Virus record (IMG/VR): IMGVR_UViG_3300028388_003330
Span: 16,203 to 80,202 of that record
Origin: a virus
DNA: 64,000 nucleotides
Reading direction: 5' to 3' (one strand)
Shown here piece by piece: positions 1 to 64,000 of this stretch. The position numbers were made by a program, and so were the translations under genes. The notes under the pieces were generated by a model. The model saw nothing but the letters and a program-made list of their open reading frames with translations, was not told where the DNA came from and did not search any database. The number at the start of each line of letters is the position of its first letter. Position 1 is the stretch's first letter.

Positions 1-95
1 CCCAAGCACTCACGCAAGAAATTTTCATGATTCCTTACACCAGAAGCGGCCTTCGGTCGGTTCTTCAACCTAATGGTTTCTCGCTTTTTTTCCAC
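1..95 (-). CDS. Partial small basic protein, cut by the window edge
   Basis: Only the first 31 codons are in the window. A GTG start at 95 is preceded by GGAGGT at 104-99, and this ribosome site overlaps the TAG stop of the upstream gene, as in the tightly packed neighbours. The visible N-terminus begins MEKKRETIRLKNRPK and is strongly basic. No family is recognisable. The spacing between the Shine-Dalgarno and GTG is short (3-4 nt), so the start is plausible but not certain. Confidence 0.5.
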   Translation of the reverse strand, partial: MEKKRETIRLKNRPKAASGVRNHENFLRECL

Positions 96-103
96 AATAC
101 CTC

Positions 104-844
104 CTACGGTTTGCTAAGTGACTTGGCTGTGTTAACCAAGTCTTGACCAAAGAATTTAATTGCCAGTGGCTCCAGAAGAACCCGAGCCTCATACAGAACA
201 TGGCAAAGCACATAGCGCTTCTCTCGCCGCTTCGATATCACGGACAACAGATAGCGCTGAAAACCCTTCTGCTCGGGTCGACCTTGGTAGTTTTCAGCCA
301 GATAGAAGGGGTCGTTCGGAAGCACCAAGTCATACGTCAGACGTTCAGCCCAAGCCGTAATGACAGGCTCCCTCACCTTCTCGGAATACATCTGCGAAGG
401 TCTTGGGCATCTGGCCCAGCAGGTTTCTTCCGCGAATCGAATAATGGTTTTGCAGTAAAAGTCGTAAGGGACGCCAAGCTCGTCTGCAGATTGACGCCCT
501 TTCCAGTAGGCGGTGTAGTCGCGAGACTTGCCCTCAAAAATATTCTCCGTGTAACCCTTAACGGGTTTCATGTACTGGGAACGTTCAAGGTCAAGTCGAA
601 TTCTGTGGAAAAGCTGGTACGCCAGCAGATATTCATGGGCGTACAGTAGGGTGGCCTTGGTTGGATGAAGCCTGCGATAGTCAAACCACTTGGTTTGGAA
701 CAGCGGAGCTTCTTTCCCGAGGAAATGACGCCGCTCAATGTTCTGCAGGGCAAGAATCTCACACTCTTCTTGGGTTAATTGATCCCCGAAGAAGGGTCCA
801 GTAACAGACCGTGAGTCGTCCAGCGTTGGCAAAAACGCGGGCAT
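104..844 (-). CDS. Hypothetical protein, 246 aa
   Basis: I do not recognise this protein. It is soluble-looking, rich in aromatic and charged residues, and has no signal peptide or membrane segment. The start ATG at 844 follows AGGAGAGGAAG at good spacing, and a good sigma70-like promoter lies just upstream (879-907), so it may begin its own transcript downstream of phoH. It is probably co-transcribed with the small basic gene at the window edge, whose ribosome site overlaps this stop. It lies at the far end of the late region, but nothing ties it to the virion. Confidence 0.75.
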   Translation of the reverse strand: MPAFLPTLDDSRSVTGPFFGDQLTQEECEILALQNIERRHFLGKEAPLFQTKWFDYRRLHPTKATLLYAHEYLLAYQLFHRIRLDLERSQYMKPVKGYTENIFEGKSRDYTAYWKGRQSADELGVPYDFYCKTIIRFAEETCWARCPRPSQMYSEKVREPVITAWAERLTYDLVLPNDPFYLAENYQGRPEQKGFQRYLLSVISKRREKRYVLCHVLYEARVLLEPLAIKFFGQDLVNTAKSLSKP

Positions 845-878
845 TTCCGTCTTCCTCTCCTGTGTCTATACCAGTAAG

Positions 879-907
879 AGTATTCAGTAAGTGCTTAGTT
901 ATTTCAA
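879..907 (-). promoter_or_regulatory. Candidate sigma70 promoter for the 104-844 gene
   Basis: Minus strand: TTGAAA (907-902), a 17-nt spacer, then AATACT (884-879). The start codon of the downstream gene lies about 35 nt further on. Spacing is ideal and both hexamers are near consensus. It lies in the gap between phoH and the next gene. Confidence 0.55.
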
Positions 908-944
908 GAGAGCAGCACTTATGCCCGTGTTTCTGCCGTCTGGA

Positions 945-1700
945 TCAGTCTCGGTAAGCTAGGAGAATTTCGCGGGCAAGCCCAGAACGGACCACGTCAT
1001 CGACATGAAACTCGACCACGGAGACGTAACCGGAGTTTCTGAGCCTGCAGACAGCGTCCTCAAGGCCAGACCTTCCTTCGATGTCGCGCTGCGAAGGGTC
1101 GCCATTGACCACCACCTTGGCATTCTTACCGATGCGAGTGAGAAACATTTTCATCTGCATCGGAGTGCTGTTCTGCGCCTCGTCCAAAATAACCCAAGAA
1201 TTATCGAAGGTTCTGCCTCGCATGTAAGCCAAAGGAACGCATTCGATTTTCTTGTTCTTAAGCATGTACTCTATGGTGCCGGGATTCATTCGTTCATTAA
1301 GAACATCACGGAACGGTGCGATATAAGGCTCAAACTTTTCATCAATATCACCGGGAAGGAACCCTAGCGAATCACCAGTTTCAACTGTTGGACGAGTAAG
1401 AATGATGCGGTCAACTTCTTTACTCAGCAAAGCGTCTGCGGCCATTGCGGCGCAGACATATGTTTTCCCTGTTCCTGCTGGACCCAAGCCAAACGTCAGT
1501 TTGCTATTTTGAATGGCAATAATGTAATGCCCTTGAGCTTCAGTTTGTGCTTCTAACGGTTTAACTCTAGACGGTATATTTTCCATCCCCGATACGCTAG
1601 CTAGCCTTAGTCTGTTACTGTTCAAGCGATCCCTTTTCTCTAGTTTACGAAGTCGTCGGCGTTCGGCTTTTGTCAGGTAACTACTATTTGCTGAAGGCAT
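945..1700 (-). CDS. phoH: PhoH-like P-loop ATPase
   Basis: A 251-aa PhoH-family protein. Walker A is GPAGTGKT at residues 73-80 and Walker B is VILDEAQ at about 170-176, followed by the conserved region up to VNGDPSQRD. The first 40 residues are basic and precede the core. PhoH proteins are RNA/DNA-associated NTPases common in phages. They are often called phosphate-starvation genes, but their phage role is not settled. The start ATG at 1700 has GGGGAAA upstream. The gene lies downstream of the fibre genes on the same strand, with only about 40 nt separating them. Confidence 0.93.
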   Translation of the reverse strand: MPSANSSYLTKAERRRLRKLEKRDRLNSNRLRLASVSGMENIPSRVKPLEAQTEAQGHYIIAIQNSKLTFGLGPAGTGKTYVCAAMAADALLSKEVDRIILTRPTVETGDSLGFLPGDIDEKFEPYIAPFRDVLNERMNPGTIEYMLKNKKIECVPLAYMRGRTFDNSWVILDEAQNSTPMQMKMFLTRIGKNAKVVVNGDPSQRDIEGRSGLEDAVCRLRNSGYVSVVEFHVDDVVRSGLAREILLAYRD

Positions 1701-1741
1701 ATATTTCCCCTGGTGGAAGAAACAATTAGCCCCTCTACTGT

Positions 1742-2038
1742 TTAACCAAGAGCTTGCTTTACGTTAACCGTAATCGTTGTACCTCTCAGTTTTTTCACCA
1801 CGCCTTCGAGTGTCACTACCTGTAACTCATGCTCACCGACGATGGAGAAATCGCCCTGCTCTACAGCGTATGAAACAATCCCTTTTGCTGGATCGGTAAT
1901 GCTGACCGCAGAATCTTTTGTAACAATTTCCCGGTTGGGCTTTTTAATAATAACCTGCGCATCCGTAGCGCTGGTAAGATCAACATCGGTTTCGAAGTTG
2001 ATAAGAACGCCGTAAGTGTCGGTGTAAATATCAATCAT
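1742..2038 (-). CDS. BppU-N-like beta-sandwich baseplate/fibre accessory protein (copy 1)
   Basis: A 98-aa protein with the pattern 'YTDTYGVLINFETDVDLT...A.V.IKKP...V' and a C-terminal 'VNVKQAL'. It resembles the N-terminal Ig-like domain of phage baseplate upper proteins (BppU_N-like), which attaches receptor-binding proteins to the tail tip. A paralogue lies at 16386-16688. I prefer the ATG at 2038 over an upstream TTG at 2050. It has GGAG six bases upstream and overlaps the preceding stop as ATGA, the junction type used throughout this block. The family assignment rests on pattern similarity only. Confidence 0.7.
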   Translation of the reverse strand: MIDIYTDTYGVLINFETDVDLTSATDAQVIIKKPNREIVTKDSAVSITDPAKGIVSYAVEQGDFSIVGEHELQVVTLEGVVKKLRGTTITVNVKQALG

Positions 2039-5000
2039 TTGTGTCTCCAATACCTTTGGCGCTTCAACTTCAGGTTGATCTGATCTTTGAGGTCTATTTT
2101 AACTTGAGCGTGAATCGGCCACCAAGTTGAAGTTGCCCAAATACCCTTAATTACTTGACCTTCAGCATCAAAATTCGAATCTGCGGTAATTGACGCCGTC
2201 GCATTGGAAAGCTTGTAACGGTTTGCTGTAAGACTACCATCCGCTTCTATCAATGCGGTGCTGGGCTTGATCTTATACCGCTCAACGGTTAAGCCGCCTT
2301 CTGCATTGATGTATAGGGTAATAAGCCCTTTCGCTACGCTCGAAACCGAGCTTTCACCCTCAGAAGATGCTTGCCTTACATAAATCTTATAGTGCGTGCT
2401 ACTTTGAGAACCTTCACCATTAAAGATGATGGTGCTAACACCATGAATCTTGGTGAATTCACTACTAACAACCGCACTGGCTGTAATCGAAGCAAGCGCC
2501 TGCTTAAGCTTGTAAACCTGCGAATTGAAACTCGCCGTACTGGTAATCGACGCCGTTTTCGGCTTGATTTTGTACCTTATAGAGCTGACAGATGCGCTTG
2601 CCGAAGAGCTTGAATCGCGAACGCGAATCACCGTCCGCGTTGTAGAAACCCCGCCCTGCGCAAGAATGTTGACCGTTCCAGAGCTGGAAATTTCAGTATA
2701 AGAACTGTCAACCGACGCTTGTGCAGCGATGCTGACCGTTCTGGTAATGAACTTCTCGTAACTGGAATCAACCGTTGCGCTTGCAGCGATAGCCGCTGTG
2801 CGTACTCGAAAGATATTCGGAGTGGTTGCAACAACGCCTGTACCAGCAATGCCGGAGGCCGCAGGCTTGATGACAAAGCGATTTGCAGAAACCGCACCGG
2901 CCGCAGCAAAGCTCGCTGTTCCTTCTCCGGACTTGTTTGCAGCGGCAGTAACGCTAGAAGACGCTGTAACGCTCGCTGAGCGCACCTTGATAACGTGCGT
3001 ACTCGCGTCGTTAGTGCTAACAGAAGCGCTGGCAGAAACGCTTACAGAGCGTCCCTTAACAACGAAGCGGGCTGCAGTAACGCTGGCTGTAGCGGCGAAG
3101 GAAATCTGCCCAGCAAGCGGAATAACTTCACCCGAGATACTGACTGTATCCGGGCCGTCTTCAGCGGCAAGATCGCCTTGAACCAGTACCGATCCATCGA
3201 CACTGGCAGAGTCTTGACCCGACTCCCTGACGTTGATGGAACCAAGTATTCCATTTCCACCGTTCAGGGCTACTAAGTCTGAACCAACCTCTTGGACAGC
3301 AAGGTCACCCTGTATAAGAACAGAGCCGTCAACACTGACCGTGTCAGAGGTCGCTTCTTGGGCGGCAATGTCGCCCTGAACCAGTACCACTCCATCGATT
3401 GTCGCCGTATCAGAGCCAACCTCTTGAGCGACCAAATCACCGGAGACAATCAAAGAGGCGTCGATTGTCGCTGTATCGGAGCCAACCTCTTGGGCAGCGA
3501 GGTCACCCTGAATCAGTACCGACGCATCGACAGAGACAGAGTCCGCACCGGCCTCTTGGGCAGCAAGATCGCCTTGGATAATTGACGCTGCCGAAATGGT
3601 AACGTCGTCAGATCCAACCTCTTGGACAGCAAGGTCACCCTGAACCAGTACCGATCCATCCAAGGAAACAGTGTCGGAACCCGTCTCTTGGGCGGCAAGA
3701 CTACCGGCTATCAGTACATCGCCATCAAACGATACGGTATCAGATCCGGTTTCCTGTACAGCTAGATCGCCTTGAACAACAGCGATGACGTTACCGCTAA
3801 GCGATACAACGTCAGAGCCAACTTCTTGGGCGGCAAGATCGCCGCTGACGAGCACGTCACCATCAATAGAAACGGTGTCAGCGCCAACCTCTTGAGCAGA
3901 GAGATCACCCTGAACGATGAGAGAGGCATCGATTGCTGCAGTGTCAGCACCAGACTCTTGAACGGAGAGGTCGCCAGAGACAATCAGAGAGACGTCAATC
4001 GATACACTGTCAGCACCAGACTCTTGTGCGGTCAGAGTGCCTGTAATTGCGCCTGAAGTTGTTGTGAATTCAGCGGTTTCGACGCTATTGGTATAAGCGC
4101 CATCGGTGTTCTGCCAAACAAACGCTGCCTTATAGCTAGTGTCCGCTTGAAGCGCGTTGGCATCAAACGCAACCGCGTCTGTAAAGGTCGCCTGTTGGCT
4201 ATCACTGAACGCTGCAGCGCTGCCATTAACATCCAAACCAGCAACGATTTGATCGTCAGACGGCTTTGCTAAGGCGCTGTCATAGACAACCACATACAGA
4301 ATGCCGGGTACTGCCGTACTAAAGTGCGCAGTATCGGAGCCGGTTTCCTGAACCGCCAGATCACCCGATATTTCAACGCTTCCTGTAAGGCTTGCAACGT
4401 CCGCAGTTGCCTCTTGGGCGGAAACATCACCTTGTATAAGAACATCACCAGCAAGCGATGCGATGTCCTGCGCCGATTCCTGTACAGAAATCGAACCCGA
4501 AATAATGACATCGCCTGTAATAGCGATGGTGTCACTGCCGGATTCCTGTATTGAAATCGTTCCGCCAGCATATGTTCTGAAAGCGACGGTTTCAGAAACA
4601 CTGGAATCATTGCTTCCGTCAGACCAGACGGCAGCGGCTTTGTATTCGACGCCCTGTGTTAGAGCGGAAGGGTCAAAACTGTAGGTGTTATCGACATCCG
4701 CCGTTTTATCAAATGCGTAAACAGCAGCGCCATCTAATGCATCTGTCCCCGCTTTAATTTGTGCAGCAGTTGGCGTTGCTTTCTCACTGGTATAAACAAC
4801 GCAATAAATTCGATTGGTGGAGGGTTGTTCAACGGAACCGGTAATGTTGCAGGAATCAGAACCCGATTCTTGTGCAGCCAAATCCCCTTGAACGAATACA
4901 TCGCCGTCAAATGCAGCGGAATCTGCGCCGGTCTCTTGTACAGAGAGGTTGCCAGTAATATCTCCATCAGAAACGCTTCCACTAAACGAAAGCGAATCTG

Positions 5001-5835
5001 AACCTGTTTCTTGAGCGCCTAAATCTCCTGTTACCAGTACATCGCCGCTAAAAGATAAGGAGTCTGAACTAGCCTCTTGCGCTGATAAACCACCGCTTAC
5101 TAGCACATCACCATCGAAAGAGACGGAATCTGAACCTGTTTCTTGGACAGAAACATCGCCAGATATAAGTACATCACCATCGAAAGCCGCTGTATCTGCA
5201 CCGCTTTCCTGCGCTGACAAGCTACCGGTAATAGGCGCATCAGTGACGGCACCATCGATTGAAACACTGTCAGAACCCGTTTCCTGTGCTGACAGATCTC
5301 CGGTGATTGTTGCAGCACCCGCCGTATAGACGCCAGTAACTTCAGCAGCCGTAATGCGTTTTTCGAGAGTGTCGCCGCCTTTGACCTTAGTGACGACCAT
5401 CGTAATATTGACGATGGCACCATCCCAATCAGCTTTGGTCGCGCTGGTATCAACGCCAGTGAGCGTTATCGCCCCAGAGTTTGTTGGCGTGGTCGTCGTG
5501 ATATTAGTGGCAATGGAAACAGCATTGGTTAGCGGCGTCGTACGATCAGATTTAAAAATCTGAACCGTAATGCTGTCCCAGGTGTTTACCTGCGTGCCAG
5601 TTTGCCAGTGATAGCGCAGGTTGATTGACACCGAATCCATGGTGCCAAAATCGGCAGGCGTATCACCCAGCGCGAAGAAGCCAGATATCGCATTGTTGGC
5701 GTTATCAGTAGTATAGAAGTAGGTTGAATCGTTACTGGATGCAATAGCCTCCAGTACCGGCTCGGTACCCGTGATGGAGCACGCGGTCGAATTGACCGTG
5801 TCAAATGTACCCAGTAATAAAGTAAGATCAGCCAC
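2035..5835 (-). CDS. Giant repeat-containing virion or fibre protein, 1,266 aa
   Basis: The GTG start at 5835 has GGGGTAAG upstream, and the stop overlaps the next ATG. Residues 1-175 form a unique beta-rich head. Residues about 177-903 hold about 25 copies of a module of roughly 25-35 residues with core GDLAAQE.GSDTVSIDG. Two complete Ig/FN3-like modules interrupt this array (each with 'LYVVVY...A..QI.AG...F...AL...Y.AA.VW'). Residues about 905-1240 hold about 16 copies of a second repeat near 20 aa (pattern 'ASITASA.VSS..YKIK'). The C-terminus is basic and rich in Trp. Such modular, Thr/Ser/Asp-rich proteins are typical of phage fibres or capsid decorations. A specific role is not established. 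Confidence 0.85.
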   Translation of the reverse strand: MADLTLLLGTFDTVNSTACSITGTEPVLEAIASSNDSTYFYTTDNANNAISGFFALGDTPADFGTMDSVSINLRYHWQTGTQVNTWDSITVQIFKSDRTTPLTNAVSIATNITTTTPTNSGAITLTGVDTSATKADWDGAIVNITMVVTKVKGGDTLEKRITAAEVTGVYTAGAATITGDLSAQETGSDSVSIDGAVTDAPITGSLSAQESGADTAAFDGDVLISGDVSVQETGSDSVSFDGDVLVSGGLSAQEASSDSLSFSGDVLVTGDLGAQETGSDSLSFSGSVSDGDITGNLSVQETGADSAAFDGDVFVQGDLAAQESGSDSCNITGSVEQPSTNRIYCVVYTSEKATPTAAQIKAGTDALDGAAVYAFDKTADVDNTYSFDPSALTQGVEYKAAAVWSDGSNDSSVSETVAFRTYAGGTISIQESGSDTIAITGDVIISGSISVQESAQDIASLAGDVLIQGDVSAQEATADVASLTGSVEISGDLAVQETGSDTAHFSTAVPGILYVVVYDSALAKPSDDQIVAGLDVNGSAAAFSDSQQATFTDAVAFDANALQADTSYKAAFVWQNTDGAYTNSVETAEFTTTSGAITGTLTAQESGADSVSIDVSLIVSGDLSVQESGADTAAIDASLIVQGDLSAQEVGADTVSIDGDVLVSGDLAAQEVGSDVVSLSGNVIAVVQGDLAVQETGSDTVSFDGDVLIAGSLAAQETGSDTVSLDGSVLVQGDLAVQEVGSDDVTISAASIIQGDLAAQEAGADSVSVDASVLIQGDLAAQEVGSDTATIDASLIVSGDLVAQEVGSDTATIDGVVLVQGDIAAQEATSDTVSVDGSVLIQGDLAVQEVGSDLVALNGGNGILGSINVRESGQDSASVDGSVLVQGDLAAEDGPDTVSISGEVIPLAGQISFAATASVTAARFVVKGRSVSVSASASVSTNDASTHVIKVRSASVTASSSVTAAANKSGEGTASFAAAGAVSANRFVIKPAASGIAGTGVVATTPNIFRVRTAAIAASATVDSSYEKFITRTVSIAAQASVDSSYTEISSSGTVNILAQGGVSTTRTVIRVRDSSSSASASVSSIRYKIKPKTASITSTASFNSQVYKLKQALASITASAVVSSEFTKIHGVSTIIFNGEGSQSSTHYKIYVRQASSEGESSVSSVAKGLITLYINAEGGLTVERYKIKPSTALIEADGSLTANRYKLSNATASITADSNFDAEGQVIKGIWATSTWWPIHAQVKIDLKDQINLKLKRQRYWRHK
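3125..5306 (-). repeat. About 25 diverged protein-level repeats (QE.GSD module)
   Basis: The DNA encodes about 25 copies of the GDL(A/S)(A/V)QE.GSD module. Copies differ at many third positions, so the array is old or under selection against exact repeats. It is interrupted near 4,600-4,850 and 4,040-4,310 by the two Ig-like modules. The last copy is shortened (AEDGPD in place of AQE.GSD). Confidence 0.8.
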
Positions 5836-6088
5836 CGCTTACCCCACAGGTTGCACAGGTCATGCCAGCCGGAGGCCAATCCCCGCAGTTATTAACAAAA
5901 CTAGGCATCAAAGGCTTGACGTTAGTTATGTAACGCGGGTCAGTATATACCGCTTTCCATGTGCCGTTCTCACGAAATAAACCGCAAGCCCAACGTCGAT
6001 TGGGTACGGTATTTTCTTCTAGGTATTGACAAACACCTCCACCGATATAGCAGCAGTGATCATCCGAATTGCCGGTGCAGATACTCAT
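5828..6088 (-). CDS. Small cysteine-rich protein, 86 aa
   Basis: An unrecognised small protein with nine cysteines in 86 residues, including HCCYIGGGVC near the N-terminus and CATC near the C-terminus. This spacing suggests disulfides or metal binding. I place the start at the ATG at 6088, which overlaps the upstream stop as TGATG, rather than six codons earlier. The stop overlaps the GTG of the giant repeat protein. No signal peptide is evident. Its place within the fibre block suggests a virion-associated or accessory role, which is inference. Confidence 0.72.
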   Translation of the reverse strand: MSICTGNSDDHCCYIGGGVCQYLEENTVPNRRWACGLFRENGTWKAVYTDPRYITNVKPLMPSFVNNCGDWPPAGMTCATCGVSGG

Positions 6089-8103
6089 CAGAATGTCACA
6101 TCCCAACTAAGTGTTGCACTTGTTAATCCAGCAATTGTAACCGTTGGATTGTCTACTGTTGGCGTAGTGCTGACGTAGTAATCGAAACCGATGTCCCACG
6201 CGCCAGCAGCGGGCCATTCGTCGCCGTCGATGTCTGCGGTGAAGCTACTGTAGAGGTTAGCGCCCGCACCGATCAGCGACGATCCCGCTGCTAGGTGATA
6301 GTCATCGTTCGCAGCGTCGGCAAAGTCAGTGCTGACGATGTTGGTCGTCAGGGGGTTGGTGCCGGGAGGCGTGTAAGTGCTGGCAACATCTGACGCATTA
6401 TTGCTGCTGTTTGACGTGTCTATTGCGCCTTCTGTGTCGTACCCAACAGTTGCCCCATAGGCGACACAGTTTTTCAGAACGATAGGGCCAGTCGTTAAAC
6501 ACTCTAAAGCCGTAGTGTTTCCACCAGACACGAAAACACAGTTGTAATAATCCTGGTTTGTAAAATTTCTAACATAAACAGCCGGCGAATCCGACGCTTT
6601 ATTTATAAACGCACAGTTTTTCGCAACGAAATAATCGCCAGTTGAAGCGGTATTAAAATTAAGCGCAGTGTTGATGCGCGATGAACTATCGTTTGCCACT
6701 CTACAAAACACGGCATCAAACGAAACATAGTTTGCCTCAACATAAATACTGCTGTTTGCCGAGGAGGTTGCGCCGATCTCTCCGCAAAAGCCCTCAACGA
6801 CTGTATAATTTTGGGACACTTTCAACGGGTATCCATAGTTCTGATCGGTATAAACGTAAAACCCAGTAGCGGGTGTGCCATTGTGACGCTCTGCGCTTGG
6901 CACATACACCTTCACATAACGCTCGGAGTCCGTAGTCCATCCAGCTATAGTGGGGACATCGTTCAACCCACTCGGCCAGTCGTCGTAACACTCGGCGACT
7001 GCAATCTCGTCGGCAGCGACGAGGTCCACCTGTTCTCCAGACTCCCATGCTGACAGCGTCGTGTAGTCGCCACTGGACGAACGGATAGTCTTGGTAACGG
7101 CGATAGTCCCCCTGTGGGCACCTATGGGCCAGTGCTCTACACCATCACTGTCAGCGATAGGAACGCCTGTGATGTCGTAAATGGTAGTGCCATCACCGAG
7201 GTCACCCCCGGCTTCAAATAGCTGACTGGTTGTTGGATCAAGTGGTAGGCGGTAATCGTCGTTCGCAGCGTCTCGGAAGTCAGCGGACGTGACGTTGGTC
7301 GTCAGGGGGTTGGTGCCGGGAGGCGTTACCGTTGCGCCGTCGCTAGCGGCGTTATTAAAAGTACCCGCAGTGTATATCGCGCTCGCGCCATAAGAAAAAG
7401 AGGTTCCGCAGTTATACGCCACACAGTTCGCCCACGACACTCCCTGGTTGATGTCGTTAGAACCAGTGGAAGCCATGTAAAAACCTATGTCTGTGCAATC
7501 GACCGCGACACAGTTCTGTGCGATGTAGCCATAATAATTGGCGCGGGTCATAAACCCACGATAACCCATCCCGATGCAGTTTATGTAAATAGAACGCCTG
7601 TTTCTAAAGGCCGCGTAGGGTGTGCCGCCGTTAGAAGTGCCGTACCCAACGCAAGCAAAAGCGGTAAAATTATAAGTGCTGCTGTCGCAGTAAAAAGCGT
7701 CGCCATTTGCTGCTGTTTGCCACGCCTCGACGTACTCGATTAAAGTGTCGTTCCCAGTAACAACTTCAACTACCTCGCCGTAGTTGTCTGAGTAATACAT
7801 CCAAAACCCAGCTTTCGAGACGCCGTTATGCCGATGTCCTTCTGCGACCGTTACTTTCACATACCGCGTCGCATCCGTTGTCCACCCGTCGATTGTTAGT
7901 TTGTCGTTCAACCCACTCGGCCAGTCGTCATAGCACTCGGCTACGGCCATCTCATCAGCGGTAACAAGGTCTTTCTGCTCGCCTGCCTCCCATGCCGAGA
8001 GGGTGGTGTAATATCCATCGACGCCATACAGCGCCTCCATAGCGGACTGATTTGCCGTCCATGCGGCTGCGGTACGGATGGCATGTTTAACCTCGGTTGC
8101 CAT
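6088..8103 (-). CDS. Duplicated beta-helix-type tail spike or fibre protein, 671 aa
   Basis: The protein consists of two homologous halves. Each starts with 'YTTLSAWE.GEQ.DLV.ADE.AVAECYDDWPSGLND' and runs through runs of Asn/Val/Tyr-rich turns typical of right-handed parallel beta-helix (pectate-lyase-like) proteins. Both halves also share 'TPPGTNPLTTN...DF.DAANDDY'. The extreme C-terminus (VTIAGLTSATLSWDVTF) matches the C-termini of two neighbouring genes. A tail spike or glycan-binding/degrading role is likely by family resemblance. No catalytic residues can be assigned. The start ATG at 8103 overlaps the preceding stop as TAATG. Confidence 0.75.
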   Translation of the reverse strand: MATEVKHAIRTAAAWTANQSAMEALYGVDGYYTTLSAWEAGEQKDLVTADEMAVAECYDDWPSGLNDKLTIDGWTTDATRYVKVTVAEGHRHNGVSKAGFWMYYSDNYGEVVEVVTGNDTLIEYVEAWQTAANGDAFYCDSSTYNFTAFACVGYGTSNGGTPYAAFRNRRSIYINCIGMGYRGFMTRANYYGYIAQNCVAVDCTDIGFYMASTGSNDINQGVSWANCVAYNCGTSFSYGASAIYTAGTFNNAASDGATVTPPGTNPLTTNVTSADFRDAANDDYRLPLDPTTSQLFEAGGDLGDGTTIYDITGVPIADSDGVEHWPIGAHRGTIAVTKTIRSSSGDYTTLSAWESGEQVDLVAADEIAVAECYDDWPSGLNDVPTIAGWTTDSERYVKVYVPSAERHNGTPATGFYVYTDQNYGYPLKVSQNYTVVEGFCGEIGATSSANSSIYVEANYVSFDAVFCRVANDSSSRINTALNFNTASTGDYFVAKNCAFINKASDSPAVYVRNFTNQDYYNCVFVSGGNTTALECLTTGPIVLKNCVAYGATVGYDTEGAIDTSNSSNNASDVASTYTPPGTNPLTTNIVSTDFADAANDDYHLAAGSSLIGAGANLYSSFTADIDGDEWPAAGAWDIGFDYYVSTTPTVDNPTVTIAGLTSATLSWDVTF

Positions 8104-8897
8104 TAGCTCGCCTTGTCGAGTATCCGGCTAGCGAGTTGTGCAGGCGTCACTTCGATGACCCCGCCCATGCCAAGCGCCGTATCAACGTCAGCGTCGGACA
8201 CCCGCCAACGACGGCGGCGCACCGTCTTGCGCATGGCATCCTTCAGCGCATCGACAAAGTGCTGGCGCACGTCGGTACGAGTGAACTCTGCGGTGATGAC
8301 ATCGCCCGTCACATCAGTGATCGTCGCGTTGGCCTCCTGAATCTGGGCCTGCGCATTCTGCACCGTCACGCTAGACGCCGACACATCGACCGTGGCAACG
8401 TGAACGCCGGTACCCTGGTCGTAGGACTGCTCGGCGATGGTAATGCCCAGCGTCGTGGGGTCTTGCCCCCAGAACCCCTCCGACTTGTAGGCGTCCTGAA
8501 CGGTGATGTCGAACCGCACCTCGTTGGTCGTCGTGCTGACAACCGACGCACCCCACTTAGTGAGCCAGTTTTCCACCTGCTCGCGGGTGATGCCGTACTC
8601 ATTTGCCGCACCGGGGGTTTCGGTCCATATCCGTACCCGGACACCATCGACAGCGGCATCAGTAGCGACGATCTCGTAACCAAGTTCACGCCGCCAATCA
8701 TCGCGCCGGTCTTCTACCTGCTCGACCGTGACGCCAGGAACCTTGACGATGACGAACGTAGGCGGGCCTTCTTTACCGCCCCACTCATGCCCATCCGGCA
8801 TGACGACCACGATGTCACCCTTTTTGTAGCATCCCTGCTCGTCGGTATCCGGGTCCGGGTGGGTGGCGTCAATTGCTTTTATAAGGAATTCGGCCAT
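8103..8897 (-). CDS. Virion-block protein of unknown function, 264 aa (paralogue at 53,689)
   Basis: I do not recognise a named family. The N-terminus (MAEFLIKAIDATHPDPDTDEQGCYKKGDIV) recurs in the 266-aa protein at 53689-54489, and the two align along their whole length. Shared segments include EQV.NWL.KWGA, SEGFW and the C-terminal RRRR(W/Y)...D.DTA.GMGGV. The start is the ATG at 8897, which has TGAGGT five bases upstream and matches the start of the paralogue, rather than the in-frame ATG at 8909. It is GC-rich compared with its paralogue. It sits among fibre genes, so a virion or fibre-assembly role is plausible. Confidence 0.8.
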   Translation of the reverse strand: MAEFLIKAIDATHPDPDTDEQGCYKKGDIVVVMPDGHEWGGKEGPPTFVIVKVPGVTVEQVEDRRDDWRRELGYEIVATDAAVDGVRVRIWTETPGAANEYGITREQVENWLTKWGASVVSTTTNEVRFDITVQDAYKSEGFWGQDPTTLGITIAEQSYDQGTGVHVATVDVSASSVTVQNAQAQIQEANATITDVTGDVITAEFTRTDVRQHFVDALKDAMRKTVRRRRWRVSDADVDTALGMGGVIEVTPAQLASRILDKAS

Positions 8898-8913
8898 TTT
8901 GAACCTCAAATTA

Positions 8914-9246
8914 CTAGAATGTAATTGTACACCCTACAGTCGCACTAGTTGGCCCTGTCACTGTAAACACAGGCAAACTTAATACCGGGTTGCTTACATC
9001 TGAGACAAACGTTTGGTGAACAGCAGTGCTGTAATCGGTCCCGTCGTACCAGACGGCGCTGACGCGGTAGCTGACGCCAGCCGTCAGGCCAGAGGCGCTG
9101 AAGTTCTCGGTGCCCGATACGTCGGCCAGTTGGTTGCTGGCGTAGGTCGCGGCGTTACCGTCGGCACCCTGTCCTGCGACGATCTGCGCTGCGGTCGCCG
9201 TGCCTTGGCTGGATGGGTAGACCGAGAGGTAAAGCGTATCGGCCAT
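8914..9246 (-). CDS. Stand-alone Ig/FN3-like module, 110 aa
   Basis: The first 85 residues (MADTLYLSVYPSS...AAQIVAG...ASGLTAGVSYRVSAVWYDG) match the Ig-like modules embedded in the 1,266-aa repeat protein. The first strand of the fold is missing here and appears instead at the C-terminus of the upstream gene. The C-terminus (VTGPTSATVGCTITF) repeats that first-strand motif. The start overlaps the upstream stop as TAATG. Probably a virion decoration or fibre component. Confidence 0.75.
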   Translation of the reverse strand: MADTLYLSVYPSSQGTATAAQIVAGQGADGNAATYASNQLADVSGTENFSASGLTAGVSYRVSAVWYDGTDYSTAVHQTFVSDVSNPVLSLPVFTVTGPTSATVGCTITF

Positions 9247-10115
9247 TAGAACGTCACACCCACGGCAATATCAGCCGTGGTCTGCCCGATGTTAGTGATG
9301 ACCGGCGTGCCGAGGGTTGGGGCGTTACTGGTCGCGCCGGGGATGCTGAACAGGTAGGGTGCGTCGTTGGCTGGCTTCAGCCACGAATAGAGGTCTCTTG
9401 ATAACTGCTTGGCGACGGCAGAAGATGCCCCACGATGGTCAAGCATGAGAAACGATGCTATTTCACCATTAAACGCGGTTATAGGAGGCTCGTTTATTGC
9501 TGTCGCACCAATTTGTGCGAAAGCATCTAAATCCTGTACCTCCACGGAATGTGCGGTGTTATGAACTTCAACACCACCGACAAATGCAACAAGACAATTA
9601 TTTAAACGACCAGCGACTAAATGCTGCCACTCACCGTCACTAAAACCCGTAAATGTATAGTTTATCCCCGTGCTGTTGTGCGTAAGCGATACTCTGATAT
9701 CGTTCGACCAGTTCACCCTAGATATAACAAAAGAGTCTCCACTGTTGCTATTTATAGCAAAAATTATTCCGTTTCCGTCTCCGCCGGAGTGATTTGATTT
9801 GAATTCAACCGAAACTAAAAAATCGCCAGTAATGCTCGCCGCATAGTCTATCGGTATAGAATTATCAGAATCGTCCGCTACATCCCACGCAAACCCGCCG
9901 CTTGATGAAGTCCACGATCCAGTGGGACTTGCATACGTTTCGTTAACTTGCGCTGTGGCTAAGTCAAAGAAATCTCTTTGAAAGAGCATCGCGACCTTTA
10001 CACCGGGCACGTTTAACGCAACAGGCCCAATAGGCTTCCTTCCAGGCACCAACAAATTCGGCTCGCGCAACGCATACGCCAGTGCGGTCTGGCTGGGGAC
10101 GACTAGCTGGGCCAT
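9246..10115 (-). CDS. LamG/concanavalin-like lectin-fold virion protein, 289 aa
   Basis: Residues about 55-235 have the layout of a LamG-type jelly-roll: 'GSWTSSSGGFAWDV', 'DFLVSVEFKSN', 'DGEWQHLVAGR', 'AFNGEIASFLMLD'. Proteins with this fold often bind glycans. The C-terminus (PVITNIGQTTADIAVGVTF) is the first strand of an Ig-like module that continues in the next reading frame. Starts and stops overlap neighbours by one base (TAATG). Likely a receptor-binding or decoration protein. Confidence 0.75.
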   Translation of the reverse strand: MAQLVVPSQTALAYALREPNLLVPGRKPIGPVALNVPGVKVAMLFQRDFFDLATAQVNETYASPTGSWTSSSGGFAWDVADDSDNSIPIDYAASITGDFLVSVEFKSNHSGGDGNGIIFAINSNSGDSFVISRVNWSNDIRVSLTHNSTGINYTFTGFSDGEWQHLVAGRLNNCLVAFVGGVEVHNTAHSVEVQDLDAFAQIGATAINEPPITAFNGEIASFLMLDHRGASSAVAKQLSRDLYSWLKPANDAPYLFSIPGATSNAPTLGTPVITNIGQTTADIAVGVTF

Positions 10116-10549
10116 TACGCAGCCGGGGCCATCGTGTACGGCGTCAGGTCAAGGTCCCAGCCAGTAGACGATGCGGTGGCGATCTCGTTCTTCAGAAAGA
10201 TTTTGCCTTTGCCCGACGACGGGAGCTTGATGTCGGCGATGCAGATTTGCTCTGTGGCGATGTTGTCCTTCACGCTGAACGAGCCGACGTAGTAGGCGCT
10301 AAAGTCAGCGTCCACGTCCTCGGGGTAGCTACTGCCATCCGCCGCGATGGGCAACAGGTAGATGCTGATCGTGCCGCCGGTCGTCGTTGTGTTGAGTGTG
10401 GCCCGCAGTTCAAGCTCTCCCAGCGGGTAAAGCGACGAACTTGCGTCGAACGTTGCGCCGGAAGTAAAGCCCGACGAGGGAATCGCCGACCCACCAGCAG
10501 TGACGACATTGATGGTCGTCGCTCGTGTGTACTTCGCTTCATTCGCCAT
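10115..10549 (-). CDS. Small beta-rich virion protein, 144 aa
   Basis: The protein begins MANEAKYTRATTINVVTAGG and alternates short hydrophobic strands with Ser/Thr/Gly turns, as in phage structural jelly-roll proteins. There are no catalytic motifs, membrane segments or signal peptide. Its ATG overlaps the previous stop (TGATG) and its own stop overlaps the next ATG (TAATG), so expression is coupled to the fibre genes. The function is unassigned. Confidence 0.7.
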   Translation of the reverse strand: MANEAKYTRATTINVVTAGGSAIPSSGFTSGATFDASSSLYPLGELELRATLNTTTTGGTISIYLLPIAADGSSYPEDVDADFSAYYVGSFSVKDNIATEQICIADIKLPSSGKGKIFLKNEIATASSTGWDLDLTPYTMAPAA

Positions 10550-10950
10550 CAGATGGCCCTCGCTTTAGTCACTTGCCAATCTTCGATCACGCCGAGGCCA
10601 AGCTCGGTCGCACGGCTGATCGTCTCTTCGCGCAGCGAACTGAGGTTAGACACGGTCGTCGAGCCACCACCGTAGATGTAGGTAACAAACGCCTGCGCGG
10701 GTCCGCCAGCCTTGGGGTCGTGCTCGGCAATGCCGCAGAACCCAATCCACTCCTGTTTCTTGGAGTCGGTCAGAGCGGCGTACTCAGCCGAGTCAGTGGC
10801 CTCGAAGACCTCGCGGCCCGTCATGCTGGTGCGGATGCGGGTGATGTCAGCGGTGTTGAGCGCGGCGGCTACCTCGGCGTCAGTCATGCCTGCGTAGCCC
10901 CGCGCACCGGGGTCGTTGCTGATCTCGTCAGCCAGTATTTGATAGTCCAT
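10549..10950 (-). CDS. Conserved-looking phage protein of unknown function, 133 aa
   Basis: The ATG at 10950 overlaps the upstream stop as TGATG and has AAGGAA upstream, so I reject the TTG one codon earlier. The segment 'EISNDPGARGYAGMTDAEVAAALNT' and the central 'SKKQEWIGFCG' give it a mixed helical look. It resembles small proteins often found beside phage fibre genes, but I cannot name the family. No metal or nucleotide site is visible. Confidence 0.7.
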   Translation of the reverse strand: MDYQILADEISNDPGARGYAGMTDAEVAAALNTADITRIRTSMTGREVFEATDSAEYAALTDSKKQEWIGFCGIAEHDPKAGGPAQAFVTYIYGGGSTTVSNLSSLREETISRATELGLGVIEDWQVTKARAI

Positions 10951-11225
10951 CAATCGTTCCTTTCAGTTTGGTAGGCGAGTTCTCGCCGTTCAATTTCGAT
11001 CCTCGTCATGTGCATCATGGCCGCGACGGTTTCTCTTGGGATGTTCATGTTGCAGATGTCACATCGACGAGCGGTTAATTGGTCGAGTTTGTCTAAATGA
11101 TCTGCGAGTCTCGCCACATCGTCGTGCATTTCGTCTTCGAGCCTGACAAGCACGCCGAACAAACGGTGCAAAAAGTCAAGGGGTTGATGCGATAGTAGGT
11201 CAGCGAAAAGTTGAGGGACTCGCAT
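10950..11225 (-). CDS. Small helical protein with CxxC, 91 aa
   Basis: Mostly helical. It carries a CDIC motif at about residues 55-58, followed by NMNIPRETVAAMMHM. One CxxC pair alone could bind metal in a dimer or be redox active, but this is speculative. The start ATG at 11225 is followed by a coding frame ending in a TGATG junction with the next gene. It sits between fibre genes and the lysis block and has no recognised family. Confidence 0.65.
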   Translation of the reverse strand: MRVPQLFADLLSHQPLDFLHRLFGVLVRLEDEMHDDVARLADHLDKLDQLTARRCDICNMNIPRETVAAMMHMTRIEIERRELAYQTERND

Positions 11226-11237
11226 GGCTTACTTCCT

Positions 11238-11468
11238 TTAGGCGTACTCATCAACGATAATTCCAGCCGTTTCATATCGACCAACCCAGAGGTATTCCTC
11301 TACTATGTAATTATACGATTTTCGTAGATTTATACCATCACGAAGGGCAGCGATTGCTGCCCTTGTTTGTGCGGTAGTACGTCTACTTCCTAAACCGTGA
11401 TATTTCTTTCCATTCGGAAATGTAAGAACTATCACGGTAGTCTCAGTAGCCACGGAAATGAGATCCAT
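11238..11468 (-). CDS. Hypothetical protein, 76 aa
   Basis: Unrecognised. It is a compact alpha/beta-looking sequence (VIVLTFPNGKKYHGLGSRRTT..TRAAIAALRDG). No clear Shine-Dalgarno precedes the ATG at 11468. Translation may depend on the overlapping small frame at 11432-11539 or on read-through from upstream. The next gene starts 12 nt after this stop. Confidence 0.65.
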   Translation of the reverse strand: MDLISVATETTVIVLTFPNGKKYHGLGSRRTTAQTRAAIAALRDGINLRKSYNYIVEEYLWVGRYETAGIIVDEYA

Positions 11469-11539
11469 GCCGCCACAAGGGCGGCATAGATCACTACAGC
11501 GATGTTAACGAAGAGCGCCGGGGTAAGGTTCTTTCGCAT
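11432..11539 (-). CDS. Candidate 35-aa membrane peptide, overlapping both neighbours
   Basis: ATG at 11539 with AGG five bases upstream, TGA at 11434-11432. The product (MRKNLTPALFVNIAVVIYAA...) has one strong membrane segment preceded by basic residues. It overlaps the end of one neighbour by 35 nt and the start of the next by 37 nt and bridges the only gap in this stretch. The lysis genes lie upstream, so a small membrane effector or coupling peptide is possible. It could also be chance, as there is no comparative support. Confidence 0.35.
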   Translation of the reverse strand: MRKNLTPALFVNIAVVIYAALVAAWISFPWLLRLP

Positions 11540-11756
11540 CAACCTGACCCTGACCCTGCCCTTGAACCGGACCACCCTGCTGCTTCTTTACTTCAGCAAA
11601 CTGAGCGATAACACCGTAAATGGCTTGACCCAACGCAAGCGAAAACTGATTCGCCTCTTCGTTGGAATCAAAATACCACTTGGCGTCAATATCGCTCAGA
11701 TATTGCCCGTCGGGTCCGACCTGATCCAAGGAAATGCTAACGACCTCTTTGCTCAT
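11505..11756 (-). CDS. Hypothetical protein, 83 aa, Gln/Gly-rich tail
   Basis: The N-terminal 55 residues look like a small alpha/beta fold (VVSISLDQVGPDGQYLSDIDAKWYFDSNEEANQF). The C-terminus is low-complexity (QQGGPVQGQGQGQ). The start overlaps the preceding stop by four bases (ATGA-type). Neighbouring genes belong to the lysis and structural program, and no function can be assigned. Confidence 0.7.
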   Translation of the reverse strand: MSKEVVSISLDQVGPDGQYLSDIDAKWYFDSNEEANQFSLALGQAIYGVIAQFAEVKKQQGGPVQGQGQGQVDAKEPYPGALR

Positions 11757-12319
11757 CGGATGCTAGCCCCCGTCTTGGTCGAACCGCCAGAGCGAACACC
11801 ATAGTTCGAACCGGGCTCAGAGGTCTCAGGCAGATCAAGCATCGGGCGAGCCTTGATTTCGTCGAGCATCTTCTGAATCGACAGAATGTTCTGCTTACCG
11901 CGATTCTCATCGAATTCAGAGAGACCACCACCAAGACCAGCGGACTGCGACATCGCAAGCTCAGCGGCGAAAACCATCCAAGACTCCGCGAGGTACTGTG
12001 CGGCTTCATTCAACGGGACTTCCTCTCCGCCCACATTGGTCGTGAACGTGATGTACGGGTCCGACAGGTTGATGTCGAAGTTCGTCGGATGCGTGGCGGG
12101 GAGGTCCGGAATCGGGCTGGTGCCAAGAGCGTCCAGCATCGACGTAATGTGGTCGATGTAGCTCTGCTGGCGCTCAATTGCCTGCTGAGTCAGACCATAG
12201 CTGTGCGCAGCAGAGGATTCTTTTGCAATGGTCTTACCGAATTCGTAAGCCTGCTTCGCCACCGTACGCAACTCAAGGTTGCGGTTCGGGTACACCTTAA
12301 ACAAATCGTTAAATGCCAT
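11753..12319 (-). CDS. Hypothetical late protein, 188 aa
   Basis: The start is the ATG at 12319, preceded by AAGGTGATTAA, which is also the end of the holin gene. An earlier GTG at 12328 would place the ribosome site inside the coding region. The N-terminal half is helical with Gln/Glu-rich segments. The middle has 'DLPATHPTNFDINLSDPYITFTTNVGGEEVPL'. There is no membrane segment or recognised domain. Being coupled to the holin stop, it is expressed with the lysis genes but may be a virion component. Confidence 0.7.
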   Translation of the reverse strand: MAFNDLFKVYPNRNLELRTVAKQAYEFGKTIAKESSAAHSYGLTQQAIERQQSYIDHITSMLDALGTSPIPDLPATHPTNFDINLSDPYITFTTNVGGEEVPLNEAAQYLAESWMVFAAELAMSQSAGLGGGLSEFDENRGKQNILSIQKMLDEIKARPMLDLPETSEPGSNYGVRSGGSTKTGASIR

Positions 12320-12320
12320 T

Positions 12321-12797
12321 TTAATCACCTTTTACTAGAGTTGATTTAGATAAACGAGAACCAAGTGTCGAAGACACCTTCTCAAGACCGCGAGAGCCGA
12401 AATAGGCGGCGTAAACGGTCAGCAGGATGACCGTAAAAAGATCGGTCCAAGTCGATAGAACAGCGATATTGATCGACTCGCTGTCAAAAATCGTCGCTGC
12501 CGCAATCAGTGTCACCATTACTGTAAGGAACACCACGGTAAGCGGACGAACGTTTTTGGCGAGCCAACTATCTGACTGCGTATCGGCTTGCCATCTTTTT
12601 GTAAGCTCTTGTTGTTCAACTTCATTGGCCTTAATGACAGATTGCTGCATTTCGACCATTTTACCCTGAATCGCCTGTTCGATTTTCAGGCGCTCTTCAT
12701 CGCTGGTGATGTTTTTGTCAAGCGCGTCACCGACAGCATCAACCAAACTTGAAGCGCCAGCCGAGAAAATCTTTCCTAATGCCGCTACAAAACTCAT
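12321..12797 (-). CDS. Holin, three-transmembrane gene-transfer-agent type
   Basis: A 158-aa protein. The N-terminal amphipathic half (residues 1-75) contains 'DEERLKIEQAIQGKMVEMQQSV'. It is followed by 'WLAKNVRPLTVVFLTVMVTLIA', a second hydrophobic stretch 'STWTDLFTVILLTVYAAYFGSRGLEK' and a basic tail. This layout matches the GTA-type 3TM holin family. Holins form inner-membrane holes that release endolysin. The ATG overlaps the endolysin stop by four bases, placing it in a lysis cassette with the M15 peptidase just upstream. Confidence 0.85.
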   Translation of the reverse strand: MSFVAALGKIFSAGASSLVDAVGDALDKNITSDEERLKIEQAIQGKMVEMQQSVIKANEVEQQELTKRWQADTQSDSWLAKNVRPLTVVFLTVMVTLIAAATIFDSESINIAVLSTWTDLFTVILLTVYAAYFGSRGLEKVSSTLGSRLSKSTLVKGD

Positions 12798-13123
12798 CGC
12801 CCTTCTCCATGTTTCCAGACACCATCTTTTGGGGCTTGATAATGATTTCCATCATTGAATCGACCACCCCAAATTCCGCCTTGAGATTCCCACCATTCGC
12901 CAAGCGGACGATGATCTTCGGTTTTCGTTAAGTAAACGCCGTCTTTGAAAAGGTTGAGATCAACTGCCAAACGACTCTTGTGATAGCTTTCTGGATGACC
13001 GTAAGGACAGCGCGGATCGCGAAAACAATCGCCAAGCGTCACTTCGAAACCCAATTCAAACGCCTTATCTATAAGACGCGGAATCATTTTGGTGAATGCT
13101 ATCTGTCGATCTCTTAAACTCAT
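12794..13123 (-). CDS. Endolysin, M15-type peptidoglycan peptidase
   Basis: A 109-aa single-domain peptidase. Likely zinc ligands are H48 and D55 (YHKSRLAVDLNLF) and H94 (DGNHYQ). GEWWE around residue 77 is in the usual place for the catalytic Glu. This matches the M15 family (L-alanyl-D-glutamate or D,D-carboxypeptidase type), which cleaves peptidoglycan cross-bridges. The start is the ATG at 13123, which overlaps the upstream stop as ATGA. In-frame codons before it belong to the upstream gene's end. The stop overlaps the holin start. There is no signal sequence, so export needs the holin. Confidence 0.88.
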   Translation of the reverse strand: MSLRDRQIAFTKMIPRLIDKAFELGFEVTLGDCFRDPRCPYGHPESYHKSRLAVDLNLFKDGVYLTKTEDHRPLGEWWESQGGIWGGRFNDGNHYQAPKDGVWKHGEGR

Positions 13124-13815
13124 TGGTTGTCTACCACTCGCCAACTGACGCCGTAGAACTTATTGTTCTCGGCAACATTTCCAGACACACGATCAGGGAC
13201 GATCCAGCTTCGCAGCGTGACGAAGGGCCACTCTTTTCCGAAGATGAACCTGGGGTAAGGCTGTTTTGGAATATTCCAATTCCATACCCACTCGCCATTT
13301 AACGTGCAGCCCCAATTGCGCAAGTCGCGCCAGCGACGGCTGCCGAACCAGATCGCGACGTGGTTATTATAAAATTCGTTTTCTAGAATCCAGTTAGCGA
13401 CCGCAGGGCGTCGAGGTTCTGACCCGTATTCACCGCAATTAGAATACACCGTCACACCGTTGCCGACGCTATTGAAGACATTCCCTTTAATCAAGCACCG
13501 ACTAGAGCCATCAATAGCGATAGCCTCACGACGACCCCAAGAAATACGCTGATCACCGTTACCAACAAAACGACTGTCCCGAACTGTTACGTTCTCGCTA
13601 AAGGCAATATAGATGCCAATTCGATTCTTTTCGAAATGACAGTTTTCGATAATCAGGTCATCGCTGCGGCGGATATAGATGCCGTGGTCCGGGTCAAGCA
13701 GTTTGCAGTTGATGACCTTGACGCCGGGACTGTCGTGAATCACCAGCGATCTATCAAACGTCTGGTTCTCAATGACTGCGCCGGGTTTGAACTTGTATAC
13801 CCTTTCTTCGCTCAC
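13120..13815 (-). CDS. Right-handed beta-helix protein in the lysis block, 231 aa
   Basis: Residues about 25-130 show regular rungs (VKVINCKLLDPDHGIYIRR / LIIENCHFEKNRIGIYIAF / VTVRDSRFVGN / CLIKGNVFNSVGNGV) typical of NosD/pectate-lyase-type beta-helices. The last 80 residues are Trp-rich and do not follow the repeat. The GTG start overlaps the stop of a 27-aa membrane peptide (GTGA), and the stop overlaps the endolysin start. It could be a glycan-binding or glycan-cleaving virion protein, or an auxiliary lysis enzyme. No catalytic residues can be assigned. Confidence 0.75.
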   Translation of the reverse strand: MSEERVYKFKPGAVIENQTFDRSLVIHDSPGVKVINCKLLDPDHGIYIRRSDDLIIENCHFEKNRIGIYIAFSENVTVRDSRFVGNGDQRISWGRREAIAIDGSSRCLIKGNVFNSVGNGVTVYSNCGEYGSEPRRPAVANWILENEFYNNHVAIWFGSRRWRDLRNWGCTLNGEWVWNWNIPKQPYPRFIFGKEWPFVTLRSWIVPDRVSGNVAENNKFYGVSWRVVDNQ

Positions 13816-13895
13816 ACCACTTCTCCGAGAGCTAGGAAGAAAAACCCTAACAACAAAAGCGCGATACTGGCGAGTAGGACATCAGTAATTTTCAT
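13812..13895 (-). CDS. 27-aa membrane peptide in the lysis cassette
   Basis: ATG at 13895, TGA at 13814-13812. The product is almost entirely one membrane segment (MKITDVLLASIALLLLGFFF...). Its ATG overlaps the previous stop (ATGA) and its TGA overlaps the next GTG (GTGA), which makes chance unlikely. Size and location fit a pinholin-like, antiholin or lysis-timing peptide, but it is too short for homology-based assignment. Confidence 0.6.
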   Translation of the reverse strand: MKITDVLLASIALLLLGFFFLALGEVV

Positions 13896-14008
13896 CGGCT
13901 ATAAAACCCAGCTACAAACGCAAGACCAACAATTACAGCGACAATTAAACAAAGAACCTGCACACCAAAGCACATAGCTTTCAGATAAATGTCGCCGAGC
14001 TTGCGCAC
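13892..14008 (-). CDS. 38-aa membrane peptide in the lysis cassette
   Basis: The GTG at 14008 overlaps the upstream TAG (TAGTG), and the TGA overlaps the next ATG. A basic N-terminus (MRKLGDIYLKAMCFG) precedes one strong membrane segment of about 20 residues ending in FYSR. With its 27-aa neighbour it forms a pair of tiny membrane proteins between a coiled-coil protein and the beta-helix gene. Neither has a lipobox, so a classical spanin pair is not supported. Confidence 0.6.
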   Translation of the reverse strand: MRKLGDIYLKAMCFGVQVLCLIVAVIVGLAFVAGFYSR

Positions 14009-14223
14009 TATTCACTACCGCCTATTCGTGCGTCCCATTGATCGCACATATAACCAAGAGGCGCACCTTTATTACGATAAGGGTGGTCTTGACGATCCTT
14101 CACCGAATACAAAAGTTGTTCAACCTCTGAAAGACGGTTACGCAACGCAGAAACCTCACTGCGGAGTTCCGAAATGATCACCAGCATTTCGTCAGTAACT
14201 TCTCTGAAGGCGTTAGGGGACAT
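14008..14223 (-). CDS. Small coiled-coil protein, 71 aa
   Basis: The ATG at 14223 overlaps the stop of the upstream gene as TGATG. Residues about 10-45 (MLVIISELRSEVSALRNRLSEVEQLLYSV) form a clear heptad coiled coil. The remainder is polar, with no membrane segment. It is translated with the XhlA-like protein before it and the membrane peptides after it. It may associate with one of them, but the function is unknown. Confidence 0.65.
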   Translation of the reverse strand: MSPNAFREVTDEMLVIISELRSEVSALRNRLSEVEQLLYSVKDRQDHPYRNKGAPLGYMCDQWDARIGGSE

Positions 14224-14588
14224 CAAATCGCACCCTGCAAATGAGCCAGAATTGCACCAAGAATTGCGCCACCGAACGTGATCATTACCGACCAGAACAG
14301 TTTTCGCTGTTCTCTGATAATAAGCTTCCGATCTTCGTTTTCTTGGGTAACGTGTGAGTTTAAGGTTCGATCAATACTTTCGATACCGTCTTTCATGCCA
14401 TCAAGGCGCTTATCTACACTATCGATACGCGCATCAAGCCTCGCATGAGATTCATGCGTCCTAACATCTTGGGCATCTACACGACCTTCCACCTTAGCGA
14501 TACGCGAATCCTGTTCGTATTGGCGTCGCTCAATGTGATGAACGGTGTTTTTGATGTCCTCTATGTCTTGGGCATGCCGCTCATCCAC
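14223..14588 (-). CDS. XhlA-like coiled-coil membrane protein, probable lysis accessory
   Basis: A 121-aa protein with a long N-terminal coiled coil (residues 5-90, including 'HIERRQYEQDSRIAKVEGRVDA') and a C-terminal membrane segment (FWSVMITFGGAILGAILAHL). This is the layout of XhlA-type holin partners, which work at the inner membrane. The start is the GTG at 14588, with only weak Shine-Dalgarno complementarity. It heads the overlapping lysis cassette running down to the holin. Confidence 0.7.
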   Translation of the reverse strand: MDERHAQDIEDIKNTVHHIERRQYEQDSRIAKVEGRVDAQDVRTHESHARLDARIDSVDKRLDGMKDGIESIDRTLNSHVTQENEDRKLIIREQRKLFWSVMITFGGAILGAILAHLQGAI

Positions 14589-14599
14589 GACTCACACCA

Positions 14600-14977
14600 T
14601 TAGGCCGCGTGCTGGATCGTGCCGGAGTTGATGGTTACCGTTTGACCGTTCGAAATCGAAACCGAATCAAGAACGATATTTTCGGCACCAGTTCCCACCG
14701 TCAGACCAGTGATGACATCGTTAGAATCGCTATCGCGAATACGAGCCTCTGCAGCAGTGCCGCCAGCCGAAGCAGTGTTGCTCAGACCAGTTGCGTTCAG
14801 AGTCAGAGTATCGGTAGCAACCGTACCGCACGGGTCATTCAAGGTGATCGTCACAAGAACCTGAGCCATACCAGCGGTTCCGATTTCCAGCGTGCCAGCG
14901 CCAGCGCCAGCATCAATTTGATCGGCAACAGCCTGCATACGACTCGTCTTTACATCTGTAGCGTAAGTAACAGCCAT
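14600..14977 (-). CDS. Small beta-rich virion protein, 125 aa
   Basis: A Thr/Ala/Gly-rich protein (MAVTYATDVKTSRMQAVADQIDAGAGAGTLEIGT) with 'DSNDVITGLTVGTG' and a strand-rich C-terminus. This composition is common among phage capsid or tail decoration proteins, and similar N-termini occur widely in phage virion genes. It has no membrane segment, enzyme motif or cysteine pair. The virion assignment is an inference from composition and position. Confidence 0.7.
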   Translation of the reverse strand: MAVTYATDVKTSRMQAVADQIDAGAGAGTLEIGTAGMAQVLVTITLNDPCGTVATDTLTLNATGLSNTASAGGTAAEARIRDSDSNDVITGLTVGTGAENIVLDSVSISNGQTVTINSGTIQHAA

Positions 14978-15000
14978 GATCTTTTCCTCAAGAAACGAAT

Positions 15001-15846
15001 TTAGACGTAACCAAATTCCGCCATTTGCTCACCAAAGGCGTCTTCAATTGCCTTTACCTGTGAAGTTGACAGAGCGTCTTTCCACCTGCCCACATTCACT
15101 CTTTCACTGAAGAAACCTGATCCGCTCTCTTTGTGATGACGGGAGGCTTCGTCAAACCCACCTTGAATTTCCTTTTCTCGGAGGTTTTTGAGCTTGCAGG
15201 CTTCAACCGCATGCTCGACTTTCTCTTGTGAAGGTTCGATTCCATACCGCTCCAGAATCCGCGTGAACTGCCCTACGGTGTCATGTACAAGGTCTTCGTA
15301 CTTAATCACCCGTGACTTAGGATTGCTGTTCCAACTATAAACATGACTGTCCCAACGAGAGATAAAGCCGTGGGTCGTCATTCTGTCTACCTTCACTTCT
15401 GGTTTTGAACCGGCGTTGGTCTGCATCATAATCTCAATGCAATCATCAAGGCTTATACCTAGATGTTTTGCATACGAAACTGCAACATCACGCGGGTCAC
15501 GAACCAAATAGACGATGGACTCATACAACCCCTCTGGAAAAAGGGGCATGTCCTTGATCATGGCATTGATGTTATGCGTCTTCACGATCAACGGTCGTCT
15601 ATCACTTCCAAACAACGCAATTAGGTTGACCAGCGTAGCGGGCCTCAAAAGCGCCCATTGGTAGATATCAAGAAGATCGTAGGGGATTGGTGCAAGATGC
15701 TGATACAGCGGGGGTCTATTCTCGCCCACCGTAGCCCTAAGATCGTTGATATCTATGTCATCAAAAAAATACGCCTCAATTAATGTCCTTACCCATGTGT
15801 TGCCACTTTTAGGGTAAGAGGCCAACCAGTTAATTTTTTGCTGCAT
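15001..15846 (-). CDS. PAPS-dependent sulfotransferase-family protein
   Basis: A 281-aa protein with the full set of sulfotransferase marks. The 5'-phosphosulfate loop is SYPKSGNTWVR (residues about 9-19). The 3'-phosphate site is VYLVRDPRDVAVSY (about 112-125). The C-terminal PAPS loop is FFSERVNVGRWKDAL (about 248-262). The family transfers sulfate from PAPS to hydroxyl or amino groups of glycans, lipids or small molecules in the cytoplasm. It is embedded between virion genes on the late strand, which suggests modification of virion or host-surface glycans. The substrate cannot be read from sequence. The length is normal and the gene looks intact. Confidence 0.9.
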   Translation of the reverse strand: MQQKINWLASYPKSGNTWVRTLIEAYFFDDIDINDLRATVGENRPPLYQHLAPIPYDLLDIYQWALLRPATLVNLIALFGSDRRPLIVKTHNINAMIKDMPLFPEGLYESIVYLVRDPRDVAVSYAKHLGISLDDCIEIMMQTNAGSKPEVKVDRMTTHGFISRWDSHVYSWNSNPKSRVIKYEDLVHDTVGQFTRILERYGIEPSQEKVEHAVEACKLKNLREKEIQGGFDEASRHHKESGSGFFSERVNVGRWKDALSTSQVKAIEDAFGEQMAEFGYV

Positions 15847-15851
15847 CTCGT

Positions 15852-16274
15852 TTAATCAAGCGAGATGTCAATGCCACCAGCCGCAAACTGGAGCTTTTCG
15901 TTTTGAGCAACGGAGGCGTCTGCCATATCGTTGTCGTAACAAAGCACCTTGTTGGAACTCAGCGTACCGGTCTCGCTGTCCACAATCGCAACACCGACAA
16001 CGTTCCAAGTTGTTGCAGCGTCGTTGGTGAATGTAATTGCAGAGGTATTGGACTTGACAGCAGGAGAGGTGCCACTTGCTGGGTCAAACGTAATAAGTTG
16101 TCGCGCGTAATTTCCGGTGGAGGGCTCTGAGATCGTTGCGCAGGTGTCGGAATCCGCAGCGGGAGAAGTGAGCAGCGCCAAATACAAGCTTGTCGGCGCT
16201 GTCCAAGCTCCACCAGCTCCACCGAAGGCATGATCCAGAAGCTCAGTTTCCAGATAATCGGTAAATTCAGCCAT
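15852..16274 (-). CDS. Phage virion protein, 140 aa
   Basis: The protein starts MAEFTDYLETELLDHAFGG and contains 'TAPTSLYLALLTS' and 'TNDAATTWNVVGVAIVDSETG'. This pattern recurs in a family of small phage tail/fibre-associated proteins of unknown role, often encoded beside fibre genes. It is beta-rich in the C-terminal half, with no membrane segment. It starts at the ATG at 16274 after a 111-bp gap, the largest between 11 and 18 kb. Confidence 0.75.
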   Translation of the reverse strand: MAEFTDYLETELLDHAFGGAGGAWTAPTSLYLALLTSPAADSDTCATISEPSTGNYARQLITFDPASGTSPAVKSNTSAITFTNDAATTWNVVGVAIVDSETGTLSSNKVLCYDNDMADASVAQNEKLQFAAGGIDISLD

Positions 16275-16385
16275 AATCTTTCACTCTGATGATCCTCGCC
16301 ATACGACGAAGCGGTTGAAATTTAAAGCAAGCTAACTCTACGTCAGTGCTGACTTATTTTCTCACCTTTGCTTTTACCAAGTCAA

Positions 16386-16688
16386 TTACTGCAAAGCCTG
16401 CTTGACATTGAAGGTTACAATATCAGATCGAAGCTTTCGTTCTACACCAAACAACACAACAACCTGCATTTTATGTAGACCCTGGCTTTCAAAATCGTTC
16501 GCCGCAGTCATGTATTTTACAATCCCATTTTGCGAATCATGAATGATTGCGGACTGATTTGTTACCAAACCCTGCGGATTTAGTATATCAACACTTGCTG
16601 ATGTTGCCTCTGTAAGATCTGCTCCAGTCTTAAAATAGAGAGCTACACCAAAAGTGTCGGTAAAAAGAAGATCTCTGACAACCACCAC
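16386..16688 (-). CDS. BppU-N-like baseplate/fibre accessory protein (copy 2)
   Basis: A 100-aa paralogue of the protein at 1742-2038. Both carry 'TDT.GV...F.T..DLT.AT.A.V', 'GIV.Y....DF...G.H..QVV.L.GV..KLR' and C-terminal 'F/VNVKQAL'. The GTG at 16688 overlaps the upstream stop (TAGTG), with GGAG upstream. The two copies lie about 14 kb apart at opposite ends of the fibre region, so each may join a different fibre to the tip. Confidence 0.7.
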   Translation of the reverse strand: MVVVRDLLFTDTFGVALYFKTGADLTEATSASVDILNPQGLVTNQSAIIHDSQNGIVKYMTAANDFESQGLHKMQVVVLFGVERKLRSDIVTFNVKQALQ

Positions 16689-16930
16689 TACTCTCCTTCA
16701 CCGGTATTCAGATATACAGTCCGTTCAAACAGGAAATTCTGCGCCTTAATTTCGCCCCTGATGGGCGCTTCTACGATTGGACTTTCGACCATGTAGGCTT
16801 TCAGATTAATTCCATCTATCGGTGTAAGGTTAACAGATATTTCGCCTGTCAGCGATGCGGAGAGAGCAGATTCATCCCTAAGTGAAAGGTCTATGACTTC
16901 TACATGGGATTCAGTATTTACGTCACTCAC
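16688..16930 (-). CDS. Hypothetical protein, 80 aa
   Basis: An acidic small protein ('SLRDESALSASLTGEISVNLTPIDGINLKAYMVESPIVEAP'), strand-rich and without recognised motifs. The 'SASLTGEISVNL' region loosely recalls the short repeat types in the large fibre protein. The GTG start overlaps the phosphoesterase stop (GTGA). Probably co-translated with the BppU-like gene that follows. Confidence 0.6.
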   Translation of the reverse strand: MSDVNTESHVEVIDLSLRDESALSASLTGEISVNLTPIDGINLKAYMVESPIVEAPIRGEIKAQNFLFERTVYLNTGEGE

Positions 16931-18231
16931 TGTTTTTCCTTACGGCCCCTGTAATACCACTGACCGCCAACTACAGCGATATCGGTTACAGGAATATATT
17001 CAAAATTCACCAGCTTATTCTGAACGTCGGCGTGAGCTAATGCAAAACCCATGTGCCATTTTTCCCCTTCAGTATAAGATGCTGAACGTTTATGACCGCA
17101 ACCTAGTTGATGCCATTCATATGCACCAAAAATGGGCGAAAACATCGGCCAAACCTGATGTGAGTGATGATGTCCATTGCAACCCGGCAGGCCCATGTTC
17201 CGAGCATAGGGGAAATGATGGAACAACATCGTTTCCCAGTAGACCTTATAGTTATTGCCCAATTCCTTGTCATGTTCGCGCTTAGTCCACGCTGAAAGGT
17301 CCGCTTTGGCAATGTAATTAATTTCGTACTCATCAAGCCCCAGGAGCGTCGCTATGCTCATCCCGTGCAGATCCGACAACACTGCGCGGAGCGCTGGAGT
17401 GGCGTCGGCCAAGAGCTTTAAAAGACGCGCCTCGTGATTCCCTTCGATAATGTCGATCTGCGTTGCTGGACACGCTTCTCTCAGAGGACCAAGAATGTAT
17501 TCATGGGCAAATTTGATCCGCCCCACTACATCCCATTCCCGTGGATCGACGTTGTACTTACCGAATTCTGGAAGATCGAACACATCCCCAACCAATACAA
17601 TGACATCGGGATGGACTCGCTCGGCCGTGTCAATGAATACTCTCAACCAGAACTGATCAACCTCAATATCGTGGATATCTGAGGCAATCAGTACGGTTTT
17701 AAAACGATTGTTGTTCTTGCGGTCATACTTGTTAGCGTACAACTCCCGTTCCCTGTTCAACTCACGGTAATGATCGACGCTGGCATGAACGGCAATATTC
17801 CGTTCTAAGGCGTGCTGCTGACGACTGAGCTTAATACTAGCTTGGCGTTTAAACTCTTCAAACGTACCGAAATATCGGTTCCAAGTAGACTCAGATATAA
17901 GGGAGTGGACGCGGAAGTAATTTCTGGTGACAACTTTGTCTGGGTCGATCTCTGCTACTCTGCGGAGTTCCCCAATACACTCTTCAGGCCCCCAATCCTC
18001 CATGAATCGGGTGGCATCTTCTGACATTGGGGACTTTGCTAGTGCTGCCCTGCTGACAAGCTTTGGCAGTTCGTCGTCTAGAGCCGCTTTCTTTCTTAGG
18101 CTTGCCGCCTTATTTTTGACGGTCTTCTTCGATAAGCCGAGTTGATCGGCTACATCGCCTATGGTTTCGAAGCTCTCAACGTCGTTATAAACCCTAGCAA
18201 ACTCACTATCGCTTACTGGAGGTTTTGACAT
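16927..18231 (-). CDS. Calcineurin-like metallophosphoesterase with N-terminal helix-turn-helix
   Basis: A 434-aa protein. Residues about 15-60 (ETIGDVADQLGLSKKTVKNKAASLRKKA) look like a winged or homeodomain-type HTH. The C-terminal two thirds carries the metallophosphoesterase motifs in order: ASDIHD (about 178), GDVFD (about 215), GNHEA (about 262), HHFPYA and GHHHSH (about 330-350), which form a two-metal site. Such enzymes cleave phosphodiesters in nucleic acids or cyclic nucleotides. The HTH suggests DNA association. Its location between tail-tip and fibre genes is unusual for a nuclease. The start ATG at 18231 lacks a strong Shine-Dalgarno. Confidence 0.88.
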   Translation of the reverse strand: MSKPPVSDSEFARVYNDVESFETIGDVADQLGLSKKTVKNKAASLRKKAALDDELPKLVSRAALAKSPMSEDATRFMEDWGPEECIGELRRVAEIDPDKVVTRNYFRVHSLISESTWNRYFGTFEEFKRQASIKLSRQQHALERNIAVHASVDHYRELNRERELYANKYDRKNNNRFKTVLIASDIHDIEVDQFWLRVFIDTAERVHPDVIVLVGDVFDLPEFGKYNVDPREWDVVGRIKFAHEYILGPLREACPATQIDIIEGNHEARLLKLLADATPALRAVLSDLHGMSIATLLGLDEYEINYIAKADLSAWTKREHDKELGNNYKVYWETMLFHHFPYARNMGLPGCNGHHHSHQVWPMFSPIFGAYEWHQLGCGHKRSASYTEGEKWHMGFALAHADVQNKLVNFEYIPVTDIAVVGGQWYYRGRKEKQ

Positions 18232-18344
18232 TGTACTAACTTAAGCAGTCATACCAAACGCAACCGTAGCAGAAATCTCCTGACAGCTCAATCACCTGTG
18301 ACTGATCTTTCGATTTCTCTATCAAAAACCGCGTTTAACCTCTA

Positions 18345-18566
18345 CTACGGGCGAAATTCCTGAAATTCCCGACGAGCCAAGACGGACACCACCTGGGCCA
18401 GTTTGATGAGAATTTCTCTGGCTTCCTGTAGATCGGTGACGTTCGTCAGCATCCACGCTTCGATCTCAGCCGGAGTCTTCGTCATCAGCCCACGCAGAAG
18501 GGCGTCCTGACCGACGGTGAACTTGTCTGCCTGTTCGGCGTTACGTTTTATACTAAGTCGCGACAA
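18345..18566 (-). CDS. Hypothetical helical protein, 73 aa
   Basis: The start is a TTG at 18566, preceded by AAGGAGCT at good distance. There is no ATG or GTG alternative nearby. The product is helical (DALLRGLMTKTPAEIEAWMLTNVTDLQEAREILIKLAQVVSVLARREF). It overlaps the end of the preceding gene by 14 nt. It is not recognised, and its position directly after the tail-tip J gene suggests a tail accessory or chaperone. Confidence 0.6.
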   Translation of the reverse strand: MSRLSIKRNAEQADKFTVGQDALLRGLMTKTPAEIEAWMLTNVTDLQEAREILIKLAQVVSVLARREFQEFRP

Positions 18567-18954
18567 AGGACAGCTCCTTGGATTTAGCAGGGAAAGTGTC
18601 GATGGAGACGGTGTAGTCGCCGGGAAGCTCGGCAGTTATTTCCAGAACCCCATCGTCCACCGTAACTCGTTCAAGCACGCCCACTGCAGATAGGGTGACA
18701 ACGGCACCAACAGGCACGCCAGACAGCGTGGCAACGTCTACACCGTCAGCGACGATGGACGTCTTATCCAGTTGAGCGGGGTTGTCGGGTCGCAGGACAG
18801 GCTCGCCGTCAGGAAAATATGTGGACGCTGCGTCGAACTCTCCTTCATAGTGTCCCTCGTCGGCATTTACGTTATTCGCCAACCCGCTTTCAACGCCGAT
18901 GTGTATTTTGACGACGCGCCCGGTATCTGTTTTGTAGATGGTGTAAACGCTCAC
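18553..18954 (-). CDS. Small tail-tip accessory protein, 133 aa
   Basis: The GTG at 18954 overlaps the J-like gene's stop (GTGA), with GAGGTGAAGAA upstream. The N-terminus (MSVYTIYKTDTGRVVKIHIG) and the C-terminal small beta-domain (LPGDYTVSIDTFP) resemble short proteins encoded right after J-like genes in many lambda-like tails. These often act as adaptors or fibre chaperones. No enzymatic motif is seen. The assignment rests on position and general character. Confidence 0.65.
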   Translation of the reverse strand: MSVYTIYKTDTGRVVKIHIGVESGLANNVNADEGHYEGEFDAASTYFPDGEPVLRPDNPAQLDKTSIVADGVDVATLSGVPVGAVVTLSAVGVLERVTVDDGVLEITAELPGDYTVSIDTFPAKSKELSFVAT

Positions 18955-21900
18955 TTCTTCACCTCAAGCGCAGAGATAATTAGGTCGTCCACTTTTACTT
19001 CTATATCGTTTCGACCGCTTTCATAGGTGTTAGAAACATACAAATCTACTGAGTACCTACGAGTCCCAGCAGGCGGAACGTCCATGTACACAAACGTGAT
19101 AAAGTCGCCGCCCCCTTCGCGATACCTCGCTATTTGAGTGCCACCATATATGTGTACATCATCTCTTTTAAGGTCCATGTACAACGAATCGTACCCATCG
19201 CCGTTGGCGCTGGATATAACCATCCGCATACTAACTGTTATCAGCGCTTCGTTACCAGTAGCCGTATACGTTAAGTATCCGTACTCCGTCCAAGTGTTTG
19301 CAACAGTAGTAAGAGTTGTGAATTTATTCGTCGTTGGTATGGTGACCGCCCTGTCAGCTATCTTTAACGTAGTGACAGCAAGTTCATCTATCTGAAGCGT
19401 ACCAACCGCAAGCTCAGCGATATGCCCTCTTTCCACAATCTCCAGGGAGTCGGCCTTCAGAGAAGAGGCTTCGATATTCCCCCTGGCGTAGATGTCGTTA
19501 AACTGGGCGTTGCCGTTTTTGTTTATCCACCAGCCAGACGTTACGTTGACGAAGTTGGTAGACTGTATCGTGTTGCCGATATAGGCATCACCTATGGCGC
19601 CAGCGGCGATAACAGTAGAAACGTTACTCTGATTAATCTCGTCGATGAACGCGAAAGTACCACTCTCTGAGCCAGCAGACTGCAGGCAGGCCCTGGCCAT
19701 GTTCCAGGCTTGGTCCCTGTTCCAGAACTCGCGGTAGTACCGCGCCTCGGAGAAGATGCCCCCGTAGTACACACCGGAACCGAGAGAAGACGTATCCCAG
19801 TCGCCTTCGCTGTTTCCGCCAATAGCCACTGCACGGGCTGTCGTTGTGAAGCTGGACGTCGTGCCGAGCGTCGAGGTCTGGTATGACCCGTCGGCGTGGA
19901 ACATGTAGTAGTGGAGTTCGTTCGCGTCCTTGTCGAACGTGACGATCAGGCAGTGCCACTCGTCCTGGTATATCGCGTCAGTAAGCGTGCTGGGGTTGCC
20001 GAATGCAAGGCTGACATTCATCTTGCCGTTGCCGTCGTACGTGGATTCGGAGGTAGAAACCCCCCAGCCATCTGATAAGTCCCGAGTAACAATCCGCGCC
20101 CCTGAAGGGGGAGGCGTGGACGGGGCTTTAAAGACAAACACCCACGACTGCTGCGGGTAGGTCGCGTACGCCGTGTCCACATTCTTCGCGAGCTTGACCC
20201 CTGCGCTGTCTATCTGGACGCCTTTGCCAAGGTTGGCCTGGACTACACTTACCGAGTTCGCGCCGTTGCTCAGAGTCACATAGCCAAGTTTGGCGGTAGC
20301 GTCCTTGAACTCTCCGCTGTCGTCATCGCTGTAATCTGTTGCAAACGACCAACGCCCAGCAAGTTTTGTCGGGTTTGGTAGGCTGTCTGGATAGCCGGTG
20401 AAGTTATCCCAGAAGTCAGCACCAACAGTTGCACCGTCTTCGATGTTGTTTAGCTTAGTGCCCTCGGCGGTGCTGATTTCCGACAGCGAGGTGGGAGTGC
20501 CGGAGAGATCGTCGTACTCGGTTGTGCCGCCACCTGGGATCGCATAGGTCGATGGGTTGGACAATGCCCCGACCCGCTCCTCGAACATGATGCCGTCGAA
20601 CCACACGTCGCAACCCGCACCGCCTTCGTTGTCTACGCGAAGCAGAAGGCGGGTGGAGGTGGTATCCGCCGAAAGGTCTATCGTGGCCGTGATGCGCTTC
20701 CAATCACCGGGTGTAGCGGCGCAGGTGAAGTTGTAGCCGAGATAGGTATCGTTTAACTGCCGCCGGGTGTATAGCTGCACTGCCGCGTTGGCGGTGTTGC
20801 TGCGGACGTAGCAACTGAACAGCCACACTTTACCCGGCTCTATCGGGATGTTGTAGTTAGTTGCGCCATCACTAAGAAAGACGTACCCATTATCGCCGGT
20901 CGCCGCTATCTTTAGGCTGTGCCCACCGAAATAGCTGACAGTGGCGTCTAGGCTTACGGTAGCCGTCGACGCCTTAGCCAGCGTCGGGAAAATATTCTCG
21001 AACACCGAGTACCGATAGTTGGCAATGTTGACGCCACTACCTGCCGTGTTGTTGTAGGTACTGTCGGCGTCAAGCTCGCCCACGTAGTCGAGGTCGTAGA
21101 TCGAACTGTTGGTCTTCGCCAGGGCGCTAACAAGCGGGGCACCCTTGTAGATGCTGAACGGTATGTCGAGCCACGCATCGGGGTCGTCATCAACCTCGCC
21201 AGCGTAGGCTTCAAAACCGTTGCCTTCCCCACAGCCTGGGATGCCGATGAGAACGTAAGCGCTGCGGTTCTTGAACAGATTGGTCGAGCCGTAGACCGCC
21301 TTTGATGCGCCGCAGCGGTACATCGCCGCGTCTAAGCCGTTAGCCAGACGGTTGTTCTCTGGTTCGTCGAAGCCGTAAACGACCACGATCTTGGTGTTGT
21401 CAAGAGCGTTGAGCGCAGCGGCCATCGTTGTGGCGTTAGCGACGCTACCGTAAACATCGTAGGTCTGACCAGACTCTCTGAGTCCGGTTGTGCGGTTGAA
21501 CACAACCATGGTATAGGAACGCCCGATGCCCTGGATCTGGGTGTCGTCTTCGTCGTAAAGGCCATGCCCATGGGCGGAATAAGTGGCTTGGTTACCCTTA
21601 GTTACCACCCGGTACATCAGCGGACGACCTGACAAGTTGGCAGTCCAGTCAGCGCCAACGGTCGCTTCAGGCTGTACGCGGCTGACCTCGACGTGGGACA
21701 CCTTGACCGTGCCGGTACACGCGCCAACGATGATCTGCACGCTGACCTGACGGCAGTCAGGCTGCAGCGCGGCAGCAGAACCCTCCAGCCAGTACCACTG
21801 ACCTTTGGTTACACCACCATCGTCGCTTACTAGATCTGGCCACGAGCCAACGGCGGTGCTTGCGCCAGCGCTGGTTTTCTCATTCAGTTCGATCCGGAAT

Positions 21901-24900
21901 CCTGTCCCGTTGTAGTCGGTCGAGAAATACACCCGCGCGCGGCAGTACAGCTTCTCCCCTTGCAGCAGTGGGATGTACTCGCCCCTGTTGGTGTAGCATG
22001 TCTGACCATAGGCTGTCGCCGTGGGGTTGACCACTTGCCAGCAGGGACCGCCGTCTTCCGCCCCCGTAGCCGATACCGTGGCGCCCCCCGTGACGTTCCA
22101 GAACGACGTGTCGCCGGACGCGTACTTTATGAATCCCGGATCGCCGCAGAAGTTGTAGCCCATCGGCGCGTACTTGTTCAGCAACTGCTCGTCGGGCGGC
22201 ATGTTATCTAGGTTAGTGCCCCAGGTTGCACCTACGGTCGCGCCTTTCTCGTATCCACCGATAGGCCGTATCTGCACGGCGTCTACGTCGTAGTAACGTG
22301 ACGTTGCCGTCCAGTGGTACACAGCGAATGAGGCAAATTTGGCCCCGGCTGTTGGAGTGTATGTGTAGGTGTCTTCTTGCCACGTCGTTCCGGGGTACTG
22401 CCCGTTGTTATATACAGAAACGAACGTGGTTCTAGTATCAGTCAACGCACTAGTACCACCAGCTCCTATGTGAGTTTTGCCCTCCGCGAGCGCAGAGCTT
22501 TTCTCGTTGAACCGGAGATACAGCCCAGTAGTGCCTACGCTCTCAGCACGATGGCGAATCGTTACCTCGTAAGTTTGCTTGTCGTCGATGGGTATTGCGG
22601 GCCACCCGTAAGCAACGCTGGCGTCATTCGCGTGGGAAATACGCATCCACGTCTTAGTGGAATCGCCCCAAGCAAATGCAGCCTTGCTATTCGTGCTTTC
22701 AACCGCTTCTATACCAGCAGGTTTGCCGTCTGGGCCGTTTATGGACAGGTTCCAGTTCGGCAGCATCCCTGAAACAGCCGATACGTCCCAGGCCGGAGTA
22801 GCCTTGACGACGATGTTTTCCGTTGCAGCACCGTCGGCGTTTGACGCCCATATCGCGATGGTGTTGGTGCCTTCAACAGCGTCCCCAACGCGGTAAAACC
22901 ACCAGCTTGTGTTATCAGGCTGCGAGCTAACTTCGTTGTAGTGTAGGTTTGCGCCTATGGTCGTTCCATTGAGTGCGAGTTGCACCCCGCCTTCAGCATC
23001 GCGTATCAGGACGCCGATAATGATCTTACCCGCCACGGGGCAGTTGAATGTCCACGTATCGGCGCTAGCAATCGTCGTGCTCATGGGAATGCTGTCGTTG
23101 ATGGCCCCTGTAGTGAACAGAGTGGACCCAGCAGCGAACGCAGCCTCTAGCGCGTCATACCATTCCTGCTTGGTCTGGCCTACAGTCGCACCGTCTTCGA
23201 TGTTAGTTAACTTAGTGCCCTCGGCGGTGCTGATCTCCGACAACGAGGTTGGTGTACCAGAAAGGTCGTCGTATAAAGTTGTTCCACCTCCGGGTATCGC
23301 GTAAGACGAGGGGTTGGACAATGCCCCGACCCGCTCCTCAAACATAATGCCATCGACCCACAGATCACATCCTGCACCGCCGTCGTTATCAATACGAAGG
23401 CGAAGACGAGTTGAAGTGTCTGCGCTAAGGTCAAGCGTCCAGGTGATACGTTTCCAATCACCGGGCGTAGCCGCGCAAGTAAAACTGCCACCTGGGGTAG
23501 TGCCGTCGGAGTTCCTTACGGCACGCAACTGCACTGCGGAGTTTGCGAGACTGCTGCGGACGTAGCAACTGAACAGCCAAACCTTACCGGGTTCGATAAT
23601 TACGTTCCAGTCGCTAGCGTTTTCGGCAAGAAGAACATAACCATCATTGTCGGTTGCCGATATTTTCAGACTGTGCCCACCGAAATAGCTGATGGTGTCG
23701 TCGTAACTAACCGTTGCGCGGACAGGTACTAACGTCGGGAAAATGTCCTCGAATACCGAGCAACGGTAGTCGGCAATGTTGACGCCACTGCCTGCCGAGT
23801 TGTTATAGGTGTTGTCGGCATCAAGCTCGCCCGTGTAGCCAAGACCGAGAATAGTTACCTTTCCTCCACCGGCTCCAGACAGCGTCCCGTCGTCGGCTAG
23901 TTCAATGACGGTGTTGTCAATAGATTTATCAAAGAACGCAAACCGCAGGTTGTCGAAAATGACGGTGCCTTGGAACTGCCCACCGGACATGCCGGTATAA
24001 GACGCCATTAGGTGAATCTGTAATCTATATATCTGCTCGCCAGGGTTAAGGCGGGCGGTAAACGGTACTTTCTGCCAGCCGGTGGTCGTCAGCGGGGCTG
24101 TGAACGGTGTCCGCCTGTAGCTCCCGGAGGTGTTATAGAACAGATCAACCAGAATACCTGGGCGTCCGCCTGCGACATAGTTTTCAATGTATATGTCGAA
24201 CGCACCGGAGACGAAGGTATCAGCCGGAAGCGGGGTGTCGTAGAACGACACAGTGCGAACTATGCCGAAGTTAGTGGCAGCCGGTACGACAAACTTCACC
24301 GCGTAGGGGCCGATGCGCCTGAGCGTCGTCTCTTTTACTGGAGTGCCCACTCCGTAGCTGTTCCACCCTGTTGGCCTAGTCTGACCATCCGGCCAATCAC
24401 TGAACGTCGGGTTGAAGCCTAGAGCAACTGAATCGTCGTTGGTGTAGATGCTGTCGTAGGGGATGTTGGTGACGTTGCTGTTGAAGTCAGCGCCTACGGT
24501 CGCGCCGTCTGCTGGCAGGTTGGTGTTGGTTGCTATCAGCGAACTGAGTACGTCGATGCCAGTACCGGCTGCGGTAGTCCATTTTCTACCAATGGCGACA
24601 ATGCAGTCAGTGTCCAGCGGTGTGAACGTGTATTTCACATTGCCGTTATCAACCGCCTGCCATGTATCCGTGTCAATGTCATAAATCGCGCCGAAGAATT
24701 CAACGGCAGTTCCGAAATTGTTGGCGAACCGTGTGTTAGGGGACTCGTCCGTATAGATGATGTAGAACGGGTCTTGCTTAATCCCACCTTCCCACGCCGT
24801 GTTTAGCTGGGTGTCGTTGGTTATGCTGCGCTTCGTCCCATCCGGGTGATAGAACGTTGTGCCCGTTATGCGGATCTCACCGGGGTTCGCACTACCATCC

Positions 24901-27900
24901 CCAAGTTCGTTTTTAAGTAACCTAACATCGCCGAACCCACCAGTGTGCATCGACCCCAGCGCAGCGCGATTGAGAGCAACAGGAACACCAGACACTCCGT
25001 CCCAATTTGCCGTATCACCAAGACCTGCGCCGTCAGTCAGTTCACTAGTGTTTGTGATGTAATTGGCGTTGAGTGCGCCCGTATAGTCGAGGTCAAGAAC
25101 GCTACCGCCAGAAAAATTGATTCCATCCCAATTTATCTTGCCGCCCGACTGCAAGACGATATTGCCAGATGAATCGCGAATCGTTATTTGCGAAAATTCT
25201 GCCGATCCAGATTTATCAATCCTCCAACCACTTGTTGGCGTGTAGTTAAGGCTTTGAATGTAATCGCCGATTTTCGCAGTGGAAATAGTGCCATCTTGTA
25301 TATAAGTTTCATCGATATATACAACGCCATTGCGAACAATAAATGGTACAGATACATCAACGCCATTCGGATCAAGAATAGAAAACTGATTCGCAAGAAT
25401 CGCCACCTCTGAACTGGTGGTTCCAGATTGATCGTTTTCAACAGAGAGACCAATACCTGCTATTGCTGTTTTTCCATCAGCGGCACGAGCTTCTACTTTT
25501 ACGGTGTATTCTGAGGAAAGAAGCCCGTCTTTATCTGCACGCGCTTTGGCTTCTCGCTGAACTGCCGCTATTCCCAAGCCGTCATAGTCCCTAAGAGCCC
25601 GACGCATACCACGAGCAACATACTCATCGTCGCTCAGGTTGTTAAGCCGCAGCATGAAAGGGGCGGTTCCTTCAAACCGCACCGGGCCGCTGTAGAGCGT
25701 CGGGTCCACGCCGCCGATATTACCAACTTCGACTTTGCCGACGTTGTCGCGAGATGCGTAGGACAGGTCGTGGGTGGCGACTACGCCCGTGGAGTCGATA
25801 ACAGTGATAACGCAGGGCTCTACTGCCGCAACAACGTAGTCAGATACGTTATGGGCAATAAGATAAGTGTCGCCCAGCATCTTCGTCGAGATAGCGGGTT
25901 CGCAGTCGCCACCGGCGCTGTCGCCAATAGCCGTAGTCTGAACGAGTCCAGGGGAAGTGATGTAGTGCGAATTGCCGAGTGATGTTTTCTCGTACGACGA
26001 GTTTACGCTGTCATAAATAACACTGGTGTAGCGCGCCGCCAGAATCTCACGCGCCATCGGCAACAGACAGGTGTAGTCACCAGCGTTACCCTCGGCGAAG
26101 GCGACGATATCCGAACTGGACTCGATAATGACAAACGCCGGTTCAGTAACCGTCGTTGACCACGTCTGCACCGTGCCGGACGGGACCGTGACCGTAGCAG
26201 TCGGCGAGCTAAAATCATACAGCGGCGTGCCAGCATTGTTTATCTTGACGACTGCAGATCCCGACACCGCATAAAAATACAAAGTTACCGGCGAATAGCG
26301 GTTGTAGTAATGCCCGAAGTATCTGCCGCAATCAGAGAATGCTGGAACCTGATCGCCGCGATCCTGTAGCTCAAACTGCGTGGGCTTGTTCGCCGTGAAT
26401 ATGTCACCAAGAGACGCGGTACGAGTGATGACACTCATCGCGTCCAGCGGGCCAGCGGTCTCTACACTGTTTTGGTAGATGTAGGTGCCGTCTTCCAGCG
26501 CTGCGATGCGAATGGTCTGGTCTCCGGAGGACCCGAGCACCACCCTTGGAGACGTAAGCGCCTGCGCATTTATATAAGAAGGTTCATCAGATCGAACATC
26601 AGTCAATGCCGAAAGCTGTTGAATAGATTCTGCTCGGGCGGTTTGTTCATCAGAGATTACATCGTCGACATAGGTAATTGAGGCTTTGAGATCAATATCA
26701 GCCTGAAGACCGTCGTCGGCAGTTTGATAATCCGTTTCCAGTTGAGAGATTGCGGTAGCTCTTGCCGTCGTTTCATTAGAGACTGCCGTGTCTACATAAG
26801 TAATAGACGCCTTCGACGATGAAAGGTCGTTATAACCCCAGTCCGAATAAACAGGAACAACCTCATAACCTGCGGGTGTGTAGGTATGATCACCAATCGC
26901 ATCTGCAACAGCATCTTGGCGAGTATCGATCCAGCTATTACCTACAACGCCATAGACTGAAACCTGTACTCGACCAGCAATTTCTTTGGCGTTTTCCAGA
27001 TTCAGTACATAAATGGTTGTCTTGTTTGCTGTTGGGTCATGATAGACCGCCAACCGATCTGGAATTTCTACATCATTGCGCCAACGATATACAGCGGTTC
27101 CTACAAACGTACCAATACCGTCATGTACAAGACCGTTACTGTTTGTAAAAACAGAAATATCAACGTCTGCTGAATTATCTTGGCGACCAGCCCTTGTACC
27201 GTAACGGACGCGACCAGATAGAGCTAGTCCGTGATAATTACCGGTATTTGTATACTCAAATATCTTAAACGCCGCTGTTGTGCCACTGCCGTTATGAATC
27301 TTTAGATCAACGTTATAAACCGTTTCAACTGCAGGTAGCGAAACCTTATCAAAATCACCAATGGGCACACCGTTCTGCAGATCGGTAACATCATCGGCGA
27401 TAAGAGAATCGGCAGCTTTATAATCAGCGTCTAACTGCGACAACGCCGTGGCGCGAGCCTGCTGCTCATCAGAAATTACATCGTCGACATAGGTAATTGA
27501 TGCTTTGGCATCAATATTGGTCTGAAGACCTGCGTCAGCAGCTTTGTAATCGGTATCTAACTGCGTCAACGCTGTCGCACGAGCCTGCTGCTCATCAGCG
27601 ATTGCATCATCGACATAGGTAATCGACGCTCTGGTATCGATAGCGTAATCGGCGGTAGCGTCTTCCAGCATTATTGCGCCGACTTCCGTTGTTCCTGCTA
27701 CACCGCCATAGTTGGCAATGAAAACGGGACGCATATAGCGAACGTTTTCGTGAGCAAGATGCGGGGCCTCTGCTGTGCTAGCGCCCGAATAATCTCCAAG
27801 CGGCGAGCCGTACCCTTTGGTATAACCGGTAATAACTTCCCAAGTTGCTGCTATGGTGCTTTTACCACCGCCAGTGGTGTGATAGTGCTGATTGTTGAAA

Positions 27901-30900
27901 ACGTTATCGCCATTGATGTTGACATACGTCGTTCCATCGGACGCAATGCCCTCAAAACCCGCGTAGAAAGTACCGGTTCCAGCCGTCCTACGAATAATAA
28001 CGGTCCATTTATAGATACGCTCTGGATCAAACGGAATTAGGCTGTTATGAGCCAACCAGTGAAGATCATCGCCCGAGTTATCACCGATTCTTAGAAACTT
28101 ACCGCCCATATAGCTATCAGCGGCGGTTTGAATCGATAGCTCCCCAGTTCCTTGTCTGGTGATCCAGTAATTCAAGGCATTGGCGTCTTCCCAAGTTTCT
28201 TGGAAAATGAGATTGCCGGAGTTTGACGCCGTCGCTTCAAGCGCTTGGATTGCCTGAGTGTGCGAACTTAAAGTGCCTGCTTGATCAATATAAACTGTCG
28301 TTTCTAGGTTATCGATAGCCTGAGCGCTAGCACTAAGACCCGTTTCCGAGTCGTCAATTGACGCCTGAACAGCATCTAGACGATTGGCGTTAGCAACGAC
28401 GCCTCTTTCACTATCTTCTACCGTCGTTTCAAGATCGCTAATAGCAATAGAATGCGCTGCTACAGCGTCGCCAAGACTGGAGTAATCACCGATTTTCGTC
28501 CAGTAAGCGGTATCGGTAGGAAGAGGCGAAGGTGGAAAAACAGCCGTCGTATCCTGAATACACCGATAAAGCGAACCGTTGTAAGCAACGATATCGTCTA
28601 CAAAATATTCAGTATTCGCATCAAAATCAGGCGTACCTTCAAGCGCCGCCACTTGAGTCTGGAGAGTATCTACCGCGCCCTCTAGGTCTGTCGTTCTATC
28701 GTCAAGACCGGTAGTAGGCGTATCAATTAAATTAATTCTGCTATTGAGCGAAGCGGTTAATTCGCTCTCTGAAATCTGACCCTGAAGATCGGCTAATGTA
28801 ATACCGAAGTCTTCAATGACGACACTAACCTCAGAGCTAAACGTTAGATTGTCTTTGCCCCAAATGTCATACGCCGCAACACGGACATACCAAGTTTCAC
28901 CGTTATTGGCGGTTATCAGACAACCATTGCCAGTACCTTCATATACCTTGTTTGTATTTATATTTGGAGTAAAGCCAATGGTTTGAGATGCGCAAACGAT
29001 ATATCCGCCAACATCAACATCGCCTACACGATCCCAGCCAGCAGCATACTGCGTCTCAGCGTTATTAACGAAAAGATTGCTTGGCGCAGAACTAATCTGC
29101 GGGTTCGTAACGATAATACTTGCGGAGCTACCAGTGGTTCCGCTATAGAGTCTAGCTTTAACCCTAACCGTGATTGAACGATTAATCTGTCCGTCGTTCT
29201 GAGCATCCGCCCATGTATAGGTGTAAGACGGATCTCCAGTGTATGAAATTCGAACAACGGCTGAATTGATTTCAACCTGAACCTCGTAGTCGTAAGCCTC
29301 TTCCAGCTCGTCCCAGCGAACCGTAAAGCGATCCGAAATGAACGGACTTACCAGACCAAGATTCTGAACCTGACCGGGCGGGGCAACTTGAGTGCCGTTA
29401 ACAGCGTTAAAATCACTATAAACGCCATCTGTAGTTACTGCTTTAACCCAATAAAAATAACTGATGCCCTGATTAACTGCGGCATCTGTGAAAGTCGCCT
29501 CTTTTGTACGTCCTATTTCTACCGCCGTACCGTTATCATCACTGGCACTGCGATAAACAACGATTTCGTCGTATATGCCTGTTGGCGGCGTCCAACTAAG
29601 GCTAACGATTGTTCCAATTGCAGTCGCAGTAAGGTTTGTAGGCGTAGTTACATCTGGGCGCGCAGTAGAACTAAACGCGATGGTTGGCGCACCAGCAAAA
29701 GTGGCCCGACGACCAACAATGTCAAAAGCAACGACCTTAAAGAAGACAGAAACGCCAACAGGGATGCGATGACGATACTCCAATGTCCGCATATCAACCT
29801 GACCAACCTTCTCGTAAGGTGCGCCATCAACGGACATATGAATATCTGCACCGCCATAAACACCTGAAGCGGGATACGACCAATACAGATTTGCAACAGG
29901 AAGATAGCTGTTACCTATCTTCTCATATTCTTGGTAGACGCCTAGATCAACAACCTGCCCAATCTGTTGAGGTGCCTCATATATAGGCAACTCAATATTA
30001 TTGTCAACATTATATATTGCCGAATTATACTCAATGGCCCGGATTGTACGAACTTCATGACCAGAACCATTAATTGCAATAACGCGAAATGGACGCTTGA
30101 CTAGGGTAACCGGCCCTAGCATAAATTTTGCGTATTTTGGAGGGGCTGAACCTAACGACGAGGCTACGGTTACCGATGATGTTAAACCCGGCGCGTTTGT
30201 AATATCTCGCTCAATTATTACATCAGTATCGTAAATAGTATAATCATGACCAGCAACGATACCAATGGTGTTTTCTATTTCAACACCATAATTTCCAGAT
30301 CCGTCATCATATACAACGCGACGAATTCGATGATCAACGCCGTTAATAACAGCGCGTGTTACGTTGGTATTGCCGTCATAACTGTTCAACCATACAATGC
30401 CGCCTCCTACTGCTACGCCAGACACCGTACCGGTTGCGCGAGAAATCTTGTCGTAATTAATAAGCAGTCGGTAAGTAATACCGTCTAGTAACTCAACCTC
30501 TTGATCAAGGTTAACAACACTAACCGTGGAATTCGCTTCCAGCCGACCGCTGTACTCCCAATTCGGGAGATTATGCTGTACAAGTATCTGACTACCAACC
30601 GTACAAGCAATAGACTCTACCGGCGCATCAAACGTAATGCTTTTGGTAATGTACTTGTTTAAGTTAAGTTGAAATACCGCCTCATTAACGGCTTGTTGTT
30701 TATCGGTACAACCAAATAACGTTATCCTTGCCGTTTTTACGTCATCAGTTGGCAAAAGAGATGGGTCGCGAACCTTTAATGTGGTTCTTTCATAATCGTT
30801 TTCTGAATCAAAGTAGGTAACTTCGATTTCATTTGCCCTGTCAGTCATGGGCAACCAAGTCATCTTAAATGACTTCTCGACAATGTTACCTACGTTGAAC

Positions 30901-32615
30901 ATCATTACCGGGTCGTCCGCTTTTTCAAGCGCGACCTGATAACGCGTTCCAACGTTTACGATTTGCGCATGACCAAGGCGAAGGACATACTGCAAAACAT
31001 CCCAAACGTTTGAGGCTGTATCAAAAACGCCGTTAAATACTAAAGAGTTGTCATCGCAATGATCGGCCCACTCTTGCCAAGAATCGATATCAAGACGAGA
31101 CTCATCAATTCCTCCGCCATAACGCTTGTTCGTTAATATGTCATACGTTATCCAAGCGGGATTATTCGAAGCCTCATATGTCCAAGTGCCAACGTTATTA
31201 ACATAACGACGGACCTTTATATATTTGCCACCATGCAGATATGTAACGTTGGGAATTGAATTAACTTGATCTGAGGCGCGAAGCTTGACGGCAAGTAGAG
31301 CTGTGTGTCGATATGCGACCTTGTCATTTACGATTTCAGCCACATCGTCATAATTAACGATGTCAACCGTCTGTTCATCAGAAGACGGTGCATCACTGCG
31401 CCGGACGCGAATCTCATAAAAATCTTCAACCAGTTCTGGTGAAGTAAATGTTCTTTGAACGCGAGACCTTCCGCGACCAGAAATTGTAGTTGGTTCAGTA
31501 AAGTTGCCGATTTCTAACTTTTGACCAACAATTTGAAGAGTGGTGTCATCTTGAATAAGCCCGCTATCTAAAAGTGCGGTTCCCGCTCTAAGCGATGACT
31601 CATAGGTATCGGTGTCAGTGTAATAATATTGCGTAACGTATGTGGTTACAGCGTCGAAATTATAAAGCGTTATCCACTCTGCATCCCCAAGCCGACGATA
31701 TTGACAATCTAAAGCAACTGTAACGGTTGCGACATCGCCATTATCTTTGTAATGCGCAAGACCAGCAGGCGCAGAGAAATCTACTCGAAATTGATCAATT
31801 TCGGTTGTAGTTGTGTGAACTATCCAATCAACCTCATTTAATTCGATATTCTTTGCGTGCTCGGTGATATTCTGATTAAACCAAGGAATAACGGTCTGAC
31901 CGCCTGTACCCGGACGTACAGCAGTTTCCCAATCACTGAAATTTTCGATGGGTTGATCATTCAGTTTAATTTCCCCAACGCCAGCAATTGGACCTTCGCC
32001 AGCATTGAGAAGCATGTAAAGAATTTGATCATCGCCAGAATTAACCGTATGCAACGCAATTCGGTTTCCAGCGACTCTAAAGCGCCCATAAACCAAAGGA
32101 ATAGGCACTTCTTCAGATGATGTGTTTTTGGGGCCTGCGAATCCATAGGAGGGACTATCGTCCGCATCTTGGAAATTCTTCGGCATAATTGGCTTTATTG
32201 GCAACAGCGTATTGATCAGCAAACCGCCAATCATCGTGATGCCAGCGGTATACGCATAGCCGATGCCCGTTAGTGCCCCTGCAGCGGTTGCCCCACCCGG
32301 AAGCGCAAGAGCAATTTGGGGAGCAAAAATCGCAACAGCGAGAAACGCAACCAAGCGGAGAATGTTTTTGTCGTCACCGCCCTGCGGAACAGGACAAACA
32401 ACGATACTATCACCCGCCCTGACAGGAACCGAGTAAATTTCCTGCTCAGGAACTAAAGCGCCGTTAAGAGAAACAACAATCTCTTTGTAGGGCGAAGAAA
32501 TGTATTCACCGAGATTCTTGCCTGACGACCATTCGGGCTTACTACGCGTATAATCCCGTGGATCAAACGGGTTGTTAATTACGGTGAGAAAAATTGTTTC
32601 AGTTTTCACCGACAT
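18951..32615 (-). CDS. Giant tail-tip host-specificity protein (lambda J-like), 4,554 aa
   Basis: At 13.7 kb this is about four times the length of lambda J. Residues 1-1000 follow the J/Tal hub layout: N-terminal MoaD-like start, hydrophobic region near 85-135, 'VPIPLVYGRFRVAG', then 'AWITYDILTNKRYGGG'. FN3-like domains cover about 985-1200 and coiled-coil DUF1983-like segments about 1200-1450. A jelly-roll binding module lies at about 1470-1650, with further 'ASITYVDD.I.DEQ.ARATAL.QL' segments. Two copies of a carbohydrate-binding-like module are at about 2930-3140 and 3850-4060. A FAM3/ILEI-like domain is at about 3665-3815 and a LamG-like domain at about 4080-4330. Several 'ATVGA.W..NL...P' linkers occur. 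It recognises the host surface and triggers DNA ejection. It overlaps the K-like gene by 17 nt. Confidence 0.9.
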   Translation of the reverse strand: MSVKTETIFLTVINNPFDPRDYTRSKPEWSSGKNLGEYISSPYKEIVVSLNGALVPEQEIYSVPVRAGDSIVVCPVPQGGDDKNILRLVAFLAVAIFAPQIALALPGGATAAGALTGIGYAYTAGITMIGGLLINTLLPIKPIMPKNFQDADDSPSYGFAGPKNTSSEEVPIPLVYGRFRVAGNRIALHTVNSGDDQILYMLLNAGEGPIAGVGEIKLNDQPIENFSDWETAVRPGTGGQTVIPWFNQNITEHAKNIELNEVDWIVHTTTTEIDQFRVDFSAPAGLAHYKDNGDVATVTVALDCQYRRLGDAEWITLYNFDAVTTYVTQYYYTDTDTYESSLRAGTALLDSGLIQDDTTLQIVGQKLEIGNFTEPTTISGRGRSRVQRTFTSPELVEDFYEIRVRRSDAPSSDEQTVDIVNYDDVAEIVNDKVAYRHTALLAVKLRASDQVNSIPNVTYLHGGKYIKVRRYVNNVGTWTYEASNNPAWITYDILTNKRYGGGIDESRLDIDSWQEWADHCDDNSLVFNGVFDTASNVWDVLQYVLRLGHAQIVNVGTRYQVALEKADDPVMMFNVGNIVEKSFKMTWLPMTDRANEIEVTYFDSENDYERTTLKVRDPSLLPTDDVKTARITLFGCTDKQQAVNEAVFQLNLNKYITKSITFDAPVESIACTVGSQILVQHNLPNWEYSGRLEANSTVSVVNLDQEVELLDGITYRLLINYDKISRATGTVSGVAVGGGIVWLNSYDGNTNVTRAVINGVDHRIRRVVYDDGSGNYGVEIENTIGIVAGHDYTIYDTDVIIERDITNAPGLTSSVTVASSLGSAPPKYAKFMLGPVTLVKRPFRVIAINGSGHEVRTIRAIEYNSAIYNVDNNIELPIYEAPQQIGQVVDLGVYQEYEKIGNSYLPVANLYWSYPASGVYGGADIHMSVDGAPYEKVGQVDMRTLEYRHRIPVGVSVFFKVVAFDIVGRRATFAGAPTIAFSSTARPDVTTPTNLTATAIGTIVSLSWTPPTGIYDEIVVYRSASDDNGTAVEIGRTKEATFTDAAVNQGISYFYWVKAVTTDGVYSDFNAVNGTQVAPPGQVQNLGLVSPFISDRFTVRWDELEEAYDYEVQVEINSAVVRISYTGDPSYTYTWADAQNDGQINRSITVRVKARLYSGTTGSSASIIVTNPQISSAPSNLFVNNAETQYAAGWDRVGDVDVGGYIVCASQTIGFTPNINTNKVYEGTGNGCLITANNGETWYVRVAAYDIWGKDNLTFSSEVSVVIEDFGITLADLQGQISESELTASLNSRINLIDTPTTGLDDRTTDLEGAVDTLQTQVAALEGTPDFDANTEYFVDDIVAYNGSLYRCIQDTTAVFPPSPLPTDTAYWTKIGDYSSLGDAVAAHSIAISDLETTVEDSERGVVANANRLDAVQASIDDSETGLSASAQAIDNLETTVYIDQAGTLSSHTQAIQALEATASNSGNLIFQETWEDANALNYWITRQGTGELSIQTAADSYMGGKFLRIGDNSGDDLHWLAHNSLIPFDPERIYKWTVIIRRTAGTGTFYAGFEGIASDGTTYVNINGDNVFNNQHYHTTGGGKSTIAATWEVITGYTKGYGSPLGDYSGASTAEAPHLAHENVRYMRPVFIANYGGVAGTTEVGAIMLEDATADYAIDTRASITYVDDAIADEQQARATALTQLDTDYKAADAGLQTNIDAKASITYVDDVISDEQQARATALSQLDADYKAADSLIADDVTDLQNGVPIGDFDKVSLPAVETVYNVDLKIHNGSGTTAAFKIFEYTNTGNYHGLALSGRVRYGTRAGRQDNSADVDISVFTNSNGLVHDGIGTFVGTAVYRWRNDVEIPDRLAVYHDPTANKTTIYVLNLENAKEIAGRVQVSVYGVVGNSWIDTRQDAVADAIGDHTYTPAGYEVVPVYSDWGYNDLSSSKASITYVDTAVSNETTARATAISQLETDYQTADDGLQADIDLKASITYVDDVISDEQTARAESIQQLSALTDVRSDEPSYINAQALTSPRVVLGSSGDQTIRIAALEDGTYIYQNSVETAGPLDAMSVITRTASLGDIFTANKPTQFELQDRGDQVPAFSDCGRYFGHYYNRYSPVTLYFYAVSGSAVVKINNAGTPLYDFSSPTATVTVPSGTVQTWSTTVTEPAFVIIESSSDIVAFAEGNAGDYTCLLPMAREILAARYTSVIYDSVNSSYEKTSLGNSHYITSPGLVQTTAIGDSAGGDCEPAISTKMLGDTYLIAHNVSDYVVAAVEPCVITVIDSTGVVATHDLSYASRDNVGKVEVGNIGGVDPTLYSGPVRFEGTAPFMLRLNNLSDDEYVARGMRRALRDYDGLGIAAVQREAKARADKDGLLSSEYTVKVEARAADGKTAIAGIGLSVENDQSGTTSSEVAILANQFSILDPNGVDVSVPFIVRNGVVYIDETYIQDGTISTAKIGDYIQSLNYTPTSGWRIDKSGSAEFSQITIRDSSGNIVLQSGGKINWDGINFSGGSVLDLDYTGALNANYITNTSELTDGAGLGDTANWDGVSGVPVALNRAALGSMHTGGFGDVRLLKNELGDGSANPGEIRITGTTFYHPDGTKRSITNDTQLNTAWEGGIKQDPFYIIYTDESPNTRFANNFGTAVEFFGAIYDIDTDTWQAVDNGNVKYTFTPLDTDCIVAIGRKWTTAAGTGIDVLSSLIATNTNLPADGATVGADFNSNVTNIPYDSIYTNDDSVALGFNPTFSDWPDGQTRPTGWNSYGVGTPVKETTLRRIGPYAVKFVVPAATNFGIVRTVSFYDTPLPADTFVSGAFDIYIENYVAGGRPGILVDLFYNTSGSYRRTPFTAPLTTTGWQKVPFTARLNPGEQIYRLQIHLMASYTGMSGGQFQGTVIFDNLRFAFFDKSIDNTVIELADDGTLSGAGGGKVTILGLGYTGELDADNTYNNSAGSGVNIADYRCSVFEDIFPTLVPVRATVSYDDTISYFGGHSLKISATDNDGYVLLAENASDWNVIIEPGKVWLFSCYVRSSLANSAVQLRAVRNSDGTTPGGSFTCAATPGDWKRITWTLDLSADTSTRLRLRIDNDGGAGCDLWVDGIMFEERVGALSNPSSYAIPGGGTTLYDDLSGTPTSLSEISTAEGTKLTNIEDGATVGQTKQEWYDALEAAFAAGSTLFTTGAINDSIPMSTTIASADTWTFNCPVAGKIIIGVLIRDAEGGVQLALNGTTIGANLHYNEVSSQPDNTSWWFYRVGDAVEGTNTIAIWASNADGAATENIVVKATPAWDVSAVSGMLPNWNLSINGPDGKPAGIEAVESTNSKAAFAWGDSTKTWMRISHANDASVAYGWPAIPIDDKQTYEVTIRHRAESVGTTGLYLRFNEKSSALAEGKTHIGAGGTSALTDTRTTFVSVYNNGQYPGTTWQEDTYTYTPTAGAKFASFAVYHWTATSRYYDVDAVQIRPIGGYEKGATVGATWGTNLDNMPPDEQLLNKYAPMGYNFCGDPGFIKYASGDTSFWNVTGGATVSATGAEDGGPCWQVVNPTATAYGQTCYTNRGEYIPLLQGEKLYCRARVYFSTDYNGTGFRIELNEKTSAGASTAVGSWPDLVSDDGGVTKGQWYWLEGSAAALQPDCRQVSVQIIVGACTGTVKVSHVEVSRVQPEATVGADWTANLSGRPLMYRVVTKGNQATYSAHGHGLYDEDDTQIQGIGRSYTMVVFNRTTGLRESGQTYDVYGSVANATTMAAALNALDNTKIVVVYGFDEPENNRLANGLDAAMYRCGASKAVYGSTNLFKNRSAYVLIGIPGCGEGNGFEAYAGEVDDDPDAWLDIPFSIYKGAPLVSALAKTNSSIYDLDYVGELDADSTYNNTAGSGVNIANYRYSVFENIFPTLAKASTATVSLDATVSYFGGHSLKIAATGDNGYVFLSDGATNYNIPIEPGKVWLFSCYVRSNTANAAVQLYTRRQLNDTYLGYNFTCAATPGDWKRITATIDLSADTTSTRLLLRVDNEGGAGCDVWFDGIMFEERVGALSNPSTYAIPGGGTTEYDDLSGTPTSLSEISTAEGTKLNNIEDGATVGADFWDNFTGYPDSLPNPTKLAGRWSFATDYSDDDSGEFKDATAKLGYVTLSNGANSVSVVQANLGKGVQIDSAGVKLAKNVDTAYATYPQQSWVFVFKAPSTPPPSGARIVTRDLSDGWGVSTSESTYDGNGKMNVSLAFGNPSTLTDAIYQDEWHCLIVTFDKDANELHYYMFHADGSYQTSTLGTTSSFTTTARAVAIGGNSEGDWDTSSLGSGVYYGGIFSEARYYREFWNRDQAWNMARACLQSAGSESGTFAFIDEINQSNVSTVIAAGAIGDAYIGNTIQSTNFVNVTSGWWINKNGNAQFNDIYARGNIEASSLKADSLEIVERGHIAELAVGTLQIDELAVTTLKIADRAVTIPTTNKFTTLTTVANTWTEYGYLTYTATGNEALITVSMRMVISSANGDGYDSLYMDLKRDDVHIYGGTQIARYREGGGDFITFVYMDVPPAGTRRYSVDLYVSNTYESGRNDIEVKVDDLIISALEVKK
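20445..21065 (-). repeat. Segmental duplication inside the J-like gene, copy B
   Basis: This stretch matches 23205-23830 at both protein and DNA level, for example the shared 'ggttggacaatgccccgac' and the region encoding ERVGALSNPS.YAIPGGGT. It encodes about 205 residues of a carbohydrate-binding-like beta-sandwich with the linker 'DDLSGTPTSLSEISTAEGTKL.NIEDGATVG'. Confidence 0.8.
23205..23830 (-). repeat. Segmental duplication inside the J-like gene, copy A
   Basis: Partner of 20445-21065, about 2.76 kb away. Residues about 2930-3140 of the J-like protein. Synonymous differences have accumulated, so the duplication is not recent, yet several stretches of more than 20 bp remain identical and could recombine to remove the intervening binding domains. 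Confidence 0.8.
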
Positions 32616-32973
32616 ACTCGTATACGCCCATTATTTTATTAGACCAAACGCTCAAAGGCTCAATTACTACACCGCCAGACTTTTCCCATGTGTGAATAAA
32701 CTTACCATTACCGATAAAGTAACCCACATGAAGATTGCCCGGTACGCGAAACAAAATTGACGCACCCTCTTTTAATTCACAAGTTTTCCACAGATGAAGA
32801 TTACCCATCATCATGGCAGTAATCTCCGCGCCGTTTGAGGAACTTGGAAAATCTTTAATTTCAATGCCACGGCGTCGATGCAGAAGCATCAATAAACCAT
32901 AGCAGTCCAGCGCATTTTCATCGCGACCGCCATAAGCGAATGGAATGCCAATGAGATCTGCGTATTGTGACAT
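32599..32973 (-). CDS. Tail assembly protein K-like, NlpC/P60-type peptidase
   Basis: A 124-aa NlpC/P60 cysteine peptidase. Catalytic Cys is in 'ALDCYGLLML' (about residue 24), His in 'NLHVGYFIGNGKFIHTW' (about residues 82-92). In lambda-like phages gpK has an N-terminal JAMM domain plus NlpC/P60. Here only the NlpC/P60 half is present. It acts in tail-tip assembly and possibly in local peptidoglycan opening. It lies between the L-like and J-like genes, the standard order, and overlaps J by 17 nt. Confidence 0.87.
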   Translation of the reverse strand: MSQYADLIGIPFAYGGRDENALDCYGLLMLLHRRRGIEIKDFPSSSNGAEITAMMMGNLHLWKTCELKEGASILFRVPGNLHVGYFIGNGKFIHTWEKSGGVVIEPLSVWSNKIMGVYEYVGEN

Positions 32974-32991
32974 TTATTTAGCCATCGCAGA

Positions 32992-33612
32992 TCAATACTG
33001 ATTAATGCCGGGAAAACCGCCAAAGTTAAGATTATTATCATGCGCGGAGCAGCCATTTGGGCCATCAAGCGTGTAATCGCATGATTCCATGACACCAGAA
33101 TAACCACACTCTACGCTCTTATATGCCCAAGAGCATCGGCTTTTGATTTGTCTGCGACGCGGAAACGCCAAAGCAAGATGTGACTCCGTGCCAAGCGTCC
33201 ACTTAACCACATAGTCATCAACGTCAGCCGAGATAACACGAAATGTCTCAACAATCTCCGGGTCACCATCAAGATTCCCGGTATTGATAACCATGAGACG
33301 TACAACAAACCCCACACCACCGCCATAACCTTCCATCCGTTGCTTAATATCGCCAGTAAGGTCTTGAATGGTTAGGGTGACACTACTCTCTTCACCGGAT
33401 TCGGAACGAAGATCCGGAGTAAATGGGAAGGCAGTGTAAGTTTGACCGTTGAAAACGATATCCTCGTTGTTGTTAACGAGATACAGCGTTTCAATTAGCG
33501 TGCCGTTTGATTCGGTGACATCGATCTCAACCGCCGCTAGGAACGGAATATCCGAATCTATTCGGTTCTTTTCTTCAACGGTTGCAACAGAGATGTGGCT
33601 AGAGGATTTCAT
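32992..33612 (-). CDS. Minor tail protein L-like, Fe-S cysteine set
   Basis: A 206-aa protein. The N-terminal beta-rich domain (PFLAAVEIDVTESNG...LYLVNNNEDIVFNGQTYTAFPF) is followed by a C-terminal cysteine region, 'SRCSWAYKSVECGYSG...SCDYTLDGPNGCSAHDN..NFGGFPGI'. This matches the lambda L/BR0599-type tail-tip proteins. In lambda gpL four such cysteines bind a [4Fe-4S] cluster. It sits between tape measure/M and K in the canonical order. The Fe-S cluster in this homologue is inferred from the cysteine pattern. Confidence 0.85.
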   Translation of the reverse strand: MKSSSHISVATVEEKNRIDSDIPFLAAVEIDVTESNGTLIETLYLVNNNEDIVFNGQTYTAFPFTPDLRSESGEESSVTLTIQDLTGDIKQRMEGYGGGVGFVVRLMVINTGNLDGDPEIVETFRVISADVDDYVVKWTLGTESHLALAFPRRRQIKSRCSWAYKSVECGYSGVMESCDYTLDGPNGCSAHDNNLNFGGFPGINQY

Positions 33613-33654
33613 AGGGAAAAGTATCTAATTGATGACTTATGGTGTCAAGCCGCA

Positions 33655-34020
33655 TCAAACCTCACGAAGCTTGATGCTCGTAACATCAAAATAATGCGTA
33701 CCACCGACGCCCTTATACTTAAAATCCATTTCCTCTTCAAAGCGAACTGTGACCTCTTCAAGCGTTGTCGGAATCGTCCATGTAAAGCTCTTAGAGCCGC
33801 CCAACTGCGTGTTCCAGAACGTTTCCAGTAGCGCTCTATCCGCCTCTGAGATCTGCGTAAAACCCGTTTTAAACACTCTACGAGGGCGTCGCGTGTATCG
33901 TGGGCGAGTTAGTTGATAGCCGCCATCGGTACTGGTTCGAATTGCGGGGTCTTCTTGACTAACCTCGAAATATTTCGAATCTTCCTTGGATGTCATTCCA
34001 GCAGGAGGGAAATCACTCAT
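33655..34020 (-). CDS. Minor tail protein M-like
   Basis: A 121-aa protein with 'RPRRVFKTGFTQISEADRALLETFWNTQLGGSKSFTW' and a C-terminal strand pattern typical of small tail-tip proteins between the tape measure and L genes. The ATG overlaps the tape-measure stop by four bases. Role: distal tail ring/tip assembly by position and family resemblance. Confidence 0.75.
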   Translation of the reverse strand: MSDFPPAGMTSKEDSKYFEVSQEDPAIRTSTDGGYQLTRPRYTRRPRRVFKTGFTQISEADRALLETFWNTQLGGSKSFTWTIPTTLEEVTVRFEEEMDFKYKGVGGTHYFDVTSIKLREV

Positions 34021-37000
34021 CGCACTGCACCCCGAAGACCATCACGGAAACCACCAGGACGATTAGCGGCTTCCAATACAACGTCAAGAATCATCTGTCG
34101 CCCATCAAATTTAGTCTGACCTTGATTGGCTTTAACAGGCTGTCCGCTTTGATTGATGACATTCACCTGAACATTAGGAACCTGTTGACCGGTTAGCGTA
34201 ACAGGGATGTTCTTGCCGTCAGGCAAAGGAACGTAGGCTTCGTTCATACGCCCTTCGCCAAATAGCGCCAACTGCGGACTGTCTGCGATACCGCCACTAG
34301 CGTATGAACGCAATGGCAACTTACCCGCAGGCGTCATAATGCCACCATCTGCGAATACAGGCGTTGGACCGCCGCCAAGACTAGAACTACCAATGAAGCT
34401 TCCGCCAAAGTCTGAAGCGCCAAACATTCCAGATACAGCACTCGAAAGAGCCGAAGTCAACGGCCCAACAATGTTTTTCTGAATCTGCAGTCGAATCAAT
34501 TCCCTGAGCATGGAAGTGATAAGATCGGCAAATTCAAACTTACCGGTTTCAACGAAATCCATAATGGCGTCGGTTGCGTTATTCGCAAAATCCACCCACG
34601 CCTGCTCCATTTCATCCGTAATATCCTGCCAATCACGGTTAAGAGCTTGGATCGCGGTTTCGGTGTCGCGCATATACTGATCTCTGAGCGCATCAAGGAG
34701 CCCATACAGTTCGCGCTGCATGGCAACCTGCGCTTCAGAGTCACCTTCAAAATCAAGAAGGCGCTGTTCCAGTAATTCCTTTTCGTACTCGTATTCGGCT
34801 CTGCGCATCTCACGCTCTGTGAGTAGCCCTTGTCGAATAAGTCGTGCTCGTTCTTTGAAATTGAAGGCGTCCTGTAAAGCTTTCCTATCCTGCTCTATCG
34901 TCAAGCCTTCCTGTAGTTCGCTGCGCAGTTCAGCGATTGCAGCTTCCGCCGCAGGACTCTTGGCAACTAGCGCATCCAGCCATTCAATCAACCCGCGAAT
35001 ACGAGCCTCAACCGCAGTTTCATTGTTATAGCCAGACTCTAACTGACGGCGCATTTGCAACATTTTTTGCAAACCCGCCTCATTGCTTTTCTGTGTGCTA
35101 TCAACAAGTTGGGTAATCTGAGTCGCCTGACGACGAGCCTCAATGGCGGCCTTGTAGGAGTTTTCCGCCTCTAAAACTTTCTCTTTTGCCTTATCCCAGG
35201 CTTTCGGATCACCAAGCAGTTGAACACCGGCTTTTCCAAACTGACCACTCTCAAGCATGAACTGGAACTTGGCAAGTTCGCCGTTCATTCCAGCCAGTTC
35301 TGCCTTAGCATCAATCGCTTTGTTCGCGAGACTATTCAGATAGGTTTCCAGCTTGTTGGCTTTCTTTTCTTCACCAGCGGAATCGGTAATAAAGACGTTA
35401 GCCAGCTCCATTGCCTTAAGTTCGCGAGCAGACTGTTCGCGGTGCTCTAGATACATCTCGCGCTCTACCGATAAACGCGCCTCAAGCTTTTTAATGCTAT
35501 CTTCTGCGCCTTGTTTACGCGCAGTCTCTAAAGCGGCTTCCGTTTCTTTCATCTCGCTAAGATATGCTTCGCCCATTTTGGCGTACATGGTCCTAGCGAT
35601 GTTGATCATGTTGGTTTTGTGCTGCTCGTTGGTAATCTCTTTTCTACGCAAGAATTCATCTTGAATTGCAGCGGTTGTCTGATATGCGTTCTTAGCCTCA
35701 ACAAGTTGTTCAGACATTGCCTGACGGGCGTTTCGTTTTTCCCGAGTAGTTACTTGTCTAGAAAACGCCTCTTCGATTTGCGCAAATTTAATCCTAGCAT
35801 TCAGATACTTAGACCGAAGATCGGCAAGCTTTCGCATATCATCCTGACTTTTAGCGGTTCCATCGCGCTCTGCCTTTTCGATTCGCGTAAGAACGCGATT
35901 ATACTCACCTTCAATCTCGTTAAGAGCCTGTTTGGCTGTCACCACATCTTGTGAAGAAACAAAATTCAGATCCATTTCGCTGATGGTTTCTTCAGCCGTT
36001 TTAGCGGCGGAATCCAACGCATAGAAAAGTGTGGTGAACGCAATGAGAATCGGCGCTACGAGCCCCAGAGCAGATACCAAACCTCGGATTGCAAAGGTGA
36101 ATGCGCCTATAGCAGCGGTTGTGGCGCTCAACGCGGTTGGAGCGGTCCTAATCGCAAACATCGCAACGCTTACATCTACGGCAAACTTTTTCATTGCCAT
36201 GCTAGAAGCGGCAATAGCGGGCACTACCGAAGCTCGTAATGCTCTGGAGAAATTCAACAGAGTGTTTATAGCAAAGGCGGTCGCTAACGCCTTGCCAAAC
36301 ACCTTTATGGCATCCCAGTTATTGACAAGGAAATCAATGAATGATCTTAGACCTCTAACCATTGCAGCAAGAGCCTGACCAATGTTCTCTGCGACAGATT
36401 TAAACTGCCCGTCGGCAAAAGCGTTAATCAGACTTTGAAATTCTTGTTTTGCGGCATCGAAGAAACCCGCTTGACCCACATCGTTCAAGAACACCATCCA
36501 CTGTGTTCTCATCTGTTGCGTCATCCCGATCCAAGTAGACATCAGTTCAAAGGCAGCGCCTTCATAGTTACGACGGAACTCGCCGAACATCTTCTCAAGC
36601 GCCGACATTGACTCAACCGTACCCTTTGAAATGGCGTTAACCAATTCTCGGAAGGTCATGTTCATGGAACGGGCAAGCAATTGAATAGCTCTCGGAACAG
36701 CTTCACCCAACTGCTGCCGAAGTTCTTCCATTGAGATGACGCCCTTACCCGCCATCTGCTGAATAGCGATAGTGGCTCGGTGTAGGATCTGATCGTTTCC
36801 ACCGAAACGTGCTACCGAATCAAGAAGCGCCTGCATGCTGCCATTGGTCGGATCGATGCCAACAGAGCGGAATTTAACAAAGGTGTTGCCAAGCTCGTTG
36901 AGTGAGAACGGAGCCTCTTGCGCTTTTGTGATCAACCATTGAAGGTTCTCACCGGCTTCTTTTACACGCTCAGAAGCGGTTGCCGCCTCCGACATACCCT

Positions 37001-37295
37001 CAAGAAGCTTGCCCATACGCTCAAGCGTGGCGTTGGCATCAATAATCTGCTGCTGCCAATCCCAAACAACAGCACGCATGTTAACCAGCGCATGACGAGC
37101 AAGACCGGTGATTGTAACGAAATCACGCATCTTCCCTGAAAAACTAGTGACATGCCGCTCCATGCGACGCACAGAGTTGGCAGTCCTGTCGAGATTGACG
37201 CCAAGGGTTCGAACCGTTTTACCAGCAACTCGGGTGCGCTCAACAAAACCACTGTCGTTAAGCTCAAGCTCTACTTTGATTCTGCTGGTAGCCAT
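34017..37295 (-). CDS. Tail tape measure protein, 1,092 aa
   Basis: The N-terminal TMP domain (residues about 60-290: 'ATLERMGKLLEGMSEAATASERVKEAGENLQWLITKAQEAPFSLNELGNTFVKFRSVGID') is followed by hydrophobic segments at about 330-440 and long Lys/Glu/Ala coiled coils from about 450 to 950. The Gly-rich C-terminus contains 'ADGGIMTPAGKLPLRSYASGGIADSPQ...FGEGRMNEAYVPLPDG'. It sets tail length and is threaded through the tube. At about 1.5 angstrom per residue the tail would be near 160 nm, a general rule of thumb. It follows the G/GT pair, as in lambda. Confidence 0.92.
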   Translation of the reverse strand: MATSRIKVELELNDSGFVERTRVAGKTVRTLGVNLDRTANSVRRMERHVTSFSGKMRDFVTITGLARHALVNMRAVVWDWQQQIIDANATLERMGKLLEGMSEAATASERVKEAGENLQWLITKAQEAPFSLNELGNTFVKFRSVGIDPTNGSMQALLDSVARFGGNDQILHRATIAIQQMAGKGVISMEELRQQLGEAVPRAIQLLARSMNMTFRELVNAISKGTVESMSALEKMFGEFRRNYEGAAFELMSTWIGMTQQMRTQWMVFLNDVGQAGFFDAAKQEFQSLINAFADGQFKSVAENIGQALAAMVRGLRSFIDFLVNNWDAIKVFGKALATAFAINTLLNFSRALRASVVPAIAASSMAMKKFAVDVSVAMFAIRTAPTALSATTAAIGAFTFAIRGLVSALGLVAPILIAFTTLFYALDSAAKTAEETISEMDLNFVSSQDVVTAKQALNEIEGEYNRVLTRIEKAERDGTAKSQDDMRKLADLRSKYLNARIKFAQIEEAFSRQVTTREKRNARQAMSEQLVEAKNAYQTTAAIQDEFLRRKEITNEQHKTNMINIARTMYAKMGEAYLSEMKETEAALETARKQGAEDSIKKLEARLSVEREMYLEHREQSARELKAMELANVFITDSAGEEKKANKLETYLNSLANKAIDAKAELAGMNGELAKFQFMLESGQFGKAGVQLLGDPKAWDKAKEKVLEAENSYKAAIEARRQATQITQLVDSTQKSNEAGLQKMLQMRRQLESGYNNETAVEARIRGLIEWLDALVAKSPAAEAAIAELRSELQEGLTIEQDRKALQDAFNFKERARLIRQGLLTEREMRRAEYEYEKELLEQRLLDFEGDSEAQVAMQRELYGLLDALRDQYMRDTETAIQALNRDWQDITDEMEQAWVDFANNATDAIMDFVETGKFEFADLITSMLRELIRLQIQKNIVGPLTSALSSAVSGMFGASDFGGSFIGSSSLGGGPTPVFADGGIMTPAGKLPLRSYASGGIADSPQLALFGEGRMNEAYVPLPDGKNIPVTLTGQQVPNVQVNVINQSGQPVKANQGQTKFDGRQMILDVVLEAANRPGGFRDGLRGAVR

Positions 37296-37299
37296 TGTC

Positions 37300-37617
37300 T
37301 TACCCCGTTTTCGCCATTCTCTTCAGTTCTGACCAACCCTCTGTGTCGAGCTTTTCTTCCTGTTTCACCACCGACGCAAGCTCAACCTCCAGAGTCTTCC
37401 GGAATTCTTTGGCGGCTTCAGGGTGATTAGAGTGAACGTTTACAGACAGCGACCGTATGTCAGATTCCGCCATGACACGCGTAATTTGCCCATTAAGGCT
37501 CCAAAACGCTTTGACGGGCATGTTCATGACATCGGCGTAATTGGCATGGAAGAAGTGCATGTACCGCGCCAGCAGAAAGGAGAAATCGACTTCTTCGACG
37601 GCGCTGTCATTTTTCAG
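37300..37617 (-). CDS. GT extension of the tail assembly chaperone, made by -1 frameshift
   Basis: This frame is open from the slippery heptamer and encodes 105 residues starting LKNDSAVEEVDFSFLLARYMHFFHAN. It has no Shine-Dalgarno of its own, and the first ATG (37560) is internal to a continuous reading frame. The best model is a G-GT fusion of 207 aa produced by -1 slippage at 37623-37617. GT recruits the tape measure protein and the tail tube in lambda-like assembly. It ends five bases before the tape measure start. Confidence 0.85.
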   Translation of the reverse strand: MKNDSAVEEVDFSFLLARYMHFFHANYADVMNMPVKAFWSLNGQITRVMAESDIRSLSVNVHSNHPEAAKEFRKTLEVELASVVKQEEKLDTEGWSELKRMAKTG

Positions 37618-37922
37618 TTTCCCTTGGGGGATTCCTCTTCGCCAACCTGCTCGCCTCGGGCGAAATCAAGAATCGCCGTAAGTTGAGAAAGATTAAGCGC
37701 GTCAAGCTTTTCTTTCGGGCAAGTTGGAAAGCGCCGCTGAATCATCTCAATACTGAGCCTTACCTGCTCAGACAGCGGCATATCCTCATCCATAAGACTC
37801 TCGTTGCTTGTTACTTCAACGAATTCCTTGACCGACATTTCGACCATCGGGTACTCGACACCGCCGAGCACCAGAGCACGTTCCTCACCTGCGAAATCAT
37901 CAAGGTTCAGCAATTTAGCCAT
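37614..37922 (-). CDS. Tail assembly chaperone G-like
   Basis: A 102-aa protein between the major tail protein and the tape measure, the canonical G position. The sequence 'MVEMSVKEFVEVTSNESLMDEDMPLSEQVRLSIEMIQRRFPTCPKEKLDALNL' is helical, as in other chaperones. It ends SPKGN* right after a GGGAAAC heptamer, allowing production of the longer GT form. It coats the tape measure during tail assembly and is absent from the mature virion. Confidence 0.87.
   Translation of the reverse strand: MAKLLNLDDFAGEERALVLGGVEYPMVEMSVKEFVEVTSNESLMDEDMPLSEQVRLSIEMIQRRFPTCPKEKLDALNLSQLTAILDFARGEQVGEEESPKGN
37617..37623 (-). other. Programmed -1 ribosomal frameshift site (GGGAAAC)
   Basis: The zero frame reads AAG GGA AAC TGA. 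G GGA AAC fits the X XXY YYZ rule and differs from the lambda G-T site (GGGAAAG) only in the last base. The stop codon follows directly. The -1 frame stays open for 105 codons up to the tape measure gene. Confidence 0.85.
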
Positions 37923-37945
37923 TGCTTTTACTCCGTTAGAGTTAC

Positions 37946-37967
37946 AGCCCCTCCTAATGGAGGGGCT
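37946..37967. other. Perfect stem-loop after the major tail gene
   Basis: AGCCCCTCC (37946-37954), loop TAAT, GGAGGGGCT (37959-37967): a 9-bp GC-rich stem between the major tail gene stop and the chaperone G start. No U-tract follows on either strand, so it is a poor intrinsic terminator. It may stabilise the 3' end of the abundant major tail message or attenuate transcription. Confidence 0.6.
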
Positions 37968-37979
37968 TGGTTAGGGCGA

Positions 37980-38780
37980 TCAAGCAGCAGCCGGATCACC
38001 GAACTTGAACAGAAGGTCGTTGTTGGTGCTGTCGGGATAGCCCGTGAATTCGACGTTGTAAACGCGTTCTTCGTCGAGCTTATACGCGAAGGAAACGGCA
38101 CCAGCGGTCGCTGCCAGCGGAATGATCAGATCTTCAGATTGATCAGTCACAGGCAGCGAAACCGGATGGATAACCAGTTCCTTAGCGAGAGACAGCAGAT
38201 CAGTACCAACACCGTTGGTAACGTCTACACGCTTGGCACCGGCAGCGGCGGGCGTTGTTTCAACAGCGGCAAGCGTTCCGCCACTGACTGTAACGGTAGA
38301 GGTTACGCCAGATTCACGACCGGTCAGAACAAGAGAAGACCCGCCAGAGGCATCGGCAATCATAGGGGCAGCGCCCGACAGATTGATGCTCGCCTCAAGA
38401 CCATCAAGAATCTCGGCTTCATCCGGAGTACCGCTAGCCTCATAGCTGTAAGCAACTCCATCAATCGTAACCGTGTAAGTTGTCGGAACAGGCCCCGCTT
38501 CATCAAGAGTGTAAACCTGCTTGGTTCCGCTATCTACGAGAGTGGCACCCGGCATGATACGAACCATGTTTTCAACGGTTGTTTCAGCCAGAGGGGCTGT
38601 AACGACAATCGAACGCTTGGTAATGAGTTCGTTAATCTCCGACTCACCAAACTGATCAACCATCACCTTATAGGTGTCAGTTGTAACCTCAACCTCTACG
38701 CCGCCTTTGGTATAGCCCAAATCCACGCCGTCGAACCTGATGTTACATACACCCAATTTCACATTTTGAGTTGATGCCAT
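37980..38780 (-). CDS. Major tail (tube) protein with inserted Ig-like segment
   Basis: A 266-aa protein. Residues 1-100 ('VKLGVCNIRFDGVDLGYTKGGVEVEVTTDTYKVMVDQFGESEINELITKRSIVVTAPLAETTVENM') are characteristic of siphovirus tail-tube proteins. A middle segment (about 105-190, 'TYTVTIDGVAYSYEASGTPDEAEILDGLEASI') looks like an inserted surface domain. The tube fold resumes with 'ELVIHPVSLPVTDQSEDLIIPLAATAGAVSFAYKLDEERVYNVEFTGYPD'. It polymerises into the tail tube. AAGGAGAA precedes the ATG and lies in a small inverted repeat (CCTTTTGCAAAAGG). Confidence 0.9.
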   Translation of the reverse strand: MASTQNVKLGVCNIRFDGVDLGYTKGGVEVEVTTDTYKVMVDQFGESEINELITKRSIVVTAPLAETTVENMVRIMPGATLVDSGTKQVYTLDEAGPVPTTYTVTIDGVAYSYEASGTPDEAEILDGLEASINLSGAAPMIADASGGSSLVLTGRESGVTSTVTVSGGTLAAVETTPAAAGAKRVDVTNGVGTDLLSLAKELVIHPVSLPVTDQSEDLIIPLAATAGAVSFAYKLDEERVYNVEFTGYPDSTNNDLLFKFGDPAAA

Positions 38781-38812
38781 CGAAAGTTCTCCTTTTGCAA
38801 AAGGTCTCTATC

Positions 38813-39196
38813 TCAAATCAAGACGTAAGCCGTCTCGAATGCTACTGCAAACTCTAGGTTGTCACCTGTGGAGTTTGGGTACACGACAGGGTCGTGCTGT
38901 GGGCGAATATATTTAACTAAAACGTCCGCTAGCTTGTCCGTTTCAGCCATGTTCAACAGCGCAGAAATTTCACTGCACAGTGCGAAACCCGTCTGATAAT
39001 CCGCTGCCCGGACAACGACCATAAACATGCCTTTCCGGTAGCCCGGTAGATCATGCTGGATCTGAGTTCCGGACAGCGGATTCAGAAGTAAAATGCCAGT
39101 GGTGGCCTCTTCTGGCATGTGATAGGCAAAGATATCAGTTCCTCGCCTACCGAAGCCTTCATCCTCAAGAAATTCCGCCACAGACTCAAGTTTCAT
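38813..39196 (-). CDS. Tail terminator (gpU-like)
   Basis: A 127-aa alpha/beta protein ('RRGTDIFAYHMPEEATTGILLLNPLSGTQIQHDLPGYRKGMFMVVVRAADYQTGFALCSEISALL') with the pattern of the minor-capsid/tail-terminator family. It sits between the neck protein and the major tail gene. It caps the tail tube and joins it to the head. The ATG overlaps the preceding stop by four bases. Confidence 0.82.
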   Translation of the reverse strand: MKLESVAEFLEDEGFGRRGTDIFAYHMPEEATTGILLLNPLSGTQIQHDLPGYRKGMFMVVVRAADYQTGFALCSEISALLNMAETDKLADVLVKYIRPQHDPVVYPNSTGDNLEFAVAFETAYVLI

Positions 39197-39618
39197 GACC
39201 GCCTGATCGCTTGATTGATCGCCTCCGAAATCTTCCTTCCTATCTCGGGCGAGTACCTGTCTACAGCGTCAGACAAGAAGTGCGTGCGGGAGCCAGGTTT
39301 ATTCTTGCCGTAGTTAGCGGTGTCAGGAATACCTTCATGAACAAGAGTGGCGTACTGCCCAACGTACTTTTTGCCATTCTTGATCGACTCATCCACAAAC
39401 ACATCGATGACGACCCGGTTTTTAATCCCTTCACGGGATTCCTCAATGCGGAATGAATCTTCCAAAACACCCTTGTCTCGGGGTGCCCACAACTCGGCAA
39501 GCGTTTTGATCGCTTGTGCCCCATCGCGCAACGCCTGTAGCGCTTTTTTGTTCGACAACACACCGACGTTTTCAAGCCGATTTGCCGTTGAACTGATCCC
39601 AGTTACTTTGAGGCCCAT
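39193..39618 (-). CDS. HK97 gp10-like head-tail joining protein
   Basis: A 141-aa protein with the gp10-like features 'ALQALRDGAQAIKTLAELWAPRDKGVLEDSFRI' and a C-terminal 'YATLVHEGIPDT...GSRTHFLSDAVD'. It acts at the neck between connector and tail terminator. It overlaps the upstream gene's end by 16 nt and the terminator gene's start by four. Confidence 0.85.
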   Translation of the reverse strand: MGLKVTGISSTANRLENVGVLSNKKALQALRDGAQAIKTLAELWAPRDKGVLEDSFRIEESREGIKNRVVIDVFVDESIKNGKKYVGQYATLVHEGIPDTANYGKNKPGSRTHFLSDAVDRYSPEIGRKISEAINQAIRRS

Positions 39619-39953
39619 TGCTTACAATCCACTTGCCAGTGATGGAGATCGCCGTTGACCGTGTGTCTTGGAAAGACCGATTCAACTTCAAGGTTAAATG
39701 ACATTATGGAAATCCTGTCTCCCGGTTCCACGATGTCGGTCGCCTTCATCATCAAGCGAGCAATGACCGTCCTCTCTTCGGCATTGGCTCTGCTGGCTGA
39801 AGCGTCGGTGCGTACCGTAGTTCTCTGTGCTCCAGCCTCAAGTCGGACAATGCCAACCTGCGTTTCGTAACTATCGCCTTCCTGGGTTTGACCATATAAA
39901 TCCGTCTCACCATTCATGCGAGTTACGATGCAATTGACATTGGCCTTAAACAT
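39603..39953 (-). CDS. Probable head-closure (stopper) protein
   Basis: A 116-aa protein from the ATG at 39953. A TTG three codons earlier is possible, and neither has a clear Shine-Dalgarno. The sequence 'RMNGETDLYGQTQEGDSYETQVGIVRLEAGAQRTTVRTDASAS' and the C-terminal strands fit the beta-barrel stopper proteins found between adaptor and tail completion genes. Assignment is mainly by position in the neck-gene order. Confidence 0.62.
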   Translation of the reverse strand: MFKANVNCIVTRMNGETDLYGQTQEGDSYETQVGIVRLEAGAQRTTVRTDASASRANAEERTVIARLMMKATDIVEPGDRISIMSFNLEVESVFPRHTVNGDLHHWQVDCKQWASK

Positions 39954-39980
39954 ACAGGGCAATTATAAGTCACTGATTAC

Positions 39981-40748
39981 TCAACCCGCAACAACATAGC
40001 AACTGCTGTTAGGGTGAAAAATATCGTCCTTAATATCTTCGTAAAGAGGCAACCCCAGAGTGGGGTCCGCAATAGCGAATTCTATTCCATTATACTTATG
40101 TTTAGGGTCCGGATGCCTTACATAAGCGGAATTTTTACCGATCATTGCTAAAGAATATAAGTAAACCTCGTTATAGATCTTCATGGCGTAAGACCGGAAC
40201 AATCTATAAACAAAGGTTTCAGCACCCCAACGCTTTCCGCTTCTGTCCAAAAACACCATGTCGGGACGCTGACTTGTTAGCCGTACAGCGACTTGTGCGC
40301 TCCCCTGAGACATTCTTGAACTGTTCATAACGGAGAGCACGCGTAGCGCGAATTCCCGCGCATATCGCAGCACAGAGCGTCTGTCGCGCTCTAACTGAGC
40401 ATGATAGAACTCAGCTAGATCCCGTTTCTCGTTGAACAGGAAATCTTCGACTTCTTCCGCCATCAAACCTTCGAAAACGGAGATGGTTTGAACGCCAGCC
40501 TCTTTCTCCACGTTAGCAATTGCCAGCTTTCGCATTTCCTCTGTAAGGTCGGAAATTACCCCCACCATTTCTTGGTAGTGAGTTTCAATGACATTGATAA
40601 CTTTGAGAGAAAACCGCCCCCTGCTCCCCACATTCATGGCGCTCGCGGTGCTGACGTGACCGTCGAGCATTCCTAGAAGGGCGTACTGTAAGGAGCGGTA
40701 TTTACGAACTGCGGAATTTGCCTCCGCAGAAAAGAGTTCTGGATTCAT
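39981..40748 (-). CDS. Probable minor head protein, SPP1 gp7-like C-terminus
   Basis: A 255-aa, largely helical protein. Its end, 'DPTLGLPLYEDIKDDIFHPNSSCYVVAG', resembles the closing HPNC-type motif of SPP1 gp7/Mu F-like minor head proteins, although the usual 'HPNCRC' is altered to HPNSSC. Upstream helices include 'RSVLRYAREFALRVLSVMNSS'. Such proteins associate with the portal and DNA entry. Here the gene lies downstream of the capsid gene rather than next to portal, so the call is tentative. Confidence 0.55.
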   Translation of the reverse strand: MNPELFSAEANSAVRKYRSLQYALLGMLDGHVSTASAMNVGSRGRFSLKVINVIETHYQEMVGVISDLTEEMRKLAIANVEKEAGVQTISVFEGLMAEEVEDFLFNEKRDLAEFYHAQLERDRRSVLRYAREFALRVLSVMNSSRMSQGSAQVAVRLTSQRPDMVFLDRSGKRWGAETFVYRLFRSYAMKIYNEVYLYSLAMIGKNSAYVRHPDPKHKYNGIEFAIADPTLGLPLYEDIKDDIFHPNSSCYVVAG

Positions 40749-41500
40749 GACCGCGCCAAGCGCTTCTTGAGGTATATATAACTAGCGAGATAACGCTGAG
40801 CCCTGCTCCGAATCGGCATCATAATGGGCTTGCCGGGGCGGAACATGTTAGAGCTTTCGCCTACGGTTTCCGACATGAGTCCGTCACGCCGACGATCTTC
40901 GATATATTCGCCGCCTAAAATTACATCGGATTCTGCAATTTGCGCCTTTTTTAGCGCAGAAGTGAATTCCACAGGCAATGAGGCGATATCTTCGTCCGTC
41001 AACTCGCTGAGCATGAAGGGTTCAGACCAATAATCTGAAACCAGGAACTTCATTTTCGCGATGGCGAAATAAGCCTCTTTAAGAGCAACAATCCGATCTT
41101 GTTCGGAAGCCGTATCCCATGCTTCGGTAGCCGGAACATCGAACGCCTCCAGAATCGCGTCGGAGTACGTCATGAAAGTGTTTTCCCAAGTCACCAAACC
41201 ATCGCCGGACTCAATCAAATAGCGATCTTTGATGATATGGACGCCATTGACGGTCGTAACCCGCAATTCAATCATGCGGATATCACGAACCTTCTCTGCC
41301 GGAAGTGTATTGTTGACCGCAAGAACGGTGACAGACACCTCAAGATCATCGGAATCGAAACCAATGTTGGTCGTTCCGATAATTTCTGTCTCCGAACCGT
41401 CCAAAAGACGATAGGAAAGCGCGGTCGGATAAACTTGCGACCCATTAACTGTTAACGGGATGGTCCTTACAATATCAACGCCAGACAGGAAGGTGTTCAT
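40745..41500 (-). CDS. Head-tail connector region protein, 251 aa
   Basis: The N-terminal half is beta-rich ('SGVDIVRTIPLTVNGSQVYPTALSYRLLDGSETEI'). The C-terminal half is helical and includes 'TASEQDRIVALKEAYFAIAKMKFLV', as expected for an adaptor bundle. Position after capsid and before the stopper suggests an adaptor/connector, but there is no firm family recognition. The stop overlaps the next gene start by four bases. Confidence 0.6.
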   Translation of the reverse strand: MNTFLSGVDIVRTIPLTVNGSQVYPTALSYRLLDGSETEIIGTTNIGFDSDDLEVSVTVLAVNNTLPAEKVRDIRMIELRVTTVNGVHIIKDRYLIESGDGLVTWENTFMTYSDAILEAFDVPATEAWDTASEQDRIVALKEAYFAIAKMKFLVSDYWSEPFMLSELTDEDIASLPVEFTSALKKAQIAESDVILGGEYIEDRRRDGLMSETVGESSNMFRPGKPIMMPIRSRAQRYLASYIYLKKRLARS

Positions 41501-41508
41501 GCGTCAAC

Positions 41509-41925
41509 TCATTCCGCAGCCAACTGTTGAGCGTTAATAATACCGGTAATCAGGCCCTTGATGCTGTTGGAGCGGATATCGAACTCTTCGCCAATTGCAC
41601 GCAAACCCTGAATGCCTTTTTCATCGGCAATTTTCTCCAGTTGTGCTCGGTCATATTTAATTACCGGCTTCTTTGGAGGTTCAACAGGATCAGGCTGACT
41701 TACGCGACTCGAAACAACCGGAGCGGGAGTGCTTTTGTTCGCTTCGTAGGCGCGGCTCGTTAGCTTATTGCCGTCGCCTTCGATAACTTCAACCCTGGTA
41801 AGCGCAGAAAGAAGATTAGCTTGCTGATAGCTAATCGGTTCAGAAACGCCATTTTCGAACTTGGTCATTCCAAGATCGCCGTTGAAATTATCGTATCCCT
41901 TGCCAACCAGTTTCACGCGAATCAT
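41509..41925 (-). CDS. Head protein of unknown function, 138 aa, linker-containing
   Basis: An N-terminal small domain ('IRVKLVGKGYDNFNGDLGMTKFENGVSEPISYQQANLLSA') is linked by a Pro/Ser-rich segment (STPAPVVSSRVSQPDPVEPPKKP) to a C-terminal helical SAP/Rho-N-like motif (YDRAQLEKIADEKGIQGLRAIGEEFDI...IKGLITGII). The arrangement resembles small proteins found right after phage capsid genes. The DNA-binding suggestion for the C-terminus is tentative. Confidence 0.65.
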   Translation of the reverse strand: MIRVKLVGKGYDNFNGDLGMTKFENGVSEPISYQQANLLSALTRVEVIEGDGNKLTSRAYEANKSTPAPVVSSRVSQPDPVEPPKKPVIKYDRAQLEKIADEKGIQGLRAIGEEFDIRSNSIKGLITGIINAQQLAAE

Positions 41926-41946
41926 GTTTTTTCCCCTGTAACGAAC

Positions 41947-41975
41947 AAGGGGGTGAGGAAAACCCCCACCCCCTT
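41947..41975. other. GC-rich stem-loop after the major capsid gene
   Basis: AAGGGGGTG (41947-41955) pairs with CACCCCCTT (41967-41975) around an 11-nt loop, between the capsid stop and the next gene. There is no U-tract on the minus strand. Like the element after the major tail gene, it may protect the abundant upstream message or tune read-through. Confidence 0.6.
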
Positions 41976-42011
41976 TGAGTTTGCTAGGTCATCGCTGACA
42001 TAGCTTATCGC

Positions 42012-42917
42012 TTAGATGTTGGTAACACCCTGCAGACGCGCCAGCGACTTGGTGGACTTCAGGGCGGTGCCGCAGTACCACTTCAGACGCGTGCGAGTGG
42101 CGTCTTTGTTCTGAACAGTACCGATGTCCTCGACAACGATACCGGCAGAGTTGCCACCATAGATGCCGTGCAGACCGTCAACTTCGTTCAGGCGCATAGC
42201 GTAGATGGAGCAACAAACGCCAGTCGAGCTACCCTGATCTTCGTCACCCGGCAGGAAGTCATTGATAATGACCGGAACGCCATTATGGGTGAGCATCGGA
42301 CGACCGAAGTTCTCCATCATGACGTGCGCGGGCTCAAGACCGCCAGAGGCACGGAGCAGAGTACGCAGAGCGCGAGCAGTGCCAGAACGCATCATGATGG
42401 CATCAGCGCCGTTCGGCACCATGTCCAGCAGTTCGTCCAGCATGTCGAGCGTCAGAGCCGCACCATTGACAGCAGCGTCGATAGTCTGACCAACGGTCAC
42501 CAGAGAGGAAACACCATCAAACTCTTTGGCGTTAACACCGCTATCGCCAATAGCGAGAGTAGCGCGGAATTTACGCGCAAGACCCTTGGCTTTAGCAGCG
42601 ATCTGAATCGCCTTCTGGTTGTTGGTGTCGCCCATGGTGGCGTCGAGGAATTTATCGACATCCACGTCACCAGCAAGGATCTTCAGATTCGCAGTAACCT
42701 GCGTGAAGGTGCTCGCCTCTTCGGTCACGGTCTCGTTCGGATCGATGAACGCGCCTTCAGAGATGACGTTCTCACGGTTGTAAACGTAAGCTTTACCCTC
42801 GGTACGGGTAAAGGGCAGTACAGCAAAGAGGTCTTCTTTATCGATGATCTCTTCGATGACGCCTGCCACCAGATCATTGTTAGAAAGCTTTTCAGCTTCA
42901 GTTTTGAGCAGAGCCAT
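42012..42917 (-). CDS. Major capsid protein, HK97-fold type
   Basis: A 301-aa protein with typical shell-protein features: N-terminal helix 'EAEKLSNNDLVAGVIEEIIDKEDLFAVLPF', E-loop region 'GKAYVYNRENVISEGAFIDPNETVTEEASTF', the spine-helix region 'DMLDELLDMVPNGADAIMMRSGTARALRTLLRASGG' and C-terminal 'VVEDIGTVQNKDATRTRLKWYCGTAL'. It follows a scaffold gene and has its own promoter candidate and a strong GGGAGAAA ribosome site. No separate maturation protease gene is seen. Confidence 0.92.
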   Translation of the reverse strand: MALLKTEAEKLSNNDLVAGVIEEIIDKEDLFAVLPFTRTEGKAYVYNRENVISEGAFIDPNETVTEEASTFTQVTANLKILAGDVDVDKFLDATMGDTNNQKAIQIAAKAKGLARKFRATLAIGDSGVNAKEFDGVSSLVTVGQTIDAAVNGAALTLDMLDELLDMVPNGADAIMMRSGTARALRTLLRASGGLEPAHVMMENFGRPMLTHNGVPVIINDFLPGDEDQGSSTGVCCSIYAMRLNEVDGLHGIYGGNSAGIVVEDIGTVQNKDATRTRLKWYCGTALKSTKSLARLQGVTNI

Positions 42918-42974
42918 TGATTTTCTCCCTTAGAAAGAAATAAAAGTCGCAGGCGTTAAGTAACTGGGGACTTA

Positions 42975-43004
42975 ATCATAACAAACTTTTCGCCGCATGC
43001 ACAA
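42975..43004 (-). promoter_or_regulatory. Candidate capsid-gene promoter with overlapping palindrome
   Basis: Minus strand: TTGTGC (43004-42999), 18-nt spacer, TATGAT (42980-42975) with a TG one base upstream (extended -10). It would drive the major capsid gene. An 18-bp near-palindrome (TGCACAAATATTTATGCA, 42998-43015) overlaps the -35 and could be an operator. Confidence 0.55.
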
Positions 43005-43008
43005 ATAT

Positions 43009-43887
43009 TTATGCACCTGCTCGCAAACTGGCTGCAATACGTTCGTGACCACGAAGCTTCGGTTTCTCTTCCGGCGCTTTATCAGTAATGGTTTTCGAAC
43101 CTGCACCCGGCTTTGCTTTGGAGCGAATCAGTTGTTCACGATCAGGATCGGTCTCAATGATTTTCTTAAGGGCCTCTTCAAAACCAAGAGGTTCTCCTTT
43201 GCCATCAATGAGTTGCGTCCGACCCTCTGCGCCTCTCGGCTTGTCGTACCCAACAACCTGACCATCTTCAATATCGAAATGGCTGCCGTATACAATCCGC
43301 GCTTTGTTGGGCGTAAGAGTCAACTCTTCGGCAATGTATTTCGAATTGTCGAAATTATGACCGACGGTTAGCTTTTCGATGACCGAGTCTTTAGTTTGCA
43401 GACCATTTTCCAATTCACTAAGGCGCTCTTGGAGCGACTTGAGTTCGTTCTGGTGCTGCTCGACCATCTGTTGCTTGAGCTTGTCCCACTCACCCCTTTC
43501 CTCAAGTCGCTTGGTTTCGGCCTTCTTTTTGGACTCCACCAGTTCCTTGATTTCCTTCGGGTCGTAACCTTCCCACTGACCAAGAGCCTTTTTCATGGCA
43601 TCCATCTCGGAACGAAGTTCCTTAATGGTCTGCTTCTTCTGCATCACCTCTTTCAGGAGTTGAGCGTCGGCATCAGAAATTTTCTTTTTGCCTTCGTACT
43701 CTTCAGAGGAATCGTCAGAATCATCAGGGGAAGCCGTATCAGCAGAAGCTTTTACCGTATCGTCACCGCCTTCGCTGTCACTTGCTTCGACGGAATCTTC
43801 GGTACCACCTGCTGCATTGGCAGCGGTGTCATCTTCTTTGGCATCCCAGTAGCCACGATTGATCAGTTGTCGGATTGCAAACGGCAT
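43009..43887 (-). CDS. Scaffolding protein
   Basis: A 292-aa acidic protein. The N-terminal disordered acidic stretch (residues 15-65) is followed by a long coiled coil (about 70-165, 'ELRSEMDAMKKALG' through 'LKSLQERLSELENGLQTKD'). The C-terminal basic tail ('RSKAKPGAGSKTITDKAPEEKPKLRGHERIAASLRAG') would contact the capsid protein. Gene order portal-scaffold-capsid supports this. It directs procapsid assembly and is then lost. Confidence 0.88.
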   Translation of the reverse strand: MPFAIRQLINRGYWDAKEDDTAANAAGGTEDSVEASDSEGGDDTVKASADTASPDDSDDSSEEYEGKKKISDADAQLLKEVMQKKQTIKELRSEMDAMKKALGQWEGYDPKEIKELVESKKKAETKRLEERGEWDKLKQQMVEQHQNELKSLQERLSELENGLQTKDSVIEKLTVGHNFDNSKYIAEELTLTPNKARIVYGSHFDIEDGQVVGYDKPRGAEGRTQLIDGKGEPLGFEEALKKIIETDPDREQLIRSKAKPGAGSKTITDKAPEEKPKLRGHERIAASLRAGA

Positions 43888-43907
43888 TTTTTAACCTCTC
43901 GCTTGGT

Positions 43908-45422
43908 TTAGCTTTGCTCAGTTTCTTGAGCCGGAGTTTCATCTTCCTCATTGACCAGTGAACGAGATCCGACCATTAGCGAATCCTGTACGGGCCAAGA
44001 TTTAAGATTGGCTTTGATCTGTTCCTTGAGATTTTCCGCAAGGTACGGGAACAGCTTCTCAACCACCTGCTCCATTTGATATCGACGAACATCATCAGGA
44101 GCATCGATAAGCGCCAACTGCGACGCAATTTCGAATTCATCAGAAAGACCGCGAACGTCGAAATCATCCGGATACCGGATCAACGGCTCTTCGGTGTGTT
44201 TGTTGCTTTGACCAGACCACAGATTGATCAGCGCGATCATTTTATTTTCCGCAGCCTCAAGCATTCCTGCCTTGGAGGTAAGCAGCGAATTGACACGCTC
44301 AAAATCGTAAGCCTTGGCGACACCAGAGGAATTATCGATCCCCATAGAGTTGTCTGATTTCGTTCGCTCGCCAGCAACTCCGACCGAATGATAAATTTCG
44401 TTGATAATTTGCTTAACCACCGAAATGATCAGTTCAGCCTGTTTCGGATCTGGCGACAGGAAAAACGGCTTGGCACCGTTTTCACCGTCAAACAGGAAAA
44501 TCCTCTTGGTGCCCATTTCCATGAGCTGGTCGTACTCGTCATCGCCAGGAAGAACGCCCTGTGCTGGCATAGCCAACTGCGAGAACGTTTGATCCTGAAT
44601 GATGGCGTCCAAATTTGACAAATAATTGGCTACAGCACGATCAAGATAGGCGATATCGCCAATCAGCGAAGGAGCGGTGTACTTGCTTTCATCGGTTGTG
44701 ATGTGATCAACGGGGAATACCGGAACAACGCCAAGATTGTGTACACCACTATCTTCAACGACGTAGTTGGTTTTGTTGCCGTCGGTCATCACACCAATAA
44801 GAACCCACTCTTCGCGAGTCCAAAGCCGATAACGGCTGGATACCTCACCTGACGATTCAAGCGGATCTTCGTCATCGCGGTATTGCTCACGGATCAGAAT
44901 CCAACGCAATTCACCGTCATCATCGAAACTCATATCCAGCGCATTCTGCGGAGACACCAGATACGAATAGATCCGACCGCTAGATTGTTTCTCGTCAGCG
45001 AGACTAATTGACTCTTCGTTTTTGGAAGAATCCACTACAACCCAAATTCGACCGTAAATCGATGATTTATCAGCAATTTGGCGAATGTAGTGTTCAATGT
45101 CCATGCCTCCGGGCGTTGCATTACGCCAGAACATTGCCACCGCATCAGAAGCGTCATCTTTGACCCGCTCAATCTTGGCTCGAAAAATATATTTCGACAC
45201 CAGATCCACAATCTCTCGGGAATGATTGAACCGATAGGCGCGCTCCACCCGATCTGCGTACTCTTCAGGGCCTTCTTTCAGATACTTGAAGATGTTGAAG
45301 TCAAACCAAGCCCTACCGCCTTCATAGGTATCATTGAGAAAATCCCAATGAGAGACTTTATCCTCATATTCAGGATGTCGCCTCTCAACGAGTTGCTTAA
45401 GCTTTTCTTCGGTGGTTTTCAT
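43908..45422 (-). CDS. Portal protein
   Basis: A 504-aa protein directly after terminase, with portal features: 'YEGGRAWFDFNIFKYLKEGPEEYADRVERAYRFNHSREIVDLVSKYIF', the wing domain 'YSYLVSPQNALDMSFDDDGELRWILIREQYRDD' and the stem/crown region 'IISVVKQIINEIYHSVGV...GVAKAYDFERVNSLLTSKAGMLEAAENKMI'. It forms the dodecameric DNA channel at one vertex and docks TerL. A promoter candidate lies directly upstream. Confidence 0.92.
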   Translation of the reverse strand: MKTTEEKLKQLVERRHPEYEDKVSHWDFLNDTYEGGRAWFDFNIFKYLKEGPEEYADRVERAYRFNHSREIVDLVSKYIFRAKIERVKDDASDAVAMFWRNATPGGMDIEHYIRQIADKSSIYGRIWVVVDSSKNEESISLADEKQSSGRIYSYLVSPQNALDMSFDDDGELRWILIREQYRDDEDPLESSGEVSSRYRLWTREEWVLIGVMTDGNKTNYVVEDSGVHNLGVVPVFPVDHITTDESKYTAPSLIGDIAYLDRAVANYLSNLDAIIQDQTFSQLAMPAQGVLPGDDEYDQLMEMGTKRIFLFDGENGAKPFFLSPDPKQAELIISVVKQIINEIYHSVGVAGERTKSDNSMGIDNSSGVAKAYDFERVNSLLTSKAGMLEAAENKMIALINLWSGQSNKHTEEPLIRYPDDFDVRGLSDEFEIASQLALIDAPDDVRRYQMEQVVEKLFPYLAENLKEQIKANLKSWPVQDSLMVGSRSLVNEEDETPAQETEQS

Positions 45423-45446
45423 AGACAGGACTTTTTCATGGCGCTA

Positions 45447-45475
45447 AACATAAGTCATCACCTACTTATTTGCAA
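45447..45475 (-). promoter_or_regulatory. Candidate sigma70 promoter before portal
   Basis: Minus strand: TTGCAA (45475-45470), 17-nt spacer, TATGTT (45452-45447), in the 56-bp gap between terL and portal. The distance to the portal ATG is about 25 nt. Both hexamers match consensus at four of six positions or better. Confidence 0.5.
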
Positions 45476-45478
45476 GGT

Positions 45479-46774
45479 TTAGATAGACAGACCCCTTATA
45501 TTGGTCAATCGCACCGGATATTCGTACTCAATGCAATAGCCAAGCGCATCTGTGGCGTGTTCCACACTCATCATTTTGTCGATCTCTGGCGACCCTTCCT
45601 TATAGATGGTCTGCTCGAAAGACTGGATGGTTTCCTTGCATTTTTCATCGACCCGCAAACGGACTCGACCGTCGGCTGACATGAGCATGCGATTCACGGC
45701 ATTTACTCTGTCTTTGACCTTTGGATGGCTGTAATGATATTTCATTCTCTTGAAACCGCGCTCCCTGAAAATATCCAGATCCGATTCACCCCTGGCGTGC
45801 TGACGATGCCCACCTGCGGGGTCAGGGTAGATGGTCGTACTCCGCAAATAACGCCAAAAGCGTCGCTCTAGCTCATTACAGGTTTCTTCTGTGTTGGAAC
45901 CGTACAGGATCACCTCGTCAACAACCCAAAGTTCGCCATTCCGCTGTGGCTGCATGATGATCGAAGTCATGGGGTCGATGTTGAAGTCCTGACCAACCCA
46001 GATAGGGAGATTCTCGTTAAATTGCAGCTTTCCAACGTGCAAACCGCGATCAAACGGGTAATAAACCCTACCCGACATGGTTTCAAAGCTAGCCTCAAAC
46101 TCCTGCTTGAAGGACTTGGCGTCCATGTCGCGGCGAGCCTGTTCGATCTCGGAATCAGGGATAAAAGGCGAGGAAATGCTCGGAAACTGCCAAGATTCCC
46201 ATTGATTTGTCGAAATATATTCGGGCTGTTGACCCAAAACGTACAGATCGTACAGGTGATTAAATGACTTCGGAGTCCCGATAAAAAGTGCATGACCTCC
46301 AGTGCTGGCGAGAGTCGGACGAACCGCTTCTTGCCACACTTCCCACTTCATGTCCTGAAACTCGTCCAAAACCACATAATCCAGACCAACGCCGCGCAGC
46401 GTATCCGGCTTATCAGCGCCCTTACACTCAATCATGGAGCCATTAATGAGCCGAACCGTCATGGTCGTCTCATTCAGCTTTTTGATCCATTGGGAGGGGA
46501 TGGCTTCGACAAGTTCATCCCAGATAATCTGTTTTGCCATTCGATAGGTTGGCGCGATGTACCAGACCTTCTGCTTGGCTTTGCGCGTACGATGGATCAT
46601 GGTGGTTTTGGCAAGCTGAGTTTTACCCCAGCGTCGACCGGCAACAACCACTTTAAAGCGCGCCTTAGATCGATAAACGAGTTCTTGACCTGGGTGCAGA
46701 AGAAGATTGTTCTTGGGTTTTTCAACCCGCGCCAATTCCTCCAATACAGGGTCTAAACTAGCCGTTGAGTGCAT
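45479..46774 (-). CDS. terL: Terminase large subunit
   Basis: A 431-aa packaging motor. Walker A is VVVAGRRWGKT (residues 42-52). Walker B is YVVLDEFQD (133-141). Motif III-like 'LFIGTPKSFNHL' follows. The RNase H-like nuclease has 'WVGQDFNIDP' (about 260), 'YPDPAGG' and a C-terminal 'EHATDALGYCIEY' with the last metal-binding Asp. It translocates DNA into the procapsid and cuts concatemers. It overlaps the small subunit gene's end by 17 nt. Confidence 0.95.
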   Translation of the reverse strand: MHSTASLDPVLEELARVEKPKNNLLLHPGQELVYRSKARFKVVVAGRRWGKTQLAKTTMIHRTRKAKQKVWYIAPTYRMAKQIIWDELVEAIPSQWIKKLNETTMTVRLINGSMIECKGADKPDTLRGVGLDYVVLDEFQDMKWEVWQEAVRPTLASTGGHALFIGTPKSFNHLYDLYVLGQQPEYISTNQWESWQFPSISSPFIPDSEIEQARRDMDAKSFKQEFEASFETMSGRVYYPFDRGLHVGKLQFNENLPIWVGQDFNIDPMTSIIMQPQRNGELWVVDEVILYGSNTEETCNELERRFWRYLRSTTIYPDPAGGHRQHARGESDLDIFRERGFKRMKYHYSHPKVKDRVNAVNRMLMSADGRVRLRVDEKCKETIQSFEQTIYKEGSPEIDKMMSVEHATDALGYCIEYEYPVRLTNIRGLSI

Positions 46775-47411
46775 TCTTGATATCTTCTTCGGATTCCCGA
46801 CTGATTTCTTCTAACTCATCAACCGATGTTTCCAACTGCTCAAGCGGCACGACACCCGAACGCAATTCTGCTTCTCTTTGAACCTCTTTGACTTCGTCTT
46901 CGGTCATGCCGCGAATGATCAGTTCCGGCAAATCCCTTTCCTGTTCGTCCTCTTTGTCCATGTCAGTAGCCTTGGCTCTCTGATCAAAGGCTTTCTGCTG
47001 GATGCTCAAGGCTCGCTCAATGGAGCGAAGATCAGGCTCTACTGACGCTAGGCTAACGCCGTTTTTCATAGCATCGGCAACGATCTTCATTCCGGCCTTA
47101 GCCAACACCGTTGCGTTGTTGTAGTGGAACTGTTTGGTGTCGATTTGCCTTTTTGCAATTATTTTTGCATTCCAAACATCGGCGCGAACCAATTCCTCGT
47201 GAACCTTTTTCCGATGCTCTTCTGCCTTCTCACCGTAGCGAATCCCCCATTCCTTCATTTTGCGCGAAACGGTTTCACGCCGAACGCTGTATTTTTCAGC
47301 GATATCCATAAGGCGCATCTCACCCATTGCCCAAATAGCGGCAATTTCTTGCCACTGTTTTTTGGTCAGGCGATTACCTTTGTTGGTGTCTTTGTTTGTT
47401 CCGTCACTCAT
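46758..47411 (-). CDS. terS: Terminase small subunit
   Basis: A 217-aa protein from the ATG at 47411. The preceding TTG codon lies within a terminator T-tract and is rejected. An N-terminal HTH (residues about 15-60, 'KKQWQEIAAIWAMGEMRLMDIAEKYSVRRETVSRKMKEWG') would recognise the packaging site. A central helical oligomerisation domain and an acidic C-terminus that would contact TerL complete it. It is the first gene of the packaging/head block, just after a promoter-terminator leader. Confidence 0.85.
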   Translation of the reverse strand: MSDGTNKDTNKGNRLTKKQWQEIAAIWAMGEMRLMDIAEKYSVRRETVSRKMKEWGIRYGEKAEEHRKKVHEELVRADVWNAKIIAKRQIDTKQFHYNNATVLAKAGMKIVADAMKNGVSLASVEPDLRSIERALSIQQKAFDQRAKATDMDKEDEQERDLPELIIRGMTEDEVKEVQREAELRSGVVPLEQLETSVDELEEISRESEEDIKNALNG

Positions 47412-47427
47412 TCTCTTGGCTCGGGAC

Positions 47428-47457
47428 AAAAAAATGGGCGTATGCTGGGATACGCCC
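47428..47457 (-). terminator. Intrinsic terminator in the leader upstream of terS
   Basis: Minus strand: GGGCGTAT, 6-nt loop, ATACGCCC (47457-47436), then A and seven Ts (47434-47428). This is a textbook rho-independent terminator, placed 17 nt before the terS ATG and about 30 nt after the promoter at 47486-47514. Confidence 0.85.
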
Positions 47458-47485
47458 TAACACAGGAGGGACTGCAATTAAGGGC

Positions 47486-47514
47486 ATTATAGGTTTGAGT
47501 ATAAATATGGTCAA
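47486..47514 (-). promoter_or_regulatory. Strong sigma70 promoter, probable main late promoter
   Basis: Minus strand: TTGACC (47514-47509), exactly 17 nt, TATAAT (47491-47486), the best promoter match in the window. The predicted start is near 47479. The transcript would meet a terminator after about 50 nt, as at a lambda pR'-type late promoter. Confidence 0.8.
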
Positions 47515-47546
47515 TCATTTATGACTAATTTCCCGCAGCGAATGGC

Positions 47547-47639
47547 GTGGGCACTTTTTCGTTTTCCTCTAGTATTAATACTCTTGGTATTAAAATACTT
47601 AAATAATATTAATACTACGGAAAACGCAAAAGTGCCCAC
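47547..47639. repeat. 33-bp inverted repeat between wHTH gene and late promoter
   Basis: The left arm 47547-47580 (gtgggcactttttcgttttc...) and right arm 47607-47639 are near-perfect reverse complements with one mismatch and one indel, separated by an AT-rich 26-nt loop. It lies directly after the winged-helix gene stop. It could be a large hairpin terminator/insulator or a paired protein-binding site. Related sequence recurs near 60,495-60,520. Confidence 0.75.
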
Positions 47640-47642
47640 ACC

Positions 47643-47984
47643 TCACAGATCGAAGTCCTCGTAGGTAAGAGGAAGACCGCTCGGGGGGAAACAGGTTTCA
47701 TCCTTCGGATTAACCATTCCCATGATTCGGTATCCTGCTGCTGTCGGAGCGAGAATAACTCTTCGGCGACCTCTGCGAATCTCTTTTCCGTTTTTCACCA
47801 TCAATCCACGATTGATCAAGGCTCGGATTGAAAACTGCATCGACTGTTTCGTAGTTTTCCAACCATGCTGGTGATTCAATCTTTCAAGAAGTTGGTCAAT
47901 ATCAACAAACACCTCGTCATCCTCCATGCTGCCATCACACAGCACGGTAAGGATCTTCGTTTGTTTGTCGGTCAAAGTACCCAT
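47643..47984 (-). CDS. Winged-helix regulator-like protein, 113 aa
   Basis: A compact helical protein with 'DDEVFVDIDQLLERLNHQHGWKTTKQSMQFSIRALINRGLMVKNGKEIRRGRRRVILAPTAAG', the layout of a winged helix with a basic wing (residues about 62-85). It is the last gene of the ParB/ABC block and the nearest regulator-like gene to the late promoter-terminator, so it is a candidate late regulator, although I cannot tell repressor from antiterminator. ATG at 47984 with GAGAAG upstream. Confidence 0.7.
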   Translation of the reverse strand: MGTLTDKQTKILTVLCDGSMEDDEVFVDIDQLLERLNHQHGWKTTKQSMQFSIRALINRGLMVKNGKEIRRGRRRVILAPTAAGYRIMGMVNPKDETCFPPSGLPLTYEDFDL

Positions 47985-47998
47985 TTCGCTTCTCCCAT

Positions 47999-49078
47999 TT
48001 AACTACCGACGTATTCGAAGCCAGCGGTCATTCGACCTACAGACTGACCAGTAATTTTTCCGTTAGCGCCCTTCTTTCCAACCATGCTGGGTGATCGGGT
48101 CAAGCGCCAGTTAGGATTCTTCATTCGAGAATGGAAAAAGGCGGGATGACTTGTCACGCTCGTATACCGTTTGCCAAGTGATTTGTAATAGCTGGCAATG
48201 GCGTCGCTCATCTTGTTGCCAATTCCGATTCCCTGATAGTCCGGCAAAACAACAGTTCGATGCTCTCTCCAGAGGTTTTTAACCTTGTCGTGAGGCTGAT
48301 AAATCGCTGCCGTAAAGCAAACCGGTTCATCTTCAAGAAAACCGACGTAGCAATGCGACGAACTATTCAGTTCGGCGCTCATATAGTGATGACCTTTGAA
48401 AATTCGCCACGCCGAGTGATGAACTCTGCGTATTTCGAGGTGGATTTCCGGTCTTCGAAGTCGCCCCCTAGTCCACTCAAAACTGTTGGTATCAACTTGA
48501 TACACCCAGTCGGGACGAAGCCATTCGATAATGTCGAAATGGCAGGACACGGCGACAAACTGCTTGTCGGTTTTTCGAATGTATTTCTGCACAGCTTCGC
48601 TGCCATATCTGGCGGCATTACGGTCCACAACCGATGTAAACTCGTCCATGACAATCAATTCCTTTTCAGGGTCACAAAGCAATCGTGCAACCTCGGAACG
48701 GAACTGCTGGCCGTTGCTAAGCAGGTGAAAGGGGTTCATCCAAGCCATTGGCGAAGAAAATCCGACGTGAGACAGGGCTTGAGTGATGTCTGCGGCGCTC
48801 ATGCCTTTGGGAAAATCATCGACGACGTGCTCTCCGGGCCACTCATAGCCCGTGTGATAGTTTTCCGAACCGAAGATGCGCTTCGCCAGCGTGGTCTTCC
48901 CAGAGCCGCTTGGACCGACGATCAGACCTATCTGCCACTCCTGTTCCTCAATCGGAATGTCCACTTCCCAAGATCGTTCGATTCGGTCATCAATGGGAAT
49001 GTCGAACATTCCCATCACCTTGTCGGATCGGAACGTGGGCTTATATTCATGAGAAACGGTATGCGTAAACTTAGGCAC
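47999..49078 (-). CDS. ABC-type ATPase fused to a GNAT-like acyltransferase (COG2401-like)
   Basis: A 359-aa fusion. The N-terminal ABC ATPase has Walker A GPSGSGKT (55-62), signature LLSNGQQ (119-125), Walker B LIVMDE (141-146) and H-loop His180, with no membrane domain. The C-terminal GNAT-like domain (about 215-340) has HHYMS, 'RTVVLPDYQGIGIGNKMSDAIASYY' (acyl-CoA loop at 281-288) and 'FFHSRMKNPNW'. The architecture matches COG2401 (ABC ATPase fused to predicted acetyltransferase). A nucleic-acid modification role, as for Mom-type GNATs, is possible but unproven. The GTG start is preceded by GAGGTGAG. It follows two ParB genes. Confidence 0.85.
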   Translation of the reverse strand: MPKFTHTVSHEYKPTFRSDKVMGMFDIPIDDRIERSWEVDIPIEEQEWQIGLIVGPSGSGKTTLAKRIFGSENYHTGYEWPGEHVVDDFPKGMSAADITQALSHVGFSSPMAWMNPFHLLSNGQQFRSEVARLLCDPEKELIVMDEFTSVVDRNAARYGSEAVQKYIRKTDKQFVAVSCHFDIIEWLRPDWVYQVDTNSFEWTRGRLRRPEIHLEIRRVHHSAWRIFKGHHYMSAELNSSSHCYVGFLEDEPVCFTAAIYQPHDKVKNLWREHRTVVLPDYQGIGIGNKMSDAIASYYKSLGKRYTSVTSHPAFFHSRMKNPNWRLTRSPSMVGKKGANGKITGQSVGRMTAGFEYVGS

Positions 49079-49086
49079 AACTCACC

Positions 49087-49686
49087 TCACATCGACAGCA
49101 CGCGGCACTTATAACCTTTCTCAGAAAGCATGCTGTAGACGGTTTCTTGGTCTTCTTCTGATTCGCACTCAACAACCACTTGAAAGGCTTGTGAGTAATT
49201 TGCCTCTTTAGGCTCCCGATTCGTTGCTAGCTCATCAGATGAGTCACCAACGCCATCAAGATCGATGTCATCCAAAGGCAAAAGATCGTCGTCAGAAACC
49301 TCAAGCTTGATTTCGTCAGGGTCAAAACCAAGACTTTCGAACGTGTAGTCGCTGGATTTGAAAAGCGTGCTCAATTCACGCGCCAGAAGCTCTGAGTCGA
49401 TCTCTCCCAGCGCCACGCGATTATCTGCTAGTCGTGCTGCTCTTACCTGATCGTCGCTTAGATCGCTTCTCACAAGCACTGGCACTTCATCCATGCCAAG
49501 CTGCATTGCGGCTAGCCTGCGACCGTGACCTTTAATGATTACGCCGTCTTTATCAACGACGATTGGCTGATCCCAACCAAAGTTCTTAATCGACTGGGCG
49601 ATTTTGTCGATCTGACCCGGCGTATGGAGCTTCGGATTATTCTCGTAAGGTTTCAGGTCAAATATTGACCACGCTTCAAGCATCAT
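49087..49686 (-). CDS. ParB/Srx-fold domain protein (copy 1)
   Basis: A 199-aa protein. The N-terminal ParB-like domain has 'LKPYENNPKLHTPGQIDKIAQSIKNFGWDQPIVVDKDGVIIKGHGRRLAAMQLGMDEVPV', with the nucleotide-binding GHGRR motif at 53-57. Residues about 120-160 are acidic linker, and the C-terminus has a small strand-rich domain. ParB folds bind CTP or ATP and some are nucleases. In phages they often accompany DNA-modifying enzymes. The start (49686) overlaps the zinc-ribbon gene's end, with GAGGAT upstream. It is followed nine bases later by the ABC-GNAT gene. Confidence 0.88.
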   Translation of the reverse strand: MMLEAWSIFDLKPYENNPKLHTPGQIDKIAQSIKNFGWDQPIVVDKDGVIIKGHGRRLAAMQLGMDEVPVLVRSDLSDDQVRAARLADNRVALGEIDSELLARELSTLFKSSDYTFESLGFDPDEIKLEVSDDDLLPLDDIDLDGVGDSSDELATNREPKEANYSQAFQVVVECESEEDQETVYSMLSEKGYKCRVLSM

Positions 49687-49831
49687 CGGGAAAATCCTCT
49701 ACCGAGTCGTCATCGAAATCCAAAAGGTCATATTCGTCCTTTGGTTCAAAAAACTCACCGTCATCACACTCATCGCAAATACGATCTTCGTGCTGGTTGA
49801 TGCAGTCTACACAGTCGGGAAACTTGATCAT
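49676..49831 (-). CDS. 51-aa acidic zinc-ribbon-like protein
   Basis: ATG at 49831 overlapping the ParB copy-2 stop (ATGA), stop at 49678-49676 inside the next ParB start. The sequence begins MIKFPDCVDCINQHEDRICDEC: two CxxC pairs 12 residues apart, ideal for one zinc. The remainder is very acidic (about 17 Asp/Glu in 27 residues). It may bridge or regulate the two ParB proteins. The overlap on both sides makes it a credible gene. Confidence 0.75.
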   Translation of the reverse strand: MIKFPDCVDCINQHEDRICDECDDGEFFEPKDEYDLLDFDDDSVEDFPDDA

Positions 49832-50484
49832 TTTTCGCCCCATTCTTTAAACATTTGCACCAAAGCATCACCGGCTCTCTCAAGAGAGTCAGTGCTATCA
49901 AAACCTTGTTGGTTGATAATATTTTCAATAGCGTCGGTGATTAGATGAGCATCATCTACCGGCACTTTGAAACGAATAATCTGATGCGTTTGAAGAGGGC
50001 GCTCGGTTGGATCTTTTTCAGGTATTTCTTCTTCTGAGTCTTCAATTTCCAACTCTGATAGATCAATATCTATCGACGCGAAAATCGAATTCATTTCGGC
50101 ATCTGAATATGGCAAAAACGAAAGATCGGTTTCTCCAAGGCTTTCTAGGAGTTCAGCGAGCGCCAAAGTGTCGTCTGCCCCATACCTTCCGTTATCTACT
50201 AAACCAATTTCTTTGGCTTTTACGTCGTCAATGAACCCAACATTGATAATTGGCACCTCAGACATTTTCCGCTTGAGCGCCAATTCAACGCGATGCTGCC
50301 CACCGAGGATTTCCATTGAGCCGTCGCCCAGCGTTCGAACCAGAATTGGCTTGAACATTCCGAGCTTTTCTATTGATGCCTCAAGCTTTTTCTGGTTTTC
50401 GGGGGTAACCCTGTTAGTGTTCCAAGGGTTTGGCTTGAGCAATGAGGGCTCAACGTATTCAAATTGAAGGTTTTGTTGGTTCAC
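49828..50484 (-). CDS. ParB/Srx-fold domain protein (copy 2)
   Basis: A 218-aa protein starting at the GTG at 50484 (AAGG six bases upstream; TTG at 50487 is the alternative). ParB-like core: 'VEPSLLKPNPWNTNRVTPENQKKLEASIEKLGMFKPILVRTLGDGSMEILGGQHRVELALKRKMSEVPI', GGQHR at 61-65. An acidic linker (about 145-165) and a C-terminal strand domain with 'IIRFKVPVDDAHLITDAIENIINQQG' follow. It shares fold and linker style but low identity with copy 1. It heads the divergent minus-strand operon facing the helicase gene. Confidence 0.87.
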   Translation of the reverse strand: MNQQNLQFEYVEPSLLKPNPWNTNRVTPENQKKLEASIEKLGMFKPILVRTLGDGSMEILGGQHRVELALKRKMSEVPIINVGFIDDVKAKEIGLVDNGRYGADDTLALAELLESLGETDLSFLPYSDAEMNSIFASIDIDLSELEIEDSEEEIPEKDPTERPLQTHQIIRFKVPVDDAHLITDAIENIINQQGFDSTDSLERAGDALVQMFKEWGEK

Positions 50485-50556
50485 CAAGAAGCCTTATGGG
50501 TGCTAGTATAAGTAAGCCGTGAGTTATTCTGCCGCAATTATAAGAATGAGGTCAAG

Positions 50557-52257
50557 ATGACTTCCCAAGTGATTCAAATCGCACATAACGCCGTTACCGC
50601 TAAGGTGTACAACGCCCCACGCGACATTCGTCTCCAAATCGGCACTTGGCTGTCGTACAGAATCTTCGGCGCCGAACACACAGATGCGTATAAGGCGGGT
50701 CGCTGGGACGGACGAAGCACCTTCTTTGACTTCAAAACGGATAAGTTCCCGGCTGGCTTCGTAAATTTCATCTACGAAGGGCTTGTCAACCAGGGGCATA
50801 CGGTCCAACTGGTCAGAAAACCATTGCCGGAGCCACTCGGTAACAAAAAACCGGTTGTGGATAACTTTCCGGATGATCCTCGATACGACTATCAGCAGGA
50901 ATGCGTGGATAACCTATTGAAATACGGGCAAATGATCGCTCAGATCGCTACAGGAGGCGGAAAATCACGAATCGCTCGAATGGCGTACAAGCGGATCGCC
51001 CGCCCTACCCTATTCCTGACGACACGATCTGTGCTGATGTACCAGATGAAGGATAACTTTGAGAAAAACCTAAAAAACGAATCCAAAGCGGGGGTAATGG
51101 GTGATTCCGAATGGTCTCCCAATAATCATTTCAACGTAGGAATGATCCAAACCCTCTCCCAGAGAATTGAGAAGAAAAACGTCATCAAAGAGGTCGAGCG
51201 CTATTTCGAGGCCCTTAAAAACGCCGAAGACAAGGAAATCGACCAGCTTAAGCGCCGTCAGGTCAAGAACAAGGTTCCCCCGATGCAGCGCCGTGAGGAA
51301 CTGAACAAGCTCAAAGCCAAGCTGAAAGCAAAGCGACCGTCCGCAAAACTGATTAGCGAAGAGATGGCTAAGAAGGTCACCGAGCACAACAAACGACGGA
51401 TTGAGGTGCTTAAGACTCTCGAAATCTTTGAGCTGGTGATACTGGAAGAGGCTCATGAATCAGGCGGAAAGGGTTACTACGAGGTTCTTAAGCACTGTAA
51501 GAACGCCAACTACCGATTAGCGCTAACCGCAACTCCTTTTATGAAGGAGGACGAAGAAGCGAACATGCGTCTGATGGCCTGTTCCGGCCCTATTGGGATT
51601 CAAGTCTCTGAGAAGATGCTGATTGAACGCGGAATTTTGGCAAAACCCTATTTCAAGTTCATCCAAACGCCCAATCCTGGGAACGTTCTGCGCTCAGAGG
51701 GCTGGGCCTCCGCATACAAGGATGGCATTGTAGAAAACGTCGAACGCAATAGGTTGATACTCAGCGAAGCGATGGTCGCAAAATCTATTAACCAGCCGTG
51801 CATGATCCTTGTGCAACACAAAGCACACGGAAAAAAGCTCGAAAAAATGTGCCGCGATGCAAAACTTCGTGCAAAATTCATCTTTGGTGAGAGCAATAAG
51901 AAAGAACGCCAGGCTGCTCTAGATCAATTAGGTTCTAATAAATTAGATGTCGTCATTGGCTCCACTATTCTGGATATGGGCGTTGATGTCCCTGCGGTCG
52001 GTGTGGTAATCCTTGCTGGAGGTGGAAAAGCGGAAGTGAACCATCGTCAGCGGATCGGCAGAGGGTTAAGAGAGAAGAAAAAAGGCCCAAACGTGGCTTA
52101 CATCGTTGATTTCAATGACCGTTTCAACAACAAATTGGCCGCCCACTCTCTGCAAAGGCGTCAAATCATCGAAGACACACCAGGATTCGCGGAAAACATT
52201 TTAAAGCCTTTTTGCGATGATTTAAAAAGTCATTACGAATCTTTAACGGCAAAATAA
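50557..52257 (+). CDS. UvsW-like SF2 DNA helicase
   Basis: A 566-aa SF2 helicase. The N-terminal UvsW-like domain has 'GTWLSYRIFGAEHTDAYKAGRWDGRSTFFDFKTDKFPAGF'. Motif I is ATGGGKS (131-137). Motif II is VILEEAHE, that is EEAH instead of DEAH (about 292-299). Motif III is LTATP, and motif VI QRIGRGLRE (about 498-506). A Lys/Arg-rich coil of about 70 residues is inserted before motif II. UvsW-type enzymes process recombination intermediates and R-loops and may help switch origin use. It is first in the plus-strand region, so it is likely expressed early or middle. Confidence 0.9.
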   Translation: MTSQVIQIAHNAVTAKVYNAPRDIRLQIGTWLSYRIFGAEHTDAYKAGRWDGRSTFFDFKTDKFPAGFVNFIYEGLVNQGHTVQLVRKPLPEPLGNKKPVVDNFPDDPRYDYQQECVDNLLKYGQMIAQIATGGGKSRIARMAYKRIARPTLFLTTRSVLMYQMKDNFEKNLKNESKAGVMGDSEWSPNNHFNVGMIQTLSQRIEKKNVIKEVERYFEALKNAEDKEIDQLKRRQVKNKVPPMQRREELNKLKAKLKAKRPSAKLISEEMAKKVTEHNKRRIEVLKTLEIFELVILEEAHESGGKGYYEVLKHCKNANYRLALTATPFMKEDEEANMRLMACSGPIGIQVSEKMLIERGILAKPYFKFIQTPNPGNVLRSEGWASAYKDGIVENVERNRLILSEAMVAKSINQPCMILVQHKAHGKKLEKMCRDAKLRAKFIFGESNKKERQAALDQLGSNKLDVVIGSTILDMGVDVPAVGVVILAGGGKAEVNHRQRIGRGLREKKKGPNVAYIVDFNDRFNNKLAAHSLQRRQIIEDTPGFAENILKPFCDDLKSHYESLTAK

Positions 52258-52325
52258 CGGCAAATTACTTGCTTTCTGCATTTTTTTGCTAAAATATTAA
52301 TGCAGGACATTACAGGAGCGGATCA

Positions 52326-52580
52326 ATGGCTGTAAAAAGAGTCACTTTCCCCATCACCGAAGAACGGCACGCCGAGCTGAAGTCGATTGCCAAAAGTCAT
52401 GGCGTGAATTTCGTCGATATGATGAGCGACATCGTCAACCAGCTTCCGCTAGAAGACCCAATAATGAGTCAGATACTCGACAACGTTACCCGAGCGAAGA
52501 AGCATCGGCAGCAACTTGCCGAAAAACTCACCGAAACCTATTCAGAGGCAGAACTGGAACGAATCCTTAAGGGGCTGTAA
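52326..52580 (+). CDS. Small ribbon-helix-helix-like protein, 84 aa
   Basis: The N-terminus 'VKRVTFPITEERHAELKSIAKSHGVNFVDMMSDIVNQL' has a strand followed by two helices as in RHH DNA-binding proteins. The C-terminus is a charged helix. AGGAGCGGATCA precedes the ATG. An AT-rich stretch just upstream (52270-52305) could hold a promoter, though with sub-optimal spacing. It may regulate the plus-strand genes. Confidence 0.65.
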   Translation: MAVKRVTFPITEERHAELKSIAKSHGVNFVDMMSDIVNQLPLEDPIMSQILDNVTRAKKHRQQLAEKLTETYSEAELERILKGL

Positions 52581-52583
52581 TTA

Positions 52584-52730
52584 ATGACACTGTTGATCGC
52601 CTTTCTTTTGCTTTACATCGTAGACGCTAACGTTTGGGCCTATTTCGGAACGTTTGCTCTTTGGATTTTTCACCTTTGGGTCAATAGGTCGTTTGCTCTT
52701 TGGATTTTTCATCTTTTGGTCAATAAGTAA
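52584..52730 (+). CDS. 48-aa membrane protein with internal tandem duplication
   Basis: ATG at 52584 just after the preceding stop, AAGGGG upstream, TAA at 52728-52730. The product begins MTLLIAFLLLYIVDANVWAY and then contains FALWIFHLWVNR followed by FALWIFHLLVNK. This is a tandem repeat of about 36 bp with a few base changes. Strongly hydrophobic with two or three membrane passes. Its role is unknown. Possible superinfection or membrane effector. Confidence 0.55.
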   Translation: MTLLIAFLLLYIVDANVWAYFGTFALWIFHLWVNRSFALWIFHLLVNK

Positions 52731-52740
52731 GGAGTGATTG

Positions 52741-52956
52741 ATGCCTAAAGAAGCAACCACGCCCGGCAGTATGAATTACTTCGCAAAACTCACCGAAGAA
52801 GACGTTATGTTGATTCGGGAATTGATAAAAGAACGTGAAGAGGCCCGTAAAAAAGCCAGTTCACTCTCCAATAAAAAAATTGCCGAAAAATTCGAGGTTT
52901 CCCAATGGACGATCAATTTGATAAGCGCCGGTAGAACGTGGACGCATGTATTCTGA
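52741..52956 (+). CDS. Small HTH protein, 71 aa
   Basis: ATG at 52741 after GGAGTGATTG. The C-terminal half 'SNKKIAEKFEVSQWTINLISAGRTWTHV' is a typical helix-turn-helix of the kind found at the ends of phage homing HNH nucleases, here without a nuclease domain. The N-terminal half is a charged helix. It ends with a TGATG overlap to the next gene. Probably DNA binding; target unknown. Confidence 0.7.
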   Translation: MPKEATTPGSMNYFAKLTEEDVMLIRELIKEREEARKKASSLSNKKIAEKFEVSQWTINLISAGRTWTHVF

Positions 52957-53165
52957 TGAATACAAGTAATTCACGAAATGATCATCAGGATGTGGTGATC
53001 TCAAATCTCACCAATCAGGTGTCCAGACTCCAACACGCGCTCAATGAAGCTCTGCGCGTTGCGGCTGAATATAACGGCACCTGTATTCAGTTACGAGATG
53101 AGGTTAAAGCGCTCAAAGCCAAGCTGGAAGAGTGCAGCCCGGTAAACAACACAGGTAACGAATGA
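52956..53165 (+). CDS. Small coiled-coil protein, 69 aa
   Basis: The ATG at 52956 overlaps the previous stop as TGATG. The in-frame GTG six codons earlier is rejected. Coiled-coil over residues about 15-60 ('LTNQVSRLQHALNEALRVAAEYNGTCIQLRDEVKALKAKLEEC'). It precedes the first 'RRYDWLK' protein and resembles the coiled-coil parts of the later paralogue chain. The function is unknown. Confidence 0.65.
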   Translation: MNTSNSRNDHQDVVISNLTNQVSRLQHALNEALRVAAEYNGTCIQLRDEVKALKAKLEECSPVNNTGNE

Positions 53166-53422
53166 TGGCTTACGACCGAATGAGTGAACTGTCTGAAGAA
53201 ATTCGTAAATTGCGGGAGCTTATAGAATTTCTTCCAAATGAAACCGAAGAACCGCCAGTCGATTACGACGAATGTCTCGAAAAGGCCAGACGCTACGACT
53301 GGTTGAAGAAGTGGATGGTTAGAAGTTACGGGTTCTGGTATGTGGACATGATTCTTGAAGCCGATGGCCCTGTTGATCTGGATACCGCTATCGACATTCA
53401 AATGCAAAAGGAAAAAGAGTAA
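53162..53422 (+). CDS. 'RYDWLK' family small protein, 86 aa
   Basis: Overlaps the previous stop (ATGA; a second ATG follows immediately). An N-terminal helix is followed by 'CLEKARRYDWLKKWMV' and 'VDLDTAIDIQMQKE'. This RY.WL ... LD.AID signature is the same one seen at the C-termini of proteins at 54517-56055, so this is the most upstream member of that family here. The signature is common in phage small proteins of unknown function. Confidence 0.7.
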   Translation: MMAYDRMSELSEEIRKLRELIEFLPNETEEPPVDYDECLEKARRYDWLKKWMVRSYGFWYVDMILEADGPVDLDTAIDIQMQKEKE

Positions 53423-53565
53423 TGGCGTGTTGGTTCATACTAATTCCGTTATTGGCAATCGCTATTGCGCTTATTTATTGGGTTTATAAACGAACCAAGA
53501 CCCTAGAAACGCATATGGATAACTTGGACTCCCTTTTTAAGGAAGTATTCAAGGTGCATGACTAA
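53422..53565 (+). CDS. 47-aa single-pass membrane protein
   Basis: The ATG at 53422 overlaps the previous stop (TAATG); TAA at 53563-53565. The N-terminal membrane segment (MACWFILIPLLAIAIALIYW) is followed by a basic, then helical, cytosolic tail ('KTLETHMDNLDSLFKEVFK'). The next feature is a tRNA 14 nt downstream. Function unknown. Confidence 0.62.
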   Translation: MACWFILIPLLAIAIALIYWVYKRTKTLETHMDNLDSLFKEVFKVHD

Positions 53566-53578
53566 AGTTAAAATTAAT

Positions 53579-53654
53579 GCCCTCATAGCTCAACTGGTAG
53601 AGCAACGCACTTGTAATGCGTAGGTTGTGGGTTCAAGTCCTACTGGGGGCTCCA
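53579..53654 (+). tRNA. tRNA-Thr (anticodon UGU)
   Basis: A complete cloverleaf. Acceptor GCCCTCA/TGGGGGC with one G-U pair, D-arm with GGTAGAGC, anticodon stem ACGCA/TGCGT enclosing CTTGTAA (TGT at 53612-53614), T-arm with GTTCAAGTC, discriminator T and an encoded CCA (53652-53654). It decodes ACA, which may supplement host supply for this phage. It lies within the plus-strand operon between a membrane peptide and the relocated paralogue. Confidence 0.95.
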
Positions 53655-53688
53655 CTATTCAATCACCTCAATCAAAAGGTATACATCC

Positions 53689-54489
53689 ATGGCTGAATTT
53701 CTCGTTAAAGCGATTGACACCACGCACTCAAATCCAATCATCAACGAACAAGGGTGTTTTAAGAAGGGCGATATTGTTCAAGTTCAACCCAACAATCATC
53801 AATGGGGTGAAGCAGAAGGTTTACCCTCTTTTGTCATCGTTAAGGTGCCAGAGCTTGATCATAATCTTGTTCTGAATCGCATGAACAAGTGGGAAAAAAC
53901 CGTCAGTGTGAACGTGATTCAATCAGATCCCGTTCTTGACGCCGCCAGGGTGAGTGTGTCGGTTGATTTGCCCGGTGCAAGCAACAAGTACGCCATCACA
54001 CTGGAACAAATTCAGACATGGTTGAAAAAATGGGGCGCAACCATTTATTCCGCTGCTGAAAACGAAATTATTTTCGATATCAAAGTCAAAGACGCCTACA
54101 TGTCTGAAGGCTTCTGGAATCGAAACCCCGCCGCTTACAATATTTCAATAACCGAAATTGATTACGACCAAGAAACCTACACGCATACAGCAGAAATCGA
54201 CGTGTTTTCTTCTCAGGTGTATTTTGGCGAAATTGAACGCATCGTTTCAGTCAAAGGCGGTACCGTTGTAAACATTTACGATGACCTTATTACCGTCAAA
54301 TTCACTCGGTATGAAATCAGAACCGCCTTCGCAGAGGATCTACGCAACCTCATGAAAGGAATTATTCGCCGCCGCCGCTATAAGTTTACCGAAGAAGACG
54401 TAGATACAGCAGTAGGTATGGGCGGTGTGGTTGAGCTGACCACCGAACAACTCGCTACACATCTAATCGACAAAGCCAACGAATCATAA
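53689..54489 (+). CDS. Paralogue of the fibre-block protein at 8,103-8,897 (266 aa)
   Basis: MAEFLVKAIDTTHSNPIINEQGCFKKGDIV at the N-terminus and 'IIRRRRYKFTEEDVDTAVGMGGVVELTTEQLATHLIDKA' at the C-terminus mirror the minus-strand gene at 8.1 kb. Middle segments 'WLKKWGA' and 'SEGFWNRNP' also align. It is much more AT-rich than that copy and lies on the opposite strand, directly after a tRNA gene and away from all virion genes. Start ATG with AAGGT upstream. Function unknown for both. Confidence 0.8.
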   Translation: MAEFLVKAIDTTHSNPIINEQGCFKKGDIVQVQPNNHQWGEAEGLPSFVIVKVPELDHNLVLNRMNKWEKTVSVNVIQSDPVLDAARVSVSVDLPGASNKYAITLEQIQTWLKKWGATIYSAAENEIIFDIKVKDAYMSEGFWNRNPAAYNISITEIDYDQETYTHTAEIDVFSSQVYFGEIERIVSVKGGTVVNIYDDLITVKFTRYEIRTAFAEDLRNLMKGIIRRRRYKFTEEDVDTAVGMGGVVELTTEQLATHLIDKANES

Positions 54490-54516
54490 ACATCCCTATT
54501 ACAGGAGGGAGAACAA

Positions 54517-55083
54517 ATGGGTGACCGTGAATGGTCAGAAATTGTCACTCGCTTGCGTCGCGAGCGTGACGAAGCCAGAGCCGAGTGCGAAGAGCAGGCC
54601 CGCTTGTTGGGTATGTCGGCCGAGCGTGAGGTCAGCCTTCGCGCCGAGAACGAACGCCTCCACCAGATAGAGGCGAGCGTGGATGTTGTGACTGCTGACT
54701 GGGCTCAGCGATGTCAGGAGCTTGAGCGGTTGCTCGCCGAGCGCGTTGACGACCACACCGCAGACCTTACGCGTATCACTCGCGAGCGCGACGAGGCAGA
54801 AAGGCATTTAGCGTCCCTGCAAAACAGATTCGCACAAGTGACAACCGAGAACGAGCGGTTGCAAAAAGCTAACAACGAACTGCGACATGGAATACTCGAC
54901 CACACCAACACGACGTTGATTGATAACGATGTGTTTTTATCAATCGCACAAGACGCAGAGCGGTATTGGTGGCTGAAACGGCAACAATATGTCACTTGGG
55001 CGCAACACGGGTACGGACTTGGACCAGGCGCAAGAGGCCATAAACTTGATGTCGTCATCGACGCGGCGCGGGAGGGTGAGTAA
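54517..55083 (+). CDS. Coiled-coil protein with 'DAERY.WL' C-terminal domain, 188 aa
   Basis: Long Glu/Arg coiled coil over residues about 5-125, with repeated 'RRERDEA' and 'AENERL' units. Then 'DAERYWWLKRQQYVTWAQHGYGLGPGARGHKLDVVIDAAREGE'. ACAGGAGGGAGAACAA precedes the ATG. The last codons contain GGGAGGGTGAG, the ribosome site for the next gene, and the stop overlaps its ATG (TAATG). First of a chain of related genes. The coil suggests oligomers, with unknown partner. Confidence 0.75.
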   Translation: MGDREWSEIVTRLRRERDEARAECEEQARLLGMSAEREVSLRAENERLHQIEASVDVVTADWAQRCQELERLLAERVDDHTADLTRITRERDEAERHLASLQNRFAQVTTENERLQKANNELRHGILDHTNTTLIDNDVFLSIAQDAERYWWLKRQQYVTWAQHGYGLGPGARGHKLDVVIDAAREGE

Positions 55084-55601
55084 TGGCAAATGGATTCGGT
55101 GAATGTAGCAGCCTTTGCGACTGCGTGTGTGCAGTTTCTCCGGACGGCAACTGCTTGGCTCTAGCCGAACTCCGCGCCGAGATTAAGCGACTCACCTTAG
55201 AGCGCGACGCTATAGAACGCCACGCGGCAAACGTCATATGGGACCTAGAGCGCGAGCGCGACCAACTTCGCGCCGAAAACGAGCGGCTGAGAGGAGAAGA
55301 CAATTATGTTCACACGCAGGACGTGATTGACGAGCTTGTTCGTGAGCGCGACCAACTTCGCGCCGAGAACGAGCGGTTGCGTGTAGATGTCGAACGACTC
55401 CGTAATGTGGATAGGCTCTACATGAAGGCGGAGGGTGTAATTGCGCACCTTGAGTCCGAGCGTGACGACCTGTTGTTGGACGCAGAGCGGTATCGGTGGC
55501 TAAGACAAAGCCGTGGACCTGCGTCACCGATTGGTGAAATTTGGAGGTATAGCGCAAAGGAACTTGATGTCGTCATCGACGCGGCGCGGGAGGGTGAGTA
55601 A
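55083..55601 (+). CDS. Coiled-coil protein with 'DAERYRWL' C-terminal domain, 172 aa
   Basis: Three near-identical coil units ('ERERDQLRAENERLR') follow a short N-terminus with clustered cysteines (FGECSSLCDCVC), which may bind a metal. The C-terminus 'DAERYRWLRQSRGPASPIGEIWRYSAKELDVVIDAAREGE' matches the upstream gene, and the last ten residues are identical. TAATG junctions on both sides. Function unknown. Confidence 0.75.
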   Translation: MANGFGECSSLCDCVCAVSPDGNCLALAELRAEIKRLTLERDAIERHAANVIWDLERERDQLRAENERLRGEDNYVHTQDVIDELVRERDQLRAENERLRVDVERLRNVDRLYMKAEGVIAHLESERDDLLLDAERYRWLRQSRGPASPIGEIWRYSAKELDVVIDAAREGE

Positions 55602-55771
55602 TGGAAATAGACAGCGCAGCAGTGTTCCGAGTAGCAGAGCTACATCGGGAGATCGCGGAACTCCGCGCCGAAAACGAAGAACTGCGCGGTGTTGTTTACA
55701 AGATCGTAGACCGTATCGTCCCTATGACGCCTGTCGTGTTGGCGGCGTTAAAAATGCGGGAGGGTGAGTAA
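55601..55771 (+). CDS. Small coiled-coil protein, 56 aa
   Basis: ATG at 55601 overlapping the previous stop (TAATG), TAA at 55769-55771 overlapping the next ATG. The sequence begins MEIDSAAVFRVAELHREIAE, contains the family unit LRAENEELR and ends MREGE. It lacks the 'DAERYRWL' domain, so it looks like a coil-only member. The junctions strongly support translation. Confidence 0.68.
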   Translation: MEIDSAAVFRVAELHREIAELRAENEELRGVVYKIVDRIVPMTPVVLAALKMREGE

Positions 55772-56055
55772 TGCCAATTTTAATGGACTCCGACGAAAAC
55801 CCCATTGAAGTCACCGATGGTGGAGCGGCTGAAATATTTCGCCTCCGCGCCGAGAACGAACGGCTGCGCGAAACAAACGACGCCATCAAGCGTGTTACGA
55901 AAGAATGGCGCGTTGATGCAGAGCGGTATCGGTGGCTCAAAACCTTTGCCCTTTACCAAAATGGTCATAACGCAGGCATCCAGTTTTTCTGGCCGCAAAC
56001 CACATACGAACTAGATGCCGACGCCGCTATTGATGCAGCACAGGAGAAAAAGTGA
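55771..56055 (+). CDS. 'DAERYRWL' family protein, 94 aa
   Basis: An N-terminal acidic segment (MPILMDSDENPIEVTDGGAAE) and a short coil (FRLRAENERLRETN) are followed by 'VDAERYRWLKTFALYQNGHNAGIQFFWPQTTYELDADAAIDAAQEKK'. The last domain is the third variant of the shared C-terminal module. It overlaps its neighbours by one base (TAATG, TGATG). Function unknown. Confidence 0.72.
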   Translation: MPILMDSDENPIEVTDGGAAEIFRLRAENERLRETNDAIKRVTKEWRVDAERYRWLKTFALYQNGHNAGIQFFWPQTTYELDADAAIDAAQEKK

Positions 56056-56243
56056 TGGACGGTACCAACATGACGCCACATCAAATCGTCAGGGCGCAAC
56101 AGCGAGAGATTGCACAACTCACCCGCGAGCGCGACGAATTGCTGCGGGAGATTGGCTGGCTACAGGAAAGGTTGGAAACAGTAGGGAAGACTCTGACAGC
56201 GATTGAGCGCACGGCGCATGACGCACTGTGGGAGGGCGAGTGA
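56055..56243 (+). CDS. Small coiled-coil protein, 62 aa
   Basis: The ATG at 56055 overlaps the previous stop (TGATG); the GTG one codon earlier is less likely. 'QIVRAQQREIAQLTRERDELLREIGWLQERLETVGKTL' is a continuous coiled coil with the family RERDEL unit. The C-terminus LWEGE again reflects the embedded ribosome site of the next gene. Confidence 0.68.
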   Translation: MDGTNMTPHQIVRAQQREIAQLTRERDELLREIGWLQERLETVGKTLTAIERTAHDALWEGE

Positions 56244-56488
56244 TGGACAGGTTCCTTGTTGACTACAAGCGCAAGCTGATTAGGAGAGAAAAAATGATCG
56301 AACCAACGTGGGTTTGCAAAGAATGTGGCGAGAAGTGCCGTGCCGTGGAGGTTACGTTTGACTACGCCGGTACCCACTGCACACATGGTCAACGTGGTAC
56401 CCATCATACGGGTACCTATGTCAGTGACTGCTGCGGTACCGACTTTGCAGAATATGATCCGGAGGAAGCAGATGCCGAGTTATCGTGA
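56243..56488 (+). CDS. Small zinc-ribbon protein, 81 aa
   Basis: The start is the ATG at 56243 (TGATG overlap). Residues about 25-65 carry VCKECGEKC, then CTHGQRGTHHTG and SDCCG, enough Cys and His for one or two zinc sites. The sequence resembles the short zinc-ribbon proteins often encoded in phage early regions. The acidic C-terminus (EYDPEEADAEL) overlaps the next gene's ribosome site. Confidence 0.7.
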   Translation: MDRFLVDYKRKLIRREKMIEPTWVCKECGEKCRAVEVTFDYAGTHCTHGQRGTHHTGTYVSDCCGTDFAEYDPEEADAELS

Positions 56489-56759
56489 TTTGGGTCGGAT
56501 CTTGGAAGCAGCAAAAGAGGATATTTGGCGCCTAACCCGCGAGCGCGACGAAGCACGGGCAGAGGTTGAGCAGCTCAACTTGGAATGTAACGCTCTCGCC
56601 CATCAGCTTAACCGCTGCAACGAACGCGGCGGGCAGATGCGCCGCCTGTTGGTTTGGGCTGAGGCGTTGATCCGCAGCCTGAGCGGCTGGCCGGAAACGC
56701 ACCCGAATGAAGTGGTCGAGTGGAAAGAAGATTGGCGCAAGGTGAGGGAGGGTGAGTGA
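56472..56759 (+). CDS. Coiled-coil protein, 95 aa
   Basis: The ATG at 56472 with GGAGGAAGCAG upstream lies inside the end of the zinc-ribbon gene; earlier in-frame codons lie within that gene. 'LEAAKEDIWRLTRERDEARAEVEQLNLECNALAHQLN' is a coil with the shared 'RERDEARAE' unit also present in the 54517 gene. It ends KVREGE, with the GGGAGGGTGAG signal for the next start. Function unknown. Confidence 0.68.
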   Translation: MPSYRDLGRILEAAKEDIWRLTRERDEARAEVEQLNLECNALAHQLNRCNERGGQMRRLLVWAEALIRSLSGWPETHPNEVVEWKEDWRKVREGE

Positions 56760-57007
56760 TGTACGAAAACACAATTGATTTCGACGACGATCAATCCGGA
56801 TCGCAAGGCGGGTATACCCGGCACGGGAACTTTATACCTGCTGACGCAATGGTAGAGATCGTGGATCTTCGCGCAGAAAACGAGCGCCTGCGTGACCTGA
56901 TTAAGGACATGAGCCGCGCCATTGATTGCCTGTCCACCGGGACACCTTTACGTGACCTTGATGAGATTTTGTTGCGGGTTTGGAAAGTGCAAGGGGAGGG
57001 TGAGTGA
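56759..57007 (+). CDS. Small coiled-coil protein, 82 aa
   Basis: ATG at 56759 (TGATG). An acidic N-terminus (MYENTIDFDDDQSGSQGGYTRHG) precedes the family coil unit 'DLRAENERLRDLIKDMSRAIDCL'. Ends VQGEGE with the embedded ribosome site. No 'DAERYRWL' domain. Part of the translationally coupled chain. Confidence 0.66.
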   Translation: MYENTIDFDDDQSGSQGGYTRHGNFIPADAMVEIVDLRAENERLRDLIKDMSRAIDCLSTGTPLRDLDEILLRVWKVQGEGE

Positions 57008-57330
57008 TGGACAAGCTAATCGTCGATTTTGAGGACACCGTGTTTGAGCTTCGCGGAGTTGCGGCGAAAGCAATGCAGGCACTTATAGATGAAGTTGAAG
57101 ACCTTCGCGTAGAGAACGAGCGACTCACCTTAGAACGAGATCAGGTTATCAAAGAATTAAGCGAAGAAAACGAACGCCTAAGGGAAGCCTTACAACAAAT
57201 CGCCAATCACCTTGATAACGCATCTCGACGTGATCCCGCCAGCGCACCAGCAATGGCAGATATTGCTAAAGAAGCATTACAGAGAGGTAAGAAATGGATG
57301 ACCTTTGGTTTTTCCTTTGGGGAGCCTTAG
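57007..57330 (+). CDS. Coiled-coil protein, 107 aa, last of the chain
   Basis: ATG at 57007 (TGATG). 'VEDLRVENERLTLERDQVIKELSEENERLREALQQIANHLDN' is a long coil, followed by a short helical tail 'APAMADIAKEALQRGKKW'. It ends inside the following 26-aa membrane frame. No ribosome-site-embedded REGE tail here, which marks the end of the repeated junction pattern. Confidence 0.68.
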   Translation: MDKLIVDFEDTVFELRGVAAKAMQALIDEVEDLRVENERLTLERDQVIKELSEENERLREALQQIANHLDNASRRDPASAPAMADIAKEALQRGKKWMTFGFSFGEP

Positions 57331-57374
57331 TCATGTGGGCCTTATGCGTTGTGTGGCACTACGGAGAAAAGTAG
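57294..57374 (+). CDS. 26-aa membrane peptide
   Basis: ATG at 57294 with GAGAGGTAAGAA upstream, TAG at 57372-57374. MDDLWFFLWGALVMWALCVV spans a membrane. Overlaps the previous gene by 37 nt in another frame and the next GTG by one base (TAGTG). Good ribosome site and coupled junction argue for a real peptide. Confidence 0.5.
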   Translation: MDDLWFFLWGALVMWALCVVWHYGEK

Positions 57375-57457
57375 TGGATGCCCTTATCCACCACCTTGGC
57401 TACGCAGGAGTTTTCTGGCTCGGAATACTCATAGGCTGGGTTGCAAACCGTCGGTAA
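57374..57457 (+). CDS. 27-aa membrane peptide
   Basis: GTG at 57374 overlapping the previous stop, GGAGAAAA upstream, TAA at 57455-57457. The product starts MDALIHHLGYAGVFWLGILI and ends ANRR: one membrane segment with a basic C-terminus. Pairs with the peptide before it. Confidence 0.45.
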   Translation: MDALIHHLGYAGVFWLGILIGWVANRR

Positions 57458-57501
57458 CGACGGTTAGTTACCAGCCTTTCACAACAAAAAAGCCAATAAT
57501 C

Positions 57502-57588
57502 ATGGAAGCCTTACTCACTCTAATCGTTTCCCTCATCGTTGCAGCACCAGTGGTGTTATGCGTTATCTACGCCATGAGAGACAAATAA
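57502..57588 (+). CDS. 28-aa membrane peptide
   Basis: ATG at 57502, TAA at 57586-57588. The product starts MEALLTLIVSLIVAAPVVLC and ends AMRDK. The upstream in-frame sequence is rich in Pro/Arg and looks non-coding. The Shine-Dalgarno is weak. It is the third tiny membrane peptide in a row at the end of the plus-strand operon. Confidence 0.4.
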   Translation: MEALLTLIVSLIVAAPVVLCVIYAMRDK

Positions 57589-57594
57589 CACTCT

Positions 57595-57680
57595 GTATAA
57601 GGGCGATATCAAAAACCAACTCAGGGATATAAGTATAAGGGAAGTACAAAAAACCACTCTAGGGATATAAGTATAAGGGC
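57595..57680. repeat. 38-bp tandem repeat, 2.3 copies
   Basis: Units at 57595-57632, 57633-57670 and a partial third from 57671. The unit starts GTATAAGGG, has AAAAACC in the middle and ends AGGGATATAA. The ends are identical while the middle varies. It lies in the gap between converging gene blocks and could be a binding array or promoter pair. Confidence 0.8.
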
Positions 57681-57764
57681 AATGTTGGGAGCCAGGGAAA
57701 ATGGTGGGTATGGTGGGCAGCAAAGTAAATTCGATCTAGGACTATCCTTTATTTTCCTTTATTT

Positions 57765-57794
57765 GTATATAGTCACTTCCTTGTGACTATATAC
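57765..57794. terminator. Perfect 12-bp inverted repeat between convergent genes
   Basis: GTATATAGTCAC (57765-57776), TTCCTT, GTGACTATATAC (57783-57794), located between the plus-strand operon and the minus-strand gene ending at 57806. The tail on the plus strand is moderately T-rich (CTTTGCTATTTATT). It could act as a two-way terminator, though neither side has a strong U-tract. Confidence 0.5.
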
Positions 57795-57805
57795 TTTGCT
57801 ATTTA

Positions 57806-58327
57806 TTAGAAGTTACGAAATAGCGGATGATTCCAGTCTACTGTTATTTCGTTTCCTTTAGCAGGAGTCTTTTTAGTTCCAGAATTTGTTAAGGAAACGA
57901 AAGTTGCGAAATATCCAGCCTGCGTGATTGTAGTATGTCCAAAGATAGACTGTAAACGCTGATACGTCCATTTACTTTCCTTTCCGTTTTTCTCTACATG
58001 CATGCGCAAGCTATCTAGCGTTTTTTCCGTTACATTTCCGGAGTGTGCATGTTTAGTATATGCGATCAAGCGCTTATAGAATTCTCTACTTTGCGCTTCC
58101 GAAAGTTGATTAATTTCCTTCCATTGGAAGGAAACATTGTCCACGAGGAACTGCAATTCCGCGTCGCTTAAGCGCGCTGTAAGCGCTTGTAACGCGCGTT
58201 CGATTGTCGAGTAATGCTGCAACGTGGATTCCTTCACGCTATCGTCACTGATCGCAAGCGTAAGCGCGATAGTTCCAAGTTTATTAGCGCTTTTCGTAAT
58301 GATCGATTTAAGAGTAGAAGTTTTCAT
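57806..58327 (-). CDS. Hypothetical helical protein, 173 aa
   Basis: Unrecognised, mostly helical ('YSTIERALQALTARLSDAELQFLVDNVSFQWKEINQLSEAQSREFYKRLIAY'), with 'KWTYQRLQSIFGHTTITQAGYF' suggesting a possible winged or HTH end. AAGGAAACG precedes the ATG. The leader contains ACTCACT 17 nt before the start, like the other genes of this region, and a GTAAGC-TTTTT-GCTTAC hairpin at 58356-58372. It is followed upstream by the 17-bp repeat array, so it is a candidate for a protein acting on that array. Confidence 0.7.
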   Translation of the reverse strand: MKTSTLKSIITKSANKLGTIALTLAISDDSVKESTLQHYSTIERALQALTARLSDAELQFLVDNVSFQWKEINQLSEAQSREFYKRLIAYTKHAHSGNVTEKTLDSLRMHVEKNGKESKWTYQRLQSIFGHTTITQAGYFATFVSLTNSGTKKTPAKGNEITVDWNHPLFRNF

Positions 58328-58472
58328 TAGCGTTTCCTTATATAGTGAGTGTAACGTAAGCTTTTTGCTTACACTTATAATGATAGACTGCCTGCAATTT
58401 TATGCAAGCTTTTTTGCAAAATTTTATGCGACACTTTTTTTGTCGTTTTTAAAATCGAAAGTACAGCGCGAT

Positions 58473-58642
58473 AAGAACCACTCTCGTTTGCGAACCACTA
58501 TCAACTGCGAACCACTCTCGTTTGCTAATCCCCCACAAATGCGAACCACCCGCCAATGAGAACCACCCGCGCCCGCAAACGGCCCACAAATGCGGGCGGC
58601 CCACGGTTGAGGGCGGCCCACGGCTGCGAACGGCCCGCATTT
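58473..58642. repeat. Ten tandem 17-bp degenerate repeats (iteron-like)
   Basis: Contiguous 17-bp units with consensus GCGAACCRCCCRCNNNT: 58473, 58490, 58507, 58524, 58541, 58558, 58575, 58592, 58609 and 58626 are the unit starts. Units drift from AT-richer (left) to GC-richer (right). Seventeen is not a multiple of three, so it is not a coding repeat. Reads as a multi-site protein-binding array, perhaps an origin. The 533-bp gap 58328-58860 otherwise holds CCATGG sites and a terminator. Confidence 0.82.
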
Positions 58643-58769
58643 CCCACGGGAGCGCCCGGTACCCTGGAGGCCCTCTGGGCAGCCGCACCCTATGGCCTCG
58701 CCATAGCCTTTCGCATGGGCTTCCCATGGCGCTTTAAACGACAAAATTCCGGGCTTTAATGAGCCTTTC

Positions 58770-58785
58770 CCATGGCATCCCATGG
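58770..58785. promoter_or_regulatory. Paired CCATGG site 1
   Basis: CCATGGCATCCCATGG: two palindromes whose starts are exactly 10 bp apart, one helical turn. Preceded by AGCCTTTCC, as is site 3. Further single CCATGG copies at 58724 and 58803. Located between the terminator of the 58861-59061 gene and the iteron array. Confidence 0.6.
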
Positions 58786-58825
58786 TGAACGTTCCAACCG
58801 CCCCATGGTTTTATTAATAAATTAA

Positions 58826-58850
58826 TAAAACGGGGCTTCCTTGCCCCGTT
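58826..58850 (-). terminator. Intrinsic terminator after the 58,861-59,061 gene
   Basis: Minus strand: AACGGGGC, AAGGAA, GCCCCGTT followed by TTATT. Starts 11 nt after the stop codon of the gene. The following AT-rich palindrome (TTTTATTAAT/ATTAATAAAA) adds a second hairpin. Confidence 0.8.
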
Positions 58851-58860
58851 GTTTGTGTGA

Positions 58861-59061
58861 CTACCTCCAATCGTCCTTGTGGGGCTTGTCACGACGGCGC
58901 ATGGGCTCGACTTCCGGCATGTCCTCATACTGGTCGAAACCCAGATAATCCATCCATCCGGTACGAACTGGCTGGATCGTGATTTCTTCTGCGGGGAGTT
59001 CTTCCACCAGAACTGCGTCGGTCAGCAGTTGGTCGAATTCTTCGTTAATGCGGTTTTTCAT
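58861..59061 (-). CDS. Hypothetical protein, 66 aa
   Basis: Acidic N-terminal half, basic C-terminus (RRRDKPHKDDWR). No recognised family. AAGGAGAGCC precedes the ATG, ACTCACT lies 20 nt upstream, a shared promoter motif is at 59119-59147 and an intrinsic terminator follows, so it is a complete single-gene unit. Possibly an early host-takeover protein, by size and location only. Confidence 0.7.
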   Translation of the reverse strand: MKNRINEEFDQLLTDAVLVEELPAEEITIQPVRTGWMDYLGFDQYEDMPEVEPMRRRDKPHKDDWR

Positions 59062-59118
59062 TATGGCTCTCCTTACGGTCAGTGAGTGGTTGAAGCGCTA
59101 TCTCTAGCGTTCAATGAC

Positions 59119-59147
59119 AGTATGGAGCGCCCTATATGGGGTTTCTA
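59119..59147 (-). promoter_or_regulatory. Shared promoter-like motif, copy 1
   Basis: Minus strand: TAGAAA (59147-59142), 17 nt, CATACT (59124-59119). The same layout with similar spacer sequence occurs before two other genes (60297-60325, 61210-61238). The gap 59062-59258 also holds CCATGG at 59155 and 59200. Confidence 0.5.
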
Positions 59148-59258
59148 CAAAACCCCATGGCGTTTGAAAAAGCCCGTATTAGTTTTTACGAAGTAAAAAC
59201 CATGGGAACGCCGTATAAGATCCGGCTATAGGCCGGAATTGGAGAAACGTGGTCTGTT

Positions 59259-59489
59259 TTACATTACGTCTGCGGCGAACAATTCATGATTGTCCACCCA
59301 GCGTTGCCCCACTCTCGCAATACGCTCACGATCCCAGAACTCGCCGCTGAGTTCATACATGTCCGCTACTAACCATTCTCCCGAGAGATGGACATCATGC
59401 ATGAACAACACCAAACGCCAGTCAAAGCCAATGCGTTCAATGGCATACTTGCGGGGCGAGACATGTACACGATCTTGAAAATCCATCAT
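59259..59489 (-). CDS. Hypothetical protein, 76 aa
   Basis: Unrecognised. Alternating Arg/Asp/Trp-rich sequence ('YAIERIGFDWRLVLFMHDVHLSGEWLVADMYELSGEFWDRERIARVGQRW') suggests a small alpha/beta fold. CAGGAGAACCACC precedes the ATG at 59489. ACTCACT lies about 17 nt upstream. No strong terminator follows, only a TCCGGC/GCCGGA stem at about 59220-59237. Confidence 0.7.
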   Translation of the reverse strand: MMDFQDRVHVSPRKYAIERIGFDWRLVLFMHDVHLSGEWLVADMYELSGEFWDRERIARVGQRWVDNHELFAADVM

Positions 59490-59585
59490 GGTGGTTCTCC
59501 TGTGCAGTGAGTTAGCAAGTTAATTATCCGACACGCCCTGCGGCATGTCCGTGGGTTCAAAACAACCCCACGGCAAAGCGAAGCT

Positions 59586-59611
59586 CTGTAATCGTTTCTA
59601 AGCGCTTCCCA
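59586..59611. repeat. 26-bp exact direct repeat, copy 1
   Basis: CTGTAATCGTTTCTAAGCGC followed by TTCCCA, identical to 63103-63128. It contains the palindrome AAGCGCTT. It lies in the 303-bp gap 59490-59792, which also holds a CCATGG (59738) and the terminator of the next gene. Confidence 0.8.
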
Positions 59612-59752
59612 GAGTCAGTCAGTAGTGAGATAGCACTCCAGTTGAGAAAACGTCTGGTAGACGCTCTCAGCGTCTCTCAGCGCATTCCCCAGATCCAATC
59701 TTTGCTGCATTCCGGACTCCAGCAGGAAAATCCAGCCCCATGGCGCGTCAAA

Positions 59753-59783
59753 CAAACAAAAAACGCCCCAGCAAGTGGGGCGT
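59753..59783 (-). terminator. Intrinsic terminator after the 59,793-60,245 gene
   Basis: Minus strand: ACGCCCCA, CTTGC, TGGGGCGT followed by TTTTTGTTTG. Strong 8-bp stem and T-tract beginning 10 nt after the stop. Confidence 0.88.
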
Positions 59784-59792
59784 CGATGGCGA

Positions 59793-60245
59793 TCAGTAGA
59801 TGATCGGACAGGCGGGGTTTTCCAGGTTGTGGATGTTCTGCGGACACCCCGTCATGGAATCCATGAAAAACTGAAGGTGACTCAGTCGTGACTTACCGTT
59901 CTTGCGATCAAAAGCGGCTTGCAGCGTCCGCGCGTAATCCAGCGGCAGGTGGTCGAACATCACTTCGCGGATCTCATCCCCCATTCCGAACATTGCGTGG
60001 CGGTTGTCCTCGTCGCGGACATTCCACACGCGGTTCAGACACAATCCGCGATCTTTGACGGGATAGATGTCGTAACGGACGGTGGTGTAAACATCGTCGA
60101 TGTGATTCACCAGCGCGTCGAATTCGTTCATCACGCCGCGCATCCACGCGGCTTCGATGTCTGGGTCTTGGATGTCCATGTCTTCCTCAATGGCGCGCAT
60201 TTCGTCGATCAGCAGAAAAAGGCGATTCGTGAGATTCAGGTTCAT
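59793..60245 (-). CDS. Hypothetical protein, 150 aa
   Basis: The ATG at 60245 with CCGGAGATTGACC upstream; a TTG two codons earlier is rejected. Acidic, helical ('LLIDEMRAIEEDMDIQDPDIEAAWMRGVMNEFDALVNHIDDVYTTVRYD'), with a polar C-terminus containing two Cys. No recognised family. Stand-alone unit: shared promoter motif at 60297-60325, ACTCACT leader and strong terminator. Confidence 0.72.
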   Translation of the reverse strand: MNLNLTNRLFLLIDEMRAIEEDMDIQDPDIEAAWMRGVMNEFDALVNHIDDVYTTVRYDIYPVKDRGLCLNRVWNVRDEDNRHAMFGMGDEIREVMFDHLPLDYARTLQAAFDRKNGKSRLSHLQFFMDSMTGCPQNIHNLENPACPIIY

Positions 60246-60296
60246 GGTCAATCTCCGGTAGTGAGTGTGGTCGTCGGAAACGTTTCCGACAGATTC

Positions 60297-60325
60297 AGTA
60301 TGACGCAGCCCTTATGGCGTTTCTA
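60297..60325 (-). promoter_or_regulatory. Shared promoter-like motif, copy 2
   Basis: Minus strand: TAGAAA (60325-60320), 17 nt, CATACT (60302-60297), 52 nt before the 60245 start codon. Spacer 'CGCCATAAGGGCTGCGT' resembles copy 1. Confidence 0.5.
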
Positions 60326-60455
60326 TAAGCTTCCGGAGATTCCCATGGCCTCGCGCGCGCGGTTTTTTTCTTCTTTTTTTTAAAAAAATGGTTTTAGAAG
60401 GTTATTACTAGAGGAAGCGTCGGAGTTGCCCGTGTTTCCTTATAGAAAGCCATTA

Positions 60456-60485
60456 TTAGTATTATTAATTTATTAATAATACTAA
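60456..60485. repeat. 30-bp AT-rich palindrome
   Basis: TTAGTATTATTAAT (60456-60469), TT, ATTAATAATACTAA (60472-60485): perfect 14-bp arms. Flanked on both sides by TGCCCGTGTTTCCTTATA direct repeats (about 60427 and 60509). Located in the 350-bp gap 60252-60598, which otherwise holds CCATGG at 60343, 60531 and 60541 and a terminator. Confidence 0.75.
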
Positions 60486-60530
60486 AACCCCTTCGGAAAA
60501 CGAAAAACTGCCCGTGTTTCCTTATACAAG

Positions 60531-60546
60531 CCATGGGACGCCATGG
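60531..60546. promoter_or_regulatory. Paired CCATGG site 2
   Basis: CCATGGGACGCCATGG: two palindromes with a 10-bp start-to-start distance, as at sites 1 and 3. Lies just past the terminator of the upstream gene. Confidence 0.6.
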
Positions 60547-60561
60547 TGAATCCTCCGGAAT

Positions 60562-60588
60562 GAAAAAGCGGGGCTCGGAAGCCCCGCT
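60562..60588 (-). terminator. Intrinsic terminator after the 60,599-61,150 gene
   Basis: Minus strand: AGCGGGGC, TTCCGA, GCCCCGCT followed by TTTTC. Stem of 8 bp, T-tract, 10 nt after the stop codon. Confidence 0.88.
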
Positions 60589-60598
60589 GTGTGGATGA

Positions 60599-61150
60599 TT
60601 AGCTCTGGTAGAGCGACTTCAGATCAGCCAACGTCTTGTTTTCCGGGTCCAGACGCACCTCCCAGACGCCTTTTCCGATCTTGTTAACCTCGGAAGCGAT
60701 GCCCAGGAACTTGAACGCCGTCTTCATGTAGTTCGCTTGCGTTGGCGTCTGATGCTGCGCCTCGCGCTGCATGTCCATCGTCGTGAGGCGTTCCGCGTTC
60801 TTCGCCACGATGAACTGGATCACGGCGTCCAGTGCGCGGTCGGAGAGTTCCGATCCGTTTCCAACCGCCTCCAGGATCGCAACGGTGCGCTTCTTCAGCT
60901 CTCGGCTCTGCGATTCGATCTCCGAGGCTTTCGCTGCTCCCAACTGCTCCAGCGCGTACTTGATAGCGGCGTCGGACATCTCCGCCAGCTTCATGTCGAA
61001 GTTGGCGTGCGTGAGCTGGGTCTTCACGCGATCCTGCTCGCGCTTCGTGGCGTCCTCCGGAAGCGCCTGACGAATGGAATCCGCGCGATCCGCGCGCACA
61101 AGCGCCTCATCCTGAAAGTACGAGCGAAAGCCGGTCATGGATTTTTTCAT
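60599..61150 (-). CDS. Hypothetical helical protein, 183 aa
   Basis: Unrecognised, all-helical and highly charged ('RADSIRQALPEDATKREQDRVKTQLTHANFDMKLAEMSDAAIKYALEQLGAAKASEIESQSRELKKRTVAILEAV'), with a small C-terminal 'KIGKGVWEVRLDPENKTLADLKSLYQ'. CAGGAGATTCACC precedes the ATG. ACT-CACT-like leader 21 nt upstream, promoter motif at 61210-61238, terminator downstream. Likely an abundantly expressed cytosolic phage protein. Confidence 0.72.
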   Translation of the reverse strand: MKKSMTGFRSYFQDEALVRADRADSIRQALPEDATKREQDRVKTQLTHANFDMKLAEMSDAAIKYALEQLGAAKASEIESQSRELKKRTVAILEAVGNGSELSDRALDAVIQFIVAKNAERLTTMDMQREAQHQTPTQANYMKTAFKFLGIASEVNKIGKGVWEVRLDPENKTLADLKSLYQS

Positions 61151-61209
61151 GGTGAATCTCCTGTGTTGCCAGTGAATGTGTGCCTCGTCAGCAACGCGCT
61201 GACATCTAT

Positions 61210-61238
61210 AGTGTGGACGAGCGCCTGTGGTAAATCTA
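61210..61238 (-). promoter_or_regulatory. Shared promoter-like motif, copy 3
   Basis: Minus strand: TAGATT (61238-61233), 17 nt, CACACT (61215-61210). Less perfect than copies 1 and 2 but same spacing and a similar GGCGCTCGTC spacer end. The 350-bp gap 61151-61501 also holds CCATGG at 61301, 61325, 61338, 61429 and 61439. Confidence 0.45.
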
Positions 61239-61428
61239 CGTCACCAGTGAGTTACCGCCTGTTTCCCATTTTTGTCGTTTTCTGGGGAAAACCACGGCTC
61301 CCATGGGAATTCCCGCAGCGGTTCCCATGGCTTTTTCCCATGGTCATGCCGCCCGTTTCCCTCGCCTTATTAGGAGCCTCGCCGATTATCATAGGCCGAA
61401 CCATAGGGCCGTTTACCAAAGCCTTTCC

Positions 61429-61444
61429 CCATGGCACGCCATGG
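61429..61444. promoter_or_regulatory. Paired CCATGG site 3
   Basis: CCATGGCACGCCATGG with 10-bp start-to-start distance, preceded by AGCCTTTCC as at site 1. Just past the terminator of the 61502-61819 gene. Confidence 0.6.
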
Positions 61445-61457
61445 CAGAAAATTTTGC

Positions 61458-61482
61458 AAAAAAATGCCTGCAAAAGCAGGCA
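61458..61482 (-). terminator. Intrinsic terminator after the 61,502-61,819 gene
   Basis: Minus strand: TGCCTGC, TTTT, GCAGGCA followed by seven Ts. Located about 20 nt after the stop. Confidence 0.87.
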
Positions 61483-61501
61483 AAAACACTCACTCACCAG
61501 G

Positions 61502-61819
61502 TTAAAGTCCCATTAGCAATATCTTTTCCCCGTATGTTCGTAGATAGTTGGTGACTGTTCCGCAGCCTTCATCCCGTGCTCCATTGACTGTTCGTTGTGC
61601 AATTTGGTCAATGAGAGTCTCATCGGAATAAGGTGATTTTGCGTTTGATAGCCACATTCCACCGTTCTGATGCTTGATTACCAGTCGTACCGGAAAGCAG
61701 ATCCATTCAAATACCGTATCGTCCTGGCGAACATCCACATCGATATCCACCACTTCCGTACAGAGCATCCCAACTCCAGTCAATTGGGTGTCCGCCATAC
61801 TGATCATTACTCGCCTCAT
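61502..61819 (-). CDS. Hypothetical protein, 105 aa
   Basis: ATG at 61819 with GGAGGGAAAAA upstream. Strand-rich ('LTGVGMLCTEVVDIDVDVRQDDTVFEWICFPVRLVIKHQNGGMWLSNAKSPYSDETLIDQIAQ'), with a helical C-terminus. No recognised family. Followed by a strong terminator. The AT-rich leader has no clear promoter; candidates such as AATACT at about 61855 lack a good -35. Confidence 0.7.
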   Translation of the reverse strand: MRRVMISMADTQLTGVGMLCTEVVDIDVDVRQDDTVFEWICFPVRLVIKHQNGGMWLSNAKSPYSDETLIDQIAQRTVNGARDEGCGTVTNYLRTYGEKILLMGL

Positions 61820-62029
61820 TTTTTCCCTCCAGCGCGTTCACTTGCTTGAAATAAGTATTGATCAAATACAAAGGCAAATCAGCAACTTGCCATGGCTTAT
61901 AGGAAAAAATCAAAAAACGCCATATGCGTATTCGCCTGCGGCCGGAATTAGGGAAACCCCTATTTGCCATAGGCGAATTAACCCAAAAGCCTTGTTTTAT
62001 TCTCTCTCTGGTGTTCCGCCTCCCGCTTA

Positions 62030-62340
62030 CACTTGAGAGACTTGGTTACAGGCTTGGTTACAGGCTTGGTTACACTTGATTACTGCGGTTAAGAGGGTTT
62101 GATTACTTGGTTACACTTGGTTACTGCTCTTGAAGGACTTGGGAGACTTGGAAGGCTCTTCTCTTTGGTTTCTTCTCTTGGGAGACTTGATGGAGCTTAC
62201 TGGTTACTGCTCTTGAAGGACTTGGGAGCTTCTGAGGGCTTTTGTGTGGCTTTAACTGCTTCTTACTGGTTTCTTCTCTTTGATTTCTTCCTTGGTTTCT
62301 CCTTACCTCTCTCCTTACTTGATTCTTATTCCCTTGGTTG
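62030..62340. repeat. Low-complexity region with CTTGGTTAC and CTTGGGAG repeats
   Basis: About 300 bp dominated on the plus strand by T, G and C. CTTGGTTAC recurs about five times between 62030 and 62130, and 'GCTCTTGAAGGACTTGGGAG' appears twice (about 62125 and 62208). TTCTTCTCTTTG recurs near the end. No convincing gene exists in 61820-62425. A leucine-rich plus-strand frame here lacks a ribosome site. Possible binding array, origin-like DNA or non-coding RNA. Confidence 0.65.
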
Positions 62341-62386
62341 AATTATTTTGCTCATGACCGTGTGGTTCTGGACATTAGTCATTACA

Positions 62387-62418
62387 CGGTTCATTCCTTT
62401 GAACCGTTGTTTCTTCTG
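62387..62418 (+). terminator. Weak plus-strand terminator-like hairpin
   Basis: ACGGTTCA (62387-62394), TTCCTT, TGAACCGT (62401-62408), then TGTTTCTTCT. If functional it would end a plus-strand transcript of the low-complexity region. On the minus strand no U-tract follows, so it would not end the 62426-62734 gene. Confidence 0.35.
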
Positions 62419-62425
62419 GAAAATC

Positions 62426-62734
62426 TTATGCGGTAAGAATCACATCATTACCGTCTGCATCTGAGAAAACATCTGGGTAAAACTCGGTATCTTCTCCTTC
62501 CTCATACCGGTTCCTGATAACGGAGGTAACTCTTGCCAGAATGTCCAAATTGTAGGTACTCATCAGCAGATCGGCGTCCTTGTCCATTGCGATGTTCATG
62601 GCTCCGTTCTCATCAAATCCGTACCGGATAAGAACACTCTTCCCGTTCTCATCGCGTACTTGTACGGTGAAGAACTGATCATCCCATCCGCCAATGGTGG
62701 AATCGACTAAATCAACAGTAAGTGGTTGTTTCAT
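62426..62734 (-). CDS. Hypothetical acidic protein, 102 aa
   Basis: ACAGGAGAGCCTC precedes the ATG at 62734, the same ribosome-site style as neighbouring genes. Beta-rich and acidic ('WDDQFFTVQVRDENGKSVLIRYGFDENGAMNIAMDKDADLL'), ending 'FYPDVFSDADGNDVILTA'. No recognised family. DNA-mimic character is possible given the acidity but is speculative. Confidence 0.7.
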   Translation of the reverse strand: MKQPLTVDLVDSTIGGWDDQFFTVQVRDENGKSVLIRYGFDENGAMNIAMDKDADLLMSTYNLDILARVTSVIRNRYEEGEDTEFYPDVFSDADGNDVILTA

Positions 62735-62912
62735 GAGGCTCTCCTGTGTTTTCCTTGGAATTTCATTCTGTTCTTCTGCCTTTGGGGTATCAACAGTTTT
62801 GCTTGGAATGCCTTGGCGTTTTTTAAAAATAATTAATCCGCCGGAATAAGAAAAACTGGCTGATTACTCTTGGTGCAAAAACATTTATGCGTTGGTAAAT
62901 GCAAAGGTGATT

Positions 62913-63089
62913 TTAAGTTTCGTCATCAAGGGTTTTTGTGATTTGCTTTTTGGCGTTTTGACGGTCCTCTTTATGCGCGGCGTGTTTGAGTTGGCGCATT
63001 TCGTGGCGTTTCATGATCACCCATTTCCGCTCATGTTTGGCGATGTTGAGAGACTGATTGTGTCGGTGTTTCTGATAATCGGATTTCAT
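62913..63089 (-). CDS. Small basic protein, 58 aa
   Basis: The ATG at 63089 follows ACAGGAGTTCAACC, the leader style of this region. An in-frame ATG at 63218 would add 43 residues and has a second plausible ribosome site. The product is basic and His-rich (KSDYQKHRHNQSLNIAKHERKW...KRHEMRQLKHAAHKEDRQ), probably nucleic-acid binding. No family recognised. Confidence 0.55.
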   Translation of the reverse strand: MKSDYQKHRHNQSLNIAKHERKWVIMKRHEMRQLKHAAHKEDRQNAKKQITKTLDDET

Positions 63090-63102
63090 GTTGGTTGAAC
63101 TC

Positions 63103-63128
63103 CTGTAATCGTTTCTAAGCGCTTCCCA
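63103..63128. repeat. 26-bp exact direct repeat, copy 2
   Basis: Identical to 59586-59611. Here it lies in the leader immediately upstream of the ribosome site of the small basic gene. Confidence 0.8.
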
Positions 63129-63417
63129 TCTTGAAGTATATCCGGATGCTGCTTCGTTGAGATCGTCGCTGGGAGAGCTTCCTGTCGCTTCCTGTGAACT
63201 GTGCCGGAACGTCATCATTCCTCATTTCCTTCTGGAACGGGAGTAGCATTGTGTTTTTGGGTTTTGCGTGACGTTTCTTGATTGGTTTTGTGACTGTTTT
63301 TGAAGGTTTTGTGGGAAACTTATAGTTACCTAAGTGATTGATTTTGATTGGCTGTAGACGCTGCGTGAGGTTGTGGTTTCTATGTATAAGGATATTTTGG
63401 GAGAAGTTGACGGTTTG

Positions 63418-63690
63418 TTAATCAAATGTGAGGTGCAGAACGGCTTTGGATAACCAACCCTGTCCATTACGGAGAATGGGGACGTTGTTGGATTGAAGAA
63501 TGGTGGAAGCGTGGAATTCCTGGTGCTCACCTTCCTCTTTTCGTTGTTGGGTTCCGACGAGGTGATGGCGGGGGGATTTTTCGTTGGGGGAGGTTTCTTG
63601 CTTCTGAATCTGGTCACGAAGCCAGTTTTCGTCCTTACCGGACTGAACTAGCCAGTAATGGAGAGTTCGGTTGTAAGTGAAGTCACCCAT
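63418..63690 (-). CDS. Possible protein, 90 aa
   Basis: MGDFTYNRTLHYWLVQSGKDENWLRDQIQKQ is plausible as a helical start; the rest is polar. The ATG at 63690 has no Shine-Dalgarno but lies eight bases after TATACT, so a leaderless transcript is conceivable. The competing overlapping frame (63330-63617) is Ser/Thr/Pro-rich and looks non-coding. Low confidence. The 328 bp between 63090 and 63417 show nothing beyond the direct repeat. Confidence 0.4.
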   Translation of the reverse strand: MGDFTYNRTLHYWLVQSGKDENWLRDQIQKQETSPNEKSPRHHLVGTQQRKEEGEHQEFHASTILQSNNVPILRNGQGWLSKAVLHLTFD

Positions 63691-63712
63691 TACTGACTAG
63701 TATACGCCGGAA

Positions 63713-64000
63713 TTAGAAGGCTTGTGCGTTGATTCCGAGAGCGGAAGTCACCTTGTGGAGGCTTTTTCCAGTAGGTAGAACACGCCCCGTTTCCCAACGC
63801 CAAATTGCGGACATGGACACATCGGCGCGCTTTGCGAGCCGTTCGCGAGTCCAGTTCTTTTTCATCCGCGCCAGCAGAATTTGCTTACCAATTTCGTGAA
63901 TGTCGAAAGCGTTCTGGGGGTTGAAGATTTCGTTGGATTCACCGAACTCCAAATTGGTTTGCTGGGTAAGTTCCGCTGGGGTTTCGTCAATCTCCAGAAT
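63713..64000 (-). CDS. XRE-type helix-turn-helix regulator, N-terminus cut by window edge
   Basis: The frame is open to the window edge. The visible 95 residues include an acidic lead (ILEIDETPAELTQQTN) and a Cro/CI-type HTH: 'IGKQILLARMKKNWTRERLAKRADVSMSAIWRWETGRVLPTGKSLHKVTSAL'. This family binds operator palindromes as dimers. It is the only classical repressor-type protein in the region with the CCATGG palindromes. The true start lies outside the window; the in-frame TTG at 63952 is not convincing. Confidence 0.8.
   Translation of the reverse strand: MLEIDETPAELTQQTNLEFGESNEIFNPQNAFDIHEIGKQILLARMKKNWTRERLAKRADVSMSAIWRWETGRVLPTGKSLHKVTSALGINAQAF

Follow-up and report, generated by a model that had tools for sequence, protein, structure and literature searches.

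The window analysed here, that is the whole stretch of 64,000 nucleotides, corresponds to positions 16203-80202 of an IMG/VR virus record of 80,202 bases. Four ORFs lie on its minus strand from 50487 to 47999, where an earlier note on this DNA had placed them, and are transcribed in the order ParB1, CxxC protein, ParB2, ABC-GNAT. The ParB1 and CxxC genes overlap by 16 nt, the CxxC and ParB2 genes by 11 nt, and a gap of 8 nt separates ParB2 from ABC-GNAT. The features of the region are the following.

50487-49828, minus strand: ParB1, 219 aa (PF02195, ParB_N, E 9e-9; phrog_723, E 5e-63)
49843-49676, minus strand: acidic CxxC-x9-CxxC protein, 55 aa (cysteine pattern)
49686-49087, minus strand: ParB2, 199 aa (PF02195, E 1.7e-7; phrog_930, phrog_620 and phrog_498)
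49090-49197, minus strand: C-terminal tail of ParB2, last 36 residues, YSQAFQVVVECESEEDQETVYSMLSEKGYKCRVLSM (alignment; phrog_28816)
49078-47999, minus strand: ABC-GNAT fusion, 359 aa, GTG start (phrog_11143; ABC_tran; Acetyltransf_1)
48470-49078, minus strand: ABC ATPase half, residues 1-203 (motifs; fold model)
48002-48469, minus strand: GNAT half, residues 204-359 (model pLDDT 90.7; PDB matches; alignment)
47984-47643, minus strand: winged-helix-like protein, 113 aa, operon end (phrog_900)
47436-47457, minus strand: terminator-like stem-loop, 8 bp and a T run, between the ABC-GNAT operon and the terminase genes
47429-46758, minus strand: TerS-like gene, a neighbour outside the ParB2/ABC-GNAT module
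46774-45479, minus strand: TerL, a neighbour outside the ParB2/ABC-GNAT module
45422-43908: portal gene, downstream of TerL

The operon indeed resides beside the terminase genes, as had been noticed, TerL and the portal gene being found downstream, with the winged-helix-like gene (relatives of which were found at 5 loci) and the TerS-like gene in between. The opposite flank of the four-gene block is occupied by a divergent gene for a UvsW-like helicase. Genes for ASCH proteins, formyltransferases and N6/N4 methyltransferases (PF01555) were not found in the 80-kb record, which thus carries a minimal ParB and ABC-GNAT form, plus the extra ParB1 and CxxC genes.

The assignment of two proteins to the ParB fold stands (ParB_N, E 9e-9 and, for ParB2, about 2e-7). 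ParB1 lacks the C-terminal tail of ParB2; homologues are present in the close relatives L084, L091, L093 and L095, and at about 10 of the 136 loci compared a second ParB of this kind stands next to ABC-GNAT. The small acidic protein had been described as 51 residues long, which is its length from an internal ATG; it measures 55 residues from the first one. No family match was obtained for it in profile searches, so that the name zinc ribbon depends on the spacing of the cysteines, and among the 136 loci its homologues were limited to two near relatives, L084 and L095. Its identity as a Com protein was also considered and discarded, since it has no PF10122 match at E 1. ParB1 and the CxxC protein are lineage-specific extras, confined mainly to close relatives. 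The four genes are accordingly not co-inherited outside close kin, and the notion that they build one machine is not sustained.

ABC-GNAT is a single chain in which an ABC ATPase (ABC_tran, E 7e-9) is joined to a GNAT-like domain (Acetyltransf_1, E 1e-5), in agreement with the first reading of the sequence, and is matched over its entire length by phrog_11143, a family of unknown function (E 1e-103). The ABC half carries Walker A (GPSGSGKT, 55-62), signature (LSNGQ, 120-124), Walker B (IVMDE, 142-146), D-loop (SVVDR, 149-153) and H-loop (His180) motifs, the core residues of which are invariant or nearly so across the aligned family. The GNAT half features a His231-Tyr232 motif, Arg274, and the acyl-CoA loop V276-x-P-D-Y-Q-G-x-G-x-G287, retained in the family alignment as V-x-P-D-Y-Q-G-x-G; the acyl-CoA pocket expected of the domain is thus represented by its loop. 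The AlphaFold2 model of the whole protein (pLDDT 90.6) displays an ABC fold and a GNAT fold, the latter also obtained from the GNAT half (pLDDT 90.7). A DNA-binding domain was not found in ABC-GNAT. The locus was also considered as a defence system, and the idea was dropped because PADLOC returned weak generic ATPase matches only.

GNATs acylate many kinds of substrate. All PDB matches of the GNAT-half model are GNATs, DNA modifiers are not singled out in the fold search, and the nearest fold relatives are mostly enzymes acting on proteins or small molecules. One may hence think that the GNAT acylates a protein, such as host RNA polymerase, ParB, terminase or capsid, and that the ABC domain is a regulator. 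Phage GNATs acetylating RNA polymerase are indeed known (Rac, cited in PMC7824862). Such a scenario looks unlikely, as it leaves unexplained three features described below: the occupation of the place of mom in two lineages, the coupling to ParB, common to Mom and ParB-methyltransferases, and the presence of donor-making PanD and CoA-transferase genes.

The ABC-GNAT family and its coupling to ParB2

ABC-GNAT sequences are usually annotated as hypothetical, iron-siderophore transporter or ATP-binding proteins. By tblastn, matches were found in 55 of 50,697 phage records, and in 50 of these a single place accounts for 80% of the query or more. Among the matches listed, over 590 stretches from IMG/VR carry ABC-GNAT, and prophage-like loci occur in GTDB genomes from several bacterial phyla. 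For comparative analyses, 80 IMG/VR and 80 GTDB loci (alignment query) were pooled with the phage records, and reduced to 136 representatives below 75% identity.

A family of ABC ATPase-coupled GNATs has been predicted to acylate DNA bases (Iyer 2021, PMC7824862, citing Iyer 2013). Among the examples named in that paper are QAX98348.1 from Aeromonas phage AsFcp_2 and a protein from Tenacibaculum phage pT24. Both are homologous to the window protein, which is 43% identical to AsFcp_2 (L041), as well as to PX29, over 85% of its length, and 37% identical to pT24 (L038) over 89%; hence both the family and the broad idea of DNA acylation are already in print. The domain order is the same, but the named members come from jumbo and T4-like phages and are devoid of ParB and tail, whereas the window protein falls in a ParB-coupled siphophage branch of the tree. 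ParB or tail sequences next to ABC-GNAT are not mentioned in the part of PMC7824862 considered, and ParB neighbours may already have been described in Iyer 2013 or 2009. Neither a measurement of the chemistry of any ABC-GNAT member nor a use of the term COG2401 was found in the literature searched.

ParB2 consists of a ParB_N/CTPase-fold domain with the nucleotide-pocket motif GHGRRLAA, an acidic linker and a conserved C-terminal tail, corresponding to the last ~35 residues (FQVVVECESEEDQETVYSMLSEKGYKCRVLSM; phrog_28816). The closest solved structures are Spo0J, Noc and ParB. As in canonical ParB/Noc CTPases, the ParB_N domain keeps the nucleotide-pocket Gly and Arg. In contrast to canonical ParB proteins, the tail replaces the HTH and dimerisation domains: neither the central HTH nor the C-terminal dimerisation domain was detected, ParB_N being the only match and TIGR00180 falling below the cut-off. 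No ParA partner was found among the neighbouring genes searched. Phage records matching the N-domain number 412, whereas those in which the match extends over 80% or more of the query are just 11, and each of these 11 phages has ABC-GNAT. The ParB portion of known ParB-methyltransferase fusions matches the same N-domain (phrog_498, E 5e-42; PADLOC MTase_II, E 5e-24). Yet, no methyltransferase domain was found by Pfam in either ParB1 or ParB2, and the partner of ParB2 is ABC-GNAT, reached via the C-terminal tail rather than by fusion.

Coupling was monitored in 117 fused, dereplicated loci with enough upstream sequence. The tail is found upstream of ABC-GNAT in 112 of them, carried by a ParB protein in 109 and by a micro-protein of ~45 aa in 3. 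It ends no more than 30 nt from the ABC-GNAT start in 84 loci (81 in ParB, 3 in a stand-alone ORF), most commonly with an overlap of exactly 22 nt (49/84), and lies 30-3500 nt upstream, always within ParB, in a further 28. Of the remaining loci, one has a ParB with no recognised tail and four have neither. The stand-alone micro-proteins (41-49 aa, no ParB) were found in Komp, in a Porphyromonas phage and in a faecal phage, and their genes overlap the start of ABC-GNAT by about 4 nt. The tail is missing in Aeromonas, Vibrio, Tenacibaculum and Nonlabens phages and in viral contigs in which ABC and GNAT are split (L015-L037), and the T4-like members have neither ParB nor tail. The conserved unit is therefore made of ParB2, via its tail, and ABC-GNAT, two only of the four genes. 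Because coupling is near-universal and tails swap, the tail is proposed to be an adaptor which may dock ABC-GNAT.

In many siphophages, as in the window, the module immediately precedes TerS/TerL, a position which might suggest a role in packaging or partition, as the earlier note had in part supposed. ParB and the ABC ATPase would act on DNA topology or terminase start sites, and the GNAT would be a regulatory add-on. This is improbable. In Komp, in T4-like phages and in Porphyromonas the module is found at a distance from the terminase genes, the CoA loop of the GNAT is conserved, and a core packaging factor would be expected in more than 55 of 50,697 phage records. The stem-loop ahead of TerS also weighs against it, though its role as a terminator is suggestive only, such sites being no more numerous than in shuffled sequences.

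ABC-GNAT in the place of mom

Komp_PAO1_1 is a Mu-like phage endowed with Gam, a transposase and a transposition protein. An unannotated ORF (L043, 3644-3892) encodes Com (PF10122, E 9e-21), and is followed by the tail micro-protein, ABC-GNAT and a formyltransferase. In the P. aeruginosa phage GEC_PNG14 a similar Com (PF10122, E 4e-15) overlaps a true Mom (PF25680, E 4e-73). Close relatives of Komp were not found in the phage collection. An analogous exchange is seen in Arthrobacter phages. EastWest and Sonny have in common an upstream gene (64% identity), a DNA-binding protein (80%), a clamp (46%) and the ParB N-domain (54.5% over 132 aa), and between the common flanking genes EastWest hosts ABC-GNAT, Sonny a Mom gene (PF25680, E 4e-61). 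The ParB of EastWest ends with the tail typical of ABC-GNAT loci, of a beta-alpha-beta-like type, whereas the ParB tails found beside Mom in Sonny and Antuna are CPxC knuckles; in Antuna the ParB and Mom genes overlap. ABC-GNAT thus occupies the place of mom twice independently, in two unrelated phage groups, and such replacement suggests that the two enzymes may be functionally equivalent. PX29 carries both ABC-GNAT and Mom.

ABC-GNAT resembles Mu Mom in being a phage GNAT enzyme, perhaps also in its HY motif, is found in Komp and EastWest at a locus of the com-mom type, and shares a ParB neighbour with the Mom proteins of Antuna and Sonny. It differs from them because it carries an ABC ATPase, has a different ParB tail, and is not a member of the Mom family: no PF25680 hit was obtained at E 0.1, while true Moms score from E 1e-46 to 4e-73. 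Comparison of the GNAT domain with Mom, suggested in the earlier note, gave an hhalign probability of 1.6%. The HY pair close to the start of the domain is near invariant in both, but is aligned by hhalign one residue out of register. By eye, SFAD...G.IYQA.N of Mom faces TSHP...NPNW of ABC-GNAT, in which neither of two invariant Mom residues, the metal ligands D139 and Y149, is seen. A PF10122 search detected no Com at the window locus. The proposal that the DNA is modified by a Mom-like GNAT is hence retained in part: the published prediction and the double occupation of the place of mom favour a DNA-modification role linked to acyl transfer of the Mom kind, but the enzyme is not Mom by sequence.

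Putative donor genes and ASCH neighbours

In a number of unrelated phages ABC-GNAT is accompanied by genes for PanD (PF02261, with E from 1e-30 to 2e-33 at the loci scanned) and for a mini CoA-transferase III of ~230 aa (PF02515, E 1e-9 to 8e-8). The two genes occur together at 5 loci (Jace, L155, L179, L183 and L201), and are broken or frameshifted in L183. Except in L201, PanD is the gene immediately after ABC-GNAT. L211 has the CoA-transferase and no PanD, which brings the totals to 6 and 5 loci, respectively. The distribution of this trait over the tree calls for no fewer than 3 changes, and the link is therefore not one inherited accident. Since PanD would make beta-alanine, and the CoA-transferase III the corresponding CoA thioester, the cassette suggests a supply of donor, plausibly beta-alanyl-CoA. 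Donor cassettes are missing from most loci, including the window record, where ASCH and formyltransferase genes were searched. A formyltransferase (PF00551) is found behind ABC-GNAT in a single clade with support 100 (L040, L043, L044 and L049).

ASCH genes, mostly convergent and abutting, reside within 700 nt downstream of ABC-GNAT at 22 of the 136 loci. These downstream stretches sum to 93 kb; the other 1110 kb of sequence contain 12 ASCH genes, a density ~22-fold lower. The encoded proteins carry the motif GxKxxENR and conserve two residues of the YqfB site, Lys and Arg, with Glu at the position of the nucleophile Thr24; their best PDB match is ASC-1. For these two reasons a role as YqfB-type erasers of N4-acylcytosine was rejected as a strong claim, and the Glu makes a reader role as likely as an eraser one.

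ASCH domains bind RNA or, as YqfB does, hydrolyse N4-acylcytosine (PMC6972931), and in principle the GNAT could modify dNTPs, tRNA or rRNA, in the manner of the tRNA(Met) cytidine N4-acetyltransferase TmcA. Like ABC-GNAT, TmcA combines an ATPase with a GNAT on a single polypeptide; its target is a nucleobase, as is proposed for ABC-GNAT, and its structure (2zpa) ranked 44th and 31st in the two PDB fold searches. The TmcA ATPase is however of the helicase type, not ABC, its substrate is tRNA, and no ParB is known to be associated with it. TmcA was considered as a special structural relative, but ranks among generic GNATs, being no closer than ordinary ones, and the likeness is thus an analogy only. 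The coupling to ParB and the replacement of mom point to DNA, and the ASCH proteins lack the YqfB nucleophile. A role in RNA or nucleotide modification can hence be given little credit.

A putative DNA-marking system

That the ABC-GNAT locus is a phage DNA-modification system is the best supported reading of the gene context described above. ParB2 and ABC-GNAT probably constitute a late-expressed, Mom-like marking system, which would protect the packaged genome from restriction. Judging from its fold, ParB2 would bind NTP and load onto phage DNA, and its tail would dock ABC-GNAT. ATP would cause the ABC domains to dimerise, and these would remodel the DNA, or open it, allowing a base to enter the GNAT site. 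Here an acyl group would be moved from acyl-CoA to the exocyclic amine of a base, either N6 of adenine or N4 of cytosine, and host restriction enzymes would not cut the acylated genome once packaged. In the window phage the donor would be host acyl-CoA. Elsewhere it may be beta-alanyl-CoA, aspartate being converted by the phage PanD to beta-alanine, and the latter by the mini CoA-transferase III to beta-alanyl-CoA, from which the group would reach DNA. It is a more tentative suggestion, and a doubtful one as a whole, that the enzyme is an ATP-driven, ParB-guided base acyltransferase, the partner being set by a short exchangeable ParB tail, of one kind for ABC-GNAT and of another for Mom, and that the mark is an aminoacyl one, beta-alanyl, in some phages.

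The family and the prediction of DNA acylation were known before; the coupling to the tail, the replacement of mom and the donor-type cassettes are the evidence added here in favour of it. Culturable phages carrying ABC-GNAT or Mom include Komp (P. aeruginosa PAO1), EastWest and Sonny (Arthrobacter), and Jace. With mom replaced twice, and a ParB tail of its own, the literature prediction becomes a specific test in culturable phages. If the reading is true, a beta-alanyl mark would be a class of base modification for which no report was found in the literature searched, and at least one likely tag could be searched for by mass. Phages would own an ATP-dependent, ParB-steered process of DNA acylation, and ParB would be a common loader with interchangeable tails, which would explain the occurrence of ParB domains around phage modification enzymes.

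Layout of ABC-GNAT loci

The ABC ATPase and the GNAT domain, fused in ABC-GNAT, are encoded by separate genes in loci L015-L037, often 1-2 kb apart and with intervening genes; many of these loci lie on large contigs of viral origin, the longest of 412 kb. Both ParB and the tail, the C-terminal segment of about 35 residues encoded upstream of ABC-GNAT, are absent from these split loci. In Pseudoalteromonas phage SL25 an intact ParB-tail gene and ABC-GNAT lie within two unannotated kilobases (L002, 5386-7429), and in L014 a second, stand-alone GNAT-like gene (1597-1974) is found immediately 3' of ABC-GNAT.

Mom, Com and PanD annotations

A true Mom and ABC-GNAT reside in the same genome in the T4-like Aeromonas phage PX29 (GU396103.1, 36066-36950 and 53329-54213). 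The Mu-like phage Komp_PAO1_1 carries a Com zinc-ribbon gene (L043 3644-3892, corresponding to PQ287647.1 22093-22341; PF10122, E 9e-21), left unlabelled in the record, which reports a shorter hypothetical ORF in its place. At rank 15 of the fold search, the GNAT-like fold match is a phage protein (BFVD A0A8S5PZ92) named aspartate 1-decarboxylase. Since PanD, the enzyme so called, is associated with ABC-GNAT in several phages, the name may reflect either a naming slip or a fusion.

Other genes in the window

53579-53654, +, single tRNA-Thr (TGT) gene
54517-56055, +, series of small coiled-coil ORFs that overlap one another
2035-5835, -, protein of 1266 aa that contains numerous repeats of ~22 residues (SAQETGSDSVSIDGDVLVSGDL)
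18951-32615, -, single ORF of 4554 aa

The coiled-coil ORFs share the ending DAERYRWL...VIDAAREGE, and are apparently tandem gene duplicates. The repeats of the 1266-aa protein correspond to 66-bp tandem arrays in the DNA, and the 4554-aa product is likely to be a protein of the tail tip or central fibre.

What the first reader, a model, noticed from the sequence alone, without database searches (positions are those of the whole stretch)
58724..61895. Sixteen CCATGG palindromes confined to intergenic DNA, three as helically phased pairs
CCATGG starts at 58724, 58770, 58780, 58803, 59155, 59200, 59738, 60343, 60531, 60541, 61301, 61325, 61338, 61429, 61439 and 61890. A random 3.2-kb stretch should hold about one, and I noticed only a few in the rest of the window (for example 5637, 21506, 42632). 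All 16 lie outside the five genes of the region. Three pairs share the form CCATGGSAYSCCATGG with a 10-bp start-to-start distance, so both halves face the same side of the helix. They sit between the terminator of one gene and the promoter of the next. This looks like an operator family for one dimeric regulator, and the XRE-type protein at 63713 is a candidate.
Basis: partly seen in the sequence, partly recalled or inferred. Interest (0 to 1): 0.8.

Follow-up and report, generated by a model that had tools for sequence, protein, structure and literature searches.

The report
Helically phased CCATGG arrays in phage-plasmids
A phage related to bacterial phage-plasmids carries a cluster of the six-letter DNA word CCATGG only between genes, and distant relatives carry the same kind of cluster with copies one turn of the helix apart, beside an undescribed DNA-binding-like protein, so it looks like a conserved landing strip for a protein whose job is still unknown.

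Summary
It is not local to this genome. In related phage-plasmids (Rhizobium phages RHph_N1_10 and RHEph10, Methylobacterium, Pararhizobium and Shinella plasmids, many metagenomic contigs) such clusters lie beside an unannotated protein family, here called X, whose core is predicted to end in a winged helix. The unit is CC-NN-GG, repeated at 10-11 bp in runs of up to seven. The centre differs by clade: AT in most, TA or AA/TT in others. Sites fill tandem and convergent gaps and mostly avoid divergent ones, so they are not ordinary promoter operators. The proposed XRE reader was found in 0 of 16 other array-bearing records. Best reading: a cis-acting platform on which a cooperative protein, probably X, assembles along one face of the helix; whether for segregation, replication or local control is open. 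Weak points: the window's own X-like proteins are only remotely similar to X, the window has just three phased pairs, and nothing here shows binding.

The parts
58724..58729 (.). CCATGG site
   Evidence: exact match; intergenic
58770..58785 (.). phased pair CCATGG-CATC-CCATGG (10-bp pitch)
   Evidence: (D9)
58803..58808 (.). CCATGG site
59155..59160 (.). CCATGG site
59200..59205 (.). CCATGG site
59738..59743 (.). CCATGG site
60343..60348 (.). CCATGG site
60531..60546 (.). phased pair CCATGG-GACG-CCATGG
61301..61306 (.). CCATGG site
61325..61330 (.). CCATGG site
61338..61343 (.). CCATGG site, 13 bp after the previous one
61429..61444 (.). phased pair CCATGG-CACG-CCATGG
61890..61895 (.). CCATGG site
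60599..61150 (-). 183-aa X-like protein (orphan); candidate reader
   Evidence: remote similarity to family X: hhalign P 0.0036 alone, P 7e-5, probability 63% as a five-member group; not found by the X profile without window rows
57806..58327 (-). 173-aa paralogue of the 183-aa protein
   Evidence: BLASTP E 1e-7 to the 183-aa protein; no significant match to X on its own
58861..59061 (-). 66-aa ORF separating site-bearing gaps
   Evidence: no PHROG match
59259..59489 (-). 76-aa ORF separating site-bearing gaps
   Evidence: no PHROG match
59793..60251 (-). 152-aa ORF separating site-bearing gaps
   Evidence: no clear family
61502..61819 (-). 105-aa ORF separating site-bearing gaps
   Evidence: no family

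Best explanation
The block is a cis-acting assembly platform made of CC-NN-GG units. A sequence-specific protein reads single units and packs cooperatively on neighbours one helical turn apart, along one face of the DNA, in spacers that lie mostly after genes and away from divergent promoters. The best candidate reader is protein family X, encoded inside the block, whose core ends in a winged helix with a conserved TQ.SS recognition-helix motif. In the three records whose sites I saw in full, one block holds about half or more of all sites, so I think it most likely that the X-DNA patch acts as a once-per-replicon structural site of the phage-plasmid, centromere-like, with local self-control of the X block as the close second. 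Shown here: clustering, intergenic placement, helical phasing in relatives, conservation, clade-specific centres, co-occurrence with X. Inferred: that X binds; that binding is cooperative; the function. My confidence is about 0.75 for a phased protein-binding platform, 0.5 that X reads it, and 0.3 for a centromere-like role.
For: Density and confinement in the window. Eight annotated CCATGG-type stretches: 79 sites in 21,596 intergenic nt (3.66/kb) against 26 in 69,224 coding nt (0.38/kb). Sites in one block: 16 of 22 in the own record, 12 of 27 in RHph_N1_10 at 7054-9407, 11 of them fully intergenic and one on the annotated start of X1, 18 of 33 in G036 at 27081-30141. Phasing: adjacent spacings 10 bp 33 times, 11 bp 11, 12-19 bp 18 in all, 20 bp 18, 22 bp 13 (30 loci, 435 sites); 46 runs of three or more units against 0.15 in mononucleotide shuffles (22 chosen loci); 57 stretches beside X hold 388 CCNNGG pairs at 10-11 bp against 182 over the six offsets 13-18, 52 of 57 with excess. 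Phasing also in CCTAGG- and CCAAGG-type loci. Co-occurrence: tight CCATGG pairs in 13 of 17 records with X at E<=1e-10 (own record left out) against 3 of 42 without X at E<=0.001 (own record included), Fisher 2.5e-7. One of the four exceptions, G058, has CCAAGG/CCTTGG 21 against 3.3 expected. The centre word follows the X tree: 11 changes, shuffled mean 17.9, 0 of 200 as low. X core model: mean pLDDT 95.9, C-terminal winged helix near MarR/ArsR-type, TubR and pNOB8 centromere-protein structures, Z 7-9.
Against: No binding data. The window itself has only three phased pairs; by the measure its block has 3 pairs at 10-11 bp and 4 over 13-18, too few to show phasing alone. The window's X-like proteins are not found by the X profile without them, and the AF2 model of the 183-aa protein is poor (pLDDT 59). 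11 of the 20 contigs with a triple CCATGG array, and 7 of 7 from an earlier pair pattern, have no X match, though several are short fragments or plain 10-bp tandem repeats. In 20 of 42 X loci none of CCATGG, CCTAGG or TAGCTA was the top word. Identical helix segments (L258 and L262, TQKSSTMTALKTLGI) go with different enriched words, CCTAGG and TAGCTA; K occurs with CCATGG in L247 and A with CCTAGG in L283 and L286. Twelve of 43 tree rows have no clear word. For CCATGG alone the strongest period was 9.0, just ahead of 10.8; 10.7 is for CC..GG. Six stretches from phages without clear X gave 9 pairs at 10-11 against 15 over 13-18, 1.8-fold. Sites upstream of X1 turn over about as fast as the background. 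G043 has two clusters. No ParA was found in three array-bearing records, G000, G003 and G060, of which at least G000 is a fragment.
Confidence: 0.5

Rival explanations
1. Local control: X or a partner binds the arrays to silence or insulate the X block and to block read-through between its small genes, like the stoperators of Cluster A mycobacteriophages.
For: Sites lie in gaps after genes, including convergent gaps, and both upstream and downstream of X1; words change with clade together with X, as repressor and stoperator motifs do in Cluster A phages (PMC6550527, passages read).
Against: Sites are packed in one block, not spread over the genome (RHph_N1_10: 12 of 27 in 2.4 kb); the units are symmetric and phased, stoperators are 13-bp sites of mostly one orientation; ten of twelve divergent gaps hold none.
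Confidence: 0.3
2. Centromere of the ParA system: the small ribbon-helix-helix protein encoded beside ParA, not X, reads the arrays.
For: A ParA-type match lies within about 1-7 kb of an X gene in many relatives; the RHph_N1_10 partner matches RHH_10 and ParG weakly, both below the curated cut-off; that ribbon-helix-helix proteins favour short palindromes read in one groove is recalled, not tested.
Against: No ParA found in array-bearing G000, G003 and G060, while ParA-type matches are found in records without tight CCATGG pairs (G012, G014, G019, G021, G023). The TAGCTA words with 8-bp pitch are an equally good candidate centromere.
Confidence: 0.2
3. Origin of lytic replication with phased initiator sites.
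For: One repeat-rich intergenic block with phased sites; an iteron-like 17-bp repeat lies beside the block in the window.
Against: RepC lies about 50 kb away in RHph_N1_10, and piecewise GC skew shows no clear turning point at the block.
Confidence: 0.12
4. Promoter operators for the XRE protein at 63713.
For: An HTH protein lies 1.8 kb from the last site.
Against: Found in 0 of 16 other array records; placement does not follow promoters.
Confidence: 0.03
5. A restriction, methylation or packaging word, or drift of a simple repeat.
For: CCATGG is a known restriction site (recalled). The reversed word GGTACC also makes a small local cluster in the own record, inside a gene.
Against: Coding DNA of the annotated relatives shows no enrichment (0.38/kb; my own arithmetic for G+C 0.58 gives 0.31/kb); helical phasing with nearly free spacers (203 four-base and 71 five-base) has no use for an enzyme and argues against a simple repeat; no methyltransferase gene found in pLM21S1 (PMC5537653).
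Confidence: 0.05

Closest known systems
Xis/Cox/Apl recombination directionality factors (phages lambda, P2, 186)
   Same: Cooperative protein on sites spaced one helical turn (10-11 bp for Apl) with tolerance for poor sites (PMC7498355, abstract and passages read).
   Different: Their sites are direct repeats at att or promoters; here units are palindromic, a dozen or more per block, in non-promoter gaps; no integrase search was made, and no sequence relation of X to them was seen.
TubR-tubC and pNOB8 AspA centromere systems
   Same: TubR is a winged-helix centromere-binding protein forming a superhelical complex (PMC9178275, passages read); TubR and a pNOB8 centromere-binding protein are among the structure rows for X (3m9a Z 7.0, 4rs8 Z 7.0).
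   Different: Z values are ordinary for this fold, no TubZ was looked for, and segregation is untested.
Stoperators of Cluster A mycobacteriophages
   Same: Many sites whose motif changes by clade with its repressor (PMC6550527, passages read).
   Different: 20-30 sites throughout the genome, 13-bp, mostly one orientation; helical phasing is not mentioned in the passages seen.
Type Ib ParA/ParG partition
   Same: ParA and a weakly ParG-like protein are neighbours in several of these phages.
   Different: Arrays also occur where no ParA was found, and lie kilobases from parA.

Membership tests
Xis/Cox/Apl-type filament | Sites spaced about one helical turn | tested here: met
   Offsets 10-11, 20-22, 30-31 in relatives
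Xis/Cox/Apl-type filament | Direct (asymmetric) repeats | tested here: not met
   Units are CCNNGG, often palindromic
Xis/Cox/Apl-type filament | Partner integrase and att site | not tested
   No integrase search was made
Winged-helix centromere-binding protein (TubR type) | Winged-helix fold | tested here: met
   X core model pLDDT 95.9; not reliable for the window protein
Winged-helix centromere-binding protein (TubR type) | Homology to a named family | tested here: inconclusive
   Z 7-9 to many winged-helix proteins, none standing out
Winged-helix centromere-binding protein (TubR type) | Array stabilises a replicon | not testable with these tools
   needs an experiment
Stoperator-type dispersed operators | Sites spread over the genome | tested here: not met
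   RHph_N1_10: 12 of 27 in one block, none in 60-109 kb
Stoperator-type dispersed operators | Motif follows its DNA-binding protein across clades | tested here: met
   11 changes against 17.9 shuffled, confounded by shared descent
ParA/ParG centromere | ParA present wherever the array is | tested here: inconclusive
   None found in G000, G003, G060; all are uncultivated records that may be fragments
XRE operator | Regulator conserved with its sites | tested here: not met
   0 of 16 other array records
Family X (window proteins) | Significant profile match without window rows | tested here: inconclusive
   A5 misses G000 at E 0.01; grouped profile P 7e-5, probability 63%

The most novel reading that the evidence does not exclude
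A new kind of viral DNA platform: CC-NN-GG units in helical register, read by an undescribed winged-helix family X that assembles on one face of the DNA, with the outer CC/GG fixed by the conserved TQ.SS helix and the central dinucleotide set in part by the variable residue between Q and S (A or T with CCATGG in most clades, K with TA or AA/TT in the main K clade, with the exceptions listed), serving as the segregation or replication-control site of a whole group of phage-plasmids.
Probability: 0.3. Interest if true: 0.85.

Novelty: new variant of a known kind. Interest (0 to 1): 0.7.

Why it matters
It points to an apparently undescribed cis element and an unannotated protein family in a widespread group of phage-plasmids, with named phages (RHph_N1_10, RHEph10) in which it can be tested. 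If X reads the arrays, the clade-specific centres give natural pairs of protein and site from which a recognition code could be read, and a concrete test of how such elements are inherited or controlled.

Tried and rejected
CCATGG as the whole motif: replaced by CC-NN-GG after the flank profile showed CC and GG at -10/-9 and -6/-5. Close relatives of two early proteins by peptide scan of viral contigs: none. Pfam and PHROGs for X: nothing convincing. E-values for the window's own proteins are circular, because window rows were in A1 and A3; A5 without them did not find them, so the association test was redone with the own record counted as lacking X. TAGCTA with 8-bp pitch and CTATAG look like separate words and were not pursued. 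Greedy ORF counts were dropped because spurious ORFs fill the gaps. The control set printed was not used: it holds one stretch beside X (L186, G041) and stretches from two records with weak X-like genes (G022, G024). GC skew of RHph_N1_10 gave no clear origin. Foldseek on X found no match with E<=0.001; on the window model VIA rows were weak (best Z 5.9).

Limits of the counts: the 62 relatives were picked by me, mainly for length, from the records behind the 160 loci. Many loci are related and some near-identical (B1VFA, V1VFA-S, X66; L248 and L249; L258 and L261; L277, L278 and RHEph10), so totals are not independent. One search used 43 X rows; L249, L255, L267, L282, L284, L285, L287 and others were left out. 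One search's eight CCATGG-type stretches leave out the second Shinella stretch (5 intergenic, 3 coding) and five CCTAGG/CCAAGG ones. Gene tables were typed from the annotation outputs; plasmid tables in that collection are incomplete, so some 'intergenic' DNA may hold unlisted genes. Background means quoted for one search are my unweighted averages.

Literature: no held paper with CCWWGG and bacteriophage; CCATGG with palindrom, phage and intergenic gave three papers, passages of one were read; the pLM21S1/RHEph10 papers were read only in passages or seen in a listing, and the passages mention no such arrays. Subscription journals are mostly not held.
Full report
What is in the sequence. The 16 CCATGG sites are exact and all lie between genes. 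Their number in the gaps (16) is far above a first-order Markov expectation of 0.51, and three adjacent 10-bp pairs are unlikely by chance (P about 2e-4). The next palindromic hexamer in these gaps has 4 copies. The window is positions 16203-80202 of an 80,202-bp uncultivated virus record. Its capsid and terminase genes place it with SSU5/nickie-like phage-plasmids; the closest capsids found in cellular genomes are in Ectothiorhodospira and a Piscirickettsiaceae MAG, 79 and 78% identical. That this group consists of phage-plasmids is partly recalled; for pLM21S1 it is stated in PMC5537653 (passages).

Relatives. Related records show the same kind of cluster. Reading three of the densest (G046, G036, G003) showed a neighbouring gene of one family, here X. 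A profile search of 49 records found X in 16, and a scan of viral contigs with an X alignment gave 42 loci. In these loci CCATGG was the most enriched hexamer in 15 of 42 and among the first three in 18; CCTAGG was first in 3 and second in 1; TAGCTA was first in 4; in the other 20 another word came first. Named, annotated relatives agree: RHph_N1_10, RHph_N1_15, RHph_Y2_11, RHEph10 and plasmids of two Methylobacterium, Pararhizobium and Shinella have CCATGG (79 sites in 21,596 intergenic nt against 26 in 69,224 coding nt), while RHph_X66, V1VFA-S, B1VFA and pRlX6 have CCTAGG (10/0, 9/0, 9/0 and 6/0 intergenic/coding) and pLM21S1 CCAAGG/CCTTGG (11 against 2.0 expected).

Helical phasing. Over 30 loci and 435 sites, adjacent spacings pile up at 10 (33), 11 (11), 20 (18) and 22 (13), with only 18 in the whole range 12-19. 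CC..GG copies around CCATGG peak at one, two and three turns with a best period of 10.7; for CCATGG copies alone the best periods were 9.0 and 10.8, nearly equal. Runs reach seven units (L245), and 46 runs of three or more were found in 22 chosen loci where mononucleotide shuffles give 0.15. In 57 stretches beside X the excess at 10-11 bp over 13-18 bp is 6.4-fold per offset and 52 of 57 show it. Away from X it is small: RHph_N1_10 60-109 kb 2 pairs against 5 over 13-18, 30-60 kb 3 against 1, B1VFA 1-36 kb 0 against 2, window 1-57000 1 against 1, and six stretches of phages without clear X 9 against 15. The window's own block has 3 against 4, too few to judge alone. The spacers show only weak preferences. 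A regular helical pitch with nearly free spacers is the mark of a protein on DNA rather than of an RNA, an enzyme target or a simple repeat; this step is inference.

Clade-specific centres. In phased units of 21 A/T-clade loci the centre is AT in 47% and TA in 1% of 311; in 10 K-clade loci AA/TT 27%, GC 20%, AC/GT 19%, TA 19%, AT 6% of 139. Words sit coherently on the X tree (11 changes, shuffled mean 17.9, 0 of 200 as low), though shared descent alone would give some of this and there are exceptions (L247, L283, L286).

Association with X. Of 63 records searched for both, 17 apart from the window's own have X at E<=1e-10, and 13 of these have CCATGG pairs within 36 bp; of 42 records without X at E<=0.001 (own record counted here), 3 do (Fisher 2.5e-7, not corrected for relatedness). 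Four records with weak X (G020, G037, G038, G060) had 0, 1, 3 and 4 pairs. Of the four strong-X exceptions, G058 has CCAAGG/CCTTGG instead (21 against 3.3); the other three (G005, G006, G009) look like one Acinetobacter lineage (G006 has the length of an A. baumannii plasmid; inferred), with four CCTAGG within 2.4 kb of X in the one examined. The reversed control pattern had 0 pairs in those 17, but 3 in the own record. Arrays are not exclusive to X: of 20 contigs with a triple CCATGG array 9 have X.

What X is. The X core (L248, 200 aa) is predicted with pLDDT 95.9 and ends in a winged helix. It resembles many winged-helix proteins at Z 7-9, among them MarR and ArsR types, TubR and a pNOB8 centromere-binding protein, none standing out. 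T158 and Q159 were invariant in a 40-row alignment and S161-S162 nearly so. In the window, the 183-aa and 173-aa proteins are paralogues (E 1e-7) and resemble proteins in G024, G022 and G060 (E 1e-8 to 3e-4); G060 has a CCATGG cluster about 2 kb from its protein and G022 four sites about 0.5 kb upstream of its own. As a group these five resemble X at P 7e-5, probability 63%, but singly they do not pass.

Where the sites are. In 13 annotated stretches, tandem gaps hold 83 clade-word sites in 17,446 nt (32 gaps), convergent gaps 27 in 5,967 (14), divergent gaps 7 in 6,334 (12); both divergent gaps with sites are upstream of X1. In RHph_N1_10 11 of the 12 block sites are fully intergenic; the one at 7543 overlaps the annotated start of X1. 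Among five close relatives, pairwise, sites in the two gaps downstream of X1 were kept in 23 of 37 and 16 of 19 comparisons against 0.21 and 0.42 for other hexamers, while sites upstream of X1 were kept in 14 of 41 against 0.31, that is at the background rate.

Mechanism. I infer a protein that binds single units and packs on neighbours one turn away. Apl, Cox and Xis do this on direct repeats (PMC7498355, passages), and TubR forms a superhelix on tubC (PMC9178275, passages). A single main block in the three records seen in full and scarcity in divergent gaps fit a structural site better than a regulon; hence a centromere-like role is my first choice at modest confidence, local control second. 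G043 has two clusters, each beside an X copy. ParA-type matches are often near but none was found in three array-bearing records.

Verdict. As far as the searches reach, I saw no description of these arrays or of X.

Noticed in passing
window 58472-58640: About ten degenerate 17-bp tandem repeats (type GAACCACYCNCNNNTGC), iteron-like, right beside the CCATGG block.
   Followed up: partly
window 59586-59611 and 63103-63128: Exact 26-nt repeat CTGTAATCGTTTCTAAGCGCTTCCCA in two places near small genes (D5).
   Followed up: no
window 58808-58831 and 60456-60485: Two similar AT-rich palindromes (I1 and I13).
   Followed up: no
window 60427-60447 and 60509-60529: Repeated 21-nt element TGCCCGTGTTTCCTTATA.AA in one gap (D17), possibly promoter-like.
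   Followed up: no
window 56369-56440: Four GGTACC words within 72 bp inside a small gene, met by accident as the control word.
   Followed up: partly
window 8103-8909 and 53689-54489: Two paralogous genes 45 kb apart, 46% identical over 264 aa.
   Followed up: partly
L259, L262, L263, L238: TAGCTA words with an 8-bp pitch (offset 8 counted 22 times over 42 sites, both directions), perhaps a second array system and a candidate ParA/ParG centromere.
   Followed up: partly
L257 (G017): Nine CTATAG words near X beside its CCATGG cluster.
   Followed up: no
MN988505.1 86, 39940, 48416, 115392: Four CCATGG outside the X block sit on annotated start codons, ordinary sequence context.
   Followed up: partly
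window 52326-52580: Small ribbon-helix-helix-like protein after the helicase gene, weakly ParG-like (E 0.11), with no ParA found in the record.
   Followed up: partly
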